64,000 bases of DNA from Microcoleus sp. FACHB-68 (GTDB lineage Bacteria > Cyanobacteriota > Cyanobacteriia > Cyanobacteriales > Oscillatoriaceae), in contig NZ_JACJOT010000018.1 in the NCBI RefSeq assembly GCF_014695715.1, positions 310,001-374,000 of the forward strand, given 5' to 3'. Of this stretch, positions 1 through 64,000 are shown in pieces. Under the pieces are notes generated by a model, which did not search any database, had not been told where the DNA came from, and worked only from the letters and a program-made list of their open reading frames with translations. The position numbers and the translations under genes were made by a program. Numbering within the stretch: position 1 is the stretch's first letter; each line of letters opens with the position of its first letter.

Positions 1-1
1 C

Positions 2-733
2 GTGGCGCAGGCTCAAGAACTGGCAGATGCCGGCGCAGACATCATTGATGTCGGGGGGCAATCAACCCGTCCCGGTGCGCTTGAGGTGTCTGTTGAGGAA
101 GAAATCGAGCGCGTGGTGCCGGTGGTGCGAGAACTGCGGAAAGCAGCCGGCTCAACAGCTCTAAATGAGGTGCCAATTTCTGTTGATACCGCCCGATCAC
201 AGGTGGCGCAGGCAGCCATTGCAGCCGGCGCAGATATCATCAATGACATCTCCAGTGGCACCTTCGACCCCCAAATGCTGCCGGTTGTGGCGCAGCTAGG
301 GGTGCCGGTGATGTTGATGCACATCCGGGGCACTCCCCAAACCATGCAAAAGCTAACAAATTATCAAGATTTGATTGGGGAAATCTCGGAATTTCTCACG
401 CAGCGAATTGATGCTGCCATTGCCGCAGGAATTGAGCGCTCTAGAATTATCATCGATCCCGGCATTGGATTTGCCAAGAATTACGAGCAAAATCTAGAAA
501 TTCTTAGACAGATGCCGGTGTTCCAATCCCTTGGTTGTCCCCTTTTAGTTGGCCCTTCGCGTAAAAGTTTTATCGGTCATATTTTAGATCAACCCGAACC
601 CAAAGCCCGTGTCTGGGGAACCGCTGCAGCCTGTTGTGCCGCCGTTGCCGGTGCTGCCGATATCCTGCGGGTTCATGATGTTCGAGAAATGCGCGATGTC
701 TGCCGCGTTGCTGACGCGATTTATCGAAAATAA
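2..733 (+). CDS. folP: Dihydropteroate synthase, 5' truncated by window edge
   Basis: This is the C-terminal ~243 residues of dihydropteroate synthase, which condenses p-aminobenzoate with hydroxymethyldihydropterin pyrophosphate in cytoplasmic folate synthesis. Visible family motifs are DVGGQSTRPGA (pterin/pABA loop), ISVDTARS, IINDISSG, VPVMLMHIRGTPQTMQ, IDPGIGFAKNYEQNLEIL and the late VGPSRKSFIG. The N-terminal strand that normally reads like GILNVTPDSFSDGG is absent, so the gene starts left of the window and the GTG at 2 is simply the first in-frame codon. It ends in TAA at 731-733. The following 170 bases are a MITE-like repeat, so no ordinary terminator can be assigned. Identity is secure; only the true start is unknown. 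Confidence 0.95.
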   Translation: MAQAQELADAGADIIDVGGQSTRPGALEVSVEEEIERVVPVVRELRKAAGSTALNEVPISVDTARSQVAQAAIAAGADIINDISSGTFDPQMLPVVAQLGVPVMLMHIRGTPQTMQKLTNYQDLIGEISEFLTQRIDAAIAAGIERSRIIIDPGIGFAKNYEQNLEILRQMPVFQSLGCPLLVGPSRKSFIGHILDQPEPKARVWGTAAACCAAVAGAADILRVHDVREMRDVCRVADAIYRK

Positions 734-743
734 AAAAGCGCTT

Positions 744-915
744 ATAGCAATTCTCTCGTGTGTTCAATCTAAAATTTCAAATCCTAAGAACTCATTCAGA
801 ATTGCCCTTGGGGGTATTGACGCTCAGCAGATCACCCCATTTGCAGGGGGTTTAGGAGGCTTCCCCCAGGTCTTTCTGACTTTTCCCCATTTTTTATGCC
901 ATTGAGAATTGCTAT
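744..915. repeat. MITE-like inverted-repeat element
   Basis: Perfect 12-base terminal inverted repeats, atagcaattctc at 744-755 and gagaattgctat at 904-915, enclose about 150 bases without a convincing gene. The ends can be read as a TA duplication next to GCAATTCTC, the pattern expected of a non-autonomous IS630/Tc1-type element. The assignment to that family is inference. Confidence 0.65.
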
Positions 916-935
916 TAAACTATCTTAAATTTATT

Positions 936-1908
936 TAACGTCAGTTCGGGTTAAACAGACGCGGGCAAAGAGGCATCGGGTATGAGGGATGGTTTCTTTG
1001 GCTGGTGGCAATAGGCAATCAAGCCGCAGACCAAATTGACTAGGCAGTTGATGGGTGAACGGTGACGAGAATGCTCTCTCTGAGAAATGTTCTTCAACTA
1101 ATCAATCACCGATTCCATAATGGCTCGTCGCCGTAGGAGCAACTTATCTGCCCATGTGATCAAGCGGTTTTTTATGTTCCGTTTGAGCTTAGTTATCAGT
1201 TGAATCCCCCAATCGGGCCAAAGTTGAAGGGCGAGTTTCTCGGAGATATATCCCCTGCCACCAAAAACCTTGCCAAAAAGCTGTTGTAGCAATTGAGGGA
1301 CAGGCTCACGGTCATCCATATTGCCAGGAGTGAGGACTGCATTAAGCAACTGTCCTTGCTCGTTCACCACCAGGTTCCGCTTAAACCCGAAGAACCAGCC
1401 TAGGGACGTTTTGCCTCTAGCCGCTAGGGTATTGAACACCTTGTGGGAGGAGATGCGACGGTTGTGGCAGACCTTGATACTGGTCGAATCAATAAAGCTG
1501 ATGCCAGTACAGTTGCCAAAGCAGTGGCGCAAGTAGGCGCACAGCGGCATCAGGGTCGATGGCATCTATTCCACAAAGCGTTGGTAGCTGACTAATCGAG
1601 GAAAGGCTTTGCGCCAATAGCGACAGACGAACTGGGCAACTGAACCACTTGAAGTTGCGATACGCCGATTGATGGAAGGCAATCAAGAGAAGGCATGATC
1701 TCGCTTAAGCTCAGATTGCGGCAGCGGCAACGACGCTGTAACCCTTTATCCAACAGGCGTTGCTGCCAGCGTGGTTCAAACCATCGGCAAAAATCATCCA
1801 CATGGCAAAACAAGGCTTCTAGACTAGGCATAGGGTGGTCAGATAGGTTGAGAATTAGGCACTTTCAACTGTATCTGTTCCACCCCTCCTTATCCCGAAC
1901 TCACGTTA
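936..1908 (-). mobile_element. Decayed IS982-family insertion sequence
   Basis: Imperfect terminal inverted repeats bound the element: taacgtcagttcgggttaa at 936-954, and at 1890-1908 a sequence whose complement is taacgtgagttcgggataa. The roughly 970-base length is right for IS982. The transposase inside is broken. No clear target duplication could be defined. The ends closely resemble those of the second element at 8017-8750. Confidence 0.8.
951..1831 (-). pseudogene. IS982-family transposase, frameshifted and nonsense-mutated
   Basis: The product would be a DDE transposase of the IS982 family. Starting at the ATG complementary to 1829-1831, the N-terminal part (MPSLEALFCHVDDFCRWFEP) is in one frame. 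A frameshift near 1690 moves the reading to IAFHQSAYRNFKWF. At least one more shift is needed before the C-terminal half (MPSTLMPLCAYL... FIDSTSIKVCHNRR ... GYISEKL ... IMESVID). A TAG at 1098-1100 sits where the family continues QLKNIS, and the same frame then runs on to 951. The second catalytic aspartate in the usual FGDRGYIS motif is Gly here (FGGRGYIS). With several frameshifts, a stop and a lost catalytic residue, the gene is certainly inactive. Confidence 0.85.
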
Positions 1909-1916
1909 GTTTAGAT

Positions 1917-2459
1917 TCAAGATACATCATAGACACGCCACGTCCGAATCCCCCAATATTTAAGGACAGGTTCAGCAATCAAGATCTCGTTTTCTACTGC
2001 CTCCATGATGATCAAATAATCTCCCTGGTTAAATCTGTCGTTGTAAATTTTTGCCTGTTCTTCTGGCACCAGCCATCCTCGAAGTGCGCCATATAGACCA
2101 CCAGCAGTTGCGGCAATTCCACTGCCAAGAAAAGTTGTTAAAAGGCTTTCTACCGCTAATGCCTGACCAATACCAGGAATTAGCAGGCTGCTGAGTCCAA
2201 CAATTATGGCGAGTGAACCTACTCCCATGCTTCCTGTAATCGCGCCTGTTTTTGCACCTTCTGCTCTTATTATTGAAGGCTGCCGCACACTTTGTCTATT
2301 TAAATGCCTATCTAAATTATCGTCATTACCAGAAGACTTGGTAATCACTGAGAGCTTGTGCATGGGAAAACCCTTGTTTTTTAGCTCAGCTAGTGCTTGT
2401 TCTGCGTCTTGACGATTAGAGAAGATGCCGATCGCCTGTTTGAGATTATGAGGAGTCAT
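1917..2459 (-). CDS. General stress protein 17M-like membrane protein
   Basis: This is a 180-residue protein of the type annotated as general stress or low-temperature-induced protein in cyanobacteria. Residues 1-50 form a GSP17M-like alpha/beta domain (AIGIFSNRQDAEQALAELKNKGF). Residues 75-145 are a glycine-rich hydrophobic stretch (GAKTGAITGSMGVGSLAIIVGL, IPGIGQALA, FLGSGIAATAGGLYGAL) likely to insert in or associate with a membrane. The tail contains FNQGDYLIIMEA. The Met at 2459 is chosen because homology begins right after it; an upstream Met at 2507 only adds an unconserved extension. The gene lies just inside the right end of the first IS982 remnant and runs parallel to the ATPase gene at 2535-5249. 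The molecular function is unknown; a role in stress is inferred from family naming only. Confidence 0.7.
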   Translation of the reverse strand: MTPHNLKQAIGIFSNRQDAEQALAELKNKGFPMHKLSVITKSSGNDDNLDRHLNRQSVRQPSIIRAEGAKTGAITGSMGVGSLAIIVGLSSLLIPGIGQALAVESLLTTFLGSGIAATAGGLYGALRGWLVPEEQAKIYNDRFNQGDYLIIMEAVENEILIAEPVLKYWGIRTWRVYDVS

Positions 2460-2534
2460 GATAAAAGATGAATAGTTAACGCTACAAATTACGTGGTGCC
2501 GGCACAATTAGAAGAGTGGCTTTATTGAAGCCAT

Positions 2535-5249
2535 TTATTTCAGTGGAGCAATCCGCTTTAGCAACGCAGCTAAAGCAATCATAGGTATCCCAATACCGAC
2601 ACAGATAAAGCCTTGAGTTAGAGTTAATGCTTCAGTCGCAAATAGCTGGTTCATGATGCTCCACTGACTAAATAGGAACTGAACCAGTAGAACACTTGCA
2701 ATGCCAATTGCCACTGCGTAGCCGAGTGATTCATTTTTACCGCGTAGCTTCGCAACAACTGCCGGAACAAATCGGCTAATGCTTAACAGGTAGAATGCTT
2801 CTGCTGCAACCAATGCCTGGATTGCCATTGTTCGTGCTAGGGCTTCATTTCCGCTAGTTTGTATAATCCATTCAAAGGTTCCAAAGATCACAATCCAGTT
2901 AAACAGTGAAACAGTTAAAATTCGTGTGATTAGCCTGCGCGACAACAGCGGTTCATTCACAGGACGAGGCGGCTGTTGCATCACATCTGGAGATGGCGGC
3001 TCAAATGCCAACGGTAGACTCAAGGCAACGGAACTGACCATATTCAGCCAGAGAATTTGTATTGGTAAAATGGGCAGTGGAGTTGCCAGCATTACGGCAA
3101 TCAAGATGGTCATGGATTCGCCACCGTTCACTGGCAAGATGAAGGCGATCGCCCGCAATAGATTCTTATAAACGGTGCGTCCTTCCTCGATAGCTTCCTC
3201 GATCGAGGCAAAGTTATCGTCTGTCAGAATCATATCTGCCGCTTCTTTCGTGACTTCAGTGCCACTGATGCCCATTGCTACCCCGATGTCAGCTTGCTTC
3301 AATGCAGGCGCATCGTTGACTCCATCTCCGGTCATTGCCACAATTTCACCTTTGGATTGGAGGGCTTCCACAATCCGCAGTTTTTGTTCGGGTGCAACGC
3401 GCGCAAATACATTGCTCTGTGCAACGGCGTTGGCTAATCCTTGCTCATCCAGTCGCGCAAGTTCTTGACCTGTGACAACAGGTGCATTCTTAGTTGAATT
3501 TAGACCCATTTGTTGAGCGATCGCCGCTGCTGTTTTGGCATGGTCGCCCGTGATCATCTTGACCTGAATTCCCGCAGATCTACAGGATTCAATGGCTTGA
3601 ATCGCTTCAGGACGGGGCGGATCGATCATGCCTTGCAGCCCCAGAAATACTAAACCTTGCTCCAGATCAGAATGCTCAATAGAGCTTTGAGAATCAGGGA
3701 CAGCTTTCCTGGCAAGTGCCAGAACTCGCAGCCCTTTTTTTGCCATACTCTCTACAGTTTGCTCAATTTGCGTTGGGTTGAGGGCGAGTGGCTCTCCATC
3801 TTCATCCAGCATTTGACGACATCGCTTGAGGATGGCTTCAGCCGAACCTTTGACATAAATTAACGGTTCTGGGCGGCTGCGATGTAGTGTTGCCATGTAT
3901 TGAAATTGAGATTCAAACGGCAGGGTGTCGAGCCGAGGAAGCGCCTGCTCCAGCTTGTCTGTACTGAGTCCAGCTTTGTGAGCTGCAGCAATCAGCGCTC
4001 CTTCTGTGGGGCTACCGACCACCATCCAGTTTCCGTCCTGTACCTCCAGATGAGAGTCGTTGCACAACAGTCCGGCTTGCAGGCATTCATACAATGCAGG
4101 TGCCTTTGCCAGGTCAATTGCATATCCATTCAGAGAGATTTCTCCATCTGGTGTATAACCTCCTCCACTCACCCGATAACGTCTTCCACCTGCGTCAATT
4201 TCCTGAACCGTCATTTGATTCTGGGTCAGGGTTCCGGTTTTGTCGGAACAAATTACAGTGGTGCTGCCCAGTGTCTCGATCGCAGGTAATTTACGAATGA
4301 TGGCATGGTGCTTTGCCATCTGAGACACACCGAGCGCTAATGTCACCGTGAGAATGGCAGGCAACCCTTCGGGAATCGCACTGACTGCCAGCGCAACCGC
4401 TGCTTTGAACACCGCAACCCAGGAAAACCCTTGAGCAACGCCAACGGCAAAGGTGAAGGTCGCCAAGCCCAATACAACGTACAGCAAGGTTTTGCTGAAT
4501 TTATCGATTTTGCGAGTTAGAGGAGTTTCTATGGCTGTACTCTGCTGCATTAGTTGGGAGATGTGCCCGGTTTCGGTCATCTCTCCAATGCCTACAACAA
4601 CTCCACGCCCCTGCCCAAAGGTGACAAGGCTGCCGGTGTACGCCATGTTGGTGCGCTCTGCTAGCGGAGTGTCTGCTTCTAGAGGCTGAAGGGTTTTTTC
4701 GACTGGAACTGATTCTCCTGTTAGGGCTGATTCGTCTACCTGTAAGTCACGAATTTCAATCAGCCGCAGATCGGCAGGTACTTTATCGCCGGAAGACAGT
4801 AGGACGAGATCGCCAGGAACCAGTTCGCGGGATGAAACCACTTGCTTTTGACCGTTGCGGCGAATGGTTGCATCAGTTGTGACAGCTTCCGATAAAGCAG
4901 CGATCGCATCTTCTGCCTTCGCCTCTTGCACAAAGCCAATGATGGCATTGAGCAGCGTCACCCCAAAAATCACGCCCGAATCGATCCACTCTTGCAGAAA
5001 TGCTGTCACCAGTCCCGCAACCAGCAAAATATAGAGCAGCGGTTGATTGAATTGCTGAAGAAATCGCAACCAGGCACTCTGTTTTTTCTGAGCGGTTAAC
5101 TGATTAGGACCAAAGCGCTCGTGTCGTTCTGCTGCTTCTGTAAAAGACAATCCCCTTTCAGGATCAGTTTTGAGCGAGTGGACAACCTGCTCCTGAGAAA
5201 GGTGATGCCATTGGTGTTCCGTTGATTTGACGCTATCTAGTACTACCAT
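2535..5249 (-). CDS. P2-type cation-transporting ATPase (HAD-IC)
   Basis: This is a 904-residue P-type ATPase of the Ca/Na/H group, which drives cation export across the membrane by ATP hydrolysis through an aspartyl phosphate. Motifs in order are an N-terminal cation-ATPase domain (HHLSQEQVVHSLKTD), TGES near residue 176, IPEGLPA before the phosphorylation site, DKTGTLT near 336, KGSAE in the nucleotide-binding domain, and TGDGVNDAPALK near 645, followed by the C-terminal membrane helices. TM5 keeps the N-x-x-E pair (VNGGES). TM6 reads LNMVSSVALSLPLAFEP rather than the LNLVTDGLPA of Ca pumps, so the aspartate ligand is missing and Ca specificity cannot be claimed. The start at 5249 has an AGGAGG ribosome binding site seven bases upstream; a longer in-frame start at 5318 lacks one. 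Low GCCGG and two or three HIP1 octamers set its composition apart from the window. Confidence 0.93.
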   Translation of the reverse strand: MVVLDSVKSTEHQWHHLSQEQVVHSLKTDPERGLSFTEAAERHERFGPNQLTAQKKQSAWLRFLQQFNQPLLYILLVAGLVTAFLQEWIDSGVIFGVTLLNAIIGFVQEAKAEDAIAALSEAVTTDATIRRNGQKQVVSSRELVPGDLVLLSSGDKVPADLRLIEIRDLQVDESALTGESVPVEKTLQPLEADTPLAERTNMAYTGSLVTFGQGRGVVVGIGEMTETGHISQLMQQSTAIETPLTRKIDKFSKTLLYVVLGLATFTFAVGVAQGFSWVAVFKAAVALAVSAIPEGLPAILTVTLALGVSQMAKHHAIIRKLPAIETLGSTTVICSDKTGTLTQNQMTVQEIDAGGRRYRVSGGGYTPDGEISLNGYAIDLAKAPALYECLQAGLLCNDSHLEVQDGNWMVVGSPTEGALIAAAHKAGLSTDKLEQALPRLDTLPFESQFQYMATLHRSRPEPLIYVKGSAEAILKRCRQMLDEDGEPLALNPTQIEQTVESMAKKGLRVLALARKAVPDSQSSIEHSDLEQGLVFLGLQGMIDPPRPEAIQAIESCRSAGIQVKMITGDHAKTAAAIAQQMGLNSTKNAPVVTGQELARLDEQGLANAVAQSNVFARVAPEQKLRIVEALQSKGEIVAMTGDGVNDAPALKQADIGVAMGISGTEVTKEAADMILTDDNFASIEEAIEEGRTVYKNLLRAIAFILPVNGGESMTILIAVMLATPLPILPIQILWLNMVSSVALSLPLAFEPPSPDVMQQPPRPVNEPLLSRRLITRILTVSLFNWIVIFGTFEWIIQTSGNEALARTMAIQALVAAEAFYLLSISRFVPAVVAKLRGKNESLGYAVAIGIASVLLVQFLFSQWSIMNQLFATEALTLTQGFICVGIGIPMIALAALLKRIAPLK

Positions 5250-5345
5250 CTCATTTCCTCCTGGCCCCATACAATCTGGAGTGGCAAGGCTACCGTAAGC
5301 CGGCCTTGCCCACCTCATTACTCTCTAGCGTCCTTCAAGAAAGTG

Positions 5346-5383
5346 AGTAAAAAGTGAGGGCCAAACTTTTACTGCTCACTTTT
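5346..5383. promoter_or_regulatory. Dyad between divergent ATPase and rhodopsin-remnant starts
   Basis: Nested inverted repeats (agtaaaa/ttttact, and aaaagtgag at 5350-5358 with ctcactttt at 5375-5383) lie in the 180-base divergent region between the ATPase start and the ATG at 5429. The position fits an operator controlling one or both directions. No regulator is identified. Confidence 0.35.
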
Positions 5384-5428
5384 AGATCACATTTGTGAGT
5401 TAGGACTAAGAAGAAACGGAGGTAGCTT

Positions 5429-5527
5429 ATGGATCTGCAAGCTCTATTTCACTGGGTTTATGTGATTACAATGGCGATTGGCGCACTTTGTCTATTGACA
5501 CAGCAACCTCATTCAACAATTTCATAA
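5429..5527 (+). pseudogene. 5' remnant of a microbial (type I) rhodopsin gene
   Basis: A 32-codon reading frame has a GGAGG ribosome binding site seven bases before its ATG. Its first 20 residues, MDLQALFHWVYVITMAIGAL, match the N-terminus and helix A start of Anabaena sensory rhodopsin as I remember it (M-x-L-x-x-L-x-H-W-x-Y-V-x-x-M-x-I-G-A-L, about 12 of 20 identical). After Leu20 the similarity stops, and the frame ends within 13 residues at a TAA. The retinal-binding helix G and the rest of the protein are missing. The 3' end overlaps the stop of the convergent gene at 5509, so the break probably came from a deletion that joined these two sequences. Seen: the frame, ribosome binding site and motif. 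Inferred: that it derives from a full rhodopsin gene. Confidence 0.65.
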
Positions 5528-5886
5528 CGAACGAGTTGCCGCACATCTTGACGAGATAACTGAAGTTCTTGCGCGATCGCTGCCTCGATTTGATTGGTGT
5601 TGGTCATGGGCAATTCCAGTTCCAACCGCTTCAAGATAGGTTCCGTTGTTTCTACCTCAACCTGCGTAACTCCCTGCTGTCGATTGATGATTGCATTGAT
5701 CAGCAGGATGTTGATGGATACAGTCGCTTTAAGCTGAGTATCTGCCTGAAGTTTCGTTTCAGTCGGTTGGGGTTGCCGCAGCTCTTGAGCCATGAGAATA
5801 TTGGTGCCAAACCAAAAGGCGATCGCCACAAACGGCAGTGGCAACCAGAACTCTGCCCCTGATGCTTGCAGCCATCGTTTTGTCAT
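5509..5886 (-). CDS. Small single-pass membrane protein of unknown function
   Basis: This is a 125-residue protein. A short basic N-terminus (MTKRW) is followed by one membrane segment at about residues 12-32 (FWLPLPFVAIAFWFGTNILM). A soluble tail of about 90 residues follows, rich in Gln/Glu/Thr, with a conserved-looking end (EAAIAQELQLSRQDVRQLVRYEIVE). I do not recognise a named family. The gene is divergent from the response regulator at 6043 and may share its control region, so it could be a target or accessory of that two-component system; this is inference from position. An alternative start at 5910 adds eight residues; the inner ATG was chosen because a GGGTGG stretch precedes it. Its end overlaps the rhodopsin remnant by 19 bases. 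Confidence 0.6.
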   Translation of the reverse strand: MTKRWLQASGAEFWLPLPFVAIAFWFGTNILMAQELRQPQPTETKLQADTQLKATVSINILLINAIINRQQGVTQVEVETTEPILKRLELELPMTNTNQIEAAIAQELQLSRQDVRQLVRYEIVE

Positions 5887-6042
5887 ACGCCACCCACTAC
5901 TGTTTCTCATCAGCTTGCATATTCCGTTATCTGCACTCTAGTACAGCCTGATCTGCCTCAAAATCTGGCTCAAAGGAGATGTTTACATTACACTAAATGC
6001 CTATTCTCAATCTTGCAAGCCGCAAGGGGGAGCAGCAAAGGA

Positions 6043-6729
6043 ATGAGAGTTTTGCTGGTGGAAGATGACCCAAAACAACTAATGCCGCTGCAAATGGCAC
6101 TGTCCCAGGCAGGGCACAGCGTAGATGGGGTAAAAGATGGAGAGACCGCTCAGTGGCTTTTATCCGAAAAAGAATATGATCTGCTGGTTCTAGACTGGAT
6201 GTTACCGCGTGTCAGCGGTGTAACCCTCTGTCGGCAATATCGAGCAGCAGGAAAAACGGCTCCAGTCTTGATGATCACGGCAAGAGACACCACGCCTGAA
6301 AAAGTAACTGGATTAGATGCAGGTGCAGATGACTACCTGGTGAAACCGATCGACCTGATGGAGTTCATGGCCCGAGTCCGGGCATTAAGACGGCGATCTC
6401 CCCTCTGGCAGGGAGATACACTGAGTCTTGAGGATCTCCACCTCCACCTCGATACCCTGACTGTCGAACGGCAAGGTGCAACTGTTTCTCTTTCCAGTCG
6501 TGAGTTCCAACTGTTGGAGTACTTCATGCGCCATCCCCGGCAAGTGTTAACCCGCAACCAAATTGAGCAGGCAGTATGGGAGTGGGGAACTGAACCCGAA
6601 AGCAATGCAATGACTGTCCTGGTTCGCAAACTGCGTCAACGCTTGCAGACTGTAAGAGCGGCTGATTGGGTGGAGAGCATCTATGGCATGGGCTATCGCC
6701 TGACGCCCCCTGAAAAGCATAAATCTTGA
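6043..6729 (+). CDS. OmpR-family response regulator (RppA-like)
   Basis: This is a 228-residue two-domain regulator. The receiver (1-115) has the acidic pair in VEDD, the phosphoacceptor Asp in LLVLDWMLP, Thr in MITAR and Lys in DYLVKP. The C-terminal winged-helix DNA-binding domain (about 130-222) shows LSSREFQLLEYFMRHP and ends with VRKLRQRL...YGMGYRL. It would be phosphorylated by the kinase encoded nine bases downstream and act on promoters. Cyanobacterial pairs of this layout are often named RppA/RppB or NrsR/NrsS (redox or nickel response); which signal applies here is unknown. The start at 6043 is preceded by a purine-rich AAGGGGG and gives a normal receiver N-terminus; in-frame codons further upstream encode no conserved sequence. 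Confidence 0.9.
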   Translation: MRVLLVEDDPKQLMPLQMALSQAGHSVDGVKDGETAQWLLSEKEYDLLVLDWMLPRVSGVTLCRQYRAAGKTAPVLMITARDTTPEKVTGLDAGADDYLVKPIDLMEFMARVRALRRRSPLWQGDTLSLEDLHLHLDTLTVERQGATVSLSSREFQLLEYFMRHPRQVLTRNQIEQAVWEWGTEPESNAMTVLVRKLRQRLQTVRAADWVESIYGMGYRLTPPEKHKS

Positions 6730-6738
6730 AGGCAAGAC

Positions 6739-8019
6739 GTGTTTAACCGAAGTCGTCGCAACCTGGCTCGTTGGTTCACCCTTTCGATGGGAAGCATTCT
6801 AGTGCTGTTTGCTGGAGTGATTTATCAGATCGAGATCAAGGAAAAACTGGAAGCACTTGATCGCCTGCTCTACGATAAGACCAGAGTAATGGCTGCCAGT
6901 GTGCATTATGAAGTTCGTCAAGACCAAAGCCAGGTCGATCTGAGCCATGTTCCGTTATTGGGCAGTGGTTCACACCCACTTACAGAGGATCTGATTTATG
7001 TGCGCTGGTATAACGCGCAAGGACGGCTCGTTCGCTTTTTTGGAGCGTCTTCTCCAGACCAGTTAAATACACCCCTTGGTTATCTCACGGTTCAATCGAC
7101 AGATCCACTTTGGGAGGAAAAAATTTGGCTCCGTCAGGCGACATTACCTGTAGAGGGCAGAACTGGAACTTTGGGGTATCTTCAGGTTGCCACTCCTCTC
7201 ATGGAGACTCAACAAGAACTTCAGCAGCTTCAGATGGCGCTGACTCTAACAGTACCGATCACATTAGGGCTAATTGCGCTTACGGGTTGGATTCTCAGCG
7301 GCTTTGCCATGCAACCGATTCGGCAAGCCTATCAACAGCTTCAACGGTTCACAGCAGATGCTTCCCATGAGTTGCGATCACCCATTTCCGCGATTCTGAC
7401 CAACGCTCAACTCGGATTACTCATCGCCGTCAATGATTCTCACTATCACCCTCCTTTAGAAAACATTGTGGATAGTGCGAAATCAATGGGTACGCTCGTT
7501 AATAATCTGTTATTGCTTGCTCGTCATCAGGGGCAGCTTACACCAGAGTCACTCAAATTAATTAACCTTAACGGTTTGCTCAAAAGTTTGGTAACTCAGT
7601 TTGCAACCTTAGCAGAACAGCAAACTATCAACCTGACCTACGAGCAGTCTGAGCAACTGATTGAACTGTGGGCTGATCCTGATTTGCTACAACAAGCGAT
7701 CGAAAATTTGCTCAACAATGCCTGTAAATATACCCCTGCTGGCGGTACAATCCTGGTGCGCTTGGTGCCCCACCCTGGTTGGGCAGTAATTCAGGTAATC
7801 GACACAGGTGTCGGTATTCCAGAAACCGACTTACCCTATATTTTTGATCGCTTCTACCGGGTAGACACTCAGCGTTCTCAGGACAGTGGCGGCTTTGGGC
7901 TAGGGTTGGCGATCGCCCAGCAAATTGTTCAAGCCCATAGCGGGCACATCCACGTCACAAGTGAAGTGAGTAAAGGCTCAAAGTTCCAGGTTGAATTGCC
8001 CCTCAAACCCTACCAGTAA
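6739..8019 (+). CDS. Membrane sensor histidine kinase (RppB-like)
   Basis: This is a 426-residue sensor kinase with a GTG start, the partner of the regulator just upstream. TM1 spans roughly residues 10-30 and TM2 roughly 168-190, flanking an extracytoplasmic sensor of about 135 residues. The dimerisation/phosphoacceptor box DASHELRSPISAI lies near residue 210, with no recognisable full HAMP domain before it. The ATPase domain has LLNNACKYTPAGG (N box), DTGVGIPE (G1) and GFGLGLAIAQQIV (G2). The stop codon TAA at 8017-8019 is the first three bases of the IS982 terminal repeat that follows, so the original C-terminus may have been slightly different. The end KGSKFQVELPL is nevertheless where such kinases normally finish, and activity is expected. 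Confidence 0.9.
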   Translation: MFNRSRRNLARWFTLSMGSILVLFAGVIYQIEIKEKLEALDRLLYDKTRVMAASVHYEVRQDQSQVDLSHVPLLGSGSHPLTEDLIYVRWYNAQGRLVRFFGASSPDQLNTPLGYLTVQSTDPLWEEKIWLRQATLPVEGRTGTLGYLQVATPLMETQQELQQLQMALTLTVPITLGLIALTGWILSGFAMQPIRQAYQQLQRFTADASHELRSPISAILTNAQLGLLIAVNDSHYHPPLENIVDSAKSMGTLVNNLLLLARHQGQLTPESLKLINLNGLLKSLVTQFATLAEQQTINLTYEQSEQLIELWADPDLLQQAIENLLNNACKYTPAGGTILVRLVPHPGWAVIQVIDTGVGIPETDLPYIFDRFYRVDTQRSQDSGGFGLGLAIAQQIVQAHSGHIHVTSEVSKGSKFQVELPLKPYQ

Positions 8020-8750
8020 CCTGAGTTCGCGATAAGGAAGGGACAAGCGAGTAAGCTAAAAGTCATCACACAACAGCAATACTTGCTCGTGCCATGCCCC
8101 GTCTAGAAGAACTTTTTTGCTCTGTCGATGATTTTTGCCTTCTTTTTGAACCTTTGTGGCATAAACAACTGATGGGGGATGGACTCAAACATCGCCACCG
8201 CCATCGTCAACTGTGCCCCAGTGAAATCATGACCATCGAGATTGCATTTCATCAATCTCATTAGCGGAGTTTTAAAGCGTTTTACCAGGAGAAGGTACGT
8301 GGACAGTGGAGTTGCGCCTTTCCCGGCGTTGGTGAGTTATCAACGCTTTGTAGAATGGATGCCTTCCACCCTGATACCTTTAAGTATCTATCTACACAGT
8401 TGTTTTGGTCAGTGGAAAGGCGTGTCTGTAATGGACTCGACCAAGATTGCGGTCTGTCATAACCGACGAATCAAAGGGCACAAGGTGTTCAAGGATATCG
8501 GCAGGCGGGGTAAGACTTCTTTTGATTGGTTCAAAGGCTTTAAACTACATCTGGTTTGTAATGACAAGGGGGAACTGCTGAATATCGCTGTCACTGCTGG
8601 CAATTGCATTTGATCGTAAGCCTGTGCCCACTCTACTCAAAGGGTTGTCTGGTAAGGTGGTGGCTGAGCGAGGCTATATATCCCAAAAGTTGTTTGAGCA
8701 ACTGTATCAATGCGTTTTTCCTTCCTTCTGCTTAACCCGAACTCAGGTTA
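8017..8750 (+). mobile_element. Internally deleted IS982-family insertion sequence
   Basis: The element is bounded by taacctgagttcgcgataag at 8017-8036 and, in inverted orientation, taacctgagttcgggttaag at 8731-8750. At 734 bases it is about 250 shorter than a full IS982. The missing part is the 3' end of the transposase. Both flanking genes end with a TAA that is part of these terminal repeats. Confidence 0.8.
8094..8712 (+). pseudogene. IS982-family transposase remnant
   Basis: The first 50 codons from the ATG at 8094 read MPRLEELFCSVDDFCLLFEP... and then hit a stop (TAG near 8262) after FHQSH. A shifted frame continues with MPSTLIPLSIYLHSCFG, VMDSTKIAVCHNRR, GHKVFKDIGRRGKTSFDWF and KLHLVCNDKGELL. 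A further shift near 8600 leads to RKPVPTLLKG and ERGYISQKLFEQLYQ, after which the sequence jumps to the terminal repeat. The C-terminal catalytic Glu region is gone and Asp before RGYIS is Glu. By eye it is only about 60% identical to the copy at 951-1831, so the two are different IS982 members rather than recent duplicates. Confidence 0.8.
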
Positions 8751-9572
8751 TTTAGACTTTGAATTCGAGCCATTGCTTTCAGGAGGACTAATCGTCGAGT
8801 TATTTAACAACTCACCCATTGAGGAACCCAAAGGTTCTGAACCCATAAAAACAATTTTTGCATTCGGGCTTTCACTCAATTTTTGATTCGCTTCTACATA
8901 TCTTTGAGCCACAAGAAACTGCAAAATATCTTTACTATTAGATTGTGATTTGATGGCAGTTGAAAGCAGTTCCATCGCTCGCACAGTGCCCTCAGCCTCC
9001 AAAATATCTGCTTGTTTTTTAAATTCCGCCGCTCGTTTTAACTCCATTGCTTCTATGACTTTCGGTGTTGGCGTAATTTCCTGCACCTCAACGCGCGTGA
9101 CTTTAACACCCCAGCGATCAGTGACATCATCCAACTCTCTCAACATCGCTTTATTAATATCTTTTCTGGAGTAGAAAGTCTTCTGTAAATCCATCTCGCC
9201 AATCTCAGATCGCAGCGTGGTAAGAACCAACTTTCTCAGCGCTTCTTCAATATCTTGAACTTTGTAATAAGCCAGTTCTAGTTCGATGACCCGCCAGTAA
9301 AGCACTGCATCTATAATCAGCGAAACATTATCTTTTGTAATTGCTTGGCTTGGCTTCAGCTCCAAGACTCGTTCACTGAGCGTGTCTTCTAAAACAACCG
9401 TATCGAGGATAGGATTAATAAAGTTGAGACCGGATTCCAGTTTGCGATGGAATTTGCCCAGTCGCTCAACCAAGGCTTCATTTTCTTCACTGATAATTTT
9501 CACAGAGCGTACAGTACATCCACCAATAATTACCACTGCAAGGGGGGCGACGACTGCAAAAAAGTAGTCCAT
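8748..9572 (-). CDS. SPFH/Band 7 (stomatin-like) membrane protein
   Basis: This is a 274-residue protein of the stomatin/prohibitin group, which forms oligomeric membrane scaffolds; no enzymatic activity is known. An N-terminal membrane anchor spans residues 4-22 (FFAVVAPLAVVIIGGCTV). The SPFH domain covers about 25-190: VKIISEENEALVERLGKF, LDTVVLEDTLSERVLEL, VSLIIDAVLYWRV, LVLTTLRSEIGEMDL, WGVKVTRVEVQEITP. A coiled-coil helix (AMELKRAAEFKKQADILEAEG) and a polar tail follow. The stop at 8748-8750 lies in the IS982 terminal repeat, so insertion may have altered the last few residues (SNGSNSKSK). It faces away from the giant kinase at 9846, with a hairpin in the shared upstream region. Confidence 0.9.
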   Translation of the reverse strand: MDYFFAVVAPLAVVIIGGCTVRSVKIISEENEALVERLGKFHRKLESGLNFINPILDTVVLEDTLSERVLELKPSQAITKDNVSLIIDAVLYWRVIELELAYYKVQDIEEALRKLVLTTLRSEIGEMDLQKTFYSRKDINKAMLRELDDVTDRWGVKVTRVEVQEITPTPKVIEAMELKRAAEFKKQADILEAEGTVRAMELLSTAIKSQSNSKDILQFLVAQRYVEANQKLSESPNAKIVFMGSEPLGSSMGELLNNSTISPPESNGSNSKSK

Positions 9573-9729
9573 AATCGATGCTCTCGTACTAAGCTAGGCA
9601 AAGAATTGCATGGGGTTGCAGCTCTAGTCTAGTGCAGGTAGACAGGAAAAGACTGTACCTAGCAGCAAGAAAACACATCTCAAAAGTGTAAAATTGACGG
9701 TTTTTGTGACAAAGACATCATGTTAATCA

Positions 9730-9767
9730 CCTCATGCGTGGTGACCGGCAAGTTACCACACATGAGG
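9730..9767. promoter_or_regulatory. Long imperfect palindrome upstream of the giant kinase
   Basis: cctcatgcgtggtgacc pairs with agttaccacacatgagg across a five-base loop, with only two non-Watson-Crick positions. There is no U-tract, so a terminator is unlikely. It lies between the divergent SPFH and hybrid-kinase genes, 79 bases before the kinase start, and could be an operator or an mRNA leader structure. Confidence 0.4.
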
Positions 9768-9845
9768 GATACCGGCAGTAAACTAATTCTTATACCTTAG
9801 TGCTTGAAGAGTCGCGTGAGAGCTGACGCAAAAGGAGACGCCCAG

Positions 9846-12800
9846 ATGGAAAATTGGACAGATCCCATAAAGGCGACTGTACCAGAAGATGTGTTCGCCG
9901 GCGGCGGACAGATGGGTGCCCTAATGCGAGCGCTCGACTGGTCAAGCACAGCCCTTGGGCCGGCAGAAAACTGGCCTCAAAGCTGGCGTACAGCCTTGAG
10001 CATTTGTTTGGCCTCCCGCTTCCCAATGATTCTCTGGTTGGGTGCGGATCTGATTGTTTTTTATAACGATGCCTACATTCCGATTTTTGGCACCCAGAAA
10101 CACCCGAAATCTTTGGGTAAGCCTGGACGTGACGTTTGGCCGGAAGTTTGGCATATCATCGGCCCAATGCTTGAGGGTGTACTCGCAACAGGAGAGGCCA
10201 CTTGGTCAGACGATCTGTTGCTTGAACTTGATCGTAACGGCTACGTTGAAGAAAGCTACTTCACATTTTCCTATAGTGCGATTCGAGACGACAGGGGTAG
10301 GGTGTGCGGAGTCTTTACAGCCGTCAACGAAACCACCAGTCGCGTCCTGAGGGAACGCCGGCAGCGCACCTTGCGCGAATTAGCTGCCGGTGCTGCCGAA
10401 GCAAAAACTGCCGGGGATGCCTGCTCTATCGCCCTCAAAACACTGGCCGGCAACCCCGCAGACATTCCCTTTGCTTTACTTTATTTGCTTGAGGCTGAGG
10501 GACACACCGCCCATCTCGCCGGAACAACCGGCTTAACTCCCGCTACACCTCCCCAAACCATCGACTTATCCGCTTACGAGGAATTTCCCAAAAGCTGGCT
10601 ATTATTAGCACAAACACAGACAATCCCAGCAGAACCGGCCTGTCATGATGGGCAAAGCTTGGCCGGCTCAACACACAACCACTCCGTGGCAATTGAAAAC
10701 TCAACCGTTGTACTGCCGGTGGCGCAACCGGGCCAAAGTCAACCCGCCGGCATTTTAGTGGCCGGTATTAGCCCCCGCAGGGCACTTGATGAAGACTATC
10801 GAAATTTCTTTGAGTTGGCAGCCGGCCACATCGCTACAGCTATCGCCAACGCCCGCGCTTACGAAGAAGAACGCAAGCGATCTGAAGCACTCGCCGAGAT
10901 TGATCGGGCGAAGACAGCTTTTTTTAGCAACGTCAGCCACGAGTTTCGCACCCCACTAACGCTTTTACTTGGGCCGGTTGAGGATATTTTGGCCGATGCG
11001 GAAAACTCACTCTCGCCCAGGTATCGCGAACAGCTCGAAACAGTCCACCGCAATAGCTTACGCTTGCTCAAGCTGGTCAATACCCTGCTAGATTTTTCCC
11101 GCCTCGAAGCAGGGCGCGTGCAAGCTGTTTATCAGCAAACTGACTTGGCAACGTTCACCGCAGAACTTGCCAGTGTGTTTCGCTCAGCTATCGAACGAGC
11201 CGGTTTACGTTTCACCGTCAATTGTTCCCCACTAGGCGAACCCGTGTTTGTTGATCAAGAAATGTGGGAAAAAATTGTTTTTAATTTACTTTCAAATGCG
11301 TTTAAATTTACGTTTGCCGGTGAAATCGAAGTTTCTTTAAAAATAGAACGCAAACCATCAAAAAGTAATCCTCAAGAAAGCGCTCAATGCTCAATTCTCC
11401 AGGTGCGCGACACCGGCACCGGCATCCCACCAGAAGAACTCCCCCATCTTTTCCAGCGCTTCCACCGCGTGCGAGGTGCGACTTCCCGCACCCATGAAGG
11501 CACCGGCATCGGTTTAGCCTTAGTGCAAGAACTCGTCCATCTGCATGGCGGCACCGTCGAAGTCAGCAGCCAAGTCGGAATTGGCACCACGTTCACCGTT
11601 TCCATTCCCACCGGCACCCGCCACTTGCCGGCAGAGCGCATCGGCGGCACCCGCACCCTTGCCTCAACCGCCCTCGGTGGCACCCCCTATATCGAAGAAG
11701 CACAGCGCTGGCTGCCGGCACCCGCAGAAACACAACAGACGCCAAGCCCATCCCCCTCTCCCGTCTCACCCTCTCACCCCCTCACCCCCTCCTCTTCCCC
11801 CTCCTCCGAGCGCATTCTCTTGGCTGATGACAATTTAGATATGCGAGATTATGTCAAGGGGTTGCTAGAGCAATATTATGAAGTTGAGGCAGTGGCAGAT
11901 GGTGCAGCCGCCCTAGCCGCCGCACGCGAGGGCAATTTTGACTTGATCCTCAGCGACGTGATGATGCCTCGTTTAGATGGAATCGGGCTGTTGCGAGAAC
12001 TGCGTGCCGGCACACACACCCAACAAGTGCCGGTGATTCTGCTCTCTGCCCGTTCTGGGGAAGAATCTAGCATTGAAGGACTCGAAGCCGGTGCTGATGA
12101 CTACCTGATCAAGCCCTTCTCCGCCCGCGAATTACTCGCTCGCGTCCGCACTCACCTGCAAATGGCCAAACTGCGGCAAGAGGCGACTCGCCGTGAGCAG
12201 CAGCTACGCATAACAGCCGAAGCAGCACAGCAGCAAACCATCAATATTCTAGAGAGCATCACCGATGGCTTTATCTCCTTAGATCACGAGTGGCGGTATA
12301 CCTATGTCAACCAAGCAGCCGCACGAATGGTTGGCAAAACACGAGAAGAATTGCTCGGCAAGAATATATGGGAGGTATTTCCTACAGCAGTTGGCGAGAT
12401 TTTTTATCAGGAATGTCAGCGATCATTCGCACAGCAAGTCCCCGCCACCTTTGAAGAGTTTTCCTGCACCTTAAACACCTGTTTTGAAACGCGCACTTAT
12501 CCTTCCCCGGAAGGGCTTTCTATTTATTTCCGCGATATTACAGAACGCAAGCGGACGGAGGAAGAACTGCACCGGAGGGAACAGGAATTTAAAGCACTCG
12601 CCGAAAATGCGCCGGATGTTATCGCACGTTTAGATGAAAATCTGCGATACCTTTACATGAATCAAGCGGTTGAACAAGTGACGCGAATGCCACCGGCATT
12701 CTTCATCGGAAAAACTCTCTGGGAGTTAGGGTTACCAGCGGAACTCCTCGCAAAATGGGAACAAACATTTCGTCAAGTGCTGGCAACAGGACAACAGTGC

Positions 12801-15800
12801 GTAATGGAGAATAGTTTCGCCACACCCAGCGGAATCAAATACTATCAATCTCGGATTGTTCCTGAATTTGCCAAGGATGGTTCAACCCAATCTTTGTTGA
12901 ATATCACCCATGACATAACTGAATTAAAACAAGCAGAGGCAGCGCTGCGAGAAACCAACCAAAAGCTTGAGACGCTCATTCAAGCCTCGCCGGTGGCAGT
13001 TATTGCCTTGGATACTCAAGCTAACATTAAAATGTGGAGTCCAGCCGCTGAGAAAATATTTGGCTGGACAGAACAAGAGGTGTTAAATCGCCCCGTTCCT
13101 TTTGTCCCACCAGAGAAACAGGAAGAATTTCGCACCTTGCACAAACTGAAGTTGCAAGGACAGCTAGTCTCTGGGATAGAAGTGTGCCGGCAAAACAAAT
13201 CAGGAGAGAAAATAGAGGTTGCTGTTTGGGGAGCACCACTGCCGGATGCAGAAGGTAATATAAACAGCACAATGGCTTTAATTGCCGATATTAGCGAGCG
13301 TAAAAGAGCTGAAGAAGCACTCCGCAAAGAGCGCGATTTTACCACTGCTGTACTCGATACAATTGGCAGTTTAGTGGTGGTTCTTGACCGGCAGGGGCGA
13401 ATTGTTAGCTTTAACCGAGCTTGTGAGCAGGCAACAGGATACACATTTAACGAAGTTAAAGGCGCTTATGTTTGGGACAAGTTCATCGTTCCAGAACAAG
13501 TCGAGTCGGTTAAACGCGTATTCCAGAACTTACAAGCCGGTGAGCTTCACAACCAATATGACAACGACTGGTTAACCAAAGACAAGCGTCGCCGGCTGAT
13601 CGCTTGGTCTAACACAATTCTGCACGACGGTGCCGGCGAAGTTGAATATATCATTGGCACCGGCATCGACATCACCGAACATCGGCAGGCTGAAGAAGCG
13701 CTCAGGAAAAGCGAAGCACGGTTTCGGCGCATGGCTGAATCCAACCTCATGGGAATCTTTTTCGCCGACTTTAGCGGCCACATCACCGACGCCAACGACG
13801 CCTTTTTACAGATGCTTGGCTACTCAAAAGCAGAGCTGCACTCAGGCGCTTTACGTTGGGATGTCATGACCCCGCCAGAATATCGCCGGCTCGACGAACA
13901 AAAAATTTGCGAAATCAAAGCATCAGCAAATGGCACGCCTTGGGAAAAAGAATATATTCGCAAAGATGGCACTCGCGTCCCCGTTTTAGTGGGCACCGCT
14001 TTGCTAGAAGAATCTCAAGAAGATTGTGTTTGCTTTATTGTTGATTTAACAGAACGCAAGCGCATGGAAGAAGCTCTGCGCTTCGCACTTCAAAAACTTA
14101 ATTTTCATGTCGAAAATACACCACTGGCAGTTATTGAATGGGATCGAGAATTTCGGGTGAGGCGGTGGTCAACAAGCGCTGAAAGGCTGTTTGGCTGGCA
14201 GCCAGATGAAGTGATCTTCAAGCATTCAAGTGATTGGCCATTCGTCTTCGAAGAAGATGTAGAAGGGGTCACCAGCATCCTGAACCGATTAGTTGACGGC
14301 ATAGAAGTGCGGAATATTTCATACAATCGCAACTATACAAAGAACGGTTCAGTTGTTGTTTGTGAGTGGTACAACTCGGCTCAGTTAGATGAGTGTGGCA
14401 AATTAGTTTCTGTGCTGTCTTTAGTTCTAGATGTCACCGAGCGATCCAGTGCACTAGCCGCTGTGGCGCAAGCAAAAGAGCGATTTCGCATGGCTGCCGA
14501 ATGCGCCAGCGACTTAATTTATGAATGGGAACTCAATAGCCGGCGCATCGAGTGGTTTGGCAATATTGATGAACATTTAGGATACGCGCCAGGAGAATTT
14601 CCTAGAACGTTGGAAGGCTGGCAAAATGCGATTCACCCCGATGATCGCCGGCGCGTCATGGCTGCGGTGGAACGGCACTTAAAAACACGGGAAGCATTTT
14701 GTCAAGAGTACCGTGTACAGCGCCAGGATGGAACCATCCTATACTGGATGGATCGGGGAACCGTTTTGTGGGATGAGCGAGGCAATCCCTATAAATGGAT
14801 TGGAGTGAATACCGACATCACGGAACGCCAGCTGGCTCAAGAAAAAATCCTCAAACTGAATCAGGCACTAGAGCGCCGCGTCAAAGAGCTACAAACTTTA
14901 TTAGAAGTTATTCCGATTGGAATTGGTATTGCCGAAGATCCGGACTGTAAAACGATCCGAGTTAACCCAGCTTTTGCAAAACAGTTGAAGATTTCCCCGC
15001 ACAGCAATGGTTCACTAAGCGCTCCCCCTGAGGAAAAACCTTCAAATTTCAAAGTCTATCAAAACGCACAGGAACTATCTCCAGAGGAACTCCCCATGCA
15101 GCAGGCTGCCGCGAATGGGGTAGAGGTTTTGGATGTAGAAGTCGATGTTGTCCATGAAGATGGCACAATCGTGAAACTGCTGGAGTATGCCGCGCCCTTA
15201 TTTGACGAAGAGGGCAACACCAGAGGGAGCATCGGGGCATTTTTAGATATCACAGAGCGTAAGCAAACAGAAGAAGCGCTGCGGCTGAGCGAGGAACGTT
15301 ACCGCTCTCTCGCTGAGGCGCTGCCTCAACTGGTGTGTTTGTCTACTCCCGATGCAGCAATCGAATATTGCAATCAAAGTTGGTTCGATTACACAGGACT
15401 AACCTTAGAGGAGACAAAACAGTACGGAGCACGGCAGATTGTCCATCCCGACGACTTACGCTCATTCCTCGTGCATTGGGCGGCTTCGCTTAAAACCGGC
15501 ACCGGCTTCTCGATTGAGTTTCGCTTGAGACGGGCTGATGGCGTTTATCGCTGGCACCAAGGACGCACCGTTCCGATCAAATGTCAAGAGAGTCTGCGGG
15601 TTCTGGCGTGGTTGGGAACTGCTACGGATACGGAAGACCAAAAACGGGCAGAGGAGCAAGAGCGCTTTCTGGCCGATGCCAGTGCGGTACTGGCTCACTC
15701 CCTGGAATATCAAACCACGCTTGAGAGTGTGGCCCGTCTAGCAGTGCCTCGCATTGCCGACTGGTGCGCGATTGATATGGTCGAAAGCGATGGCTCAATT

Positions 15801-17348
15801 CAATCGCTGGCCGTGGCTCATGTCGAGCCGGCAAAGGTAGACTTGGCACGCGAAGTACAGCAACGCTATCGAGTCGATCCGAAGGCCCAGTGGGGAATGC
15901 CCAATGTTATTCGCACAGGACGCTCGGAACTGTATTCAGAGATTTCTGATCAGTTGCTGGTCACGTCTGCTCATGATGCAGAACATCTGCAAATTTTGCG
16001 GGAGTTGGGCCTATCTTCGGCAATGGTGGTGCCACTGATCGCCCGTGGGCGGACGCTGGGGGCAATTACCTTTGTGTTAGAAGGTTCAAATCGCCGGCCC
16101 TATGAGGCATCTGACTTGGTTCTGGCAGAGGCGCTGGCTCACCGTGCGGCTTTTGCAATTAACAATGCCCGTCTGTATGGCGAAGCTCAGGAGGCGAACC
16201 GGCTCAAAGATGAGTTTCTGGCAACGCTTTCCCACGAACTCCGCACGCCGCTCAATTCAATTCTTGGTTGGACGCAGTTATTGCAAAGCCGCCAGATGTC
16301 TGAGGAAAAGATCCGAACGGCTTTACAAACCATTGAGCGCAATGCCCGATCACAGGCTCAGCTGATTGAAGACCTTCTCGATGTTTCACGCATTATCACC
16401 GGCAAGTTGCGCTTGAATGTCCGACCGATTGAATTGGTGCCGGTGATTGAGGCGGCAATTAATGCTGTGCGCCCTGCAGCGGACGCTAAGGCGATTCGCA
16501 TTCAGTCTGTCCTCGATCCAAAGGCCGGCTCGGTTTCCGGCGACTCCGACCGCTTGCAGCAGATCATTTGGAACTTGCTATCGAATGCGATTAAGTTTAC
16601 TCCCAGAGGGGGCAGCGTCACGATTACCCTTGAACGCATTAACTCCCACGTTGAAATTACCGTCAGCGATACAGGTCAAGGGATCAAAGCCGAGTTTTTG
16701 CCCTTCGTCTTCGACCGTTTCCGCCAAGCAGATGGCTCAACAACCAGGTCGTCTAGCGGGTTGGGGCTGGGGCTGGCAATTGTGCGTCACCTGGCAGAAC
16801 TACACGGTGGCAGTGCCCACGCACAGAGTCTGGGGGAAGGTTTAGGGGCGACCTTTACCGTGAAGTTGCCGTTGCGGGCTATGTGCAGTGTAACGGACGA
16901 TCCGGAACGGGTACACCCAACCGTTGATACTGGGGTTGCTTTTGATCTGGCCCCTAGCCTTGAGGGCTTACGGGTGCTGGTGGTGGATGATGAGCCGGAT
17001 GCGCGGGATTTTCTCTCGACTGCGTTGCAAGAGTGCGGTGCGGCTGTGAAAACGGCTGGATCGGTTCGGGAGGCAATTGGGGTGATCAAAAAGTTCAACC
17101 CTCATGTTTTGGTGAGCGATATTGGGATGCCTCAAGAGGATGGCTATACTTTGATTCGTGAGGTGAGGGCGATTGATGCGGAACGCGGGGGGTTTCTACC
17201 GGCAGCAGCACTGACGGCGTATGCGAGGGAAGAAGACCGCCGCAGGGCTTTGCTGGCGGGATTTCAACTCCATGTGCCAAAACCTGTGAGTCCGGCTGAG
17301 CTGGCTGCGGTGGTGGCGAATCTTGCCGGTCGCACTGGGCAGGCTTAG
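9846..17348 (+). CDS. Giant multi-PAS hybrid histidine kinase with two kinase cores
   Basis: This is a 2500-residue soluble sensor kinase. Order by approximate residue: PAS-like (20-165), GAF (175-335), first HisKA (VSHEFRTPLT, His near 364) with HATPase (DTGTGIPPEE, GTGIGLAL), a Ser/Pro linker, receiver 1 (653-775; SDVMMPRLDG), nine PAS modules (793-1930; many end in DITERK-type signatures), GAF (1936-2113), second HisKA ([10 protein letters not shown], His near 2128) with HATPase (DTGQGIKAE, GLGLGLAIV), and receiver 2 (LVVDDEP...VSDIGMPQEDG...PKPV). Both cores keep their catalytic boxes. No membrane segment is seen, so it should sense cytoplasmic cues or bound cofactors. The ATG at 9846 follows AAAGGAGAC at good spacing; a TTG at 9804 is in frame but has no such site. 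It reads like two hybrid kinases fused head to tail. The signal is unknown, and no dedicated target gene is adjacent. Confidence 0.93.
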   Translation: MENWTDPIKATVPEDVFAGGGQMGALMRALDWSSTALGPAENWPQSWRTALSICLASRFPMILWLGADLIVFYNDAYIPIFGTQKHPKSLGKPGRDVWPEVWHIIGPMLEGVLATGEATWSDDLLLELDRNGYVEESYFTFSYSAIRDDRGRVCGVFTAVNETTSRVLRERRQRTLRELAAGAAEAKTAGDACSIALKTLAGNPADIPFALLYLLEAEGHTAHLAGTTGLTPATPPQTIDLSAYEEFPKSWLLLAQTQTIPAEPACHDGQSLAGSTHNHSVAIENSTVVLPVAQPGQSQPAGILVAGISPRRALDEDYRNFFELAAGHIATAIANARAYEEERKRSEALAEIDRAKTAFFSNVSHEFRTPLTLLLGPVEDILADAENSLSPRYREQLETVHRNSLRLLKLVNTLLDFSRLEAGRVQAVYQQTDLATFTAELASVFRSAIERAGLRFTVNCSPLGEPVFVDQEMWEKIVFNLLSNAFKFTFAGEIEVSLKIERKPSKSNPQESAQCSILQVRDTGTGIPPEELPHLFQRFHRVRGATSRTHEGTGIGLALVQELVHLHGGTVEVSSQVGIGTTFTVSIPTGTRHLPAERIGGTRTLASTALGGTPYIEEAQRWLPAPAETQQTPSPSPSPVSPSHPLTPSSSPSSERILLADDNLDMRDYVKGLLEQYYEVEAVADGAAALAAAREGNFDLILSDVMMPRLDGIGLLRELRAGTHTQQVPVILLSARSGEESSIEGLEAGADDYLIKPFSARELLARVRTHLQMAKLRQEATRREQQLRITAEAAQQQTINILESITDGFISLDHEWRYTYVNQAAARMVGKTREELLGKNIWEVFPTAVGEIFYQECQRSFAQQVPATFEEFSCTLNTCFETRTYPSPEGLSIYFRDITERKRTEEELHRREQEFKALAENAPDVIARLDENLRYLYMNQAVEQVTRMPPAFFIGKTLWELGLPAELLAKWEQTFRQVLATGQQCVMENSFATPSGIKYYQSRIVPEFAKDGSTQSLLNITHDITELKQAEAALRETNQKLETLIQASPVAVIALDTQANIKMWSPAAEKIFGWTEQEVLNRPVPFVPPEKQEEFRTLHKLKLQGQLVSGIEVCRQNKSGEKIEVAVWGAPLPDAEGNINSTMALIADISERKRAEEALRKERDFTTAVLDTIGSLVVVLDRQGRIVSFNRACEQATGYTFNEVKGAYVWDKFIVPEQVESVKRVFQNLQAGELHNQYDNDWLTKDKRRRLIAWSNTILHDGAGEVEYIIGTGIDITEHRQAEEALRKSEARFRRMAESNLMGIFFADFSGHITDANDAFLQMLGYSKAELHSGALRWDVMTPPEYRRLDEQKICEIKASANGTPWEKEYIRKDGTRVPVLVGTALLEESQEDCVCFIVDLTERKRMEEALRFALQKLNFHVENTPLAVIEWDREFRVRRWSTSAERLFGWQPDEVIFKHSSDWPFVFEEDVEGVTSILNRLVDGIEVRNISYNRNYTKNGSVVVCEWYNSAQLDECGKLVSVLSLVLDVTERSSALAAVAQAKERFRMAAECASDLIYEWELNSRRIEWFGNIDEHLGYAPGEFPRTLEGWQNAIHPDDRRRVMAAVERHLKTREAFCQEYRVQRQDGTILYWMDRGTVLWDERGNPYKWIGVNTDITERQLAQEKILKLNQALERRVKELQTLLEVIPIGIGIAEDPDCKTIRVNPAFAKQLKISPHSNGSLSAPPEEKPSNFKVYQNAQELSPEELPMQQAAANGVEVLDVEVDVVHEDGTIVKLLEYAAPLFDEEGNTRGSIGAFLDITERKQTEEALRLSEERYRSLAEALPQLVCLSTPDAAIEYCNQSWFDYTGLTLEETKQYGARQIVHPDDLRSFLVHWAASLKTGTGFSIEFRLRRADGVYRWHQGRTVPIKCQESLRVLAWLGTATDTEDQKRAEEQERFLADASAVLAHSLEYQTTLESVARLAVPRIADWCAIDMVESDGSIQSLAVAHVEPAKVDLAREVQQRYRVDPKAQWGMPNVIRTGRSELYSEISDQLLVTSAHDAEHLQILRELGLSSAMVVPLIARGRTLGAITFVLEGSNRRPYEASDLVLAEALAHRAAFAINNARLYGEAQEANRLKDEFLATLSHELRTPLNSILGWTQLLQSRQMSEEKIRTALQTIERNARSQAQLIEDLLDVSRIITGKLRLNVRPIELVPVIEAAINAVRPAADAKAIRIQSVLDPKAGSVSGDSDRLQQIIWNLLSNAIKFTPRGGSVTITLERINSHVEITVSDTGQGIKAEFLPFVFDRFRQADGSTTRSSSGLGLGLAIVRHLAELHGGSAHAQSLGEGLGATFTVKLPLRAMCSVTDDPERVHPTVDTGVAFDLAPSLEGLRVLVVDDEPDARDFLSTALQECGAAVKTAGSVREAIGVIKKFNPHVLVSDIGMPQEDGYTLIREVRAIDAERGGFLPAAALTAYAREEDRRRALLAGFQLHVPKPVSPAELAAVVANLAGRTGQA

Positions 17349-17790
17349 GCGCGTTGGTGGGGATGAAACAATTGGGTGACGTTAATTTTCTAATTGCTTT
17401 GGCTTATATGCGAACAAATTGTGCCTGTTAAACGCACTTGTTCTGGTTTTTACCATTTCAAGTTTCGCGGGCCGGTTCAAACTTTCATCACTTGAAAATT
17501 ACATTATTATATCGATTTGATAGCATATAAGCGAATAATAATTTAGGTCAAAATAATTCGACTCGAATTCTTTTGTGTGGGTAAATAAGGTAAAAAGTCA
17601 AATAAGATTTTTTCTTTTTTGTGAGTTGTCCCAACTCTCTCAAATCCCCGAATCTTAGCCAAAAGAGCGATCCTATTAACCAATAAAAATTATTTAAATC
17701 TCCCATTGGGTAGATGAAGTTTAGAATAAATATCAATTAAATATATAGGAGCGAAGAAATTGAACAAAAAAATATTTGTGGAGATCGTTT
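17349..17790. other. AT-rich intergenic region before the carotenoid protein gene
   Basis: I see no gene, tRNA or clear terminator here. The region becomes strongly AT-rich, and the last 60 bases (aaatatataggag, then gtggagatcg just before the ATG) probably contain the promoter and ribosome binding site of the downstream gene. Confidence 0.5.
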
Positions 17791-18318
17791 ATGACTTCAA
17801 ATAATCCCTCTAAAGCTCCCGAAGCGCTTTCAAAAGACACGCAAAATGTTGCTCAAAGGTTTGAATCTTTGGGAACCGATGACAAGCTAGCTCTGCTGTA
17901 TTATATCTACAAAAAAATGGGAGGTTCCATCACCCCCGCCGCTCCAGATGTAGCGCAACCAGAGTTAGCCCCAATGCTCCTGGGAGACTTTTTTGAGCTG
18001 TCTGATGAAGAGCAATTGAATATTATGCGGGCGATTGTAAACCGGGAAGACACAGAATTTTCCCACGCTTACGGTTCTCTAACGGCAAATAATCAGTTGG
18101 TTGTCTGGTTTGCTTGGTCGCAAGCGATGGGAGATACGGTTGTGGATATGCCGGGTAACTATCAAGCAAATCAAGCAACTAATGATGTGTTGGGCATCAT
18201 TGAAAAGCTCAATTTTGAGGAGCAAATTACAGTGCTTCGCGAAATCGCAGGAAATATGGGCTACACAAGCATTACACGCGTTACCAGCCAAGAAACCGGC
18301 GTGACTCCAAGTCTTTAA
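17791..18318 (+). CDS. Helical carotenoid protein (OCP N-terminal domain homolog)
   Basis: This 175-residue all-helical protein is homologous to the carotenoid-binding N-terminal domain of orange carotenoid protein. Such HCPs carry a keto-carotenoid and act in singlet oxygen quenching or, in some clades, phycobilisome energy quenching. Landmarks are VAQRFESLGTDDKLALLYYIYKKMG (OCP: DQLALIWFAYLEMG; the Tyr equivalent of OCP Tyr44 is kept), PAAP, FFELSDEEQLNIMRAIVNREDTE, the aromatic stretch QLVVWFAWSQAMGD in the Trp110 region, and FEEQITVLREIAGNMGY, which keeps the Arg equivalent of OCP Arg155. The OCP C-terminal NTF2-like domain is absent, and no separate C-terminal-domain homolog is present in the neighbouring genes. 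The start at 17791 has GGAG at correct spacing. The HCP clade cannot be told from inspection. Confidence 0.88.
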   Translation: MTSNNPSKAPEALSKDTQNVAQRFESLGTDDKLALLYYIYKKMGGSITPAAPDVAQPELAPMLLGDFFELSDEEQLNIMRAIVNREDTEFSHAYGSLTANNQLVVWFAWSQAMGDTVVDMPGNYQANQATNDVLGIIEKLNFEEQITVLREIAGNMGYTSITRVTSQETGVTPSL

Positions 18319-18369
18319 GAGAAGGGCTAGTGATACCAATTTGAAAAATAATTGTGCTGCATGATGTAG

Positions 18370-18435
18370 GTTGGGTTGAGTAACACAACGTCTCAAATTG
18401 TTGTCGTTGTTCAGTTTTCTGTTGCTCAACCCAAC
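18370..18435. repeat. GTTGGGTTGAG inverted repeat
   Basis: gttgggttgagtaac (18370-18384) and gttgctcaacccaac (18421-18435) form a 15-base stem with one mismatch around a 36-base loop. A related stem (gtaggttg/caacctac) occurs at 58361-58391. This looks like a dispersed cyanobacterial palindromic repeat between convergent genes; a role in mRNA 3' ends is possible. Confidence 0.5.
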
Positions 18436-18517
18436 GGTTTTATCTGTCGCATTCTTGTTGAAATGGGTATTAAATGTGAAAGTTTAGCAAAAGTACAGCT
18501 TAAAAAGAAAAAGAAAA

Positions 18518-18572
18518 AAGAACCTAGAATTCACAACTTCTAAAAGTTGTTAAGTGTGAATTCTAGGTTCTT
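18518..18572 (-). terminator. Strong intrinsic terminator of the minus-strand hydrolase gene
   Basis: aagaacctagaattcaca (18518-18535) and tgtgaattctaggttctt (18555-18572) are a perfect 18-base stem with a 19-base loop that contains a nested six-base stem. Read on the minus strand, it is followed by a run of T with scattered C (complement of 18493-18517), as in a Rho-independent terminator. It lies 75 bases past the hydrolase stop and may also end transcription of the convergent carotenoid protein gene. Confidence 0.75.
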
Positions 18573-18646
18573 AGTGTATCTGCAATAAAATGATCGTTGC
18601 GGTTGTTCTTTCTCTCCCTTTCTTATCTCTAGCCCTTGTCCACGCT

Positions 18647-20353
18647 TCATTTTTGAGTGCCAACTTGCAACCACCGGCTCAAATTCGCTGGCAATTCTGT
18701 ACTCAAACGCAGAGGCAGCGCCTCGGTAGATAAGGATCGGGCGTAGGTGGGTGAGAGGAAGGCGGCATAAGTTTCAGCCTCTGGTGTCTGCTGTTTGATG
18801 AATGCCAGACTGACGCCTTGCAGCAGTTGGCGCAGGGGTTCGGTATCTGCGCCTCTACGTTCTTTGACGATGGAATTTTGGCCACCGGCACGGGTTAGGT
18901 TGGCCGGTTCAGTCACACTTAAATGGGTGCCACCGATGGCTGTTATCAGATATTTAGTACCGGCAAGTTGAGTAAACGGCTGTAGCTGGTGGTTAAGTGC
19001 CGGCGCGAGTACGTCTTCTGTTGCCGCCAAAATTAACGTGGGCGTGGTAATTTTGCTGAGGCCGGTTTGCCCGAATAAGCGCCCCACAATCGGGTTGAGG
19101 GCGATTACTTGCACGACACGTTCATCTCGTAGCTGCCGGCGGTTGCCGATCAAGTTAGCTGCCGAACATTGCAACCAGTCTGCGGCAGAGTATCCCACCG
19201 GCAGCTTATTTTTGCAAAAGCCTCGCAATTCATCTAACTGTAATTCGCCGCCGGCAAGGGCTAAGGCAGTGTAACCGCCCAAGGAATGACCGATCATACT
19301 CACTTGATCGGTGTTAAGTTTGCCCTGCAATAAGCCAGACTGCCGGTTCAATTTGGCAAATTCATCAAGGACAAAGCTAACATCCAAAGGCCGGTTGATA
19401 AATTCAGAAGGCGCGAGTAGCTGGCTCGGATCGAGGGTAATCGGCGCACCGGCTTGCCAAGCAACATTGCTGCCGGGATGTTCTACGGCGGCGACTGTCA
19501 AGCCGTGGGAGGCGAGATGACGCGCTAAATAGGCTAAAACTTGACGATCTGAACCCAATCCGTGAGAGATGATCACGAGGGGTTGCTGGGTGTCTGCCGG
19601 CTCAGTGCTCGTGTAAACTTCAACAGGAATGGTACGTCCCCGTTGCCGGTCAGAAAAAGTCAGGGTTTGCTGCCGCACAGGTTGATCGCCGGCTGCTGCT
19701 GGGTTAAAGTTGGGCAACACCGGCTCGTTTTTGACGCTCAACTCCTGCTCCTGCTGCAGGTAAGAATCTAAGGCTTTTGTGCCTAAATAGGGAAGATTAA
19801 GTTTAGATAATGCCGTTATCAGGGCACTGAGATCCACAGTAATGGTTTCCCCTGGCAACGCCCGAAACAGGCTGCTGATGCTGACGTTGTTTGCCTGTCT
19901 GGCTGCCAGCATCAAGGCTGCTTCAACTTGCTCAATGCTGATCCCAGGCAATATTAACCGAACTGCCTGAACAATTCGATCTCCACCGGGTGATTTTAAT
20001 AGCTCATCCACCAGATTGTTTGCCTGATCGGCGGTGAGTTCCAGACGATCAGATAGCACTCGCCGCACATCCGGGGTTAGCAAATAGGCTATGGGTTGAA
20101 GGTTGGTAGAGATTTCGCCTGTCTCGGCGAAACGTTCTAAATCTGCAATTTCTATTGACTGCTGAAAAGGGCCAAGTCGCAGCATGACGCGTTCGGCTGC
20201 TGATGCCGGCATGGCGGCTGTGCAGATGACGGCTAGAGCAATACTCCCTAGCAGTATAGGCGTTATTGCCCACGCCGGAAATTTTATCACTGGCTGCTTG
20301 AAACGACGTTGGGTTTCAGATACCTTACTATTAGGCCGGTTGAGCTTGCTCAT
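18647..20353 (-). CDS. Secreted alpha/beta hydrolase with DUF1400-type N-terminus
   Basis: This is a 568-residue exported hydrolase. A basic stretch followed by a hydrophobic segment (about 25-52, AWAITPILLGSIALAVICTAAMPASA) is a signal peptide with an ASA cleavage site. Residues 55-190 match the cyanobacterial DUF1400 pattern (VMLRLGPFQQSIEIADLERFAETGEIS...L, PDVRRVLSDRLE). From about 225 on, the fold is of the dienelactone hydrolase/PAF-acetylhydrolase type: PLVIISHGLGSDRQ, the nucleophile elbow IGHSLGGYTAL, later LAATEDVLAP (acid) and GGTHLSVTEP (His). It probably cleaves an ester in the periplasm or cell envelope; the substrate is unknown. A strong terminator follows the gene. Confidence 0.85.
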   Translation of the reverse strand: MSKLNRPNSKVSETQRRFKQPVIKFPAWAITPILLGSIALAVICTAAMPASAAERVMLRLGPFQQSIEIADLERFAETGEISTNLQPIAYLLTPDVRRVLSDRLELTADQANNLVDELLKSPGGDRIVQAVRLILPGISIEQVEAALMLAARQANNVSISSLFRALPGETITVDLSALITALSKLNLPYLGTKALDSYLQQEQELSVKNEPVLPNFNPAAAGDQPVRQQTLTFSDRQRGRTIPVEVYTSTEPADTQQPLVIISHGLGSDRQVLAYLARHLASHGLTVAAVEHPGSNVAWQAGAPITLDPSQLLAPSEFINRPLDVSFVLDEFAKLNRQSGLLQGKLNTDQVSMIGHSLGGYTALALAGGELQLDELRGFCKNKLPVGYSAADWLQCSAANLIGNRRQLRDERVVQVIALNPIVGRLFGQTGLSKITTPTLILAATEDVLAPALNHQLQPFTQLAGTKYLITAIGGTHLSVTEPANLTRAGGQNSIVKERRGADTEPLRQLLQGVSLAFIKQQTPEAETYAAFLSPTYARSLSTEALPLRLSTELPANLSRWLQVGTQK

Positions 20354-20840
20354 TTGATTAAACGTTCCACTACGCTTGCGCTCTCACAGTGATTTTAACG
20401 AATCCATTCCTTAATATTTGTTCCTGCCGGCGCAAGTGGGAAAATAAAAAAATTCAGGTTTTTCTCTTCCTTAATCATCAAAAAATGCTTGGGGCATCCT
20501 AAAAGAATGAATGGGGCTTTTGCTGCCTCCACCGATGCCGGCTATCTCACGAAATCTGCCGCCTTTAAGACGCTGCAAAATTGAAAAAGTCTCAAGATAT
20601 CAGGCGCTACTGCTTAGCTCGCTCAAAGGCTTTATAATGAGCCATTCCTTTCTCAAAAAAGATGGTTGACACTGAGCGTACCAGCGCTGACTTAACCGCC
20701 GATTTGTACTGAAGGGAAGCCACCCCCCGCGCTTGAGGATATCTTGGGGAAACGCATCTACAAACGGTTTGCTCAACCAACACCGAGCAAGCCAATTGCT
20801 TGCTATCGCCAACTTTACTAAAGCGACACTCAATTTTATT
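20354..20840. other. Intergenic region between divergent hydrolase and glycosyltransferase
   Basis: Open frames exist on both strands, but none has a recognisable motif or ribosome binding site. The region should hold the two divergent promoters. If the glycosyltransferase starts further upstream than assigned, its 3' part would be coding. Confidence 0.4.
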
Positions 20841-22211
20841 ATGCTGCAATCTACGCACTCAACCAGCCCAGAGCAGGCTGCCGGTTTCAATCTCCGAGAG
20901 TTTCTTAAGCCTCTCCGTAAGTTTGTCTCAAACAAGCTGTACAACTCGGATTTATTTATGTACTTCATTTATCCGAAAATTGAACAACTGAGCGTTTTCA
21001 TAAAAAGCTTATTGAGCCGGCAAGAATTATCTTCCATTACGGTTGTTAATCTTCTCGATTTGGCATCACAGCGTGGTTGGCAGGTGGAAAACCTTCAACC
21101 GCCAACTATTCAAGAGTGTGAAGCATCAAAAACAATTGTAGAATATAGTTTTGATTTAGTTAAGCATGGCCGGCTCCGGTTAACTCAATTTCATGAATCA
21201 CGGATCTGCCACTCTGTAAAACGAGGCGAATTCTACTACTCTCATCTTTACGGAATGGTGCGTTACCCGATTCGCGAAACATTTACCTGCGAAATGCCTA
21301 ATGCGATTATTTTAGGTTCAAGTGGATTTGTGATGACACCTGAACTCGAAATGATCTCCCAATCAACCGCAGAATCGGTTGATCGCTTAACAGTTTTATT
21401 GAATTCGCTCTCATCTGCTTCGGCAAGTTTTCCTCCTCAACCGATTCCGGGTAAATATCTCTCTTTTGTGGGCAAATATTCCGCAGCAAATTACGCCCAC
21501 TGGCTGATGGATTACCTACCCAGACTAGCACTTTTAGATCCTTCACAAACTGATTTCAAGGTAATTGTTAATGCCGATCCCGAAGCGTATCGGCTGGAAA
21601 GTTTAGAATTATTAGGAGTATCTCCAGATAGAATTTTTGAAGTCAGCGAGGAATGCCTTTGTTTTGAAAACTTACTTTTCTGTCACGCAGCCGATAAAAT
21701 GGGGGTTCCGAAAGCAGTACATTTGTATAAAATGCGAGAACGCTTGGTAACAGCAGCAACCGGCACTGCTCACCATCCATCCCCAAACCGTCGGATTTAT
21801 ATCTCTCGCGCCAAAGCTTCCCGCAGCATTAGTAATGAAAATGAATTAATACCCATTCTTCGAGAATATGGGTTTGAGGTAATTAACTGTGAAGATTACA
21901 AATTAGCCGATCAAATTCGCATATTTTCTGAAGCCAACGTAGTTGCCGGCGCTCATGGTGCCGGGATATTTAATCAAATTTTTTGCAATCCGGGTGCGAC
22001 TGTTATCGAAATATTTAATCGTCAGCGCAGGGAACACGCCCCCCGCAAAATTTCTAGTATCCTAAAACACGAGCATTGGCATATTTTCGGAGAGAATGTT
22101 GATCGCAATTGGAACACTCAAGTAGATCCGCGTAAGTTCCAAAAAGTTTTGGCTTATGCCCTGGGAGATTGTACTTTTAAAGAGGGAGCCTTACATGAAA
22201 AAGTCTACTAA
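20841..22211 (+). CDS. GT61-family glycosyltransferase (DUF563)
   Basis: This is a 456-residue protein of glycosyltransferase family 61, which transfers sugars such as xylose or GlcNAc onto glycans. Family marks are GKYSAANYAHWLMDYLPRL (the N/H-F/A-x-H-W region), RRIYISRAKASRSISNENEL (N-terminal side of the nucleotide-sugar site), then FEVINCEDYKLADQIRIFSEANVVAGAHGAG and the following NQIFCNPGATVIEIF. There is no membrane segment, so it is probably cytosolic. A role in exopolysaccharide or glycan assembly is inferred from the family; no other polysaccharide gene is adjacent. The start is uncertain: the ATG at 20841 is used, but the frame is open back to 20733, and neither has a clear ribosome binding site. 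Confidence 0.85.
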   Translation: MLQSTHSTSPEQAAGFNLREFLKPLRKFVSNKLYNSDLFMYFIYPKIEQLSVFIKSLLSRQELSSITVVNLLDLASQRGWQVENLQPPTIQECEASKTIVEYSFDLVKHGRLRLTQFHESRICHSVKRGEFYYSHLYGMVRYPIRETFTCEMPNAIILGSSGFVMTPELEMISQSTAESVDRLTVLLNSLSSASASFPPQPIPGKYLSFVGKYSAANYAHWLMDYLPRLALLDPSQTDFKVIVNADPEAYRLESLELLGVSPDRIFEVSEECLCFENLLFCHAADKMGVPKAVHLYKMRERLVTAATGTAHHPSPNRRIYISRAKASRSISNENELIPILREYGFEVINCEDYKLADQIRIFSEANVVAGAHGAGIFNQIFCNPGATVIEIFNRQRREHAPRKISSILKHEHWHIFGENVDRNWNTQVDPRKFQKVLAYALGDCTFKEGALHEKVY

Positions 22212-22309
22212 TTTAGAATAAGTAAGATAAGGCAAGCATCCCGCTTTCCTGAAAAATTAAAACGGATGCCGGCAATGACCAAAACAGGTTTGTGATAAAA
22301 TGATGAGAT

Positions 22310-22326
22310 TCCTAACAAAATTAGGA
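22310..22326. repeat. Short hairpin upstream of the SOUL gene
   Basis: tcctaa and ttagga are separated by a short A-rich loop, 44-60 bases before the SOUL-family ATG. It could be a weak terminator of the glycosyltransferase transcript or a leader element. Confidence 0.25.
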
Positions 22327-22369
22327 TGCTCTGTTGCAATTGTGCGAGTTGTCATCAAACGAGTTAATT

Positions 22370-22900
22370 ATGTCTGCTGCTTTACCCGTTGGATTTCCAC
22401 AGCCCACTGAAATGGGTGAGATTGAAGTTAAGCAATATCCTGACTATCGTGCTGTGACTTACACCCACACAGGGGAGGCACAGCAAGCAACGGGAGTGGC
22501 TTTTAATCCGTTGTTTCAACACATCAGCAGCAACCAAATTGCAATGACAACGCCGGTGGAAGCGCGTTATCTAGAAAGTTCGCCGGCACAAAGTGATTCA
22601 CCAAACACGGTAGAAGTTTCTTTTTTATATCCCAATCCTGATATTAATCCCCAGCAGATTGATGCGGGTGTGAAGGTGACAGATTATCCAGCCATGACAG
22701 TGGTGAGCGCCGGCATTCAAGGGGCTTATACTTGGGAAAGTTATCAAATTAATTTGCGCCGGCTGCACGATTGGCTGGCTGAAAATCCGCAGTATCAAGT
22801 AGCCGGTTCTCCCCGCCGGTTGCTGTACAACTCACCTATGACGCCAGAATCGATGAAACGCAGCGAAGTCCAAATTCCGATTCAGAAGCCAATTTCTTGA
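22370..22900 (+). CDS. SOUL-type heme-binding family protein
   Basis: This is a 176-residue cytosolic protein of the SOUL/HBP family, beta-alpha proteins that bind heme or related tetrapyrroles. Visible marks are EIEVKQYPDYRAVTYTHTGE at the first strands, FNPLFQHISSNQIAMTTPVEARYL (the family MTxPV motif), VSFLYPNP, and the C-terminal repeat of the fold, DYPAMTVVSAGIQGAYTWESY...LHDWLAENP and NSPMTPESMKRSEVQIPI. The fold is also shared with GyrI-like effector-binding domains, which is the main alternative. The ATG at 22370 gives a conserved-looking N-terminus; a TTG at 22334 is in frame but unsupported. No partner gene is evident next to it. Confidence 0.75.
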   Translation: MSAALPVGFPQPTEMGEIEVKQYPDYRAVTYTHTGEAQQATGVAFNPLFQHISSNQIAMTTPVEARYLESSPAQSDSPNTVEVSFLYPNPDINPQQIDAGVKVTDYPAMTVVSAGIQGAYTWESYQINLRRLHDWLAENPQYQVAGSPRRLLYNSPMTPESMKRSEVQIPIQKPIS

Positions 22901-23422
22901 TCGCAGCCGCGTGAATCTGGGGATTGCCGGCTCAAATTCTTCCCAATCAACACGCTCAAAACCGGCATTTTCTCAAGCAACCCACGGTTGCAGATCCCGA
23001 TAGCAACGTCTGGCAGCACTTTCCCAGCCGGCAAATAAATTCCTCCACCCCTACTGACAAAGTGTCTTTGGGTGCAGTGAATTGTGCAATAGATAAGAAT
23101 TATTCGCTAAGTTTGACAACTTGTATAATTTCTTGTAATCTAGCCACGACATCCTCCAATCCGCCCAGAGCTGTTCTTTGCTGCTAAAATTGGCGATAAA
23201 GATTGAAAAAATATCATTTTCTCTATCTTTCTGGCGATCTGTTCTCCCTAGCCCCTACCCCCTAGCCCCATCCTTTAGCCTGTGTTCGGCTAGAAGGCAG
23301 AGGTCTGGAATGTAATTTTTAGATATAATTCGCCAGACGTTGCAAAGTATCTTAAGATTATCGTAAGAATTAGACTGCTATAACACCAACTCGCTGACAA
23401 CAAAGAATTAGGAGGATCATCT
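22901..23422. other. Upstream region of fba
   Basis: No convincing gene is present; an 87-codon frame at 22924-23187 has no motif and low-quality composition. A C-rich stretch near 23250-23275 (ccctagcccctaccccct) is a degenerate heptamer repeat. The last 100 bases, AT-rich with taagattatcgtaagaatt, and an AGGAGG site at 23411-23416 should hold the fba promoter and leader. Confidence 0.45.
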
Positions 23423-24502
23423 ATGGCGCTTGTACCTATGCGGCTGCTGCTGGATCACGCGGCTGAGAACGGTTACGGCCTCCCTGCTTATAACGTCAAT
23501 AACATGGAGCAGATCCAAGCGATCATGCGGGCGGCAGATGAGACAAATAGCCCCGTGATTTTGCAAGCATCTCGCGGCGCTCGGACTTATGCCGGCGAAA
23601 ACTTCCTGCGCCACCTGATTTTGGCTGCGGTTGAAACCTATCCCCACATTCCCATTGTCATGCACCAAGATCATGGCAATGCTCCCTCCACCTGCTACTC
23701 TGCGATGAAAAATGGTTTCACCAGCGTAATGATGGATGGTTCTCTGGAGGCGGATGCCAAGACTCCATCCAGCTATGAGTACAACGTCAATGTCAGCCGC
23801 GAAGTGGTGAAAGTCGCTCACTCCATCGGTGTCAGCGTTGAAGGCGAACTAGGTTGCTTGGGTTCTCTGGAAACCGGCATGGGTGAAGCAGAAGATGGAC
23901 ATGGCGCTGAAGGCGTTCTGTCTCACGATCAACTGCTAACCGATCCCGATCAAGCAGTTGACTTCGTCGAGCAAACCGGCGTGGATGCGCTGGCAGTTGC
24001 AATTGGCACCAGCCACGGCGCTTACAAGTTCACCCGTAAGCCGACTGGGGAAATTTTGGCAATCAGCCGCATTGAAGAAATTCACCGCCGCTTGCCCAAC
24101 ACCCACTTGGTGATGCACGGTTCCTCCTCTGTGCCTGAAGATTTGCTCGCTTTAATTAACCAGTACGGCGGTAAAATCCGGGAAACCTACGGCGTGCCGG
24201 TTGAAGAAATCCAAAAGGGTATCAAGAGCGGTGTGCGTAAGGTGAATATCGATACCGACAACCGTCTGGCTATCACCGCTGCCGTACGTGAAGCACTCGC
24301 TTCCAAGCCGGAAGAATTTGACCCCCGCCACTTCCTGAAGCCTTCTATCAAGTATATGCAGAAGGTTTGTGCCGACCGCTATCAGTCTTTTGGCGCAGCC
24401 GGTCATGGTACAAAGGTCAAGCAAGTGTCTCTCGAAGACTTTGCTGCTAAGTATGCCAAGGGCGAATTGAGTTCTGCTGCTAAGAAGGCTGTGACTGCCT
24501 AA
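23423..24502 (+). CDS. fba: Class II fructose-1,6-bisphosphate aldolase (Calvin-cycle type)
   Basis: This is a 359-residue zinc aldolase that makes fructose 1,6-bisphosphate and sedoheptulose 1,7-bisphosphate in the Calvin cycle and works in glycolysis/gluconeogenesis. Visible motifs are [12 protein letters not shown] at the N-terminus, VMHQDHGN with the catalytic Asp and zinc-binding His, EGELGCLGS with metal ligands, [13 protein letters not shown] (His ligand), [10 protein letters not shown] (His ligand, phosphate loop), [14 protein letters not shown] (catalytic and phosphate residues), and a long C-terminus with [19 protein letters not shown]. The length is normal for the Calvin-cycle subtype. 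The start is fixed by AGGAGG seven bases upstream. An intrinsic terminator lies about 100 bases downstream, and the gene appears monocistronic. Confidence 0.97.
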
Positions 24503-24604
24503 TTAAATTTTGAAAGGTTGATTGTGAGGAAATCATGAGTCATTTGTCTGTGTAAAAGACAAAGGGCTAATGAATCAGAACAATCTAAAATCTAAAATTG
24601 CTCT

Positions 24605-24639
24605 CCGGGTGGCTATGTAGCTGCCCGGTTTTTGTTTTT
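24605..24639 (+). terminator. Intrinsic terminator downstream of fba
   Basis: A 10-pair stem (ccgggtggct with agctgcccgg, two G-U pairs) and a four-base loop are followed by tttttgttttt at 24629-24639. This is a typical Rho-independent terminator, about 100 bases after the fba stop. Confidence 0.9.
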
Positions 24640-24824
24640 CTGGCAGTGCCGGTGGCGCATCACAAATGCGATGTTTCGGGTTAGCCAGCTTTCCAGGGCA
24701 GGGCAGACACTCAGCGAGGTAGAGGGTATTGGAGAATCTCTGGAAAGCCGGTTATCTTGTTGAATATTATGACAACAGTTTTGTTTTAAGAAGACAGCAA
24801 GTGGCTCAGCACACGGTAGGGGCT

Positions 24825-27800
24825 ATGGTTACACTTCCAGGCTATCGCGTCACTGAAAAAATCTACGACGGTTCCAGAACTCTAGTTTATCGAGCGCTGC
24901 GCGATTCAGACCGAACACCCGTGGTGATCAAACTGCTTAAGACAGACTATCCCACTTTTACTGAACTCGTGCAGTTTCGCAATCAGTACACGATTGCTAA
25001 AAATCTTAACTTACCAGGGATTGTTCAACCGATTAGCCTGGAAAGTTACCGCAATAGTTTTGCCCTAATTATGGAAGATTTCGGGGGCATCTCCCTCAAA
25101 GAATATGTGACCCATTTAAGGGAAAACTGTTTGAATGACAGTTTTCTAGATCAGGCTAAAGATTGCGCGTTGTCCTTACCAATGGGTGAGTTTCTCAACA
25201 TTGCAGTTGCAATTGTGCGAACGCTAGAAGGACTTTATCACAACCGAATTATTCATAAAGATATTAAACCTCAAAATATTTTAATTAATCCAGAAACTAA
25301 GCAAGTAAAAATCATTGACTTCAGCATTTCCTCTCTCTTACCCAGAGAAACGCAGGAAATTCAAAATCCTAATGTTCTGGAAGGGACGCTTGCTTATATG
25401 TCTCCTGAACAGACCGGGAGAATGAATCGCGGCATCGACTACCGCACAGATTTTTATTCGCTAGGAGTGACATTCTATGAATTGCTGAGCGGGCAACTTC
25501 CCTTCCAATCTAGCGATCCGATGGAGTTAGTTCACTGCCACATCGCTCGTCAGCCGGCACCGGCAATTGAGCTAAATCCAGCCATTCCTCAAATGGTGAA
25601 TGACATCATTATGAAGTTAATGGCAAAAACTGCTGAAGACCGCTATCAAAGCGCCTTTGGCCTGCGCTACGACTTAGAAATTTGTTTACAACAATGGGAA
25701 ACCACCGGCAGCATTAGTCAGTTTACTTTGGGACAGCGGGATATCTCTGACCGCTTCTTCATTTCCGAACAACTTTATGGCAGGGAAGCTGAAGTCAAGG
25801 CTTTGTTAGCCGCCTTCGAGCGGGTTAGTAAAGGCACTACCGAAATGATGTTAGTTGCCGGCTTTTCTGGAATTGGGAAAACAGCGGTCGTTAATGAAGT
25901 TCACAAACCGATTGTCCGGCAACGGGGTTATTTTATCTCTGGTAAATTTGACCAATTTAAGCGCAATATTCCTTTCTCTGCTTTAGTGCAAGCCTTTCAA
26001 AATTTGATGGGGCAACTACTAACAGAAAGCGCTGGATCTCTGCAAGAATGGAAAGCAAAAATTTTGTCAGCTTTGGGAGAGAATGCTCAAGTCATAATTG
26101 ATGTTATCCCACAACTAGAGAAGATTATCGGCCAGCAGCCGGCTTTGCCAGAACTCGCGCCGGCAGCCGCCCAAAATCGATTTAATTTGCTGTTTGGGAA
26201 ATTTATTCGGATATTTACCATCAAAGAACACCCACTTGTGATTTTTTTAGATGACTTGCAGTGGGCTGATTCTGCTTCTTTGAAATTAATGCAATTGTTG
26301 ATGACTGAAGCAATGGCAGGCGGGACGCCGGTTTCACAACATTTGTTAGTAATAGGAGCTTATCGGGATAATGAAGTCAGTCCCGCACATCCCTTAATGC
26401 TGACTTTAGAAGAGATGCGCTCTGCCGGCGCTAAAGTTAATCAAATTACCCTAGCGCCTCTAGATGGGAATCATATAAACTGCCTGATTGCGGATACCCT
26501 GAGTTGCCCATCTGAACGGGCACTTCCTTTAACAGCACTGGTTTTAAATAAGACTAAAGGCAACCCTTTCTTTACCAATCAATTTCTTAAATCTTTGTAT
26601 CAGGATGGGCTAATTTCTTTTGATTTTAATTACGGTTACTGGCAGTGCGATATAGCCAAGGTTACGGCGCTGACTGTGAGCGACGACGTGGTTGAGTTTA
26701 TGGCGCTTCAGTTAAAAAAGCTGCCAGACGCGACCCAAGCTGTATTGAAACTAGCAGCCTGTATTGGCAACTCGTTTGACTTAGCAACTTTGGCAATTGT
26801 GCGGGAAAAGTCATTAGTAGAAACAGCAACTGACTTGTGGAAAGCGCTGCAAGAAGGGTTAGTCTTGCCGATCAGCGAAGTTTACAAATTTTTCCAAGAA
26901 ACTGATAACATATCAGCTTTGAAAGCTATAAATTTAAAAGATAACTTATCAGCTGGCTCAGATACAGAATCCAAGGGTGCGGTTCTCTATAAATTTCTTC
27001 ATGACCGAGTCCAGCAAGCGGCTTATTTTCTTATTCCTGAAACTGAGAAACAGGCGACTCACCTAAAAATTGGGCAACTGCTATTAAGCGGTACACCCGT
27101 GAAAGAACAAGAAGAGAAAATATTTGATATTGTCAACCAGTTAAATATTGGGGCGGGATTAATTAGCGCTCAAACAAAACGAGATGAATTAGCTCAGTTG
27201 AATTTGATTGCCGGTCGTAAAGCGAAGGCTTCTACTGCTTATAATGCAGCTGTTAGGTATTTAACTGCGGCCATAGAATTACTAGCAGCAGATAGCTGGA
27301 AAAGTCAATATGAACTAACATTAGCGCTCTATGTGGAAGCGGCAGAAGCAGCTTACCTCAACACAGATTTTGAGGGGATGGAGCAATTAGTTCAGATGGT
27401 GCTACAACAAGCTAAAACGGTATTAGATCGGGTAAAGGTTTATGAAGTAAAAATGCTCGCTTGTGTGGCACGAAATCAACTGATAGAAACTGTAAAAATT
27501 GGATTACAGGTGTTGAAACTTTTAGAAGTAAATTTACCTGAAAATCCAACAAAGCTTAATGTAATTTTGGGTTTATTAAAGACAAAGCGGGCTTTGTTCG
27601 GAAAGCGGATCGAAGACTTAATTAACTTGCCGGAAATGACCGATCCAACTAAGCTCGCAGCAATGAGAATTCTATCAACGGCATCCACTTCTGCCTATTT
27701 TGCTGTCCCTACGCTGTTGCCGCTAATTGTTTTTAAACAGATCAATTTATCTCTCAAATATGGGAATGCTTCTTCTTCTGCCTATGCTTATGTGGGTTAC

Positions 27801-30785
27801 GGGCTTGTTCTCTGCGGCGTTGTGGGCGATATTGAAGCCGGCTTTAAATTTGGTCAGCTTGCTTTAAATATATTGGCACGGTTCAACGCGATAGAATTAA
27901 AAGCTAGAATTTTCCAAATCGTTAATAGCTTTATCACCCATTGGAAGAAGGCAGTGAATGAAACATTGCCCCCCTTGCTAGAAGCTTATCAAAGTGGGCT
28001 GGAAACCGGCGATTTACAGTATGCTGCTTATTCGGCTTATGTTTACTGCTCCCGCGCTTATTTTAGTGGCCGGGATTTAGCAGTTTTTGAGAAAGAGATC
28101 GCGTCTTACAATGAAGCAATTTATCAACTCAAACAGGCAACGGCTCTTAACTATAATCAAATTTACGAGCAGGTGGTCTTAAACTTAACAAATTCCTCGG
28201 AAATTCCTTGGCGTTTAATGGGTAAAAGTTATAACGAGGAAACGAGGTTGCCGCTTCATCAGCAAGCAAATGATAGCACTGCTATGTGCGTGTTATATAT
28301 CAATAAACTTATTTTATGTTATTTATTTTATGAATACCGGCAAGCATTTGATAATGCCATTCTGGCAGAAAAATATATCGGAGGCGTTACCTCCACGATG
28401 CCGTATACGGTTTTCCACCTATACGATTCTTTGGCTCGAATTAGCGTATTAAATGAAGCCACGGAATCTGAAAAAAAGCGTCTTTGGCAAAAGGTGAACG
28501 CCAACCAAAAAAAGATGAAAAAGTGGGCGCATCATGCCCCAATGAATTATTTGCATAAATTTTATTTAGTAGAGGCAGAGCGCTGCCGGTTTCTCAGACG
28601 AAATGTGGAAGCAATGGACTATTATGATCGCGCCATTGCCCTCGCGAAAGAACATCAGTATATCAATGAAGAAGCGCTGGCTAACGAACTCGCAGCCAAA
28701 TTTTACTTCTCACAAGGCAAAGAAAAGCTAGCACAAGTTTATCTGACTGAAGCCTATTACTGCTACGCACGCTGGGGAGCTAAGGCAAAAATTGAAGACT
28801 TAGAAAAACGCTATCCTCAATTACTTGGCTTTATTTTTAATCGGAAAACAACTTTAAATAAAGGCGAGACAGTCTCTCAAATGACGGTAGGAACAATTAG
28901 CTCCTCCGGCACAGGTGTTTCAGAAGCTTTGGATCTGGCAACCGTTATTAAAGCCTCCCAAGCTCTCGCTAAGGAAATTCAACTCGATAACTTGCTTTCA
29001 AGTTTAATGCAAGTTGCTATCGAAAATGCCGGCGCTGAAAAAGGCGCTCTTATTCTGCAAAAATCCGGAGAGTTTTTGATAGAAGCGCAGGGAATTTGTG
29101 GACAATCTTTAGAAGCGGATTTAGCAGAGCAGGTGAAGCCGGCAACAGACAGCGCACAGGCAAAATCTACGCTAACTGTACTGCAATCAATTCCCCTTGA
29201 GTCTTGCCAAGAAATTCCGATTGCGCTGATCAATTATGTTTCGCGCACTCAAGAAACGCTCGTGCTTGATAATGCTGTAACAGAGAAAAATTTTGCAGCC
29301 GATCCTTATATCATTGAACATCAACCCAAATCAGTTTTATGCGTTCCTATTTTAACTCAAAATAAATTAATTGGGATTCTTTACTTAGAAAATAATTTAA
29401 CAACGGGTGCCTTTACTCCTGACAGATTGGAAGTGTTAAAAATTTTATCTTCCCAAGCTGCAATCTCTATTGAAAATGCCCAACTTTATTTAGCCGTTAA
29501 GGAAAGTGAGAGCCGGCTAACTCAATTTTTAGAAGCGCTGCCGGTGGGGGTGGGAATACTGGATAGCAGCGGCAAAGTTTACTATACCAATCGTACGGCT
29601 CAGCAGTTATTGGGTAAAGGCGTTATCCCGGAAACCACCAGCGAGAAAATTCCAGAAGTTTATAAAATTTGTATAGCCGGCACCAATCAGCAATATCCCG
29701 CTGAGCAATTGGCGGTTGTACGTGCCTTGAAAGGCGAAAGTGTGACAAATGCTGATATGGAAATTCATCTAGGCGATAAAATTATTCCCTTAGAAACTTG
29801 GGGAACGCCTATTTATGATGAAAAGGGCAATATTTCCTATGCGATTGTCGCCTTTCAAGACATTACAGAACGTAAAAAAGCAGAAGCAGAGCGAGCAAGA
29901 TTTACTGAGGAACTTGCTCAACTGAATTGCGATTTGAAACAAGCATTGGAGGTTGAATTAGAATTAACCGATGCAGCAGGACGTTTTGTGCCAAATGAAT
30001 TTTTATCTTTTCTGGGATATGAAAGTATTGTTGATGCTAAATTAGGCGATGCGGTGCAGAAGGAGATGTCGGTTTTATTTTCTGATATTCGTGATTTCAC
30101 CACACTTTCAGAAAGTATGACTCCGGAAAATAATTTTAAGTTTATCAATTCCTATCTTTCTCGCATGGAGCCGGTAATCATCGAAAATAATGGATTTATT
30201 GATAAATATATTGGCGATGCAATTATGGCTCTGTTTAGCGGCGGAGCAGATGATGCTGTGAAAGCAGCGATTTCGATGCTGCGCCGGCTTGTCACATACA
30301 ATCAACATCGGACATCTGTTGGCTATCTACCAATTCAGATTGGAATTGGCATCAACACCGGCTCTTTGATGTTGGGCACTGTTGGAGGACAAAATCGGAT
30401 GGATGGCACGGTGATCGGAGATGCAGTGAATTTAGCTTCTCGGATTGAGGGACTAACCAAAAATTATGGGGTATCGCTATTAATCACTCACCATACTTTT
30501 ATGGGTTTAGAAAATCCTGCTGATTATTGCTTTCGCGTCATTGATCGGGTAAAAGTTAAGGGCAAATCAGAAATGGTGTCAGTTTTTGAAATCTTTGATG
30601 CCGATCCGCCTGAAATTAAAGAAGCGAAGTTAGCGACAAAAACAGTGTTTGAACAAGCTTTAATATTCTACTATTTGCAAAATTTTAGTGAGGCAGCACA
30701 ATGCTTTCAAGATTGCTTGCGGATTAATCCACTGGATAAAGTGATTAAAACATATTTGGATCGGTGCCGGCAGCAAATCGTCTAG
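24825..30785 (+). CDS. Ser/Thr kinase-AAA ATPase-GAF-PAS-nucleotide cyclase fusion
   Basis: This is a 1986-residue cytosolic signalling protein. Order by approximate residue: protein kinase (5-270; VIKLLK, HKDIKPQN near 143, DFS near 164 instead of DFG, YMSPEQTGR, D(F)YSLG); AAA_16-type ATPase (Walker A GFSGIGKTA near 345, Walker B VIFLDDLQWAD near 470); a helical TPR-like region (700-1340); GAF (1368-1555); PAS (1560-1685) ending in FQDITERKK; class III cyclase (1746-1920); and a short TPR-like tail (FEQALIFYYLQNFSEAAQCF). The cyclase keeps both metal Asp residues (LFSDIRDF, YIGDAIM), the Lys of IDKYIGDA and the Asn/Arg of DAVNLASRIE, so it should be active, most likely on ATP. The family start VTLPGYRVTEKI fixes the ATG at 24825. 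The glycine-poor P-loop and DFS are usual in this cyanobacterial kinase family. It would couple phosphorylation to cyclic nucleotide; substrates are unknown. Confidence 0.93.
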   Translation: MVTLPGYRVTEKIYDGSRTLVYRALRDSDRTPVVIKLLKTDYPTFTELVQFRNQYTIAKNLNLPGIVQPISLESYRNSFALIMEDFGGISLKEYVTHLRENCLNDSFLDQAKDCALSLPMGEFLNIAVAIVRTLEGLYHNRIIHKDIKPQNILINPETKQVKIIDFSISSLLPRETQEIQNPNVLEGTLAYMSPEQTGRMNRGIDYRTDFYSLGVTFYELLSGQLPFQSSDPMELVHCHIARQPAPAIELNPAIPQMVNDIIMKLMAKTAEDRYQSAFGLRYDLEICLQQWETTGSISQFTLGQRDISDRFFISEQLYGREAEVKALLAAFERVSKGTTEMMLVAGFSGIGKTAVVNEVHKPIVRQRGYFISGKFDQFKRNIPFSALVQAFQNLMGQLLTESAGSLQEWKAKILSALGENAQVIIDVIPQLEKIIGQQPALPELAPAAAQNRFNLLFGKFIRIFTIKEHPLVIFLDDLQWADSASLKLMQLLMTEAMAGGTPVSQHLLVIGAYRDNEVSPAHPLMLTLEEMRSAGAKVNQITLAPLDGNHINCLIADTLSCPSERALPLTALVLNKTKGNPFFTNQFLKSLYQDGLISFDFNYGYWQCDIAKVTALTVSDDVVEFMALQLKKLPDATQAVLKLAACIGNSFDLATLAIVREKSLVETATDLWKALQEGLVLPISEVYKFFQETDNISALKAINLKDNLSAGSDTESKGAVLYKFLHDRVQQAAYFLIPETEKQATHLKIGQLLLSGTPVKEQEEKIFDIVNQLNIGAGLISAQTKRDELAQLNLIAGRKAKASTAYNAAVRYLTAAIELLAADSWKSQYELTLALYVEAAEAAYLNTDFEGMEQLVQMVLQQAKTVLDRVKVYEVKMLACVARNQLIETVKIGLQVLKLLEVNLPENPTKLNVILGLLKTKRALFGKRIEDLINLPEMTDPTKLAAMRILSTASTSAYFAVPTLLPLIVFKQINLSLKYGNASSSAYAYVGYGLVLCGVVGDIEAGFKFGQLALNILARFNAIELKARIFQIVNSFITHWKKAVNETLPPLLEAYQSGLETGDLQYAAYSAYVYCSRAYFSGRDLAVFEKEIASYNEAIYQLKQATALNYNQIYEQVVLNLTNSSEIPWRLMGKSYNEETRLPLHQQANDSTAMCVLYINKLILCYLFYEYRQAFDNAILAEKYIGGVTSTMPYTVFHLYDSLARISVLNEATESEKKRLWQKVNANQKKMKKWAHHAPMNYLHKFYLVEAERCRFLRRNVEAMDYYDRAIALAKEHQYINEEALANELAAKFYFSQGKEKLAQVYLTEAYYCYARWGAKAKIEDLEKRYPQLLGFIFNRKTTLNKGETVSQMTVGTISSSGTGVSEALDLATVIKASQALAKEIQLDNLLSSLMQVAIENAGAEKGALILQKSGEFLIEAQGICGQSLEADLAEQVKPATDSAQAKSTLTVLQSIPLESCQEIPIALINYVSRTQETLVLDNAVTEKNFAADPYIIEHQPKSVLCVPILTQNKLIGILYLENNLTTGAFTPDRLEVLKILSSQAAISIENAQLYLAVKESESRLTQFLEALPVGVGILDSSGKVYYTNRTAQQLLGKGVIPETTSEKIPEVYKICIAGTNQQYPAEQLAVVRALKGESVTNADMEIHLGDKIIPLETWGTPIYDEKGNISYAIVAFQDITERKKAEAERARFTEELAQLNCDLKQALEVELELTDAAGRFVPNEFLSFLGYESIVDAKLGDAVQKEMSVLFSDIRDFTTLSESMTPENNFKFINSYLSRMEPVIIENNGFIDKYIGDAIMALFSGGADDAVKAAISMLRRLVTYNQHRTSVGYLPIQIGIGINTGSLMLGTVGGQNRMDGTVIGDAVNLASRIEGLTKNYGVSLLITHHTFMGLENPADYCFRVIDRVKVKGKSEMVSVFEIFDADPPEIKEAKLATKTVFEQALIFYYLQNFSEAAQCFQDCLRINPLDKVIKTYLDRCRQQIV

Positions 30786-30821
30786 GGTTTTATGAATAGA
30801 TTTTTGGATAATATTTTTTTA

Positions 30822-30852
30822 ACCACAGATAAACACAGATAAACACAGATAG
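30822..30852. repeat. ACACAGATAA tandem repeat
   Basis: Three successive copies of a 10-base unit (aaccacagat, aaacacagat, aaacacagat) lie after the kinase-cyclase stop. The related inverted-sense unit (atctgcgttt) occurs at 34677-34788. It is a low-complexity intergenic repeat family of this genome. Confidence 0.6.
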
Positions 30853-30914
30853 GTTAAGGGTTGGGGTCAAAACAAGTGGTTAATTGGAGGCTTTGTCAGG
30901 GCGTTTAATGATTT

Positions 30915-31808
30915 TTATTTTTGTTGAGTAACTTCTACATAAATATGCTCTAAGCGCACCGGCATTCGGGCGATTGAATCTAGAGGAATTCCATCAAACC
31001 GAGCGAGAATTTCTTTAAGTTCTAATTGTTCGGGGAGCCAAAAAGCGAGATCATTACCATAGCGCCGGCAGGTAAATCCCCATTCCTCTGCACGCGCGAT
31101 TGCCGCCTCCTCATCAGGTGTTTGCACTGTAACAATTTCCTGCGCTGGAATTCGCTGCCGCAATTCCTCTAAACTGCCTTCAGCTAAGATTTTTCCGCCT
31201 TTAAGAATTCCAATGCGTTGACAAAGCCGCTCTGCTTCATCTAATAAATGAGTAGTCAATAATACAGTAATTCCCTGACTTTTTAAACGCCGAATTAAAT
31301 CCCAGATTTCGTAACGCGCTTCAATATCTAAACCTGTTGTCGGTTCATCGAGAATCACTAACTTAGGATTATGCGCCAAGGCAACTGCAATATTGAGCCG
31401 GCGCTTCATTCCTCCACTCAGCGTTTCTACCGGACTTTTCGCCCGATCTGCTAAACCTACAGCTTCTAAACAAGCTTTGACTTGTTGATGCCGGCTCTCA
31501 CTTCTTATTCCATAAATTTTAGCAAAAAAATTGAGATTTTCTTCACACGTTAAGCTTTTATAAAGCAAGTTTTCTTGAGGCGCGACACCGATCAGTAATT
31601 TCGTTTCTTCCGAAGCCGGCAGATTATTAATTAAAATCAAACCGCTATCCGGTTGCAGCAAATTACAAAGAATATTAATCGTTGTCGTTTTACCGGCACC
31701 ATTTGGCCCTAACAACCCATAAATTTCTCCCGGTAAAATATGCAGCGTCAAATCCTGAAGAACTTCTCGCTTCCCGTAAGACTTACATAACTTCTTAATT
31801 TGCAACAC
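30915..31808 (-). CDS. ABC-2 type transporter ATP-binding protein
   Basis: This is a 297-residue ATPase subunit of an ABC exporter. Its marks are Walker A GPNGAGKTT, Q-loop VAPQENLLY, signature LSGGMKRRLN, Walker B KLVILDEPTTGLD, and H-loop TTHLLDEAERL. A C-terminal domain of about 85 residues (VTVQTPDEEAAIARAEEWG...) is typical of DrrA/NatA/CcmA-like exporters. It runs on the minus strand downstream of its permease gene, separated by 64 bases that include a 7-base tandem repeat. The likely complex is a dimer of this subunit with a dimer of the permease at 31873. The substrate is unknown; the divergent position next to the Rieske carotenoid-type genes suggests, but does not show, a link. Confidence 0.93.
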   Translation of the reverse strand: MLQIKKLCKSYGKREVLQDLTLHILPGEIYGLLGPNGAGKTTTINILCNLLQPDSGLILINNLPASEETKLLIGVAPQENLLYKSLTCEENLNFFAKIYGIRSESRHQQVKACLEAVGLADRAKSPVETLSGGMKRRLNIAVALAHNPKLVILDEPTTGLDIEARYEIWDLIRRLKSQGITVLLTTHLLDEAERLCQRIGILKGGKILAEGSLEELRQRIPAQEIVTVQTPDEEAAIARAEEWGFTCRRYGNDLAFWLPEQLELKEILARFDGIPLDSIARMPVRLEHIYVEVTQQK

Positions 31809-31832
31809 TATTTTATCCTTACCTCAATTACC

Positions 31833-31866
31833 ATGCCCCATGCCCCATGCCCCATGCCCCATGCCC
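31833..31866. repeat. ATGCCCC heptanucleotide tandem repeat (STRR)
   Basis: Four full copies and one partial copy of the seven-base unit atgcccc lie between the ABC permease and ATPase genes. This is the CCCCATG class of short tandemly repeated repetitive sequence known from filamentous cyanobacteria. A second cluster of the same class is at 61912-61971 on the opposite strand. Confidence 0.9.
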
Positions 31867-31872
31867 AATTAA

Positions 31873-32646
31873 TCATAACCTTCTCTCAACACTCAACATT
31901 CGCCGATAAGATAACCATCCCCCCCCGATCATCAAAACAGCAAACACAGATAAAAACCAAAAATGTCCGGCAATTTCTTCTAACCCATCACCGCCGGCAG
32001 CCACACCCAGCAGTGCCTCATTCATGTGATAAATCGGATTAAACTTGGCAATTTCCAGCAATTTATCTGGAAACAAAGATGAGGGTAAAAACGCACCTCC
32101 CAAAATTAACAAAGGCACCCCAAATGTCGCAACCAAAGCATTCACATCCTCAGTTCGTCGCGCAAATTGCGTGCCGAGAATAAACCCAACTCCCACATAG
32201 GAAATTATACTGAGTAAAATAATGATTGCTCCCAACAGAAGTGAACCCTGAAATTGAGCTTGCCAAAATGCCGCAATCGTGTACACCAAAAGCGTTTGAC
32301 CCATAGCAATGCAGCTATGAGCAACAAAAATGCCTAAAAAATACGAAGTGCCGCTGAGGGGAGAGATAAACAAGCGCTTGAGCGTGTGCTGTTCGCGTTC
32401 TGCCACCACAGTTGACACCGTGCCTCCCAGGCAACTGAAAAACAGCGCAGCGCCCACCAGCGTTGACGGCGCGGCACTTTCAAAAGCTTGAGCCATTGAC
32501 AGCTTGGCTCGTTCTGCCAGAATAAAACCGTTAAGTAGCAGCACAGAAACCGGAAAAATCGCCCAAAAAATCAGACTGCGTCGCCGGCGCAACAGTTCTA
32601 TCAGGATGCGTTGTGCAACGGCAACAGTTTCACGCCAGTATTTCAT
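31873..32646 (-). CDS. ABC-2 type transporter permease
   Basis: This is a 257-residue integral membrane subunit with about six membrane segments: SLIFWAIFPVSVLLLNGFIL, GAALFFSCLGGTVSTVV, FLGIFVAHSCIAMGQTLL, LLGAIIILLSIISYVGVGFIL, VATFGVPLLILGGAFL and HFWFLSVFAVLMIGGGWL. The cytoplasmic motif EREQHTLKRLFISPLSG after the second segment is the ABC-2 coupling-helix signature. It is the first gene of the pair and is probably co-transcribed with the ATPase. Its start lies only 23 bases from the start of the divergent FAD/Rieske gene, so the two promoters must overlap the coding starts. Confidence 0.92.
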   Translation of the reverse strand: MKYWRETVAVAQRILIELLRRRRSLIFWAIFPVSVLLLNGFILAERAKLSMAQAFESAAPSTLVGAALFFSCLGGTVSTVVAEREQHTLKRLFISPLSGTSYFLGIFVAHSCIAMGQTLLVYTIAAFWQAQFQGSLLLGAIIILLSIISYVGVGFILGTQFARRTEDVNALVATFGVPLLILGGAFLPSSLFPDKLLEIAKFNPIYHMNEALLGVAAGGDGLEEIAGHFWFLSVFAVLMIGGGWLSYRRMLSVERRL

Positions 32647-32669
32647 GTGAGGAGTTAGCTAAGTCGTTC

Positions 32670-34619
32670 ATGAGTCAATTATCAAGGTACGCGCTATCGC
32701 ACCCAATCTCGCGACGCACCCTATTTAAGATGTTTGGTGTCGGTGCCGCTGCCGGCTTAGTGGGCTACTCCCGCTTCTCAAAACCCCAACCGGCAGTATT
32801 TCAGCAAGATACCCTAGATTTGCCGCGCTGGGTCAATCGTCCCAAAAGCGTTGTTGTGGTGGGCGCTGGACTGGCTGGGCTGGCTTGCGCCTATGAACTC
32901 AGCCAGAGAGGGTTTAAGGTGACGCTGCTGGAGCGATCGCCACAACTGGGGGGCAAAATCGCCAGTTGGCCCATTGAGGCTGCCGGTGAAACATTTATGA
33001 TGGAACACGGCTTCCACGGCTTTTTCCCCCAATATTACAACTTAAAAAGCCTTGTGGAAGAACTCAGCATTACTGAAAATTTTGTTGATTTGAAGATGTA
33101 CTCGGTGGTTTTCCGAGATAACAAATATCAACCAGAAGTCTTTCGTCCCAGCCGTTCTGCTTTTCCTTGGAATATCGTTGATTTAGCAGTTGCTTCCCCC
33201 AACCGGCTGCGCTGGGGAATTAATCTCACCAAGCCGGCACATTGGCAAGTTTTTCGAGCAATTGCCGGTTTTCATCCCCAAAAAACGTTCCAGCGTCTCG
33301 ACAATTTATCCGTTGCTGACTGGGTTGAGAAAGATTTTCCTCAAGGCTTATATGACTTATATTTTCTCCCCTTTGCCAAATCTAGTTTGAATGCACCGGA
33401 TCAAATGAGTGTGGGGGAATTAATGCAGTTTTTCCACTTCTACTTTTTTGGCAATCCAGAAGGGTTGGCTTTTAACGGAACCAAGCAAGATATGGGCACT
33501 TCGCTAGTGCAACCGATTGCTAGCGCAATTAAACAGCAATCAGGCGAAATTATCACCGGCGCAACAGTGAGTAACATTCACTGGAAAGAAGGGCAAATTG
33601 ATTCAATTAGCTATAACACCGGCACCGCTGGAAATTCTGTTCCTTTTTGGGCAAATCGCAATCCTTTGCTAGCCGGTGGACAGATGGAATATTACGGTGC
33701 CGGCGACCGAGTTTTTGCTACCAAAGTTAAAAGTAAAGAAGCCATTTCTCTCACCTGCACACACCAAGGTTGTACTATTCAACCTCAAGCCGATGGGGAA
33801 TTTCACTGTCCCTGTCACGGTGCCGTTTTTGATAGCAATGGCAAAGTCATAAAAGGGCCGGCAGAGCGAGATTTACCGCGATTTAAAGTCGTAGAACGTG
33901 AAGAAGATCGCGTGCAGTTAGTCGCAACGAAGAACCCTAAACTTCCCGCTAATAACGAAAAAACCATTGAAGCAGATTACTATGTTTTAGCAACCGATGT
34001 ACCCGGAGTGCAACATTTGTTCACTCGGATGACAGGTGAAGTGAATGAGCCGGTACGCAATCAAATTGAAAAATTAGCCATTGCCGATCCCTTTGCCGTC
34101 GCCCGTTTCTGGTTTGATCGTGATTTTGAATGGGAACATAGCTGGTTTACATCCTTATCTGGTTATCAGCTAACCGATAGCATTACGCTTTACCACAAAA
34201 TTCAGGAACAATTTATCGAATGGCATCAAAAAACCGGCGGTAGTGTCGTAGAGTTACACGCTTACTGCTACAAAGAAAAACAATTTCCTAATCAGCAAAC
34301 CTTACTCGCCACATTTGAACAAGAATTGTATGAAATCGTGCCGGTGCTTAAGGAAGCCAATTTATTGCACCGAGAATTAGTCAATCAAAAGAACTTCTCC
34401 GGTTATCCACCGGGAAGTTATGCCCAACGCCCAGAAACCAGCACAGAAGTTGCTAATTTAATCTTTGCCGGTGATTGGGTAAAAATGCCATTTCCCTGCG
34501 GCTTAATGGAACGCGCCGTCAGCAGTGGATTACTGGCAGCGAATGCCATTTTGCATCAAGAAAGTTTACAGAGAAGAACCCTTTTATCTGTAAATCCAGA
34601 GGGGGTGTTGCAGATTTGA
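32670..34619 (+). CDS. Tat-signal FAD-dependent oxidoreductase with internal Rieske domain (CruE/CrtU-like)
   Basis: This is a 649-residue flavoprotein. Residues 13-32 carry a twin-arginine signal (SRRTLFKMFGVGAAAGLVG). The FAD site begins at about 48 (VVVVGAGLAGLACAYELSQRG, then E at the strand end). The body resembles carotenoid desaturases (GGKIASWP, EHGFHGFFPQYYNL), and the C-terminal FAD motif reads IFAGDWVKMPFPCGLMERAVSSGLLAAN. A [2Fe-2S] Rieske motif near 363-382 (CTHQGC...CPCHGA) interrupts the flavin domain. It includes the two extra cysteines of cytochrome-bc-type Rieske proteins. From established knowledge, beta-carotene desaturase/methyltransferases of the CrtU/CruE group combine these domains, so a role in aromatic carotenoid (for example synechoxanthin) synthesis is inferred. 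The Met at 32670 is chosen as the start of the Tat peptide; a start at 32613 is possible. The next gene is a Rieske oxygenase. Confidence 0.75.
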   Translation: MSQLSRYALSHPISRRTLFKMFGVGAAAGLVGYSRFSKPQPAVFQQDTLDLPRWVNRPKSVVVVGAGLAGLACAYELSQRGFKVTLLERSPQLGGKIASWPIEAAGETFMMEHGFHGFFPQYYNLKSLVEELSITENFVDLKMYSVVFRDNKYQPEVFRPSRSAFPWNIVDLAVASPNRLRWGINLTKPAHWQVFRAIAGFHPQKTFQRLDNLSVADWVEKDFPQGLYDLYFLPFAKSSLNAPDQMSVGELMQFFHFYFFGNPEGLAFNGTKQDMGTSLVQPIASAIKQQSGEIITGATVSNIHWKEGQIDSISYNTGTAGNSVPFWANRNPLLAGGQMEYYGAGDRVFATKVKSKEAISLTCTHQGCTIQPQADGEFHCPCHGAVFDSNGKVIKGPAERDLPRFKVVEREEDRVQLVATKNPKLPANNEKTIEADYYVLATDVPGVQHLFTRMTGEVNEPVRNQIEKLAIADPFAVARFWFDRDFEWEHSWFTSLSGYQLTDSITLYHKIQEQFIEWHQKTGGSVVELHAYCYKEKQFPNQQTLLATFEQELYEIVPVLKEANLLHRELVNQKNFSGYPPGSYAQRPETSTEVANLIFAGDWVKMPFPCGLMERAVSSGLLAANAILHQESLQRRTLLSVNPEGVLQI

Positions 34620-34659
34620 AAATCACTTCCTATTAAACAATAAAACCACAACCCCTCGA

Positions 34660-34788
34660 AATCCATCCTGACTTCATCTGCGTTTATCTGCGTGCATCTG
34701 CGGTTAAAAAAATAGAAATCCCTAACCCCCACCCAAAATCCATCCTGACTTCATCTGCGTTTATCTGCGTGCATCTGCGGTTAAAAAA
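34660..34788. repeat. 52-base direct repeat
   Basis: Two identical 52-base copies (34660-34711 and 34737-34788) lie 77 bases apart. Each begins aatccatcctgacttc and ends tgcggttaaaaaa, and each is itself built from atctgcgt-type units. They fill most of the 195-base gap between the two Rieske genes. Confidence 0.85.
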
Positions 34789-34814
34789 TCAAAAATCAAT
34801 AGACAACTAAGCGT

Positions 34815-35873
34815 ATGCCCATTCCTTCCCCAACCACCCAAAAACAGAATACCCGGCAACTAGAAATTAACCCAAATCACTGGTATATCGTCGCCCTCAG
34901 CAAAGAAGTTAAAACCCAGCCGGCAAGTATTACCCTTTGGAATCAACCCATCGTGTTATTCCGAGACAACACCGGCACCATTCACGCCCTAGAAGATCGC
35001 TGCCCTCACCGGCACGTTAAACTTAGCCACGGTCGAATTATTAACAACTCCTTAGAATGTGCTTATCACGGATGGCAATTTAAATCAAATGGTGAATGTG
35101 CCGCAGTCCCCTATTTAGCAGAAAACCAAAAATTACCAAATTGCAAAATTCGCCGCTATCCTGTTAAAGAGCAAAACGGGTTTATTTGGCTTTTTCCTGG
35201 AGAGGAAACCCTTGCAGAAAAAGTTTTTCCCTTAGATATTCCAGAGTGGGAACACCTCAATTACATCGCCACCGTTTCCCTTATAAACTGCAACGCTCAT
35301 TACTCCTTCTTGATAGAAAATCTGATGGATATGTATCACGGACATCTACATCAAGATTGGCAAGCTTGGACAGCAGCAGTTCTCGAAAATATCGAAGAAG
35401 ATGAAAACCACGTAACCGCGTACTATCAAGCGCAAAGCTATTACAAGATCGATAAAATTTGGTCAATTTCTCAGCTATTTATTCCAGCGTTACGCCGGCT
35501 TCACCCCGAACCCTTGGATGTCAGCTACATTTACCCCCATTGGGTATCAACATTAGGACAAGACTTTAAAATATATTGTTTGCTTTGTCCGGTTAGTCAA
35601 ACAGCAACCCGTGCTTATTTAATCCATTTCACATCTTTAAATGCCTTTTGGCGATTGCACAAGCTGCCGGTAGCGTTTCGCCGGCTTGTGAAAGATAGTC
35701 TTTTCGGTTCAGCCCAAAAATTACTCGATGGATTAGTGCGTCAAGATGTGCAAATGATTGAGGAGGAACAGCAGGCATATCTTAATCATCCAGAAAGACG
35801 GAGTTATGAATTAAATCCTGCCTTAGTGAGTGTTCAACGCCTGATGCAAAATCAAGCACAAAAAGTAGAGTAA
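34815..35873 (+). CDS. Rieske non-heme iron oxygenase (PaO/CruH-like)
   Basis: This is a 352-residue oxygenase. The N-terminal Rieske domain has CPHRHVKLSHG and CAYHGWQF (C-x-H...C-x2-H, residues about 63-85). The catalytic domain has the mononuclear iron motif ENLMDMYHGHLH near 174-185, then the usual bridging region. Such enzymes hydroxylate or oxidise hydrophobic substrates (pheophorbide a, choline, carotenoids). It follows the FAD/Rieske gene by 195 bases on the same strand. In the synechoxanthin pathway, CruE is followed biochemically by the Rieske protein CruH, which oxidises the ring methyl group; by that parallel this is a CruH candidate. Chlorophyll catabolism is the main alternative. 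No strong ribosome binding site is seen before the ATG. Confidence 0.75.
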   Translation: MPIPSPTTQKQNTRQLEINPNHWYIVALSKEVKTQPASITLWNQPIVLFRDNTGTIHALEDRCPHRHVKLSHGRIINNSLECAYHGWQFKSNGECAAVPYLAENQKLPNCKIRRYPVKEQNGFIWLFPGEETLAEKVFPLDIPEWEHLNYIATVSLINCNAHYSFLIENLMDMYHGHLHQDWQAWTAAVLENIEEDENHVTAYYQAQSYYKIDKIWSISQLFIPALRRLHPEPLDVSYIYPHWVSTLGQDFKIYCLLCPVSQTATRAYLIHFTSLNAFWRLHKLPVAFRRLVKDSLFGSAQKLLDGLVRQDVQMIEEEQQAYLNHPERRSYELNPALVSVQRLMQNQAQKVE

Positions 35874-36223
35874 ATGCCAAGATTATCGGTTTTCCAATAA
35901 ACACTAATTTAAACCAATTTTCCAACGTTTTTTCATATTGAATATTTTTTTATTTATCATTGATTGGTTAATTTTAAGCTATTTTCTATGACCAGTTTTT
36001 GAAAAATGATAAAAAAGTTCTAGCTTCAAAAATTTAACGCAAGCTGCAATTCCTGTTCTGGTTTAGCATCAGCCGGCAGCGCTTGCGGGTGTTCCTGAAC
36101 AGCACAACAGTAACGAGAATAAATGCAGCGATCCCATTGCTTACCCGGTGCCGGCTGCTACTTGCAATTTGTCCGCAACCGCATAACAATTTAACCGATT
36201 TACAAGAAAGACTAAAAAAGTCT
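35874..36223. other. AT-rich intergenic region
   Basis: The region is convergent between the Rieske oxygenase and the EVE gene. The first 170 bases are very AT-rich. A 76-codon minus-strand frame (36034-36264) has no motif and overlaps the EVE stop; I do not accept it as a gene. No clean terminator hairpin with a U-tract was found. Confidence 0.4.
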
Positions 36224-36631
36224 TTATTCACCGGCAAGATATAAAATTCGCTGCCAATACTCATCCTTAACCGGCATCACCGAAAGCCGTGAAATCCGCA
36301 GCAAATCAAACCCTTCAAAATGACTATCTATCTTTATTTGTGCCAGAGTCACAGGTTGTGGCACCCGCCGCACAGGGCGTACCTCCACCACTACCCGCTG
36401 AGGATCATTCAATGCCGGATCAGGATAAGGCAGGCTGCTAACTTCAGCAATTCCCACAACCTGCCGTTCCTTGCCGGTGTGGTAAAACAGCGCCAAATCG
36501 CCGCTGCTCATTGTCCGCATATACTTAAGAGCGAGAGCATTTTTCACCCCATCCCAAATGCCCTTTCCATCTCGCTCTAAATCGCTGTATGAGTAATCTT
36601 CAGGCTCACTTTTTAACAGCCAATACGCCAC
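36224..36631 (-). CDS. EVE domain-containing protein
   Basis: This is a 135-residue single-domain protein of the PUA-like EVE family (MAYWLLKSEPEDYSYSDLER at the start, WDGVKNALALKYMR, GDLALFYHTGKERQVVGIAEV). EVE domains bind modified bases in DNA or RNA; the bacterial free-standing form is often called thymocyte nuclear protein-like. The motif W-x-G-V-K/R-N and the aromatic pocket residues are present, and the length is normal. It is divergent from the SIMPL gene. The specific target is unknown. Confidence 0.9.
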   Translation of the reverse strand: MAYWLLKSEPEDYSYSDLERDGKGIWDGVKNALALKYMRTMSSGDLALFYHTGKERQVVGIAEVSSLPYPDPALNDPQRVVVEVRPVRRVPQPVTLAQIKIDSHFEGFDLLRISRLSVMPVKDEYWQRILYLAGE

Positions 36632-36882
36632 GAGCCACGCTCCTTAAGATTTTATCCAATTCAGGGGCAAGAATTTTTTAGTACATTTCCCTGCTGGTGA
36701 AAGTTTATGAGATGACAGCCCTTGCCGGCAAACCCCAATCTAAACTCTCATCCCTAAAACTGAAGAGGTTTCCAAAAATGTAACCAGTGAAACTTTCTGG
36801 ATAAAGCATTGGCAAAGTAGAAATATAGATTTGAGCCGGCCAGAACAACTTAGGATCGTTTTTAGTGAGGAGAATTAAGTTT

Positions 36883-37623
36883 ATGCAACGTTTCGTCCCT
36901 GATTTTAGGATCGATGCTAGAAATTTATTGCGAGTTTTACCATTAGCGATGAGTTTAATCAGTTTAACGTTAGCCGCACCGGCAATGGCTCAAGAGCAGC
37001 CACCGAGAACCCTCACCGTCACGGGAAGAGGCGTAGAATCGATTCCCACAACCCTGACTAAAGTGCAGTTGGGTGTGGAAGTTCAAGGGAAAACCGCAGC
37101 CGAGGTACAGGAAGAAGTGGCGCGGCGGTCGTCTGCTGTGGTAGAGCTGTTAAAATCTCGCAACGTCGAGAAATTGGAAACCACCGGCATCACTCTCAAC
37201 CCTGTCTACAGCTACGAAGGCAATGTGCAGCGACTCACTGGATATGCCGGCACCAATACCGTCAGCTTTCGCCTAGATACTCCCTCAGCCGGTTCCTTGC
37301 TGGATGAAGCCGTCAAAGCCGGTGCCACACGCATTGACGGAATCAGTTTTGTCGCCGCCGACAGTGCCATCGCAGTGGCTCAAAAACAAGCCCTGCGAGA
37401 AGCCGTTGAAGAAGCCAACCAGCAAGCAGACGCCGTTTTGAGCGCACTAAACTTCACCAGACGAGAAGTGATCGGCATCAGAATCAATGATGCAGCCCCT
37501 CCTCAAATCCCGATCATCAATTATGCCGTTATGGCAGAACGAGCTGATAAAGCAGCCTCAACGCCGGTGATTGGAGGTGAACAGCAAGTCGAGGCATCTG
37601 TTACCTTGCAAATTCGCTACTAA
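36883..37623 (+). CDS. SIMPL (DUF541) domain periplasmic protein
   Basis: This is a 246-residue exported protein. The signal peptide covers residues 1-36 (LLRVLPLAMSLISLTLAAPAMA, cleavage after AMA). The mature part is a SIMPL/DUF541 domain: PPRTLTVTGRGVESIPTTLTKVQLGVEVQGKTAAEVQEE at the start, VEKLETTGITLNPVYSYEG, GYAGTNTVSFRL, and the conserved end VEASVTLQIRY. The family (YggE-like in E. coli) is linked to oxidative stress, but its molecular role is unsettled. The ATG at 36883 follows GAGGAG at about nine bases; the GTG at 36865 is rejected because it only adds six residues before the signal peptide. Confidence 0.9.
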   Translation: MQRFVPDFRIDARNLLRVLPLAMSLISLTLAAPAMAQEQPPRTLTVTGRGVESIPTTLTKVQLGVEVQGKTAAEVQEEVARRSSAVVELLKSRNVEKLETTGITLNPVYSYEGNVQRLTGYAGTNTVSFRLDTPSAGSLLDEAVKAGATRIDGISFVAADSAIAVAQKQALREAVEEANQQADAVLSALNFTRREVIGIRINDAAPPQIPIINYAVMAERADKAASTPVIGGEQQVEASVTLQIRY

Positions 37624-37630
37624 AGCAGCC

Positions 37631-37655
37631 GCCGGTTGTCAAGCAAGACACCGGC
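37631..37655. terminator. Hairpin between convergent SIMPL and ssb genes
   Basis: gccggttgtc and gacaccggc pair with one bulge around a six-base loop in the 54-base convergent gap. The U-tract is weak (acttt), so a bidirectional terminator is plausible but not certain. Confidence 0.45.
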
Positions 37656-37677
37656 ACTTTACTTAAAAGCGAACCCT

Positions 37678-38058
37678 TTAGAACTCCCCATCGCCATAGC
37701 TACCCCCCGCGCCAGAGTTCGCCATACCCGCGCTATTATCGTTTTTGGAACCCAGCAGATCCATTCGCTCCACCTTAATCACGGGTGAAGATCGATTTGC
37801 CCCGCTATTTCTATCACTCCAAGAATCGAACTTCAAAGAACCAGTGACCCCAATCAAACTGCCCTTGCGGACGTAGTTGGCAGCCACCTCTGCCGTTTTG
37901 CCCCACAGCTCAAGGGTGAACCAGTCAGGTTCATCAGTCTTAGAACTCGCACGTCTCACAGCTAGTGTCAATCTACACTTAACGCTACCGGACTCGAAAT
38001 ACTTAACATCAGGGTCGCCGCCCACCCGGCCAACCAAGGTTACAACATTGAGACTCAT
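37678..38058 (-). CDS. ssb: Single-stranded DNA-binding protein
   Basis: This is a 126-residue OB-fold protein that coats single-stranded DNA in replication and repair. The OB-fold runs from MSLNVVTLVGRVGGDPDVKYFESG through VKCRLTLAVRR, PDWFTLELWGKTAEVAANYVRKG, LIGVTGSLKFDSW and VIKVERMDLL. The linker is short (SKNDNSAGMANSGAGGSYG), and the C-terminal tip is GDGEF rather than the usual DDIPF, so only part of the acidic partner-binding tip remains. Cyanobacteria often encode two SSB paralogs; this may be the shorter one. Confidence 0.93.
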   Translation of the reverse strand: MSLNVVTLVGRVGGDPDVKYFESGSVKCRLTLAVRRASSKTDEPDWFTLELWGKTAEVAANYVRKGSLIGVTGSLKFDSWSDRNSGANRSSPVIKVERMDLLGSKNDNSAGMANSGAGGSYGDGEF

Positions 38059-38450
38059 AATCGTCTAAGTAATGAAATGCTAATGCACTGATCGTAGCTG
38101 AGGAGAGGCACAGGTAGTTTTGCACGGAAACTGCACCAAGGTAAATCTAACAGCTTGCCGGCATCGCCCTGGTGAGTTTCTCCCAGAAACCCACCGCCCA
38201 AGTTGACTTTAAAATACCGTCACAATTTCAGCACCAGACAGCTAAGATAACAGCAGCTACCTAAAAGCGACTTTGAACTTTACCCGGATGACCTACGTAA
38301 CACGCAGGATTATACCTTATAGCTTCTGGGTCATTTGAGTCGAAGAATTTGTCCATTTGACTAGACTCAGGATAAAAAACGTAATAAAATCCAGCACGGC
38401 TACACTCTAGTCGCACACAGAAGCATTTAATTTTGGGGGCGTAGAAACTT
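38059..38450. other. Divergent promoter region of ssb and mreB
   Basis: No gene or RNA is recognised. The region must hold the ssb promoter on the left and the mreB promoter and leader on the right; gggggc 10-16 bases before the GTG is the only ribosome-binding-like stretch for mreB. Confidence 0.45.
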
Positions 38451-39506
38451 GTGGGTCTGTTTAGTCGTTTCAATAATCGCTTTTCCTTATCTAGGGATAT
38501 GGGTATCGACCTTGGTACCGCCAACACCTTAGTTTATGTATCCGGTAAAGGTATTGTTCTCCAAGAACCCTCTGTAGTTGCCATTGACCAAAACCTAAAA
38601 GTGCCACTGGCAGTCGGAGAAGACGCAAAAAAGATGCTGGGTCGTACCCCAGGAAACGTGGTTGCCCTGCGTCCCCTGCGTGATGGTGTAATCGCTGACT
38701 TTGATACCGCAGAACTGATGCTCAAACACTTCATCCGACGGGTGCATGAAGGCAGAACCCTCGTCTCTCCCCGGATTGTGATCGGTATCCCTAGCGGAGT
38801 TACAGGGGTCGAAAGAAGAGCTGTTATGGAAGCCGCCTCCCAGGCCGGCGCTAGAGATGTTTATCTAATAGACGAGCCGGTGGCCGCCGCAATTGGGGCC
38901 GGTTTACCCGTAGCCGAACCAACCGGCAACATGATTATTGATATTGGTGGTGGTACTACAGAAGTTGCCGTTTTGAGTTTGCAGGGCACAGTTCTAAGTG
39001 AATCGGTGCGCGTTGCCGGAGACGAGCTGAGCGACTCGATCGTACACTATATGAAAAAAGTTCATAACCTAGTTATTGGGGAGCGAACCGCTGAAGAAAT
39101 CAAAATTCAGATTGGTTCAGCTTACCCAACTCACGAAGATGATGATGCGAGTATGGATGTGCGCGGCTTGCATCTGCTCTCAGGCTTGCCTCGAACGGTC
39201 ACAATTAAAGGGCCAGAGATCCGCGATAGCATGGCAGAACCCCTAGCAGTCATCGTAGAAGCAGTCAAACGAACCCTAGAGCGAACCCCCCCAGAACTTG
39301 CAGCCGACATCATTGATCGCGGGATCATGCTAGCAGGAGGCGGTGCTTTATTAAAGGGGCTGGATACCTTAATCAGTCATGAAACCGGCATTGTGACGCA
39401 CGTTGCAGCGGACCCCTTAAGCTGTGTTGTTCTGGGAACAGGGCGGGTTCTAGAGAATTTCAAACAGCTTGAGCGCGTGTTTAGCGGTCGTTCTCGTAAT
39501 ATGTAG
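38451..39506 (+). CDS. mreB: Rod-shape-determining actin homolog MreB
   Basis: This is a 351-residue actin-like protein that forms membrane-associated filaments guiding lateral wall synthesis. Marks are an N-terminal amphipathic start (MGLFSRFNNRF), phosphate 1 loop DMGIDLGTANTLVYV, VGEDAKKMLGRTPGN, EPVAAAIGAGLP, phosphate 2 loop MIIDIGGGTTEVAVLS, and the adenosine motif IMLAGGGALLKGLD. The start is GTG. It heads the conserved mreB-mreC-mreD cluster, separated from mreC by a 98-base gap that carries a heptamer repeat. Confidence 0.97.
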   Translation: MGLFSRFNNRFSLSRDMGIDLGTANTLVYVSGKGIVLQEPSVVAIDQNLKVPLAVGEDAKKMLGRTPGNVVALRPLRDGVIADFDTAELMLKHFIRRVHEGRTLVSPRIVIGIPSGVTGVERRAVMEAASQAGARDVYLIDEPVAAAIGAGLPVAEPTGNMIIDIGGGTTEVAVLSLQGTVLSESVRVAGDELSDSIVHYMKKVHNLVIGERTAEEIKIQIGSAYPTHEDDDASMDVRGLHLLSGLPRTVTIKGPEIRDSMAEPLAVIVEAVKRTLERTPPELAADIIDRGIMLAGGGALLKGLDTLISHETGIVTHVAADPLSCVVLGTGRVLENFKQLERVFSGRSRNM

Positions 39507-39564
39507 AAGTCATTTGTCATGGTTGAGGGTTCACCGCAATTAACACTGAACAATCAACTATTAA

Positions 39565-39592
39565 CAACTGACAACTGGCAACTGACAACTGA
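39565..39592. repeat. CAACTGA heptanucleotide tandem repeat (STRR)
   Basis: Four tandem copies of caactg(a/g) lie between mreB and mreC, with degenerate copies just upstream (caatcaactattaa). This is another class of cyanobacterial heptamer STRR. It probably sits in the transcribed spacer of the mre operon. Confidence 0.9.
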
Positions 39593-39604
39593 CACTTAAG
39601 CTAA

Positions 39605-40414
39605 ATGTACACATTGCGTCGCTGGTGGGATCGGCATGGATTGCAAGTTGCACTGGTGGTTCTAGCCATCAGTGCGGCTTGGGCGGTGCGCTATACCCAA
39701 GCCTCAATCATTTTTGAAGTTTTCCAAGGGGTAACCCGTCCTTTTCAGTCAAGTCCCACAAAAGAAGAGCAACTCGAAAAAGCCCGGATGGTAGCGCGGG
39801 ACGAACGGTTAGTAGAACTAGAAAAGCAAAACCAAAAGTTACAAGAGTTAATCGGGTATGTTTCTGCCAATAAAGACAAAGGCATTGTCGCACCCATTAT
39901 AGGGCGAAGTCCCGATCACTGGTGGCAGCAAGTAACCTTGGGTCGCGGCAGTAACGATAATATCAAAGAAGGCCATATTGTCACCGGCCCTGGTGGTTTA
40001 GTAGGCCGGATCATTAGCGTTACCCCCCATACTAGCCGCGTTCTGCTCATCAGCGATCCCAGCAGTCGCGTGGGAGTCACCCTCAGTCGCAGCCGCCAAA
40101 TGGGTTTTATGCGGGGACAGGGCGCTAAACGAGCAGTGATGGAATTTTTTGATAAAGTGCCAGAAGTTCGCAAAGGGGATGTTGTTGCCACTTCACCCGT
40201 GAGTGAGCTGTTTCCCGCCGGCATTCCCGTGGGACGCGTCGAGTCAGTGAATCTGAGCAAAAGCCCCGCTCCTGAAGCCATTATCGAGCTTTCTGCGCCC
40301 ATGAATGCCTTAGAGTGGGTGGTTGTTACCCCAACCAAGCCACCGGCTCCCACAGATCCTCCTCAACCTCAACAGCAGCCCGAAGATGATACTCAAACCA
40401 GCAATGAGAACTAG
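39605..40414 (+). CDS. mreC: Rod-shape-determining protein MreC
   Basis: This is a 269-residue bitopic membrane protein of the elongasome. A basic N-terminus and a membrane segment (residues 10-32, GLQVALVVLAISAAWAV) are followed by a coiled coil (KEEQLEKARMVARDERLVELEKQNQKLQEL, split by short gaps) and the beta-domain: VAPIIGRSPDHWWQQVTLGRG, VTGPGGLVGRI, SRVLLISDPSSRVGVTLSR, GMPV-like IPVGRVESV. The Pro/Gln tail (TDPPQPQQQPEDD) is disordered. It overlaps mreD by 11 bases, indicating translational coupling. Confidence 0.95.
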   Translation: MYTLRRWWDRHGLQVALVVLAISAAWAVRYTQASIIFEVFQGVTRPFQSSPTKEEQLEKARMVARDERLVELEKQNQKLQELIGYVSANKDKGIVAPIIGRSPDHWWQQVTLGRGSNDNIKEGHIVTGPGGLVGRIISVTPHTSRVLLISDPSSRVGVTLSRSRQMGFMRGQGAKRAVMEFFDKVPEVRKGDVVATSPVSELFPAGIPVGRVESVNLSKSPAPEAIIELSAPMNALEWVVVTPTKPPAPTDPPQPQQQPEDDTQTSNEN

Positions 40415-40967
40415 CTCTCGTCGCAGCAGGGTGTCTCATTGGCATCCCCAAACTCGCCGATTGCTTAATGGGTTGGTAACGGTTGGCTCTGTACTTGTGT
40501 GCTTACTGTTCCTGCCCACCCGTATCCCAGGAATGGCTCTGCTCGGTATTGGCCCTAACTGGTTGTTAATTTGGGTGGTTGCTTGGAGTGTTAAACGTAC
40601 AGCCTTTCTTGGAGCCGCCGCTGGGTTCGCTTTAGGGCTGCTTCAGGACGGCATGACAGCCCCCCATCCCACCCACGCTCTTAGCCTTGCTGTGGTCGGA
40701 TTTTTGACCGCTCGTTTACAAAAACAACGGTACGTTCAGGAAGATTTTATTTCTGTCGCCTTAATTGTTTTTGGCATGGCTATCCTAGCGGAGACAGTTA
40801 CGGCTATTCAGTACAGTTTGTCTAGCGAACGCACTCTGCATGAAATTTGGAACTCCCACCAGCTCGTCGTGCTTTCCTCTGCCATTCTCAGCAGTTTGTG
40901 GGCACCTGTTGTTTATTTTCCGCTGAATCGTTGGTGGGAGCGCATTAGGTCAATTGAAACGTCTTAA
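40404..40967 (+). CDS. mreD: Rod-shape-determining protein MreD
   Basis: This is a 187-residue polytopic membrane protein that completes the MreBCD complex. About five hydrophobic segments are visible, beginning GLVTVGSVLVCLLFLP and LLGIGPNWLLIWVVAWSV, then FLGAAAGFALGLLQDGMT (the conserved MreD G-x-x-x-G-x-x-x-D pattern), ISVALIVFGMAILAETVTA and LVVLSSAILSSLWAPVVYF. The ATG at 40404 (ATGAGAACTAG) overlaps the mreC stop; an alternative in-frame start at 40386 would lengthen the overlap. Confidence 0.93.
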   Translation: MRTSSRRSRVSHWHPQTRRLLNGLVTVGSVLVCLLFLPTRIPGMALLGIGPNWLLIWVVAWSVKRTAFLGAAAGFALGLLQDGMTAPHPTHALSLAVVGFLTARLQKQRYVQEDFISVALIVFGMAILAETVTAIQYSLSSERTLHEIWNSHQLVVLSSAILSSLWAPVVYFPLNRWWERIRSIETS

Positions 40968-41029
40968 TTGCTTTGCTGAACTAGGGTTAAAGGTTAGCCC
41001 CGGCTTCTGGGAACAAGATTAACTCGATC

Positions 41030-41830
41030 TCAAGTCGTCTGAACCGCAATGGGTTGTGTGCAACCCAACAGGTAATGAGCTGCAGAGAGCAAATCTGAAG
41101 TAATCCGGGTTGGCTGGAATTGCTGCAAGTAAAAACGGCTCCGCAGCCCGCAAGTAAGGGCAATTGTTGGAATTTCTAAAGCTTGTCCAGCGAGAATATC
41201 TGCTTCTGTATCACCGATCATCCAAGCTGAAGCCGGCAACACATTTTGCTGAGCCATGACTTCAGCTAATAGCTGTTTTTTCACCTCTGAGTAGTTGTGA
41301 TAAGCTGACTGGTCGTCCCCAGTTCCCTGAATACAACTAAATAAGTTCGCTAACCCGTAATTCTCTAAAATTTGGGTGGCTTGAGTTTGCCGGCGTAACG
41401 TCACTAACACCAGCCGCACTCCTTGCGAATGCAGCAAAGCCAGCGCCCACTGCACCCCAGGCTGTAAGCGATCTTTGTGTAATAAATTTGGCTCATTCAC
41501 GATCTGGCTTACCCGCCGCACAAATGCATCGACTTGCTCTCCCTGCAAACCCGAACGCATGGCAATTTCAATATCAGGGAGGCGAGCTTGCTTCATTTGC
41601 CAGAACTGCTCTTGTGTCAGTGTCTGGAGGTGCAAACAGATGCCTTGATCTTTGTACGAAGCTTCAGTGTCAGCTAATCCTAGCTGATAGGTGCTGTAGT
41701 ATCGCTCAGAAACATCAATGATCGGGCCGTCAAAGTCACAGAAGACTGTCATTCCCGAAGCAAATGGCAAGGCGTCCGAGCCGTCACTAAATAAAGGGAA
41801 ATTTGAGTCAGCAGATGTGCTTCCTTTCAT
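41030..41830 (-). CDS. HAD-family phosphatase (Gph-like)
   Basis: This is a 266-residue HAD hydrolase. Motif I is FCDFDGPIID (nucleophile and acid Asp), motif II LVLVTLRR, motif III a Lys in EVKKQLL, and motif IV WMIGDTEADILAGQALEI with G-D-x-x-x-D. The cap is helical between residues 45 and 125. Members of this branch dephosphorylate small phosphoesters such as phosphoglycolate; the exact substrate is not visible. It lies convergent to mreD. About 25 unconserved residues precede motif I, so the true start may be the Met just before TVFCDFDG. Confidence 0.85.
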   Translation of the reverse strand: MKGSTSADSNFPLFSDGSDALPFASGMTVFCDFDGPIIDVSERYYSTYQLGLADTEASYKDQGICLHLQTLTQEQFWQMKQARLPDIEIAMRSGLQGEQVDAFVRRVSQIVNEPNLLHKDRLQPGVQWALALLHSQGVRLVLVTLRRQTQATQILENYGLANLFSCIQGTGDDQSAYHNYSEVKKQLLAEVMAQQNVLPASAWMIGDTEADILAGQALEIPTIALTCGLRSRFYLQQFQPTRITSDLLSAAHYLLGCTQPIAVQTT

Positions 41831-42033
41831 AAAACATTCCCTATAGGTTGTTTTTGATATACTTTTTTACATTATCAAACTTTCGATAAGTTTAAATACC
41901 TTCCTTTGAATTATAAATATTAGAAAAGCTTATTTTAGCGTTCAATCTTGTGGCCCCAAACCACCAGAAAGTGTTGTCTCCCCCTCTCTATACGGGCGTT
42001 TTGCCAAAAGTCTATAACTCCTAACTCCTCTGT

Positions 42034-42492
42034 TCAACCGGCTTCTCGTTCTAGCAACAAGGTAACAGGGCCATCATTCTCGATGAAGACCTGCATCATG
42101 GCACCAAACTCGCCGGTTTCCACACGCAACCCACTCTGCCGCAACTTGCCGACAAACTGTTCATAAAGGTTCCGGGCTTTGTCAGGGGAGGCTGAACGGT
42201 CAAAGGAGGGCCTGCGGCCTTTGCGGCAGTCTCCGTAGAGGGTGAACTGGCTGACGACAAGGAGTTCACCTCCAATGTCTAGAACTGATTTCTCCCAACG
42301 ACCGGCACCCTCATCCCCGACATCCGGAAACAGCCGCAGATCCAAGCATTTGCGAACCATCCAGTCAAGTTCTGCTTCAGTATCCGTGCCGGCAATCCCA
42401 ACGAGCAAGTTCAGTCCCTGGCCAATTTGACCAATCACACAACCGGCAACCGTCACTTGAGATGATTTAACGCGCTGGACAACAACTCGCAT
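42034..42492 (-). CDS. dtd: D-aminoacyl-tRNA deacylase
   Basis: This is a 152-residue Dtd enzyme that removes D-amino acids (and glycine) mischarged on tRNAs. The family begins [15 protein letters not shown], and the catalytic motifs are [17 protein letters not shown] and [10 protein letters not shown] near the C-terminus (the G-cisPro motif is GP in DGPVT). The length is normal. No upstream operon partner is evident. Confidence 0.96.
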
Positions 42493-42687
42493 ATCAACCG
42501 TGAGAAAACCTTAGTTCAACATCATAGAAACACCGGCAGCCTGGTCACTCGATTTTGTCTGGATTCTGGTTTATAGAACTTAGAATGGTGAAAAATTTCC
42601 TTGTTTTCTTGCCAGTCGAGTGCCGCTGAACTTCACAGTCCAGAAATAAAAAGATCCATCCTAAAAAGCAAAAATCCTGTTTTCTCC

Positions 42688-43080
42688 TTACTGAAGCGTA
42701 GACTCGACAACCTCTGTTACCTGGTTTAACAGTCCATGAAAAGGATTGCGCTCAGGAATCCAGCCTTCTATTGCCGCCACAGTAATCCCAAGCACAACCG
42801 CACTGGCCAAAACACCCACAAGAGAAGGACGTTTTGCGAGTCCAACATCGCGCATAACCCGTGCCAGAGGCCGGCTTTGCCGGCGCAGCATCCGGCCAAC
42901 CGCAAGCTGTTGTAACGTGAAAGGGTCTCGGACGTAATGGCCGCTCCAACTAATCACTAAACGTTCCTGACAGTAAGGACAGGTATACAAACCTCCGAAC
43001 ATTAACCCAGACTGAATGGTGCCAGTGCGATTGCAAATTGGGCAAGTGACAGAGTGACTATCAAAGGTGTGAGCGTTCAT
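42688..43080 (-). CDS. Zinc-ribbon membrane protein of unknown function
   Basis: This is a 130-residue protein. The N-terminal zinc ribbon is CPICNRTG (C-x2-C) and CPYC (C-x2-C), about 20 residues apart, followed by a linker with many Arg (MLRRQSRPLARVMRD). A single membrane segment (LVGVLASAVVLGITVAAIEG) and a short tail follow. I do not recognise a named family. The ATG at 43080 is chosen; an upstream TTG at 43101 only adds seven residues. No functional partner is adjacent. Confidence 0.7.
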   Translation of the reverse strand: MNAHTFDSHSVTCPICNRTGTIQSGLMFGGLYTCPYCQERLVISWSGHYVRDPFTLQQLAVGRMLRRQSRPLARVMRDVGLAKRPSLVGVLASAVVLGITVAAIEGWIPERNPFHGLLNQVTEVVESTLQ

Positions 43081-43488
43081 TCGTATTTCCCGCTTTCCCA
43101 AAACATGATTTGATTTTTAGCGCTTGCTGAAAGCCGACAGTGGATCTCAGTGATCGGCCAAGCACGGAGTTGAAACGGGGGTGAGTTTCTATAAGCCAAC
43201 CGGCTTTGAGATGACAAGCATCTGCACTCACCTGTGCGTTGTGAAGGAGCGCCCAAATGTCAGCGTTAAGGGGACATTTGGGATTTCTTTCTGGAGGCTG
43301 AGCAGAACGCGGCAGAATTAAACCGATGCGTCCGTTTGGGGTTCCTTTGCCGGCAGGCAAGCTCTGTCGATGTCTACAGTTGGCTAAACCAACACAAGCG
43401 AGGGCAGAAGCGGGCTGTTGACCCGTGAAGGTTGCCCTACCTAATTTCTAGTCTACTCTGGTTGTTTCACTCTTCGTACAGTGGTTGT
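43081..43488. other. Intergenic region with nested stem-loop
   Basis: No gene is seen. At about 43401-43438 an outer stem agggca/tgccct encloses cgggctgttgacccg. It is not a tRNA (no cloverleaf or T-loop), and there is no U-tract. It lies downstream of surE on the minus strand and may affect the mRNA end. Confidence 0.4.
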
Positions 43489-44310
43489 TCACTCATGAGT
43501 TTTTGTTTGGGGAATTGTCCAAGGAAATTTCCATGATTGCAAAGTTTGAAGTCCTGTAAAGTCTGTGAGATTGTAATGCAGTGGGGTAATTGTGATGTAG
43601 TTGTCGCGAATTTTCCGCACGTCGGTCGGTAACTGTTCGGGCAGATCGGGATTGGCGGTTGCTTCAATTTCTTCAACCACTTCACCGGCAAGCCAGTAGT
43701 AAGTTTTTCCGCGCGGATCGACTCGCTTCTGGAAAATATCCATATATCGGCGCACTCCTAAACGGGTGAGGGCAACACCGGCAATTTCTTCTTGCCCGAC
43801 AGGGGGGATGTTGACATTGAGCAGCATCACTGACGGCAGGGGATGTTCGGCAAGTTGAGCCACTAAGGCAGCGGCGAAGTTTGCTGCCGGTTCAAAGCTG
43901 TGGGTGGTGTAGCTCACCAGACTGAAAGCAATGCTGGGAATGCCTTCTAAAAGCCCTTCCATTGCCGCTGAAACGGTGCCAGAGTACAGAATATCACTTC
44001 CCAAGTTTTGACCCTGGTTGATGCCAGAGAGCACCAAATCAGGAGGGCTTTCGAGTAATGCCCACAAAGCTAATTTGACGCAGTCGGCAGGCGTTCCAGA
44101 ACAGGACCAAGCTTTGATCGTGGGGTGAAAAACCGACTCTACCACTTCAGCACGGATCGGTTGATGTAAAGTAAGGCCGTGGCCGGTGGCTGAACGCTCT
44201 CGATCTGGGCAAACTACAGTCACTTCATGGCCGGCTGCGGCAAGAGTGTCGGCAAGAGTGCGGATGCCAGGAGCAAAGATGCCGTCGTCATTACTGATCA
44301 GGAGTTTCAT
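43489..44310 (-). CDS. surE: 5'/3'-nucleotidase SurE
   Basis: This is a 273-residue metal-dependent phosphatase acting on nucleoside monophosphates, with a role in stress survival in other bacteria. The start [20 protein letters not shown] has the metal-binding N-D-D-G. Further marks are [57 protein letters not shown] (metal-binding Asn) and LLNVNIPP. The length is typical. The ATG follows AACTT without a strong ribosome binding site. Confidence 0.96.
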
Positions 44311-44747
44311 TAAGTTTTGTAAGGTAAGATTATTGCGTTTGTACTTCTTTACAAGTTTGAAATGGCAAGCACACTTGTTGCCAAAAATTTTCCAGTTGTC
44401 AATCCGGGTTCTGATGGGCCGGCATGAGGAAATTTGGATTTGTTGGGCATTTTAAGGACAATGTTACCGTCCAATTTTTTGAGATATCTTCACCATTCTT
44501 TGGCTTTTTGATAAATTTTCAGTTCCATCTTTCCTGCCGGCACTTCTGGGAAGAATCTGATGGACTTGCCCGCTCTAAAGCTTGCCCCAAACTTGGCAGT
44601 GACCTTCTTTTTTTTCTCAGGCGGCCGGTCTTATCTCGCGCCAGCGTTCATCATAAATTTATTTTATTAACCAACTAGAGAGAGCATTTTATGCCAATAT
44701 GGTTGAAAATTTTATGAAACTTTTCGATTTTTAATTCATCGCTTCAC
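44311..44747. other. Intergenic region between surE and a sensor kinase
   Basis: Frames of 80-90 codons on the plus strand lack motifs and are not accepted. No RNA gene or repeat was recognised. The surE promoter should lie in the first 150 bases. Confidence 0.4.
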
Positions 44748-47468
44748 TCACTCGGTGACAGTTTTCCGCTCGCTCACTTCAGCCGGCAGGTAAACTGTAA
44801 AAGTTGAGCCAACATCCACCTCACTGCTAACAGTAATTTCGCCGCCCATCATGTGGCAGAAGCGCTGGCTGATAGCCAACCCCAAGCCGGTGCCGCCATA
44901 CTTGCGTGTGGTGGATGGATCTGCTTGGGTGAACGCCTCAAAGATAGTCTGTAACTGCTCTGGGGGGATGCCGATGCCGGTGTCGGTGACGGTAAAAGTC
45001 ACAAATGCTTTGTGCCGGCTGCTCAGTGGGAGAGCCGTTGAGGGAGTGAGGGAAGCAATGGTAGAATTCCCCTGACGCTCTGGCTTTTGGTTGCTGCTAA
45101 CTGTTAAAGTAATTGTGCCATTTTCGGTAAATTTAGCAGCATTGCTGAGCAGGTTTAAAAGGATCTGGCGCACTTTGGTGAGATCGGCGTGCATCATTAA
45201 GCCGGCATCACAGGAAATTTCTAGGGTGTTATTATTTTTCTCGACAAGCGGCTGAATTGTGTTCACCAAATTTTCAACCAGGGTAGGAAGATCGATGGTT
45301 TCCACATAAAGATTCATCCGACCGGCTTCTATCTTAGAAATATCCAGAATATCGTTAATTAAAGCGAGCAAATGGTTGCCGGCACCTCGAATTTTTTCCA
45401 AATCCGGGTTAATCTCCCCATAGCCTAAATCGTCGGCTTCTTCTTGCAGCATCTCGCTATAGCCGATAATCGCATTCAGCGGCGTGCGGAGTTCATGACT
45501 AATATTAGCCAGAAACACGCTTTTCGCTTGATTTGCGGCTGCACTTCGCGCCGCTTCACGAACGGCAACTTCTTTAGCCTGTTGTAATTGCGCTTCAGTA
45601 CACTGGCGCTGTAGGGCGTTGGCGAGCATTTCCGCAACCATTTTAAGCAGCGCAATGCTTTCTTGCGGCCAAGTTTTTTCCGACGCCACCGAATCAAAGC
45701 CGACAAATCCCATTAAAGATCGACCACAAACCATTGGCACCACAACCAGCGATTGGATGCTTTGCGCGCTCAAATGTTCTTTTTCAGCAGTCGCTTCAGC
45801 CGGCAAATCGGCCACTCTTGGAATATAAATGTTCTCAAATTGGCGGAGTTTTGTCATCAACCACGGCAACGCGGTTATCGGCACTTCTTGCAAAGCAGAT
45901 ATTTGCGATTGGATGCCGGTGGCGCACCACTCGTGAGTATTGTCAAGATAAATTTTGTCATCGTTGAATTGAAAAATATAACAGCGATCCACACCGGCAA
46001 AGGTGGCAATCACTTCGAGGGCGTGATTGATGCCGGTGTCCATTTCATCTGGGGCTAAATTAATAAAATTCGTTGATAGCGTGGTGAGCAATTGTTCAAA
46101 CTCAATGCGATACTGCAAAGACTCTTCTGCCTGCTTGCGATCTGTAATGTCATTGAGCGTTCCGAAGGTGCCAGTCAGCCGGTTTTCCTGATCTCGAATA
46201 AATTGGGTATTGACCTCAATCCAACGAACCCCGCCGTCTTTTGTTAAATAGCGCATTTGATCGCGGCAGGAGTCGTCTTGAAGTTCAATCGGCTTCTGGA
46301 AATATTCTTGCCGTTGTTGATGATCGTGTGGGTGAACGTAATTAAAGAAATGAGTGCCAATACTTTCTTGGCGTGTGTAGCCGGTGATTTCTGTCCACGC
46401 CGGGTTGAGAAAGGTGAAAAAACCCAGCGCGTCAGTTTGAAAAATTACCTCCTTGATGTTATCAACTACAGAGCGGTACTTTTCCTCACTTTGCAGCAGT
46501 GCTTCCTCAGCTAGTTTACGCTCACTCATATCACGCACAATCGCCAGAACTTCTGCTTCTCCACTGACCACAATCCGAGCCTCATAATCGCAGCGGTGAC
46601 CATTGAGTAGCAACTGATATTCAAAGATTTGTACCTCACCCGTTGCCAAGGCTTGCTCGGCATAGTAGACACACGCTTGAGCGACTGCCGGCGGCAAAAC
46701 TCCCCGCACATTTTTTCCTAAGAATTCTCGTTCTATCAATAGGGAAAAATTAGTTCCTTTCGCAGCTTTAAAGTCTAGAAAAGTGCCTTCTTTGCTAAGG
46801 CGAAACATTAAATCTGGAATTGCGTTAATGAGAGCGCGATTGTTGGCTTCGCTTCGTGTCAGTGAGATTTCTGCTCGTTTGCGCTCTGTAATGTCAAAAA
46901 ATACGAGAACTGCACCCACCGGCACGTTATTTTCAACGATTGGATTCAATACATAAGACACCGGCAACATTGTGCCATCCCGACGCCGAAAACATCCTTC
47001 CCGGTTACCAGAGATTGACCCTGAAGCTAATATTCCTGGGGCGCACTCTGGCGCGTCTTGTAAAGACAAAGGCGATGGCGTTTCTACCAATTCTAAAAAC
47101 TGTTTACCGATTAGTTCAGATTCTAGCCACCCTAGAAGACGTTCGCCTTCTGGATTAATTGACTGCAAGCAGCCGGCAGGATCAAGCAGGCACAAACCGG
47201 CCTCCAAGGAACTGATCACCGCCCTCAGCTGGTTTCGCTCTGCCGAGATCCTCGCATCATGGGATTGCTGTAAATTTGTGTAAAGTTGTTGCATCTGGCC
47301 GCACGTACTGGCTAGCGAGTGGGCCAGCATACAGCGCTGTTGGTCAGCTTGGGTGTAAGTGCGACTCACCGACGTTAAAAATTGTTGCCATGCTTCGGCA
47401 TCTTGAGGTGGGGACGCCTCTAGGATGCCGAGTTTTTTCAGTTGACGCTTCAGGAGATGATGAATCAT
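44748..47468 (-). CDS. PAS-PAS-PAS-GAF sensor histidine kinase
   Basis: This is a 906-residue soluble kinase. The order is an N-terminal helical region (1-75), PAS 1 (80-195; ends FFDITERKRAE), PAS 2 (205-320; RDMSERKLAE), PAS 3 (325-450; [11 protein letters not shown]), GAF (455-625), HisKA with [19 protein letters not shown] (His near 657), and HATPase with [25 protein letters not shown] and [12 protein letters not shown]. There is no membrane segment and no receiver, so it must pass phosphate to a separate regulator. The receivers encoded just upstream on the same strand (47646 and 49654) are the obvious candidates. The kinase core is nearly the same as those of the two hybrid kinases upstream, which suggests duplication within this block. 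Confidence 0.93.
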   Translation of the reverse strand: MIHHLLKRQLKKLGILEASPPQDAEAWQQFLTSVSRTYTQADQQRCMLAHSLASTCGQMQQLYTNLQQSHDARISAERNQLRAVISSLEAGLCLLDPAGCLQSINPEGERLLGWLESELIGKQFLELVETPSPLSLQDAPECAPGILASGSISGNREGCFRRRDGTMLPVSYVLNPIVENNVPVGAVLVFFDITERKRAEISLTRSEANNRALINAIPDLMFRLSKEGTFLDFKAAKGTNFSLLIEREFLGKNVRGVLPPAVAQACVYYAEQALATGEVQIFEYQLLLNGHRCDYEARIVVSGEAEVLAIVRDMSERKLAEEALLQSEEKYRSVVDNIKEVIFQTDALGFFTFLNPAWTEITGYTRQESIGTHFFNYVHPHDHQQRQEYFQKPIELQDDSCRDQMRYLTKDGGVRWIEVNTQFIRDQENRLTGTFGTLNDITDRKQAEESLQYRIEFEQLLTTLSTNFINLAPDEMDTGINHALEVIATFAGVDRCYIFQFNDDKIYLDNTHEWCATGIQSQISALQEVPITALPWLMTKLRQFENIYIPRVADLPAEATAEKEHLSAQSIQSLVVVPMVCGRSLMGFVGFDSVASEKTWPQESIALLKMVAEMLANALQRQCTEAQLQQAKEVAVREAARSAAANQAKSVFLANISHELRTPLNAIIGYSEMLQEEADDLGYGEINPDLEKIRGAGNHLLALINDILDISKIEAGRMNLYVETIDLPTLVENLVNTIQPLVEKNNNTLEISCDAGLMMHADLTKVRQILLNLLSNAAKFTENGTITLTVSSNQKPERQGNSTIASLTPSTALPLSSRHKAFVTFTVTDTGIGIPPEQLQTIFEAFTQADPSTTRKYGGTGLGLAISQRFCHMMGGEITVSSEVDVGSTFTVYLPAEVSERKTVTE

Positions 47469-47602
47469 TCGAGTGCTGTTTCAAAGAAGGTTGTCAGTAT
47501 CACTATTTGGCTATGCCATTCGTAGCTAAGAGACGCTTAAAAGCGTAGCTGAGGGTTAATCATTAAAATTTTCCCCAAATCCCCAGTTGGCTGCACCCTG
47601 TG

Positions 47603-47642
47603 TCTAATCTCTAGTCTCTAGTCTCCAGTTCCTAGTCTCTAG
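47603..47642. repeat. CTAGTCT-type heptanucleotide tandem repeat (STRR)
   Basis: Five full seven-base units (tctaatc, tctagtc, tctagtc, tccagtt, cctagtc) and a partial sixth lie just after the cyclase stop. It is a third heptamer class in this window. Confidence 0.85.
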
Positions 47643-47645
47643 CTT

Positions 47646-48704
47646 CTACGATTGTCTGTCGAGGAGCAAATACGTCCTCATCTCTCCTTTACCTTTGACA
47701 TCAATTAAACCGCGATCCTCAAATTTATAACGCTCGCGGAGTCGCTCATAAGTGGCAGTGGTCACCTGAATTTTGCCGATAATTCCCTGTGATTCCATGC
47801 GGCTGGCAATATTAACGGTGTCACCCCATAAATCGTAAGTAAATTTGTGGGTGCCAATCACGCCGGCAACAACGGGTCCTGTGTTAATTCCAATGCGAAT
47901 ACTAAACGGTTGTTCGCGCTGGGTGTTAAATTGAGCGATAGCCTGCTGCATATCCAGCGCCATCTCAGCAATCGCGATGGCGTGATCGGGTGTTGGCACC
48001 GGCAGCCCACCGACTACCATATAAGCGTCGCCAATCGTTTTGATCTTCTCTAAGCCGTGTTGTTCAGCCAGCCGGTCAAATGTTGAAAAAATATCGTTGA
48101 GCAAATTAACGAGGTCTGTGGGAGATACTTGAGCTGAAAGCTTTGTAAAGTCAACGATGTCGGCAAACAAAACAGTGACTTCTGCGAAACTGTCGGCAAT
48201 TGTATTCCAGCCCTGTTTCAGCTTCTCAGCAATGGCTTTGGGCAAGATATTGAGCAGCAGACGTTCAGATTTTTCCTGTTCAGCTTGCAATTGTTTTAAA
48301 AAAGCTTGTTCTTGATCGCGCAAGCGTTTCTTTTCCAGACAGGCACTAATGCGGGCTTTGAGCAATACGGGGTTGAAAGGCTTGGTTAAGTAGTCTTCTG
48401 CCCCCAACTCAATGCACTTGACGACACTATCTAGGTCGTCTACTGCCGAGATCATAATCACTGGAATATGCCGCAGGGATGAGTCTGCTTTGAGCTGCTC
48501 AAGCACCTGATAGCCATTCATTTTTGGCATCATGATGTCGAGGAGTACCAAGTCGAACGGCTGCGCTTGCATCAGCTCTAGCGCTTGAGAGCCATCTTCG
48601 GCAACGGTTACGGTATAACCGTGCCGTTTTAACCGGCGTCCGAGCAAATCGCGGTTCGCTTCAATATCATCAACTACCAGCACGGCAGCTTGGTCGAGGG
48701 TCAT
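47646..48704 (-). CDS. Response regulator with adenylate cyclase output
   Basis: This is a 352-residue protein. Receiver (1-125): VVDDIEANRDLL, LVLLDIMMPKMNG, MISAVD, YLTKPF. A coiled-coil linker (about 130-165, KKRLRDQEQAFLKQLQAEQEKSERLLLNILP in two halves) leads to a class III cyclase (175-345). Cyclase residues are metal Asp in LFADIVDF and IGDAYM, substrate Lys in EKIKTIGD, substrate Asp in FTYDLWGD, and transition-state Asn/Arg in VNIASRMES. Lys-Asp predicts ATP as substrate, so phosphorylation should control cAMP. Its start overlaps by four bases (ATGA) a small upstream ORF. It is surrounded by sensor kinases on the same strand. Confidence 0.93.
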   Translation of the reverse strand: MTLDQAAVLVVDDIEANRDLLGRRLKRHGYTVTVAEDGSQALELMQAQPFDLVLLDIMMPKMNGYQVLEQLKADSSLRHIPVIMISAVDDLDSVVKCIELGAEDYLTKPFNPVLLKARISACLEKKRLRDQEQAFLKQLQAEQEKSERLLLNILPKAIAEKLKQGWNTIADSFAEVTVLFADIVDFTKLSAQVSPTDLVNLLNDIFSTFDRLAEQHGLEKIKTIGDAYMVVGGLPVPTPDHAIAIAEMALDMQQAIAQFNTQREQPFSIRIGINTGPVVAGVIGTHKFTYDLWGDTVNIASRMESQGIIGKIQVTTATYERLRERYKFEDRGLIDVKGKGEMRTYLLLDRQS

Positions 48705-48859
48705 GGCATGGCCTCTTTGTTTTTGAGCGCCTGAATCTTCAGCGGCGCGGGAATGCCTTGGGTGGCGTTGATCGCTGGGTATCCAGGATCGGGTTTTCCT
48801 CGCGCTTGCAGAGAAATCGGATTTCTATTTATATCTTGAACTAGCTGGATGCGTGGCAT
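48701..48859 (-). CDS. Candidate 52-residue protein coupled to the cyclase gene
   Basis: A short frame (MPRIQLVQDINRNPISLQAR..., ending KIQALKNKEAMP) stops at a TGA that overlaps the cyclase ATG by four bases, the classic coupling arrangement. A GGA lies about ten bases before its ATG. It has no recognisable domain and is rich in Pro, Ile and Gln. It could be a leader that couples translation or a small partner of the cyclase. Support is arrangement only. Confidence 0.4.
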   Translation of the reverse strand: MPRIQLVQDINRNPISLQARGKPDPGYPAINATQGIPAPLKIQALKNKEAMP

Positions 48860-49415
48860 AAGTGTTCTGTCCGTAATGTTTGCCTTTTGTGGTTTGGCCT
48901 CCTTCGCTGGCAGAGCAGTGAGTGTTGCCGGCAGCTTACTTAAGAATTTGTGAGATTACAAATGCTTTTCCTATCGGGGGATTGCTCAAACTTCGATTTT
49001 GGGGAGGGTGAGTGAGAATCGCTTGACATCGCAAGCATTTCCTTTAACCCATTTAATCGAGTCAACGCTGTCAAGACAAAAGAAATTTGAAAATTAAAAT
49101 ATCCAGTTGTTACTAAGGCGTTTTATTTCTTACTATTTTATCAATTTCTCCTTTTTTTAAATAATTAAAAATCTGGAAATAAAGCCGATTATTAAATAAA
49201 TTTTTCATGGCAACTCCCTGCAAATCAAAATCTAAAACAATAAATAAGTTTAAGCTAATTAATATTCCATCAATCCAACCCAGCTTTTTACAAAAGTTGC
49301 ATACTTTTAAATAAGATAAGAGAAATTGAGCATTTATAAAGAGTTAAATTTGGCAAAATTACCACACCGGCAGCTCTCTGTTTTCCATGTAAGTACGAGC
49401 GTGAATCGGTCTAAC
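48860..49415. other. AT-rich intergenic region in the signalling block
   Basis: The part from about 49080 to 49350 is strongly AT-rich and has no frame I would call coding. No RNA gene was recognised. The promoter for the cyclase transcript is expected here, near 48880-48960. Confidence 0.45.
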
Positions 49416-49657
49416 TTATTGTGTCACTCGCTGGCGTGAATGTAAAACCTTTAGCATTTGCAAAATCTTGAGTTTGTTGTCCTCCATTGTTTTGGTAATC
49501 GACTCCATGAGATAGAAAAAAGAAGAGAACAGCCGTTGAGATCCCCCCACTTGTTTTTTGCACGTCTCGCTTGCCTGGAGGCATGAACGCGTTCCCAAAG
49601 GCCGGCAGATTGAGAGCGACCTAGATTTTCACTTTTTACTTCTTTCTGTTGTGTCAT
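49416..49657 (-). pseudogene. Possible frameshifted small gene downstream of the receiver
   Basis: An ATG overlapping the receiver stop (ATGA at 49654-49657) opens a frame MTQQKEVKSENLG...ASRQARRAKNKWGDL. It then loses protein-like character, while the next frame reads LFSSFFYLMESITKTMEDNK followed by KLKILQMLKVLHSRQRVTQ to a stop at 49416. Joining them needs one frameshift near 49545. It is either a decayed or mis-sequenced gene, or chance frames. Confidence 0.25.
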
Positions 49658-50031
49658 GCTTTGGCTGCTTTGTCCAGAAGTGCCTCTATTTTGCCCAGAA
49701 GCCGGACAAATTCCACGGGTTTGGTGTCATAATCGTCGCATCCGGCATCCAAACACTTTTCCCGATCACCGGCTATTGCGTGAGCTGTTAAGGCAATCAC
49801 TGGAATCGCGCTGGTTGTCGGGATTGCTTTAATTTGCTGGGTTGCCTGCCAACCGTCCAACACCGGCAACCCCATATCCATCAAAATCAAGTCGGGAGCT
49901 TCAGATTTGGCCATTTCCACACCTTGAGCACCATCTGTTGCGATCACAACTTCGTACCCTTTACGAATCAGACGCCGTGAAAGCATATCGCGATTCATCT
50001 CGTTATCTTCAACCAGCAAAATTTTAGTCAT
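49654..50031 (-). CDS. Single-domain response regulator
   Basis: This is a 125-residue receiver with no output domain. Conserved residues are present: ILLVEDNEMNRDML, DLILMDMGLPVLDG (phosphoacceptor Asp), IALTAHA (Thr) and DTKPV (Lys). Such proteins serve as phosphate shuttles or bind a partner directly. It lies between the membrane hybrid kinase (50130) and the cyclase regulator, in the same orientation, and is a likely shared phosphate carrier for the block. Confidence 0.93.
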   Translation of the reverse strand: MTKILLVEDNEMNRDMLSRRLIRKGYEVVIATDGAQGVEMAKSEAPDLILMDMGLPVLDGWQATQQIKAIPTTSAIPVIALTAHAIAGDREKCLDAGCDDYDTKPVEFVRLLGKIEALLDKAAKA

Positions 50032-50129
50032 CTTTCGTTTACCTAGTAGCAGTTCCAGGATCAGCCAGAAGTATGAACAATGGCTTTCGCAATTCTTAAT
50101 TCTTAATTGTCAATTCTTCTGGTTAATAA

Positions 50130-53100
50130 CTACTGCCCTCTGCGATCAATGCTGGTGGTTAATAAATCGCGAACTTCGCCCAACAAATCTTCGTAACTGC
50201 AAGCTCCTTTTTGAAGAATTAGCTCAACGTTTTCGGTGAGGTACTGCCGTTCTACCGGCGTGAGTTCCATCGCCGTCAGCACCACAACCGGCACGGATCG
50301 CCCGGCTAGAGTGCGGCGTAGTTCTGTGATGAACTCAAATCCGTCCATTTTCGGCAGCATCAGGTCTAATAAAATTAAGTTTGGCTGGCTTTGAGCAAGC
50401 AAGCCGACTGCGTCACTTCCACTTTCGGCTTCAGTGACACTCCAACCTTCTTTTTCTAATAGGTTCCGTAGCATTTGCCTTTGCATGGTGTCGCCAGTGA
50501 TCATCAAAATTTGACCGGCACTGCCGGCACTATTGTGCAAACGTCCATATCGCTTTAACAACTCAACTAGGCGCTTATATTCAACCGGCTTGGTTAAATA
50601 ATCTGACGCCCCTAAAGCGAAACCAATCTTTTGGTTGTCCGCAATTGTCAGCACAATCACGGGAATATCCGCAAGTTCGGGATCGGATTTGAGCGCTGCC
50701 AACACCGCCCACCCATCCATATCGGGCATCATAACATCGAGGGTGATGGCGGCAGGACGCAGTGCTTTGGCTAACTGTAACCCGTCCTTGCCGCTGCCGG
50801 CACTGGCAATGCCAAACCCTTGTTTAACTAAATGACGCTCTAGTAAATCACGCACGGCTGGATCATCATCAATCACCAGTACCAAGGGAAGTGATGAGGG
50901 TTCACTGCTGACAGAAAGCGTTTCTACCCGTTTCCCCGTCTCCCCCTCTCCTCCTCTCAAACGCTCAACAGGGACAGACGCAGCCGCGAGATCGACCACT
51001 TGTGCCGGCAGGCGCACGGTGAAAGTCGAACCAACTCCCACTTGGCTTTCTACATTAATCTCGCCCCCCATCATCTGGCAAAAGTGGCGGGTAATTGCCA
51101 ATCCCAAGCCGGTGCCGCCGTATTTGCGCGTGGTGGAGGCATCGGCTTGGGTAAAGGGTTGAAAGACTTTTTCCAACTGCTCTGAACTCATGCCGATGCC
51201 GGTGTCTCGGACGCTAAAAACAATCAAAGATTCAGGGTTCACAACGTCCGATTCCCGCGATCCCTGTTTCCCTTCACGAGTCACTGTCAGGGTAATTTGG
51301 CCACTTTCGGTGAATTTGGCGGCATTGCTTAGCAAGTTTAAGAGTATTTGCCGCACTTTCGTGAGATCGGCGTGCATGGTGGCTGTTTGGGGTGATCCCT
51401 CACCTTGAGTATGTAACCCCAAAATTTCTACCGTGTTACTGTTTTTCTCAATCAGCGGGCCGGCAGTGCTGACAACCTCATCAATTAAAGCTTCAATATT
51501 AAACGTTTCTAGGCAAAGTTCCATTCTGCCGGCCTCAATTTTCGAGATATCAAGGATGTCGTTAATTAAGGCAAGCAGATGTTTGCCGGCAGCATGAATT
51601 TTCTGCAAGTCCGGAACAAACTCTTCAGTTCCCAAATCCTCAGCGTCTTCTTGAAGCATCTCGCTATAGCCGATGATGGCATTGAGCGGTGTTCGCAACT
51701 CGTGGCTGATATTGGCAAGAAACTTGCTCTTGGCAGTATTGGCAGCTTCCGCAACTTCTTTAGCCCGCTGCAGGTGTTCCTCGGCTTGCTTGCGTTCCAA
51801 TTCGGAGGCAGCACGCATCGCAAAAATTCGCAGCATAGAGGCAGCGAGTTGGGTGTTTGATAGGGGTTTGGCGCTGAGTACGACTAAAATGCCTAGGGGA
51901 GAGCCGGCACTATCAAACAGAGGCGCTCCCATATACCCCTCAACTCCCATTTCAACGAGTAATTGATCGCAAGGAAATTGCTGGTGAACGCTTTGGGGAT
52001 AGCAGCACAGCTGTTTTCCCACGATGTTTTCGCAAGGGGTACCGGCCAAACTGTACTTGAAATTATCAGCAATCTCGCCGTTAGCGCAGGCGGCGATCGT
52101 TTCGACGCTAGTGCCTTGTTTATCTAACTCACCGATAAAAGCCCAGTCTACCTCTAAGGTTCTGGCTAGATATTGCACTAAAGAGCGGAAAAATGCTTCT
52201 CCCGTTGCTGCCGAAACGCCTTCAGCGATATTTCGCAATGCCTGTTCTGTCCATTTGCGTTCGGAAATGTCGCGCACGATTGCCAGCATCCGATCTTTCC
52301 CTCTCAGGGGAACCCGTTTGAGGTTGATTTCTACCCAGATCGGTTGGCCCGCCTTGTTTTGACACAGCCATTCAAAGAGCTGAGGTTCACCGGCTGCTGC
52401 TTTAATCACCCACTGCCGTGCCCGTTTTTTGGTATAGGGGGGTTGATCGCCACTTAAAACGTCTAGATTTAAGGTTCTGGCTTCTTCAGCGCTATAGCCG
52501 AAAAGCTCGCACATTTTCTCGTTTACATCAAGGATCATGCCGGTTTCCCAATCATGAACCACAATTGCGTCTGTGGCGCTGTCAAAAATCGCCCGGTAAT
52601 TGGTCTCGGACATTCTCAACGCTTGTTCTGCTTGCTTGCGTTCGGTGATGTCGCGGGTAATTGTCAGCAGGCACTGTTCTCCGCCTAAGTTGATCACTTC
52701 TGCGGAGAACAGTCCCACGTGAATCGCACCGGCTTTTGTCCGAAATTCGATTTCTTGGTTAGTAACAGCGCCGTGTTGTTGAAAACTTTTCAGCATTTGG
52801 GCGCGTTGCTGTGGATGAACCCAGATGTTGCGTTCTGCTGAAGTGTAGCCAATGAGCTCTTGCCGGTTGTAGCCGGTGATTCGCAGGAAACTGTCATTGA
52901 CTTCAATAAAACGCCCTTCTGTCAGGGTGCTAATTGTGATGGCATCGGGACTGGCAAGAAAGGCTTTGGAGAACTTTTCTTCAGAGTTCGACAGTGCTTG
53001 TGCAGTCAGTCGTTTCAGATGGCGCACGAGGATATAGGCAAGAACGCCGGTGGACACTAGCAGCAACCCACCCCCAATTTGCCACCACTGAGCCGGCAAT

Positions 53101-53363
53101 AAGCTTAAGCTGATCAAGTTTGGCAGTGTTACCCACTGAAGCGCATAAGCGGAAATACAAGCAGCCAAACCAGGCGTCAGAAATTGCGGTGAGTCTAAAG
53201 CACTTTCTAGTCGGGCGCGAGAGCTTTTCTGATACTGGAGTTTTAATTGATAATTTTCTTGACAAAATCGCTGTTGTTCTAACTGATAGAATGCCCAAAC
53301 GGCGGCTAGAATCAAACAAGCTCCTGACACCCCTGCCAAGTCATGCGGAAGCTGGAATTTCAT
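50130..53363 (-). CDS. Membrane hybrid histidine kinase with two receivers
   Basis: This is a 1077-residue protein. Hydrophobic segments lie near residues 8-26, 65-90 and 95-115 ([29 protein letters not shown]). PAS 1 (about 140-255) and PAS 2 (265-380) are followed by GAF (385-545), HisKA ([19 protein letters not shown], His near 553), HATPase ([22 protein letters not shown]), receiver 1 (about 826-940; [24 protein letters not shown]) and receiver 2 (about 951-1070). Receiver 2 keeps [13 protein letters not shown] but has MITGDT where VEDDS is expected, so its Mg-binding acids are lost. The linker between ATPase and receiver 1 is coded by C-rich repeat-like DNA. The ATG at 53363 has GGGAAAG upstream; an in-frame start at 53411 is less likely. 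Confidence 0.93.
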
Positions 53364-53619
53364 GGCTTTACTTTCCCTACCAATAGCCCAAACCGCTGGC
53401 ACTTTCCACAAGTATCAGCGCCGGCTGCCTTTGCAATAATCTTAAGCGCGTTCGTCCTTACTGTGAACAACAAGCTTTGCTACACCGGCATTGCTCGGTT
53501 GTTAGCAAGCGCAACGCTTCCTATTAAAGAATTATCGACTTAGCTGTAGAAGGAAATTAATTCAAAAACAGAAAAGGTAAAAAAATTTAAGTTTCTTTTC
53601 CTTTTCTTGGTTTTAATTT

Positions 53620-56600
53620 TCACAGTTTATCGGGCAAGCTTGCCATGAGGAGATCACGGACTTGATGCAGCAGTTCCTCACAGGTGTGCGCTCCTTTTTG
53701 GAGAATCTGCTCAACACAACCATTGAGAAATTGATAATCTGCCGGCGTTAAATCCATTGCCGTAACAACCACAATCGGAAGGGTTCGCGTCTGGGGATTG
53801 TTGCGTAATTTAGTAATCACCTCAAACCCATCCATCTGGGGCATCATTAAATCTAACAAAATTAAGTCTGGACAATTTTCAGCAACCCGATCTAAAGCTG
53901 CCCGTCCATTTTCCGCTTCAGTGACATTCCAACCCTCTCTTTGTAAAGTCCGTCGCAGCATTTCGCGGGTGACAGAATCATCTTCAACAATCAGAATTTG
54001 ACCGGCCCGATCTTGCCGGTATTTGCGTAATAAACTAAGAAGGCGATTGCGATCAATCGGTTTAGTTAGAAAATCTGAGGCACCCAAGGCAAAGCCAAGA
54101 TTTTTATGATCCATAATTGTGGCAACAATCACCGGCACATCTGCCAGATCCGGATCAGCTTTGAGGGTTGCCAACACCGCCCAGCCATTCATTCCCTGCA
54201 TCAGCACATCCAGTACGATCGCGGCTGGGTGCAGTTCTTTTGCCAGCTGCAACCCGATCTCGCCGGTGGCTGCTGTCTCAATGCGAAAGCCTTCTTTTAA
54301 CAGCCGGCGTTCAATTAAATCGCACACGGCTGGATCGTCGTCAATCACTAGCACTAGAGGGCGGGTTGGGGGTTCACTCTTGACAGAAAGTTTTTCTCCC
54401 CCTTTCTTCTCCCCCTCTCCCTCCTTCTCAACTATTACTTTTTGGACACCGGCATCTGTCACCTTTGCCGGCAGGCGTACGGTGAAAGTCGAACCCACTC
54501 CCTCTTGGCTTTCTACATTAATCTCGCCCCCCATCATCTGGCAAAAGTGGCGCGTAATTGCCAATCCTAAGCCGGTGCCGCCGTATTTGCGCGTGGTGGA
54601 GGCGTCGGCTTGGGTAAAGGGTTGAAACACTTTTTCCACTTGTTCTGGACTCATGCCGATGCCGGTGTCGCTGACGCTAAAAACGATCAAGGATTGGGAA
54701 TTAGGTGTTGCCAATTCTCTGGTTACTGAAATGGAAATTGTGCCGTTTTCCGTAAATTTGGCGGCGTTGCTCAGGAGGTTAAAAAGTACCTGTCTCACCT
54801 TGGTCATATCGGCGTGCATGATGCCAATTTTACGGTCGGACTGTACGTTTAAGTTATTGTTATTTTTCTCGATAACGGGCTGAATTGTGGCAGCAATTTC
54901 CATGATCAATCCCCCAACATCAAAGGGTTCTAAATAAAGCTCCATCCGACCCGCTTCAATTTTAGAAATATCGAGAATATCGTTAATTAAATTGAGTTGA
55001 TGTTTGCCGGCAGCCCGAATTTTCTCTAAATCTGGAACGATATCTGTATAGCCAAAATCCTCGGCTTCTTCTTGCAGCATTTCGCTATAACCAATGATCG
55101 CATTCAGCGGGGTTCGCAACTCATGACTCATGTTCGCCAGAAACGTACTTTTGGCTCGGTTTGCGGCTTCTGCGGCTTCCTTTGCCTTGCGTAACTCTTC
55201 TGCTGCTAGTTTACGCTCGGTGATATCTTCTACCATGCCTTCATAGTAGAGGATATTGCCGGTGTTATCGCGTACCACCCGGGCGTTTTCAGAAATCCAA
55301 ATGATGCTACCGTCTGTGCGATAAACCTCAGATTTAAACCCAAAAACAGCCTCATTTTCTGCCATTTGTGCTATAAATTCTGCACGGCGGTTGGGCTGTA
55401 CATATAACTGCCGATCAATGTCTGTGAGTTGATCCATCAATTCTGCCGGCGTGGCATAACCATAAAGTCTTGCCAATGCAGGATTTGCACTTAAGTATCG
55501 CCCCTCTGGGGTTGTTTGAAAAATTCCATCAACCGCATTTTCAAAAATGCTGCGATATTTCGCCTCAGCTTGTTTGAGTGCCTCCACGGCTTGCTTACGT
55601 TGAATGACTGTTCCCAGCTGCGTTGCCACGGCTAAAACCAATTCAACTAATCGTTTATTCTCTTGGCGAGAAGCAAACATAAAGAAAATCAGAATGGCGA
55701 CAACCTGGTTATCAGCAATAATAGGAACGCCAAGCGCGCATTTAAGCCCAACAATTTGCGCTAAAGGAGCGCGTAAAAATATGGTTTCTTTTTGGGTAGA
55801 AACATTTGGAATCCATTCGGGCTGCTGTGACATCCAAATTCGCCCAGGCAACCAAATGCCGGGAGGAAACGTTAGCCCTTCACTCAGGGATCTAAACTCT
55901 TGTAATCTTTCGCTATTGCTATACCACGCCGGACTGCATTCTAGCACTGTCCCCCCAGAGGCGGGAACCCAAGCTTCTCCATAATTCCAACCCGTTGCTT
56001 CACAGACTTTTGTCAGCGCCACACCTAAGGCTGAGTGAAAATCTGGAGCTTCATTAATTGCTTGCATCATGGTCTGCAAAAGACGAATTTCATCTTCTGC
56101 TTGCTTGCGATCAGTGATATCTCGAAATGTGCCGATATAAAAGGTTGTGGTAACGGGTTGGCGACTTTTTTTGGAGGTTTTTTGCTGTTTCTCGATTGAT
56201 TCGGTGATAATAACTTCCATTGGAAAAGTTGAATTATCTGCCCGCCGGCCTAAAGTTGAGAAGGGAGCGTTAAAAATTGAAAAGGGAAAAATTTTGCTAT
56301 TTTCAATTTCTGCTGTTTCTAGCTGTGTTCCGAACAGTTGGGCGATAGATTGCTCTCTAATTTCCTCTTCTTTATAGCCAAATATATTCTCGGCAGCGGG
56401 GTTTAAGCTGAGGATTCGCCCTTGTTGGGAAAAGGTGATAATTCCATCCATAGAGCTTTTAACAATGGCTTCTGTGCGGGCGATCTCGCCTTCTAGGGCT
56501 TCCATAACGCGGTTATACCGGCAGGCTATCTGGCCAACTTCTGTGAAGGGTTCCACCGGCACTCTCACACTCAGATTGCCTGTTTTTGATTGCTGATCCA

Positions 56601-57843
56601 TCACCATATAAAGTTCTAACAAATCGGTTTTAGCTCCATGTTCGGAAATATTAAGTCCAATGCGTTCTTGAGTGCGGGTAACGCGCAGTGGTAAGAAGCG
56701 ATTAATCAGCCGCAGCAGCATAAAACTCAGACCAAATGCCCAGATAAAACACGCAAAAATACCGAGAAGTTGCATTTGAATTTGCCCGAAACGATCCAAT
56801 CCTGTCCCCAAAAGCTGGGTGTTGCCAAATAAGGCAACGGCTAGGGTTCCCCAAATGCCGGCTCCTAAATGAACGGGAATCACGCCGACTGCATCATCGA
56901 TTTTGAGGCGTTCGAGTAAAGATTCGGTTGCTAGCATGACGATGCTGCCGACTGCGCCGATAATCAGGGCTGAGCCGGTGCTGACGGCATCGCAGCTGGC
57001 GGTGATGGCGACTAAGCCGGCTAAAGAACCGTTCATGACTGAGTTAACATCGGCACGCTGGTATTTGAAATAACCGGCAAAAAGGGCTGCAATCTGACCG
57101 GCAGCGCCGGCAAGCACGGTGTTTAGGATGATGATGGGAACGCGTTCATTAAAGGCGAAGGTGCTGCCGCCATTGAAGCCAAACCAACCAAACCACAGCA
57201 GCAGGGTTCCCAGCAGTGCGAGGGGAACGTTGGCACCGGCAATTTTTCTGGGGGGTCGATTTTTGGGAAACCGGCCCATACGAGGGCCAATAATTAGAAT
57301 TGCAGCGAGGGAAATCCAGCCGCCAACACTGTGAACGACGGTTGAGCCGGCAAAATCGACGAAGCCTAAATTGGCTAGCCACCCTGCCGGTGTCCCCACA
57401 TCGGCACCATTCCAGATCCAGTGGCTAAATACAGGATAGATAAAACCTGAAACCAGCGCCGCCATTAAGATATAGCTGCTAAAGCGCATTCGTTCTGCGA
57501 CTGCCCCAGAAATCAGCGTGACTGCGGTTGAGCAGAACATTAATTGAAAGATAAAAAAGGCTGTCTCTCTCATCCCGACAGCACTTTCATCGATTGCGAA
57601 ATTTGGGATAAAGCCGGTTGTGCCTATCCAGCCACCCCAAGAGTGGCCAAACATCAGGGCGTAGCCGAACGCCCAAAACAGGACAGCACAGACGCCGAAA
57701 TCGGTTAAATTTTTAATCGCAACATTAATATTATTTTTGCTGCGCGTCAGCCCAGATTCCAGGCATAAAAATCCAGCCTGCATTAAAAAAATCAGGCTGC
57801 TACTGACTATAAGCCATAGAAGATCGACCATTGAGCTGTCCAT
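53620..57843 (-). CDS. Ammonium transporter-histidine kinase fusion with two receivers
   Basis: This is a 1407-residue protein. Residues 1-395 are a full Amt/MEP/Rh domain with about 11 helices. It keeps the pore residues of E. coli AmtB: the Phe pair in [10 protein letters not shown], Asp and His in [17 protein letters not shown] in [11 protein letters not shown], and the second His in VIPVHLGAG. After a HAMP-like linker (405-455) come PAS (460-580), GAF (585-745), PAS (750-880), HisKA ([19 protein letters not shown], His near 907), HATPase ([22 protein letters not shown]), receiver 1 (IDDDPAVCD...[11 protein letters not shown]...LTKPI) and receiver 2 (VEDDSV...[11 protein letters not shown]...LQKGA). 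Amt-kinase fusions such as Kuenenia Amt5 are known ammonium sensors; by that precedent this should sense external ammonium. It is the first gene of the block and is preceded by an 800-base non-coding region. Confidence 0.95.
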
Positions 57844-58304
57844 CCCCGACTTTCCCCTCTATTACAATGAAAGTTGTAAATTCAAAAATTAGTTGAATAA
57901 TTTCAATTTTCTCTGCTATTTTCTTTTTAAAAGCTATTTTCAGGGTTTTTCAGTATTTTTTACAAATTTATATAGATTTTATAAATTACTAATAAGTTTG
58001 ACATTTTTTTATTTAAAAAGAAGCGGCTATTTTAGGCTTGGGACTTAAAAAAGTAAAACAGACAAATCTGATTCTGTGGTCGAGTGCCAATAAAATAACC
58101 TGACTTGCGGCAGTGTTATACCGGCTAATTACTCCTTAAAAAGAGCTAATTGAAGGTAAAAATCCCTGAAGCAAGAGACGGTTGTCGAAAATGCAAATCA
58201 GGACGTATCAAACGCTACTAAATTGCGTTTGGCAAAAACGGATTTTGTTAAGTTAAGCAAGTCTCAGAGGGAGTTATCCGGAAAAGAAGAACACATCCCT
58301 GCTC

Positions 58305-58423
58305 ATGTTATTGTTGGCGATTGCTTCAACGATCAAAGCGCGTAATAATTCTTAGTATTCGTAGGTTGACTGAAGAAAGCCCACAACCTACAACTAATGT
58401 TATTGTTTGCGATTGCTTCAACG
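58305..58423. repeat. 27-base direct repeat pair with central stem-loop
   Basis: atgttattgttggcgattgc... at 58305-58331 and its near copy at 58397-58423 (26 of 27 bases identical) lie 92 bases apart. Between them, gtaggttg and caacctac (58361-58391) form a stem like that at 18370. It may be a remnant of a repeat insertion. Confidence 0.7.
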
Positions 58424-58499
58424 GCGTTTAGTGGGTAACAATTTTTAGAGAATTTTCCCTGATAAAAGCGACTTAGGCGGAGGAATGGGGAAGCGAGAG

Positions 58500-58586
58500 A
58501 TACCATTTTGGGGTTTAAATTCTAAATGTCCGGATTGCCAAATTCTTTAGAACTTGAACGGTTGCCGGCATTAACCAAAATGGTAT
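58500..58586. repeat. Small MITE-like element
   Basis: Perfect 12-base inverted repeats, ataccattttgg (58500-58511) and ccaaaatggtat (58575-58586), enclose 63 bases. Both ends show TA next to CCATTTTGG, compatible with a TA target duplication. It is too small to code for anything. Confidence 0.55.
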
Positions 58587-58642
58587 GAGTTGTGATGTCC
58601 CGCCCTTGACTCCTCTCACGTTACGTTTTACACCCCGGTAAG

Positions 58643-59650
58643 CTATTCCTGTAAATCTAGCCGGGGATTAAAGGTTTCTATTAGACGCAGCTTTTCATAG
58701 AGTTCCCGTTCTTGGGCGCTGATTTCTGTGGGAACCATAATTTGGATTTCCACAAGCTGATCGCCTCGCGTGCCGGTGCCGGTGGGGTAGCCTTTACCGG
58801 CAAGACGCAGGCGTTGACCGGATCGAACCCCTGACGGCACTCTCATTTTCACCAAACCATCCAGGGTCGGCACTTCAATTGGCCCTCCCAGCACGGCCTC
58901 ACTGGGCGTTAGCGGTAGCTGGCAGCGAATATCAGACCCTTCTAACTTAAAGAAAGCATGGGGAGTAACAGTAATTTTCAAATACAAATCTCCGCCGCCC
59001 AAACCTTGGTTTTTGAGACGGATACGCTGGCCGGTCACCATACCACCGGGCATATTAACTTCTAAAGATCGTCCGTCTTCCAAGCGTATCCGCTCATTTC
59101 CTCCCACATACGCTTTTTCTAGCGGCAAGCTGAGACGCGCTTCCACATCCCGGCGAGTGGCGCGAGAACCGCCGACTGTATAAGCGGTTTTTGTCGTTCC
59201 CGGTTTAAAAGAATCCGCCGCATCAACCCGCACACGTGGGCCGGGGGGTGGAGTGGAAACCGCATTGTCATTGCGGCGATTGAGTAGCTGGTCAACAAAG
59301 GTGTTAAAGTCAGCGAACTGGCTGAAATCCACGTCTTCGGTGGAAGTCCGACCGTTGCTAGTGCGACCGTTCCAGGTTTTTGCTGCCGGCGTTCGCGGTG
59401 CTTTGCCACTCTGGAAATCTTTCTGCTTCCAGAACCGGCTGAACTGGTCGTATTGCGCCCGTTTGCTCGGATCGGAAAGAATGTCGTAAGCTTCGCTAAT
59501 CTCCTTAAATTTTTCTTCTGCTTCTTTGTTTCCCGGATTCAAATCTGGGTGATACTGCCGAGCCAGCCGGCGATAAACTTTTTTAATCTCGTCGCTGGAG
59601 GTATCTCTGGGAACTCCCAGAATCTGGTAGTAGTTCCGAAAGTTCTGCAT
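58643..59650 (-). CDS. DnaJ/Hsp40 co-chaperone without zinc finger (CbpA-type)
   Basis: This is a 335-residue J-protein. The J domain (1-70) has YHPDLNPGN with the HPD triad and [23 protein letters not shown] low-complexity stretch (75-140, Thr/Asn/Arg rich) replaces the Gly/Phe region. Two beta-barrel substrate-binding domains follow ([49 protein letters not shown]). There is no CxxCxGxG zinc finger, so it is a type II Hsp40. It lies 107 bases downstream of dnaK in the same direction and should stimulate that Hsp70. Confidence 0.93.
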
Positions 59651-59673
59651 TTTCAGGTATTAAGTGTCAAATA

Positions 59674-59720
59674 TCAGGGTTCAGTTGCCAGCACTCAGGG
59701 TTCAGTTGCCGGCACTCAGG
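59674..59720. repeat. 21-base tandem repeat between dnaK and dnaJ
   Basis: tcagggttcagttgcc(a/g)gcac occurs twice in tandem (59674-59694, 59695-59715) plus a five-base partial copy. Twenty-one bases is three heptamers, consistent with expansion of STRR-type sequence inside the operon spacer. Confidence 0.85.
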
Positions 59721-59756
59721 TGAACGGCTGAGTGCCCAGCGCGAACTGATGGCCCA

Positions 59757-61742
59757 TTAAAACCAATCATCATCCTCATCATCCCACTCATCTTCGCTGA
59801 CATTTGTCCGAGGGTAACGGGACTCGCCTCTGGTGACGCGACTGGCTCCCACACGCTCAGAGGGCCGGCTGTCCCCAGAGAAGGTGCGCCGAATTGAGTC
59901 AAAAAAGTCATCTCCGTCCTCTTCGCGGGAGAACTGATAAACTTCTCGACTCAGATCGTAAAGCGCGTCTTGCAGTTCCGAACTCGTCAGATCCACGCCT
60001 CGCTCATCGTTGCGGCTCAGGTTATCGCGCAAGTCTCGAACCAAAGATTCGATGCGACTGCGGCTGCGTTGGGCAAACTGCATTCCATAATCCAAAGCCA
60101 CCTCTCGCAGCTGTCGTTCTGCTTGATAAGCCAGCGCTTCTGCCCGGTTGCGCTTTTCCACCCGCTCTCGCCGCAAGCGATCGTCTTGGGAAAATTGCTC
60201 GGCATCTTGAATCATACGGGTGACTTCCGATTCACTCAGGGTAGATGCGCCCTGGATGGTGATACTTTGCTCTCGTCCCGTGGTTTTGTCAAGAGCTGTT
60301 ACCTGTAAGATGCCGTTGGAATCGATATCAAAGGCGACCTGAATCTGGGGGACGCCGCGTGGTGCCGGCGGGATGCCGGTGAGTTTAAACCGGCCTAACG
60401 ATTTATTATCTGCCCCCATCTCCCGCTCTCCCTGAAGGATGTGAACCTCGACCAGGGTTTGATTGTTTTCTGCGGTGGAAAAAATATCTGACCGGCGCAC
60501 GGGAATCGTGGTGTTGCGCGGGATGAGTTTTTTCATCACGCCCCCAATGGTTTCCAATCCCAAGGAGAGGGGGGTCACATCCAGCAGCAGCACATCTCTG
60601 ACTTCACCTGCCAGGATGCCGGCTTGTATGGCTGCGCCCACTGCGACAACTTCATCAGGGTTGACGTTTTCATTCGGTTCTTTGTCAATCAGGCTGCGTA
60701 CCAACTGTTTGACTAGGGGAATGCGGGTCGATCCGCCCACTAAGACGACTTCATCAATCCGAGAGGGGGAGAGGCTGGCATCCATTAAAGCTTGCTTGAC
60801 AGGAATGCGAAGCCGTTGGATTAGATCGCCGCACAACCCTTCAAACTGAGCACGCGTTAGCCGAGTTTCTAGATGCTTGGGACCCTCTTCGGTGGCGGTG
60901 ATGAAGGGTAAGTTAATGTCGGTGACGGTGACGCCGGACAGCTCAATTTTTGCTTTTTCGGCGGCTTCTGTGAGGCGCTGCAAGGCTTGCCGGTCACGCC
61001 GCAAATCTACACCTTCAGCTTCTAAAAACTGCTCTGCCAGCCAGTCCACGATCTTTTTATCAAAATCGTTTCCGCCTAACTGGGTGTCCCCACTGGTGGC
61101 TTTGACTTCAAATACGCCATCGCCCACTTCCAAGATGGAAACGTCAAAGGTGCCACCGCCCAAGTCGAATACGAGGATCGTCTCTTGTTGCTTGCGATCT
61201 AATCCATAGGCTAAGGAGGCAGCCGTTGGTTCGTTGAGAATTCGCTTGACTTCAAGGCCGGCAATTCGACCGGCATCGCGGGTTGCCTGTCGTTGGGAGT
61301 CATTAAAATAGGCGGGGACGGTAATCACCGCGCCGGTGACTGGCTGTCCTAAGTAGCGACTCGCTTCATCTGCCAGTTTCCGCAGTACCATCGACGAGAT
61401 TTCTTCTGCGGCAAATTCTTTTTTCAGGCGCGGACACTTAATTTTGATATTGCCGGTTTCGTCCTTACGAATGGTGTAAGGCACTCGTTTTGACGTGGCG
61501 TTGAGTTCTGCATATTGTCGGCCAATAAAGCGTTTCGCCCCGTAAAACGTATTTTGGGGGTTGAGTACGGCTTGCCGGCGGGCCAGTTGTCCGACGAGTA
61601 GCTCACCTTCTTTGCTGAAGCTTACTACAGAGGGAGTTGTCCGCATGCCTTCTGAATTGGCAATTACTATCGGCTTACCGCCTTCCATAACGGCTACTAC
61701 TGAGTTGGTTGTCCCCAGGTCAATGCCGACTACCTTTCCCAT
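59757..61742 (-). CDS. dnaK: Hsp70 chaperone DnaK (paralog)
   Basis: This is a 661-residue Hsp70. The nucleotide-binding domain has [69 protein letters not shown] and [16 protein letters not shown]. The linker is [14 protein letters not shown] and the substrate-binding domain ends near residue 510. The lid is unusually polar and Arg-rich ([20 protein letters not shown]), and the tail is acidic and aromatic ([14 protein letters not shown]) rather than the common DnaK tail. This is one of the several cyanobacterial DnaK paralogs, not a clear match to the housekeeping DnaK2. grpE is not in the adjacent sequence. The ATG is preceded by AGGAGAAAAAG. Confidence 0.95.
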
Positions 61743-62069
61743 GCGTTCTTTTTCTCCTAGCTCTGAAGATTCTCAGTTGTCAGTTGTCCTTTGTCAATTA
61801 TCCTTTGTCTTTTATACGCTTGCTTATGACAGATAATCCATGACTGATAACCGATGACAAACTTGCTGACTTTATTGTATCTTGCTGGTGAAACCTGTCT
61901 TGTAGCTAATGGGGCATTGGGGATTGGGGATTGGGGATTGGGCATGGGGCATGGGGCATGGGTCAAGGCTTCGCCAACAAGAACGGTAGGGGCATGGGGG
62001 AGATAGGAACAGAGATTGATACAGTAGGATCTGCTCTCTTGCCCAACTGAATTTTGGAGGACTCAACCT
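61743..62069. other. Heptamer-repeat-rich divergent region upstream of dnaK
   Basis: Two STRR clusters lie here: ttgtcag/ttgtcct-type units near 61771-61815, and ggggatt/ggggcat units at 61912-61971 (the reverse of the ATGCCCC class at 31833). No conserved HrcA/CIRCE operator (TTAGCACTC...GAGTGCTAA) is visible upstream of dnaK. A GGAGG at about 62056-62060 belongs to the next gene. Confidence 0.7.
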
Positions 62070-62369
62070 GTGGCCAAACAAACCGTTCGAGTGGTAGCTC
62101 GTGTTGTGGCGCTTCCCGATCAGGTGGAGCCGGTGAAGTCTATTCTTTTGAGCATCATTGAACCAACTCGCCAAGAAGCCGGCTGTATTTTCTACGAACT
62201 GATGCAAAATTCAGCCGATCCGACTGATTTTGTCTTTGTGGAAGAGTGGGAAACTCAGGAATTGCTCAACGCCCATTTAAATTCACAACATATTCAGCAG
62301 GCAGCCTCTCAACTTAATGGCTTGGCTGCGATGTCGCCAGATATCCGCTGTTATCAATTGCTGGCTTAA
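62070..62369 (+). CDS. ABM-domain (antibiotic biosynthesis monooxygenase-type) protein
   Basis: This is a 99-residue dimeric alpha-beta barrel protein (TVRVVARVVALPDQVEPVKSIL, TRQEAGCIFYELMQN, DFVFVEEWETQELLNAHLNSQH). The family includes quinol monooxygenases and heme-degrading enzymes as well as proteins without known activity; no cofactor residue decides here. GTG start with TTGGAGGAC nine bases upstream. It appears to be a single-gene transcript, divergent from dnaK. Confidence 0.9.
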   Translation: MAKQTVRVVARVVALPDQVEPVKSILLSIIEPTRQEAGCIFYELMQNSADPTDFVFVEEWETQELLNAHLNSQHIQQAASQLNGLAAMSPDIRCYQLLA

Positions 62370-62756
62370 TAGTATTGACAATTTTCAAATTTTATGAATA
62401 AAACTGATATTTAAAATTCTTGAGCCGGCAGGAGCAATGCCTTTCCTCTGTCTGAGCAAAACTAACCGAGCAATTGAAATGAATAATTTGTAGCATTCAC
62501 TACAATCATCCAGTTTTATCAAAAGCACGAAGTCGATGGATGTGATGAGCACCGCTCATACCACAGCCAGCGTAGAGGGTCATTTCAGCCATAGTAGAAA
62601 CTGAGACCGGCCCAATAAAATTAGAGAATTCAAAGAGATTCCCAGAGGGTCAGCCCAATGTGGGAGCTTAAAGGTTAAAAGTAAAAAAGCAAAATTAAAA
62701 ATAAAACAGAGAATACTCTCCTTTTTTAATTTTTTATGGCTTGCTGATGCCGGCAG
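62370..62756. other. Intergenic region between convergent genes
   Basis: No gene, RNA or strong terminator was recognised. The last 80 bases (62680-62735) are AT-rich with tttttaattttttat, which may act as a weak transcription end for the plus-strand gene. Confidence 0.4.
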
Positions 62757-63125
62757 TTACAGTCCTTTCAGCAGTTGTTTAACTGTTGCAATCAGTTCGG
62801 TTGGGCGAAAAGGTTTGGCAATATAAGCATCAGCCCCTTGTTTCATTCCCCAGTAGCGATCAAATTCCTCACTTTTACTCGTACACATAACAACAGGGAT
62901 ATTGTGGGCTTTTGGGTCATTTTTGAGCCACCGGCACAGTTCGTAGCCGTTCATCCGAGGCATGACAACGTCCGTAATCACTAAATCTGGATAGCGGGCT
63001 TGAATTTGTTCTTTTGCTTCAATGCCATCAGATGCTTCAACAACATTGAGTCCGCTCTTTCTTAAAATATCTGAAACAATTTGACGTAGGGTTAAACTGT
63101 CATCCACGATCAGAACCGTATTCAT
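62757..63125 (-). CDS. Single-domain response regulator (PilH/CheY-like)
   Basis: This is a 122-residue receiver: VLIVDDSLTLRQIVSDILRK, DLVITDVVMPRMNGYELCRWL (phosphoacceptor Asp), VVMCTSKSEEFDRYWGMKQGADAYIAKPF (Thr/Ser and Lys). The FDRYWGMKQGA signature is the one seen in PilH-type receivers that work with type IV pili and phototaxis kinases in cyanobacteria. No pilus or chemotaxis genes are next to it, so that role is only inferred from sequence type. Confidence 0.92.
   Translation of the reverse strand: MNTVLIVDDSLTLRQIVSDILRKSGLNVVEASDGIEAKEQIQARYPDLVITDVVMPRMNGYELCRWLKNDPKAHNIPVVMCTSKSEEFDRYWGMKQGADAYIAKPFRPTELIATVKQLLKGL

Positions 63126-64000
<875 letters not shown>

Follow-up and report, generated by a model that had tools for sequence, protein, structure and literature searches.

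The analysed window, a 64,000-nucleotide stretch of the genome of Microcoleus sp. FACHB-68, contains five adjacent signalling genes on the minus strand. The open reading frame list and Pfam searches bore out every gene, coordinate, strand and domain that the initial annotation had assigned to this block: an Amt-sensor hybrid histidine kinase, a second hybrid kinase, a lone receiver, a receiver-adenylate cyclase and a third kinase (Table 1).

Table 1 Coordinates (window positions) of the kinase-cyclase block and associated features.
Feature	Position	Strand	Description
Amt-sensor hybrid histidine kinase, 1407 aa	53620..57843	-	Amt, linker, PAS, GAF, PAS, HisKA, HATPase, REC, REC
Amt domain, residues 9-405	56629..57819	-	PF00909, E 9.4e-122 (Pfam); sensor-type ammonium site
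Linker, residues 406-455, directly C-terminal to the Amt domain	56479..56628	-	columns conserved among sensor Amts
HisKA/HATPase core of the Amt-kinase, residues 891-1135	54439..55173	-	Pfam
Two C-terminal receivers of the Amt-kinase, residues 1151-1400	53644..54393	-	acidic and phospho-acceptor residues present, by eye
Second hybrid kinase	50130..53411	-	PAS-PAS-GAF-HisKA-HATPase-REC-REC (Pfam)
Lone receiver, 125 aa	49654..50031	-	Pfam
Spacer, 949 bp, without clear gene	48705..49653	-	between lone receiver and cyclase
Receiver-adenylate cyclase (REC-class III cyclase), 352 aa	47646..48704	-	PF00072 + PF00211 (Pfam)
Third kinase, without receiver	44748..47468	-	PAS/GAF-HisKA-HATPase (Pfam)
GTA-N8-TAC, NtcA-box-like, upstream of the Amt-kinase	58205..58218	.	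lead only

By its residues, the Amt part of the kinase belongs with the sensor Amts (Ks-Amt5 type) and would bind NH4+. It is a complete domain, followed by PAS, GAF, HisKA, HATPase and REC domains as the cytoplasmic signalling part (Pfam), and its predicted ammonium site consists of Q22, E29, N45, D48, T109 and S112, a set (QENDTS) shared at the six positions by 144 of 151 sensor Amts and by none of the 8 transporter Amts. Compared with the Ks-Amt5 site (Q24, E31, N47, D50, T51, T109, T112), the window protein has S for T112 and F49 for T51. The nearest solved structures were 8qj3 and 8qpf (416.8 and 416.7 bits), followed by Ks-Amt5 6eu6 (318.5 bits), with lower scores for the transporters Af-Amt1 (201.1) and AmtB (152). 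On the FastTree phylogeny, sensor rows separated from the 8 transporters with a support of 92, subject to a long-branch warning for the transporters, and the six operon-type Amts grouped with a support of only 46, again with long-branch warnings; L131 and L156, which are cut inside the Amt domain, were left out of both tree and site counts.

The pore nevertheless leaves room for a transceptor, in which the Amt domain still transports and the attached kinase responds to flux instead of to occupancy of the site, with cAMP following uptake: the window protein retains every pore residue examined (the twin histidines, the Phe gate, W144, S227, D163), and of the bulky residues closing the Ks-Amt5 pore (F27, Y30, F34) only the first is matched (F25), while L28 and L32 differ. 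For Ks-Amt5 itself, electrophysiology is reported to show a displacement of charge with no translocation. The distribution of the site residues, the split on the tree and the presence of two further, separate Amts of ordinary length in the same genome speak against this possibility, which we regard as improbable. Likewise, the Amt of genus member G002 carries two changed site residues (D48N and S112F), as would be expected if the domain were a decaying sensor in this lineage, with ammonium unsensed and the block answering its PAS/GAF inputs only. However, the full site is retained in the window and in G001, and the G002 frame is open along its whole length, making decay very unlikely.

The residues of the cyclase argue for an intact, adenylate-specific enzyme. 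Class III adenylate cyclases use two metal-binding Asp, an adenine-specifying Lys/Asp pair and transition-state Asn/Arg, and the window protein retains all six (D D K D N R), including the adenylate-specifying pair. The same set occurred in 13/13 REC-cyclase rows, 10 of them distinct, with duplicate records among the rows (L177 = L034, L178 = L111, L189 = L124, L181 = L043, L253 = L109). Cut or split rows, namely L139 (cyclase-bearing), the first copy of L217, L225, L141 and L127, stand outside the change count; a separate cyclase ORF follows both the first copy of L217 and L225. As the genome encodes 35 class III cyclase domains, proximity of Amt and cyclase in a single genome alone would prove little. 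Among the receivers, the second one of the second hybrid kinase has an altered acidic pocket. Pfam detected no HPt domain in the five proteins, and the 10 found in the genome all lie outside the window's contig; a phosphorelay of the ArcB/TorS kind was rejected for this reason, and direct transfer from kinase to receiver is a simpler route than the multi-kinase relay suggested in the initial annotation.

The spacer before the cyclase gene is conserved among the genus members (blastn matches to the window of 88% and 83%), and no homologous gene was found there in ten relatives compared outside the genus. A 52-aa ORF (48701-48859) overlapping the cyclase start is present genus-wide; outside the genus only its last 26 residues match, corresponding to the upstream part of the longer L036/L037 cyclase frame. 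Searches of the window for structured RNA gave no Rfam match at gathering scores, and promoter and terminator scans stayed near chance (21 vs 17.0 and 18 vs 18.4). The GTA-N8-TAC motif upstream of the Amt-kinase, which we take to be NtcA-box-like, is identical in all three genus members, with no clear -10 element seen downstream; given 3 such sites in the window vs 4.75 in shuffles, NtcA control was set aside and the site kept as a lead.

Conservation of gene order in other genomes, proposed as a check in the initial annotation, was confirmed: G001 and G002 show the entire order as well, so that it is present in all three genus members found, and a block without Amt is wider still, with 4 genomes from 3 sister genera and two further families carrying it (L036-L042; the survey leaves out G007, a 66%-complete sister genome). 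This Amt-less form comprises a related kinase core, a lone receiver 78-89% identical to that of the window, a REC-cyclase and usually another kinase; its first kinase carries PAS and no Amt (6 of 7 loci checked), and in the sister genera of the family (L036-L039) it adjoins dnaK-dnaJ. Since the sister-genus block starts with an Amt-less kinase, the Amt domain is a later addition to a cyclase-linked block that predates it, and because homology to the Amt-less blocks begins at Amt-kinase residues 739-745, the fusion point lies near 740. In another family, Leptolyngbyaceae, three loci (L111, L121, L124) hold a separate Amt-HK-REC-REC adjoining a REC-cyclase at a spacing of 88-217 bp, with cyclase domains 63-70% identical. 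A single clade of the six kinase cores was rejected (p-AU 0.0044), and this second family appears, from the sequences compared, to have joined Amt to a cyclase-linked block separately. A mobile origin was not supported: the whole Amt-kinase searched against plasmids returned 278 records, all below 60% identity and 0 covering 80% of the query, and the 20 matches listed cover the kinase half only.

The history of the three kinases is more complex than first assumed. Their cores are related, as had been noted: compared with the Amt-kinase, identity is about 66% both in the second kinase (66% over residues 875-1403) and in the third (66% over residues 875-1132). The local duplication read from this likeness did not hold, as a single genus-specific origin of the three cores was rejected (p-AU 0.0096), and with it a simple or recent local triplication; the p-values for the 9-core and 6-core groups are somewhat generous, since the groups were set by locus and architecture with the kinase tree already known. 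The third kinase instead falls together with its equivalents from L036, L037 and L039, which lie directly after the cyclase in these three loci, though not in L038, and overlap the cyclase gene in L036 and L037. The second hybrid kinase has no clear counterpart in the blocks of the other genera examined.

Across 388 genomes of the class, four pairs of sensor-Amt and REC-cyclase lay within 10 kb, compared with 0.063 expected by random placement, an expectation that ignores shared ancestry; the window, which prompted the search, is one of the four, two of the other three belong to a single genus, and the count leaves aside a fifth pair, 10.3 kb apart. Together with the conserved order and the fusions described below, this count rules out a chance neighbourhood. 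Only 4/63 REC-cyclases of this kind have a sensor-Amt within 10 kb, so the block would have used several inputs, ammonium among them. Of the sensor-Amt loci examined in the 388 genomes, 15/88 were cyclase-linked (search at E <= 1e-150; 88 of 89 places, the cut gene G095:C104 being left out), a count to be read knowing that linked genes may escape notice at the many loci close to a contig end. The named set consists of the best 80 of 521 and is skewed in favour of the query. Sensor and cyclase also occur in one polypeptide, as Amt-HK-REC-cyclase (14 distinct, in other cyanobacteria) and as Amt-PAS-cyclase (15 distinct, in Trichodesmium, Okeania, Oscillatoria and Laspinema); seven fusions were checked with Pfam, the other domain labels coming from blastp against parts of known proteins. 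In Chloroflexi, receivers of the same two kinds flank some Amt-kinases, with 73% for the lone receiver and 68% for the cyclase-type receiver at L184, and the neighbours comprise a REC-PP2C gene (L184), a stand-alone receiver (L186, L193, L201) or neither (L204, L216); no cyclase adjoins the Amt-kinase at the loci examined. The occurrence of the same receiver kinds on a cyclase in cyanobacteria and on a PP2C-like domain at one Chloroflexi locus suggests how such a block may swap its sensor and its effector.

Taken together, we propose that the block is an ammonium-responsive two-component pathway with cAMP as output (probability about 0.7), for which we infer NH4+ binding, the sign of the response, the phosphotransfer partners and the change in cAMP. 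External ammonium probably controls cAMP through it, and this link, already drawn in the initial annotation, gains strong support from the sensor-type site, the intact cyclase residues and the repeated joining and fusion of Amt and cyclase. External NH4+ would bind the sensor site, and the resulting change would travel through the conserved linker, which is HAMP-like by eye only (Pfam found no HAMP match in the window Amt-kinase, and the matches in L047 and L050 sit further downstream than the linker position). The PAS/GAF/PAS domains would integrate the signal and autophosphorylation of the kinase histidine would be altered, from where phosphate may pass directly, without HPt, to receivers. 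The two receivers that the Amt-kinase itself carries would take phosphate, perhaps serving as sink or filter, and phosphate arriving at the conserved receiver of the cyclase protein would change cyclase activity. The lone receiver, together with the other two kinases, may share or tune phosphate and add other signals.

Counted against this pathway were the G002 site changes, the spacer, the retained pore residues, the cyclase-free Chloroflexi loci, the 35 cyclase domains of the genome and the REC-cyclases, which mostly have no sensor-Amt nearby and thus are not dedicated to ammonium. Several of these would fit an arrangement in which the Amt-kinase senses ammonium and mainly targets the receivers it carries and the lone receiver, a regulator that works through protein contact, while the third kinase and other signals drive the REC-cyclase and the shared locus reflects history: the Amt-less block is the wider one, its third kinase can overlap the cyclase gene, 949 bp part the cyclase from the Amt-kinase genes, cyclases of this kind usually stand apart from sensor-Amts, and similar Chloroflexi Amt-kinases, some beside receivers, have no cyclase nearby. 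We consider this arrangement unlikely, albeit the most serious alternative, as the second family has an Amt-kinase directly adjoining the same kind of REC-cyclase and recurring Amt-cyclase fusions are poorly explained by historical accident.

The proposed ammonium-cAMP pathway shares parts with several known systems. The cyanobacterial CyaC (Kasahara and Ohmori, 1999) is a receiver-kinase-receiver-adenylate cyclase and is not known to carry an Amt. As in that protein, a class III adenylate cyclase would be controlled from kinase to receiver, here through a receiver fused to the cyclase; in CyaC, however, kinase and cyclase share a polypeptide, as in the Amt-HK-REC-cyclase relatives, whereas the window encodes them separately. 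Those fusions carry the K/T substrate pair of class IIIb in place of the K/D pair of the window cyclase. The closest solved structure by sequence, 8qj3/8qpf, with the same site residues in the alignment, is what we take to be Sd-Amt1 of Shewanella denitrificans, an Amt-HAMP-diguanylate cyclase. In Sd-Amt1 a HAMP domain lies between Amt and output, and the output is c-di-GMP, whereas the window block would produce cAMP via kinase and receiver. Ks-Amt5 of Kuenenia stuttgartiensis (PMC5764959) likewise joins Amt to a HisKA-type kinase and has the ammonium-site residues largely in common (Q, E, N, D, T; S for T), but has no HAMP, no PAS and, as described, no receivers, in contrast to the linker, PAS/GAF domains, two receivers and block-encoded adenylate cyclase found here; its response regulator was not identified in that paper. 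The Amt-less HK-REC-REC, lone REC and REC-cyclase block (L036-L042) resembles the window block minus its Amt sensor.

Beyond the genus, we lean towards the view that control of cAMP by external ammonium through sensor-Amts is widespread and repeatedly evolved in cyanobacteria, and built in at least four ways. These four are the kinase/REC-cyclase block of the genus, the block of the Leptolyngbyaceae family, Amt-HK-REC-cyclase proteins, and Amt-PAS-cyclase proteins of cyanobacteria that form blooms and mats, Trichodesmium and Okeania among them. Diguanylate cyclase is another output of a sensor-Amt (Sd-Amt1). With the kinase output already published (Ks-Amt5), cAMP would join the outputs of sensor-type Amts. 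In Anabaena species, limitation for nitrogen or nitrate is reported to raise the cAMP level of the cells (reviewed in PMC4284465); in the main text of that review words beginning with 'ammoni' are absent, and its passages on the subject name no sensor for the nitrogen effect. If our view is right, sensor-Amt receptors could be a missing sensor behind the effect of nitrogen supply on cyanobacterial cAMP, and a receptor combining ammonium sensor and adenylate cyclase would make the nitrogen-cAMP question directly testable in culturable filamentous cyanobacteria. The fusions in Trichodesmium MAGs would, moreover, put an ammonium-cAMP switch in a major marine nitrogen fixer.

The five genes lie on one strand between dnaJ/dnaK and surE (flank names assigned by eye) in a genome of 6.5 Mb and 19 contigs, and the description and coordinates given by the initial annotation proved correct in both gene positions and Pfam domains (see table); the block is a real finding. 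Its gene order extends beyond this strain, as the same five genes and flanks were found in G001 and G002, both other genus members found, while the nearest named relative among the best 80 of 521 matches is the MAG 'Microcoleus vaginatus WJT46-NPBG5' (L177; 91% identity over the Amt query). Between the lone receiver and the cyclase lies a genus-conserved spacer of 949 bp in which no clear gene was detected. The second hybrid kinase has an altered acidic pocket in its second receiver (ITGD vs VEDD in the Amt-kinase; identical in 3/3 genus members), and so may retain phosphate or work only partly.

Features of the block, in transcription order, and of its surroundings (positions in the window unless a contig is named)
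Feature	Position	Strand	Length	Content	Basis
Gene 1, Amt-kinase		minus	1407 aa	Amt-PAS-GAF-PAS-HisKA-HATPase-REC-REC	Pfam
Gene 2, second hybrid kinase	50130-53411	minus	1093 aa	PAS-PAS-GAF-HisKA-HATPase-REC-REC	Pfam
Gene 3		minus	125 aa	lone receiver	Pfam
Gene 4		minus	352 aa	receiver-cyclase	Pfam
Gene 5, third kinase		minus	906 aa	PAS/GAF-HisKA-HATPase without receiver	Pfam
Whole window	G000:C18:310001-374000
ORF	1098-1565		155 aa	transposase-fragment-like	by eye
Large protein	9804-17348		2514 aa	two kinase cores, two receivers, many PAS repeats	by eye
Large protein	24729-30785		2018 aa	Ser/Thr kinase start (by eye), class III cyclase-like end
C-terminal part of the 2018-aa protein	G000:C18:340060-340581			cyclase match
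Loci L262/L263, outside the window	G000:C8:1475001-1500000	one strand		run of five class III cyclase genes (domains 69-74% identical to the window's), four with a PAS domain resembling that preceding the Amt-kinase core

Judged by its matches, the Amt part of the first kinase is a sensor-type Amt. In comparisons with solved structures it scored 416.8 and 416.7 bits with 8qj3 and 8qpf, which we take to be Sd-Amt1, an Amt-diguanylate cyclase receptor, then 318.5 bits with Ks-Amt5 (6eu6), and lower with transporters (Af-Amt1, 201.1 bits; AmtB, 152 bits). According to PMC5764959, Ks-Amt5 binds two ammonium ions via Q24, E31, N47, D50, T51, T109 and T112, where the window protein has Q22, E29, N45, D48, F49, T109 and S112. 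With the F49 position omitted, the six-position site reads QENDTS in 144 of 151 sensor Amts, and NENVTS (six) or TYSLAS (two) in eight transporter-type Amts. G002 (L035) reads QENNTF, with D48 and S112 changed in a gene that is open throughout, which is evidence against uniform function. Since all pore residues examined are retained, the window Amt may also transport ammonium; the genome encodes two more Amts of ordinary length. Sensor Amts share a conserved linker behind the Amt domain that is HAMP-like by eye, but Pfam returned no HAMP match in the window Amt-kinase.

At the output end, the cyclase retains both metal Asp residues, the Lys and Asp that specify adenine, as well as the catalytic Asn/Arg pair (roles that we assume from the class III cyclase literature), and is by these residues an intact adenylate cyclase; the set DDKDNR is present in 13/13 REC-cyclase rows (10 distinct). 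The genome's 35 class III cyclase domains and 17 cNMP-binding domains (15 above the family cut-off) make signalling by cAMP plausible here.

The reading of the initial annotation, in which external ammonium is turned into cAMP, is thus far well supported by comparative genomics, through a sensor-type site, a kinase, receivers, an intact cyclase and their linkage. NH4+ would bind at the Amt sensor site and act on the kinase through the linker, altering its autophosphorylation, for which Ks-Amt5 offers a precedent (phosphorylation climbs steeply at low ammonium and drops at high; PMC5764959), and phosphate would pass straight to the cyclase receiver. No HPt domain was found on the window's contig; 10 occur elsewhere in the genome.

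Sensor-Amts were detected at E <= 1e-150 in 69 of 388 genomes of the class, at 89 places, 88 of which were examined. Linkage to a class III cyclase was found in 15/88 loci, a lower bound because many loci stop at contig ends, spread over 15 of the 69 genomes: the window, L111, L121, L124 and eleven fusions of type c, of which L139 leaves its contig within the cyclase; fusions of type d were absent from these 15. Other outputs include histidine kinases, PP2C-type (SpoIIE) phosphatases, GGDEF domains and short tails. On the Amt tree (146 sensor rows, 34 cyclase-linked), cyclase linkage needs six changes. Window-like REC-cyclases occur at 63 places in 57/388 genomes, and 15 genomes hold both partners; pairs within 10 kb numbered 4 vs 0.063 expected under random placement, a count that includes the window, which prompted the search, and two loci of one genus among the other three, and that leaves out a fifth pair at 10.3 kb.

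Beside five sensor-Amt genes (L103, L092, L106, L112, L118) lies a transporter-type Amt gene less than 7 kb away; the distance in L103 is about 170 bp. Such proximity agrees with a role connected to ammonium. Fusions to a SpoIIE phosphatase were labelled in 17 cases (L045, Pfam-checked, L081-L083, L119, L234 and others). Another 24 sensor Amts, some cut at contig ends, were labelled short-tail, with no catalytic domain found (L047-L050, L084, L085, L087-L091, L093, L097, L099, L101, L102, L104 and others); in L047-L050 a gene of ~350-400 aa directly upstream is a possible partner.

Sensor-Amt and cyclase also share one polypeptide in two fusion types. Type c (Amt-linker-HK-REC-cyclase; Pfam-checked in L098, L106, L107 and L118) comprises 14 distinct proteins, one cut at a contig end, with DDKTNR in 14/14 readable rows (13 distinct). 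Type d (Amt-PAS-cyclase; Pfam-checked in L043, L180 and L213) comprises 15 distinct proteins with cyclases 64-74% identical to the window's and DDKDNR in 16/16 rows (15 distinct), in records titled Trichodesmium (MAGs L213, L222), Okeania (L215, L217, L220, L246), Oscillatoria (L192, L195, L196), Laspinema (L187, L190), Phormidium pseudopriestleyi (L197) and MAGs of Oscillatoriales (L180), Oscillatoriaceae (L181, identical to L043) and Microcoleaceae (L241); two more genes appear split (L217 first copy, L225). By eye, the type d proteins of L180, L187, L192, L195-L197, L213, L215, L220, L222, L241 and L246 open with a segment resembling a membrane anchor or signal; the ~70-110 residues between it and the Amt domain may be extracellular.

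Three sister genera (four genomes, L036-L039) have the block at the same site beside dnaK-dnaJ, with a first kinase that carries PAS domains without Amt; in L038 the further kinase precedes the lone receiver instead of following the cyclase. Homology of the Amt-kinase to these first kinases begins at residues 739-745, which suggests that the Amt-linker-PAS-GAF half was joined at that point. The three kinases had been attributed to local duplication, and this does not hold in its simple form: a single clade of the three genus kinase cores was rejected (p-AU 0.0096) and, in the kinase-core tree, the third kinase clusters with counterpart kinases from L036, L037 and L039, so that local duplication would apply at most to an older time. 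The Amt-kinase core falls close to kinases that stand first in the blocks of other genera: it groups with L039_3 (support 88/73; 87/75 in a second tree); a wider group with L036_5, L037_10 and L042_8 (89/82) is absent from the second tree. For the second kinase, none of the blocks examined in other genera offers a clear counterpart.

A second, apparently separate Amt capture is seen in a different family, f48. There L111, L121 and L124 encode Amt-PAS-HK-REC-REC, and a REC-cyclase whose cyclase domain shares 63-70% identity with that of the window cyclase lies 88-217 bp downstream; these loci also hold further hybrid kinases, and L111 and L121 a lone receiver (74%). Two f48 records (L178, L189) are titled uncultured or MAG Leptolyngbyaceae. 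The f48 Amt-kinase cores cluster with neighbours from their own block, and one clade of all six Amt-kinase cores was rejected (p-AU 0.0044). As the Amt domains of the six operon-type proteins group together weakly (support 46, Amt tree), their transfer between the two lineages is possible.

No published account joining an Amt to adenylate cyclase was found among the open-licence PMC papers and passages covered; a subscription paper could exist. PMC10433425 refers to Tremblay and Hallenbeck 2009 for further observed Amt fusions, PMC8534201 and PMC12918730 cite Ks-Amt5, and PMC12918730 and PMC5764959 describe its response regulator as yet to be identified; in the passages covered, the words 'ammonium' and 'Amt' are absent from PMC1183210, and PMC10117731 mentions no cAMP-ammonium sensor. 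According to PMC4284465, cAMP rises on nitrogen starvation in Anabaena variabilis and on nitrate deficiency in A. flos-aquae.

Beyond cyanobacteria, similar Amt-HK-REC-REC genes were found in MAGs whose titles name Chloroflexi, Chloroflexales, Anaerolineales, Anaerolineae and Planctomycetota (L182, L184, L186, L193, L201, L204, L216, L255). Downstream of the Amt-kinase gene in L184 come a lone receiver (73% identity to its window counterpart) and a receiver, 68% identical to that of the cyclase, fused to a PP2C-like domain (26%, blastp); a stand-alone receiver of the cyclase-receiver type (67-74%) lies just upstream in L186, L193 and L201, and neither arrangement was found in L204 and L216. 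Kinase and receivers of these kinds thus appear to recur together with a varying effector, a partnership that fits direct transfer from kinase to receiver. We file the block as a known kind of receptor with what would be a new output for sensor-Amt signalling; as the effector varies among loci, the cyclase output would be one use of the module among others.
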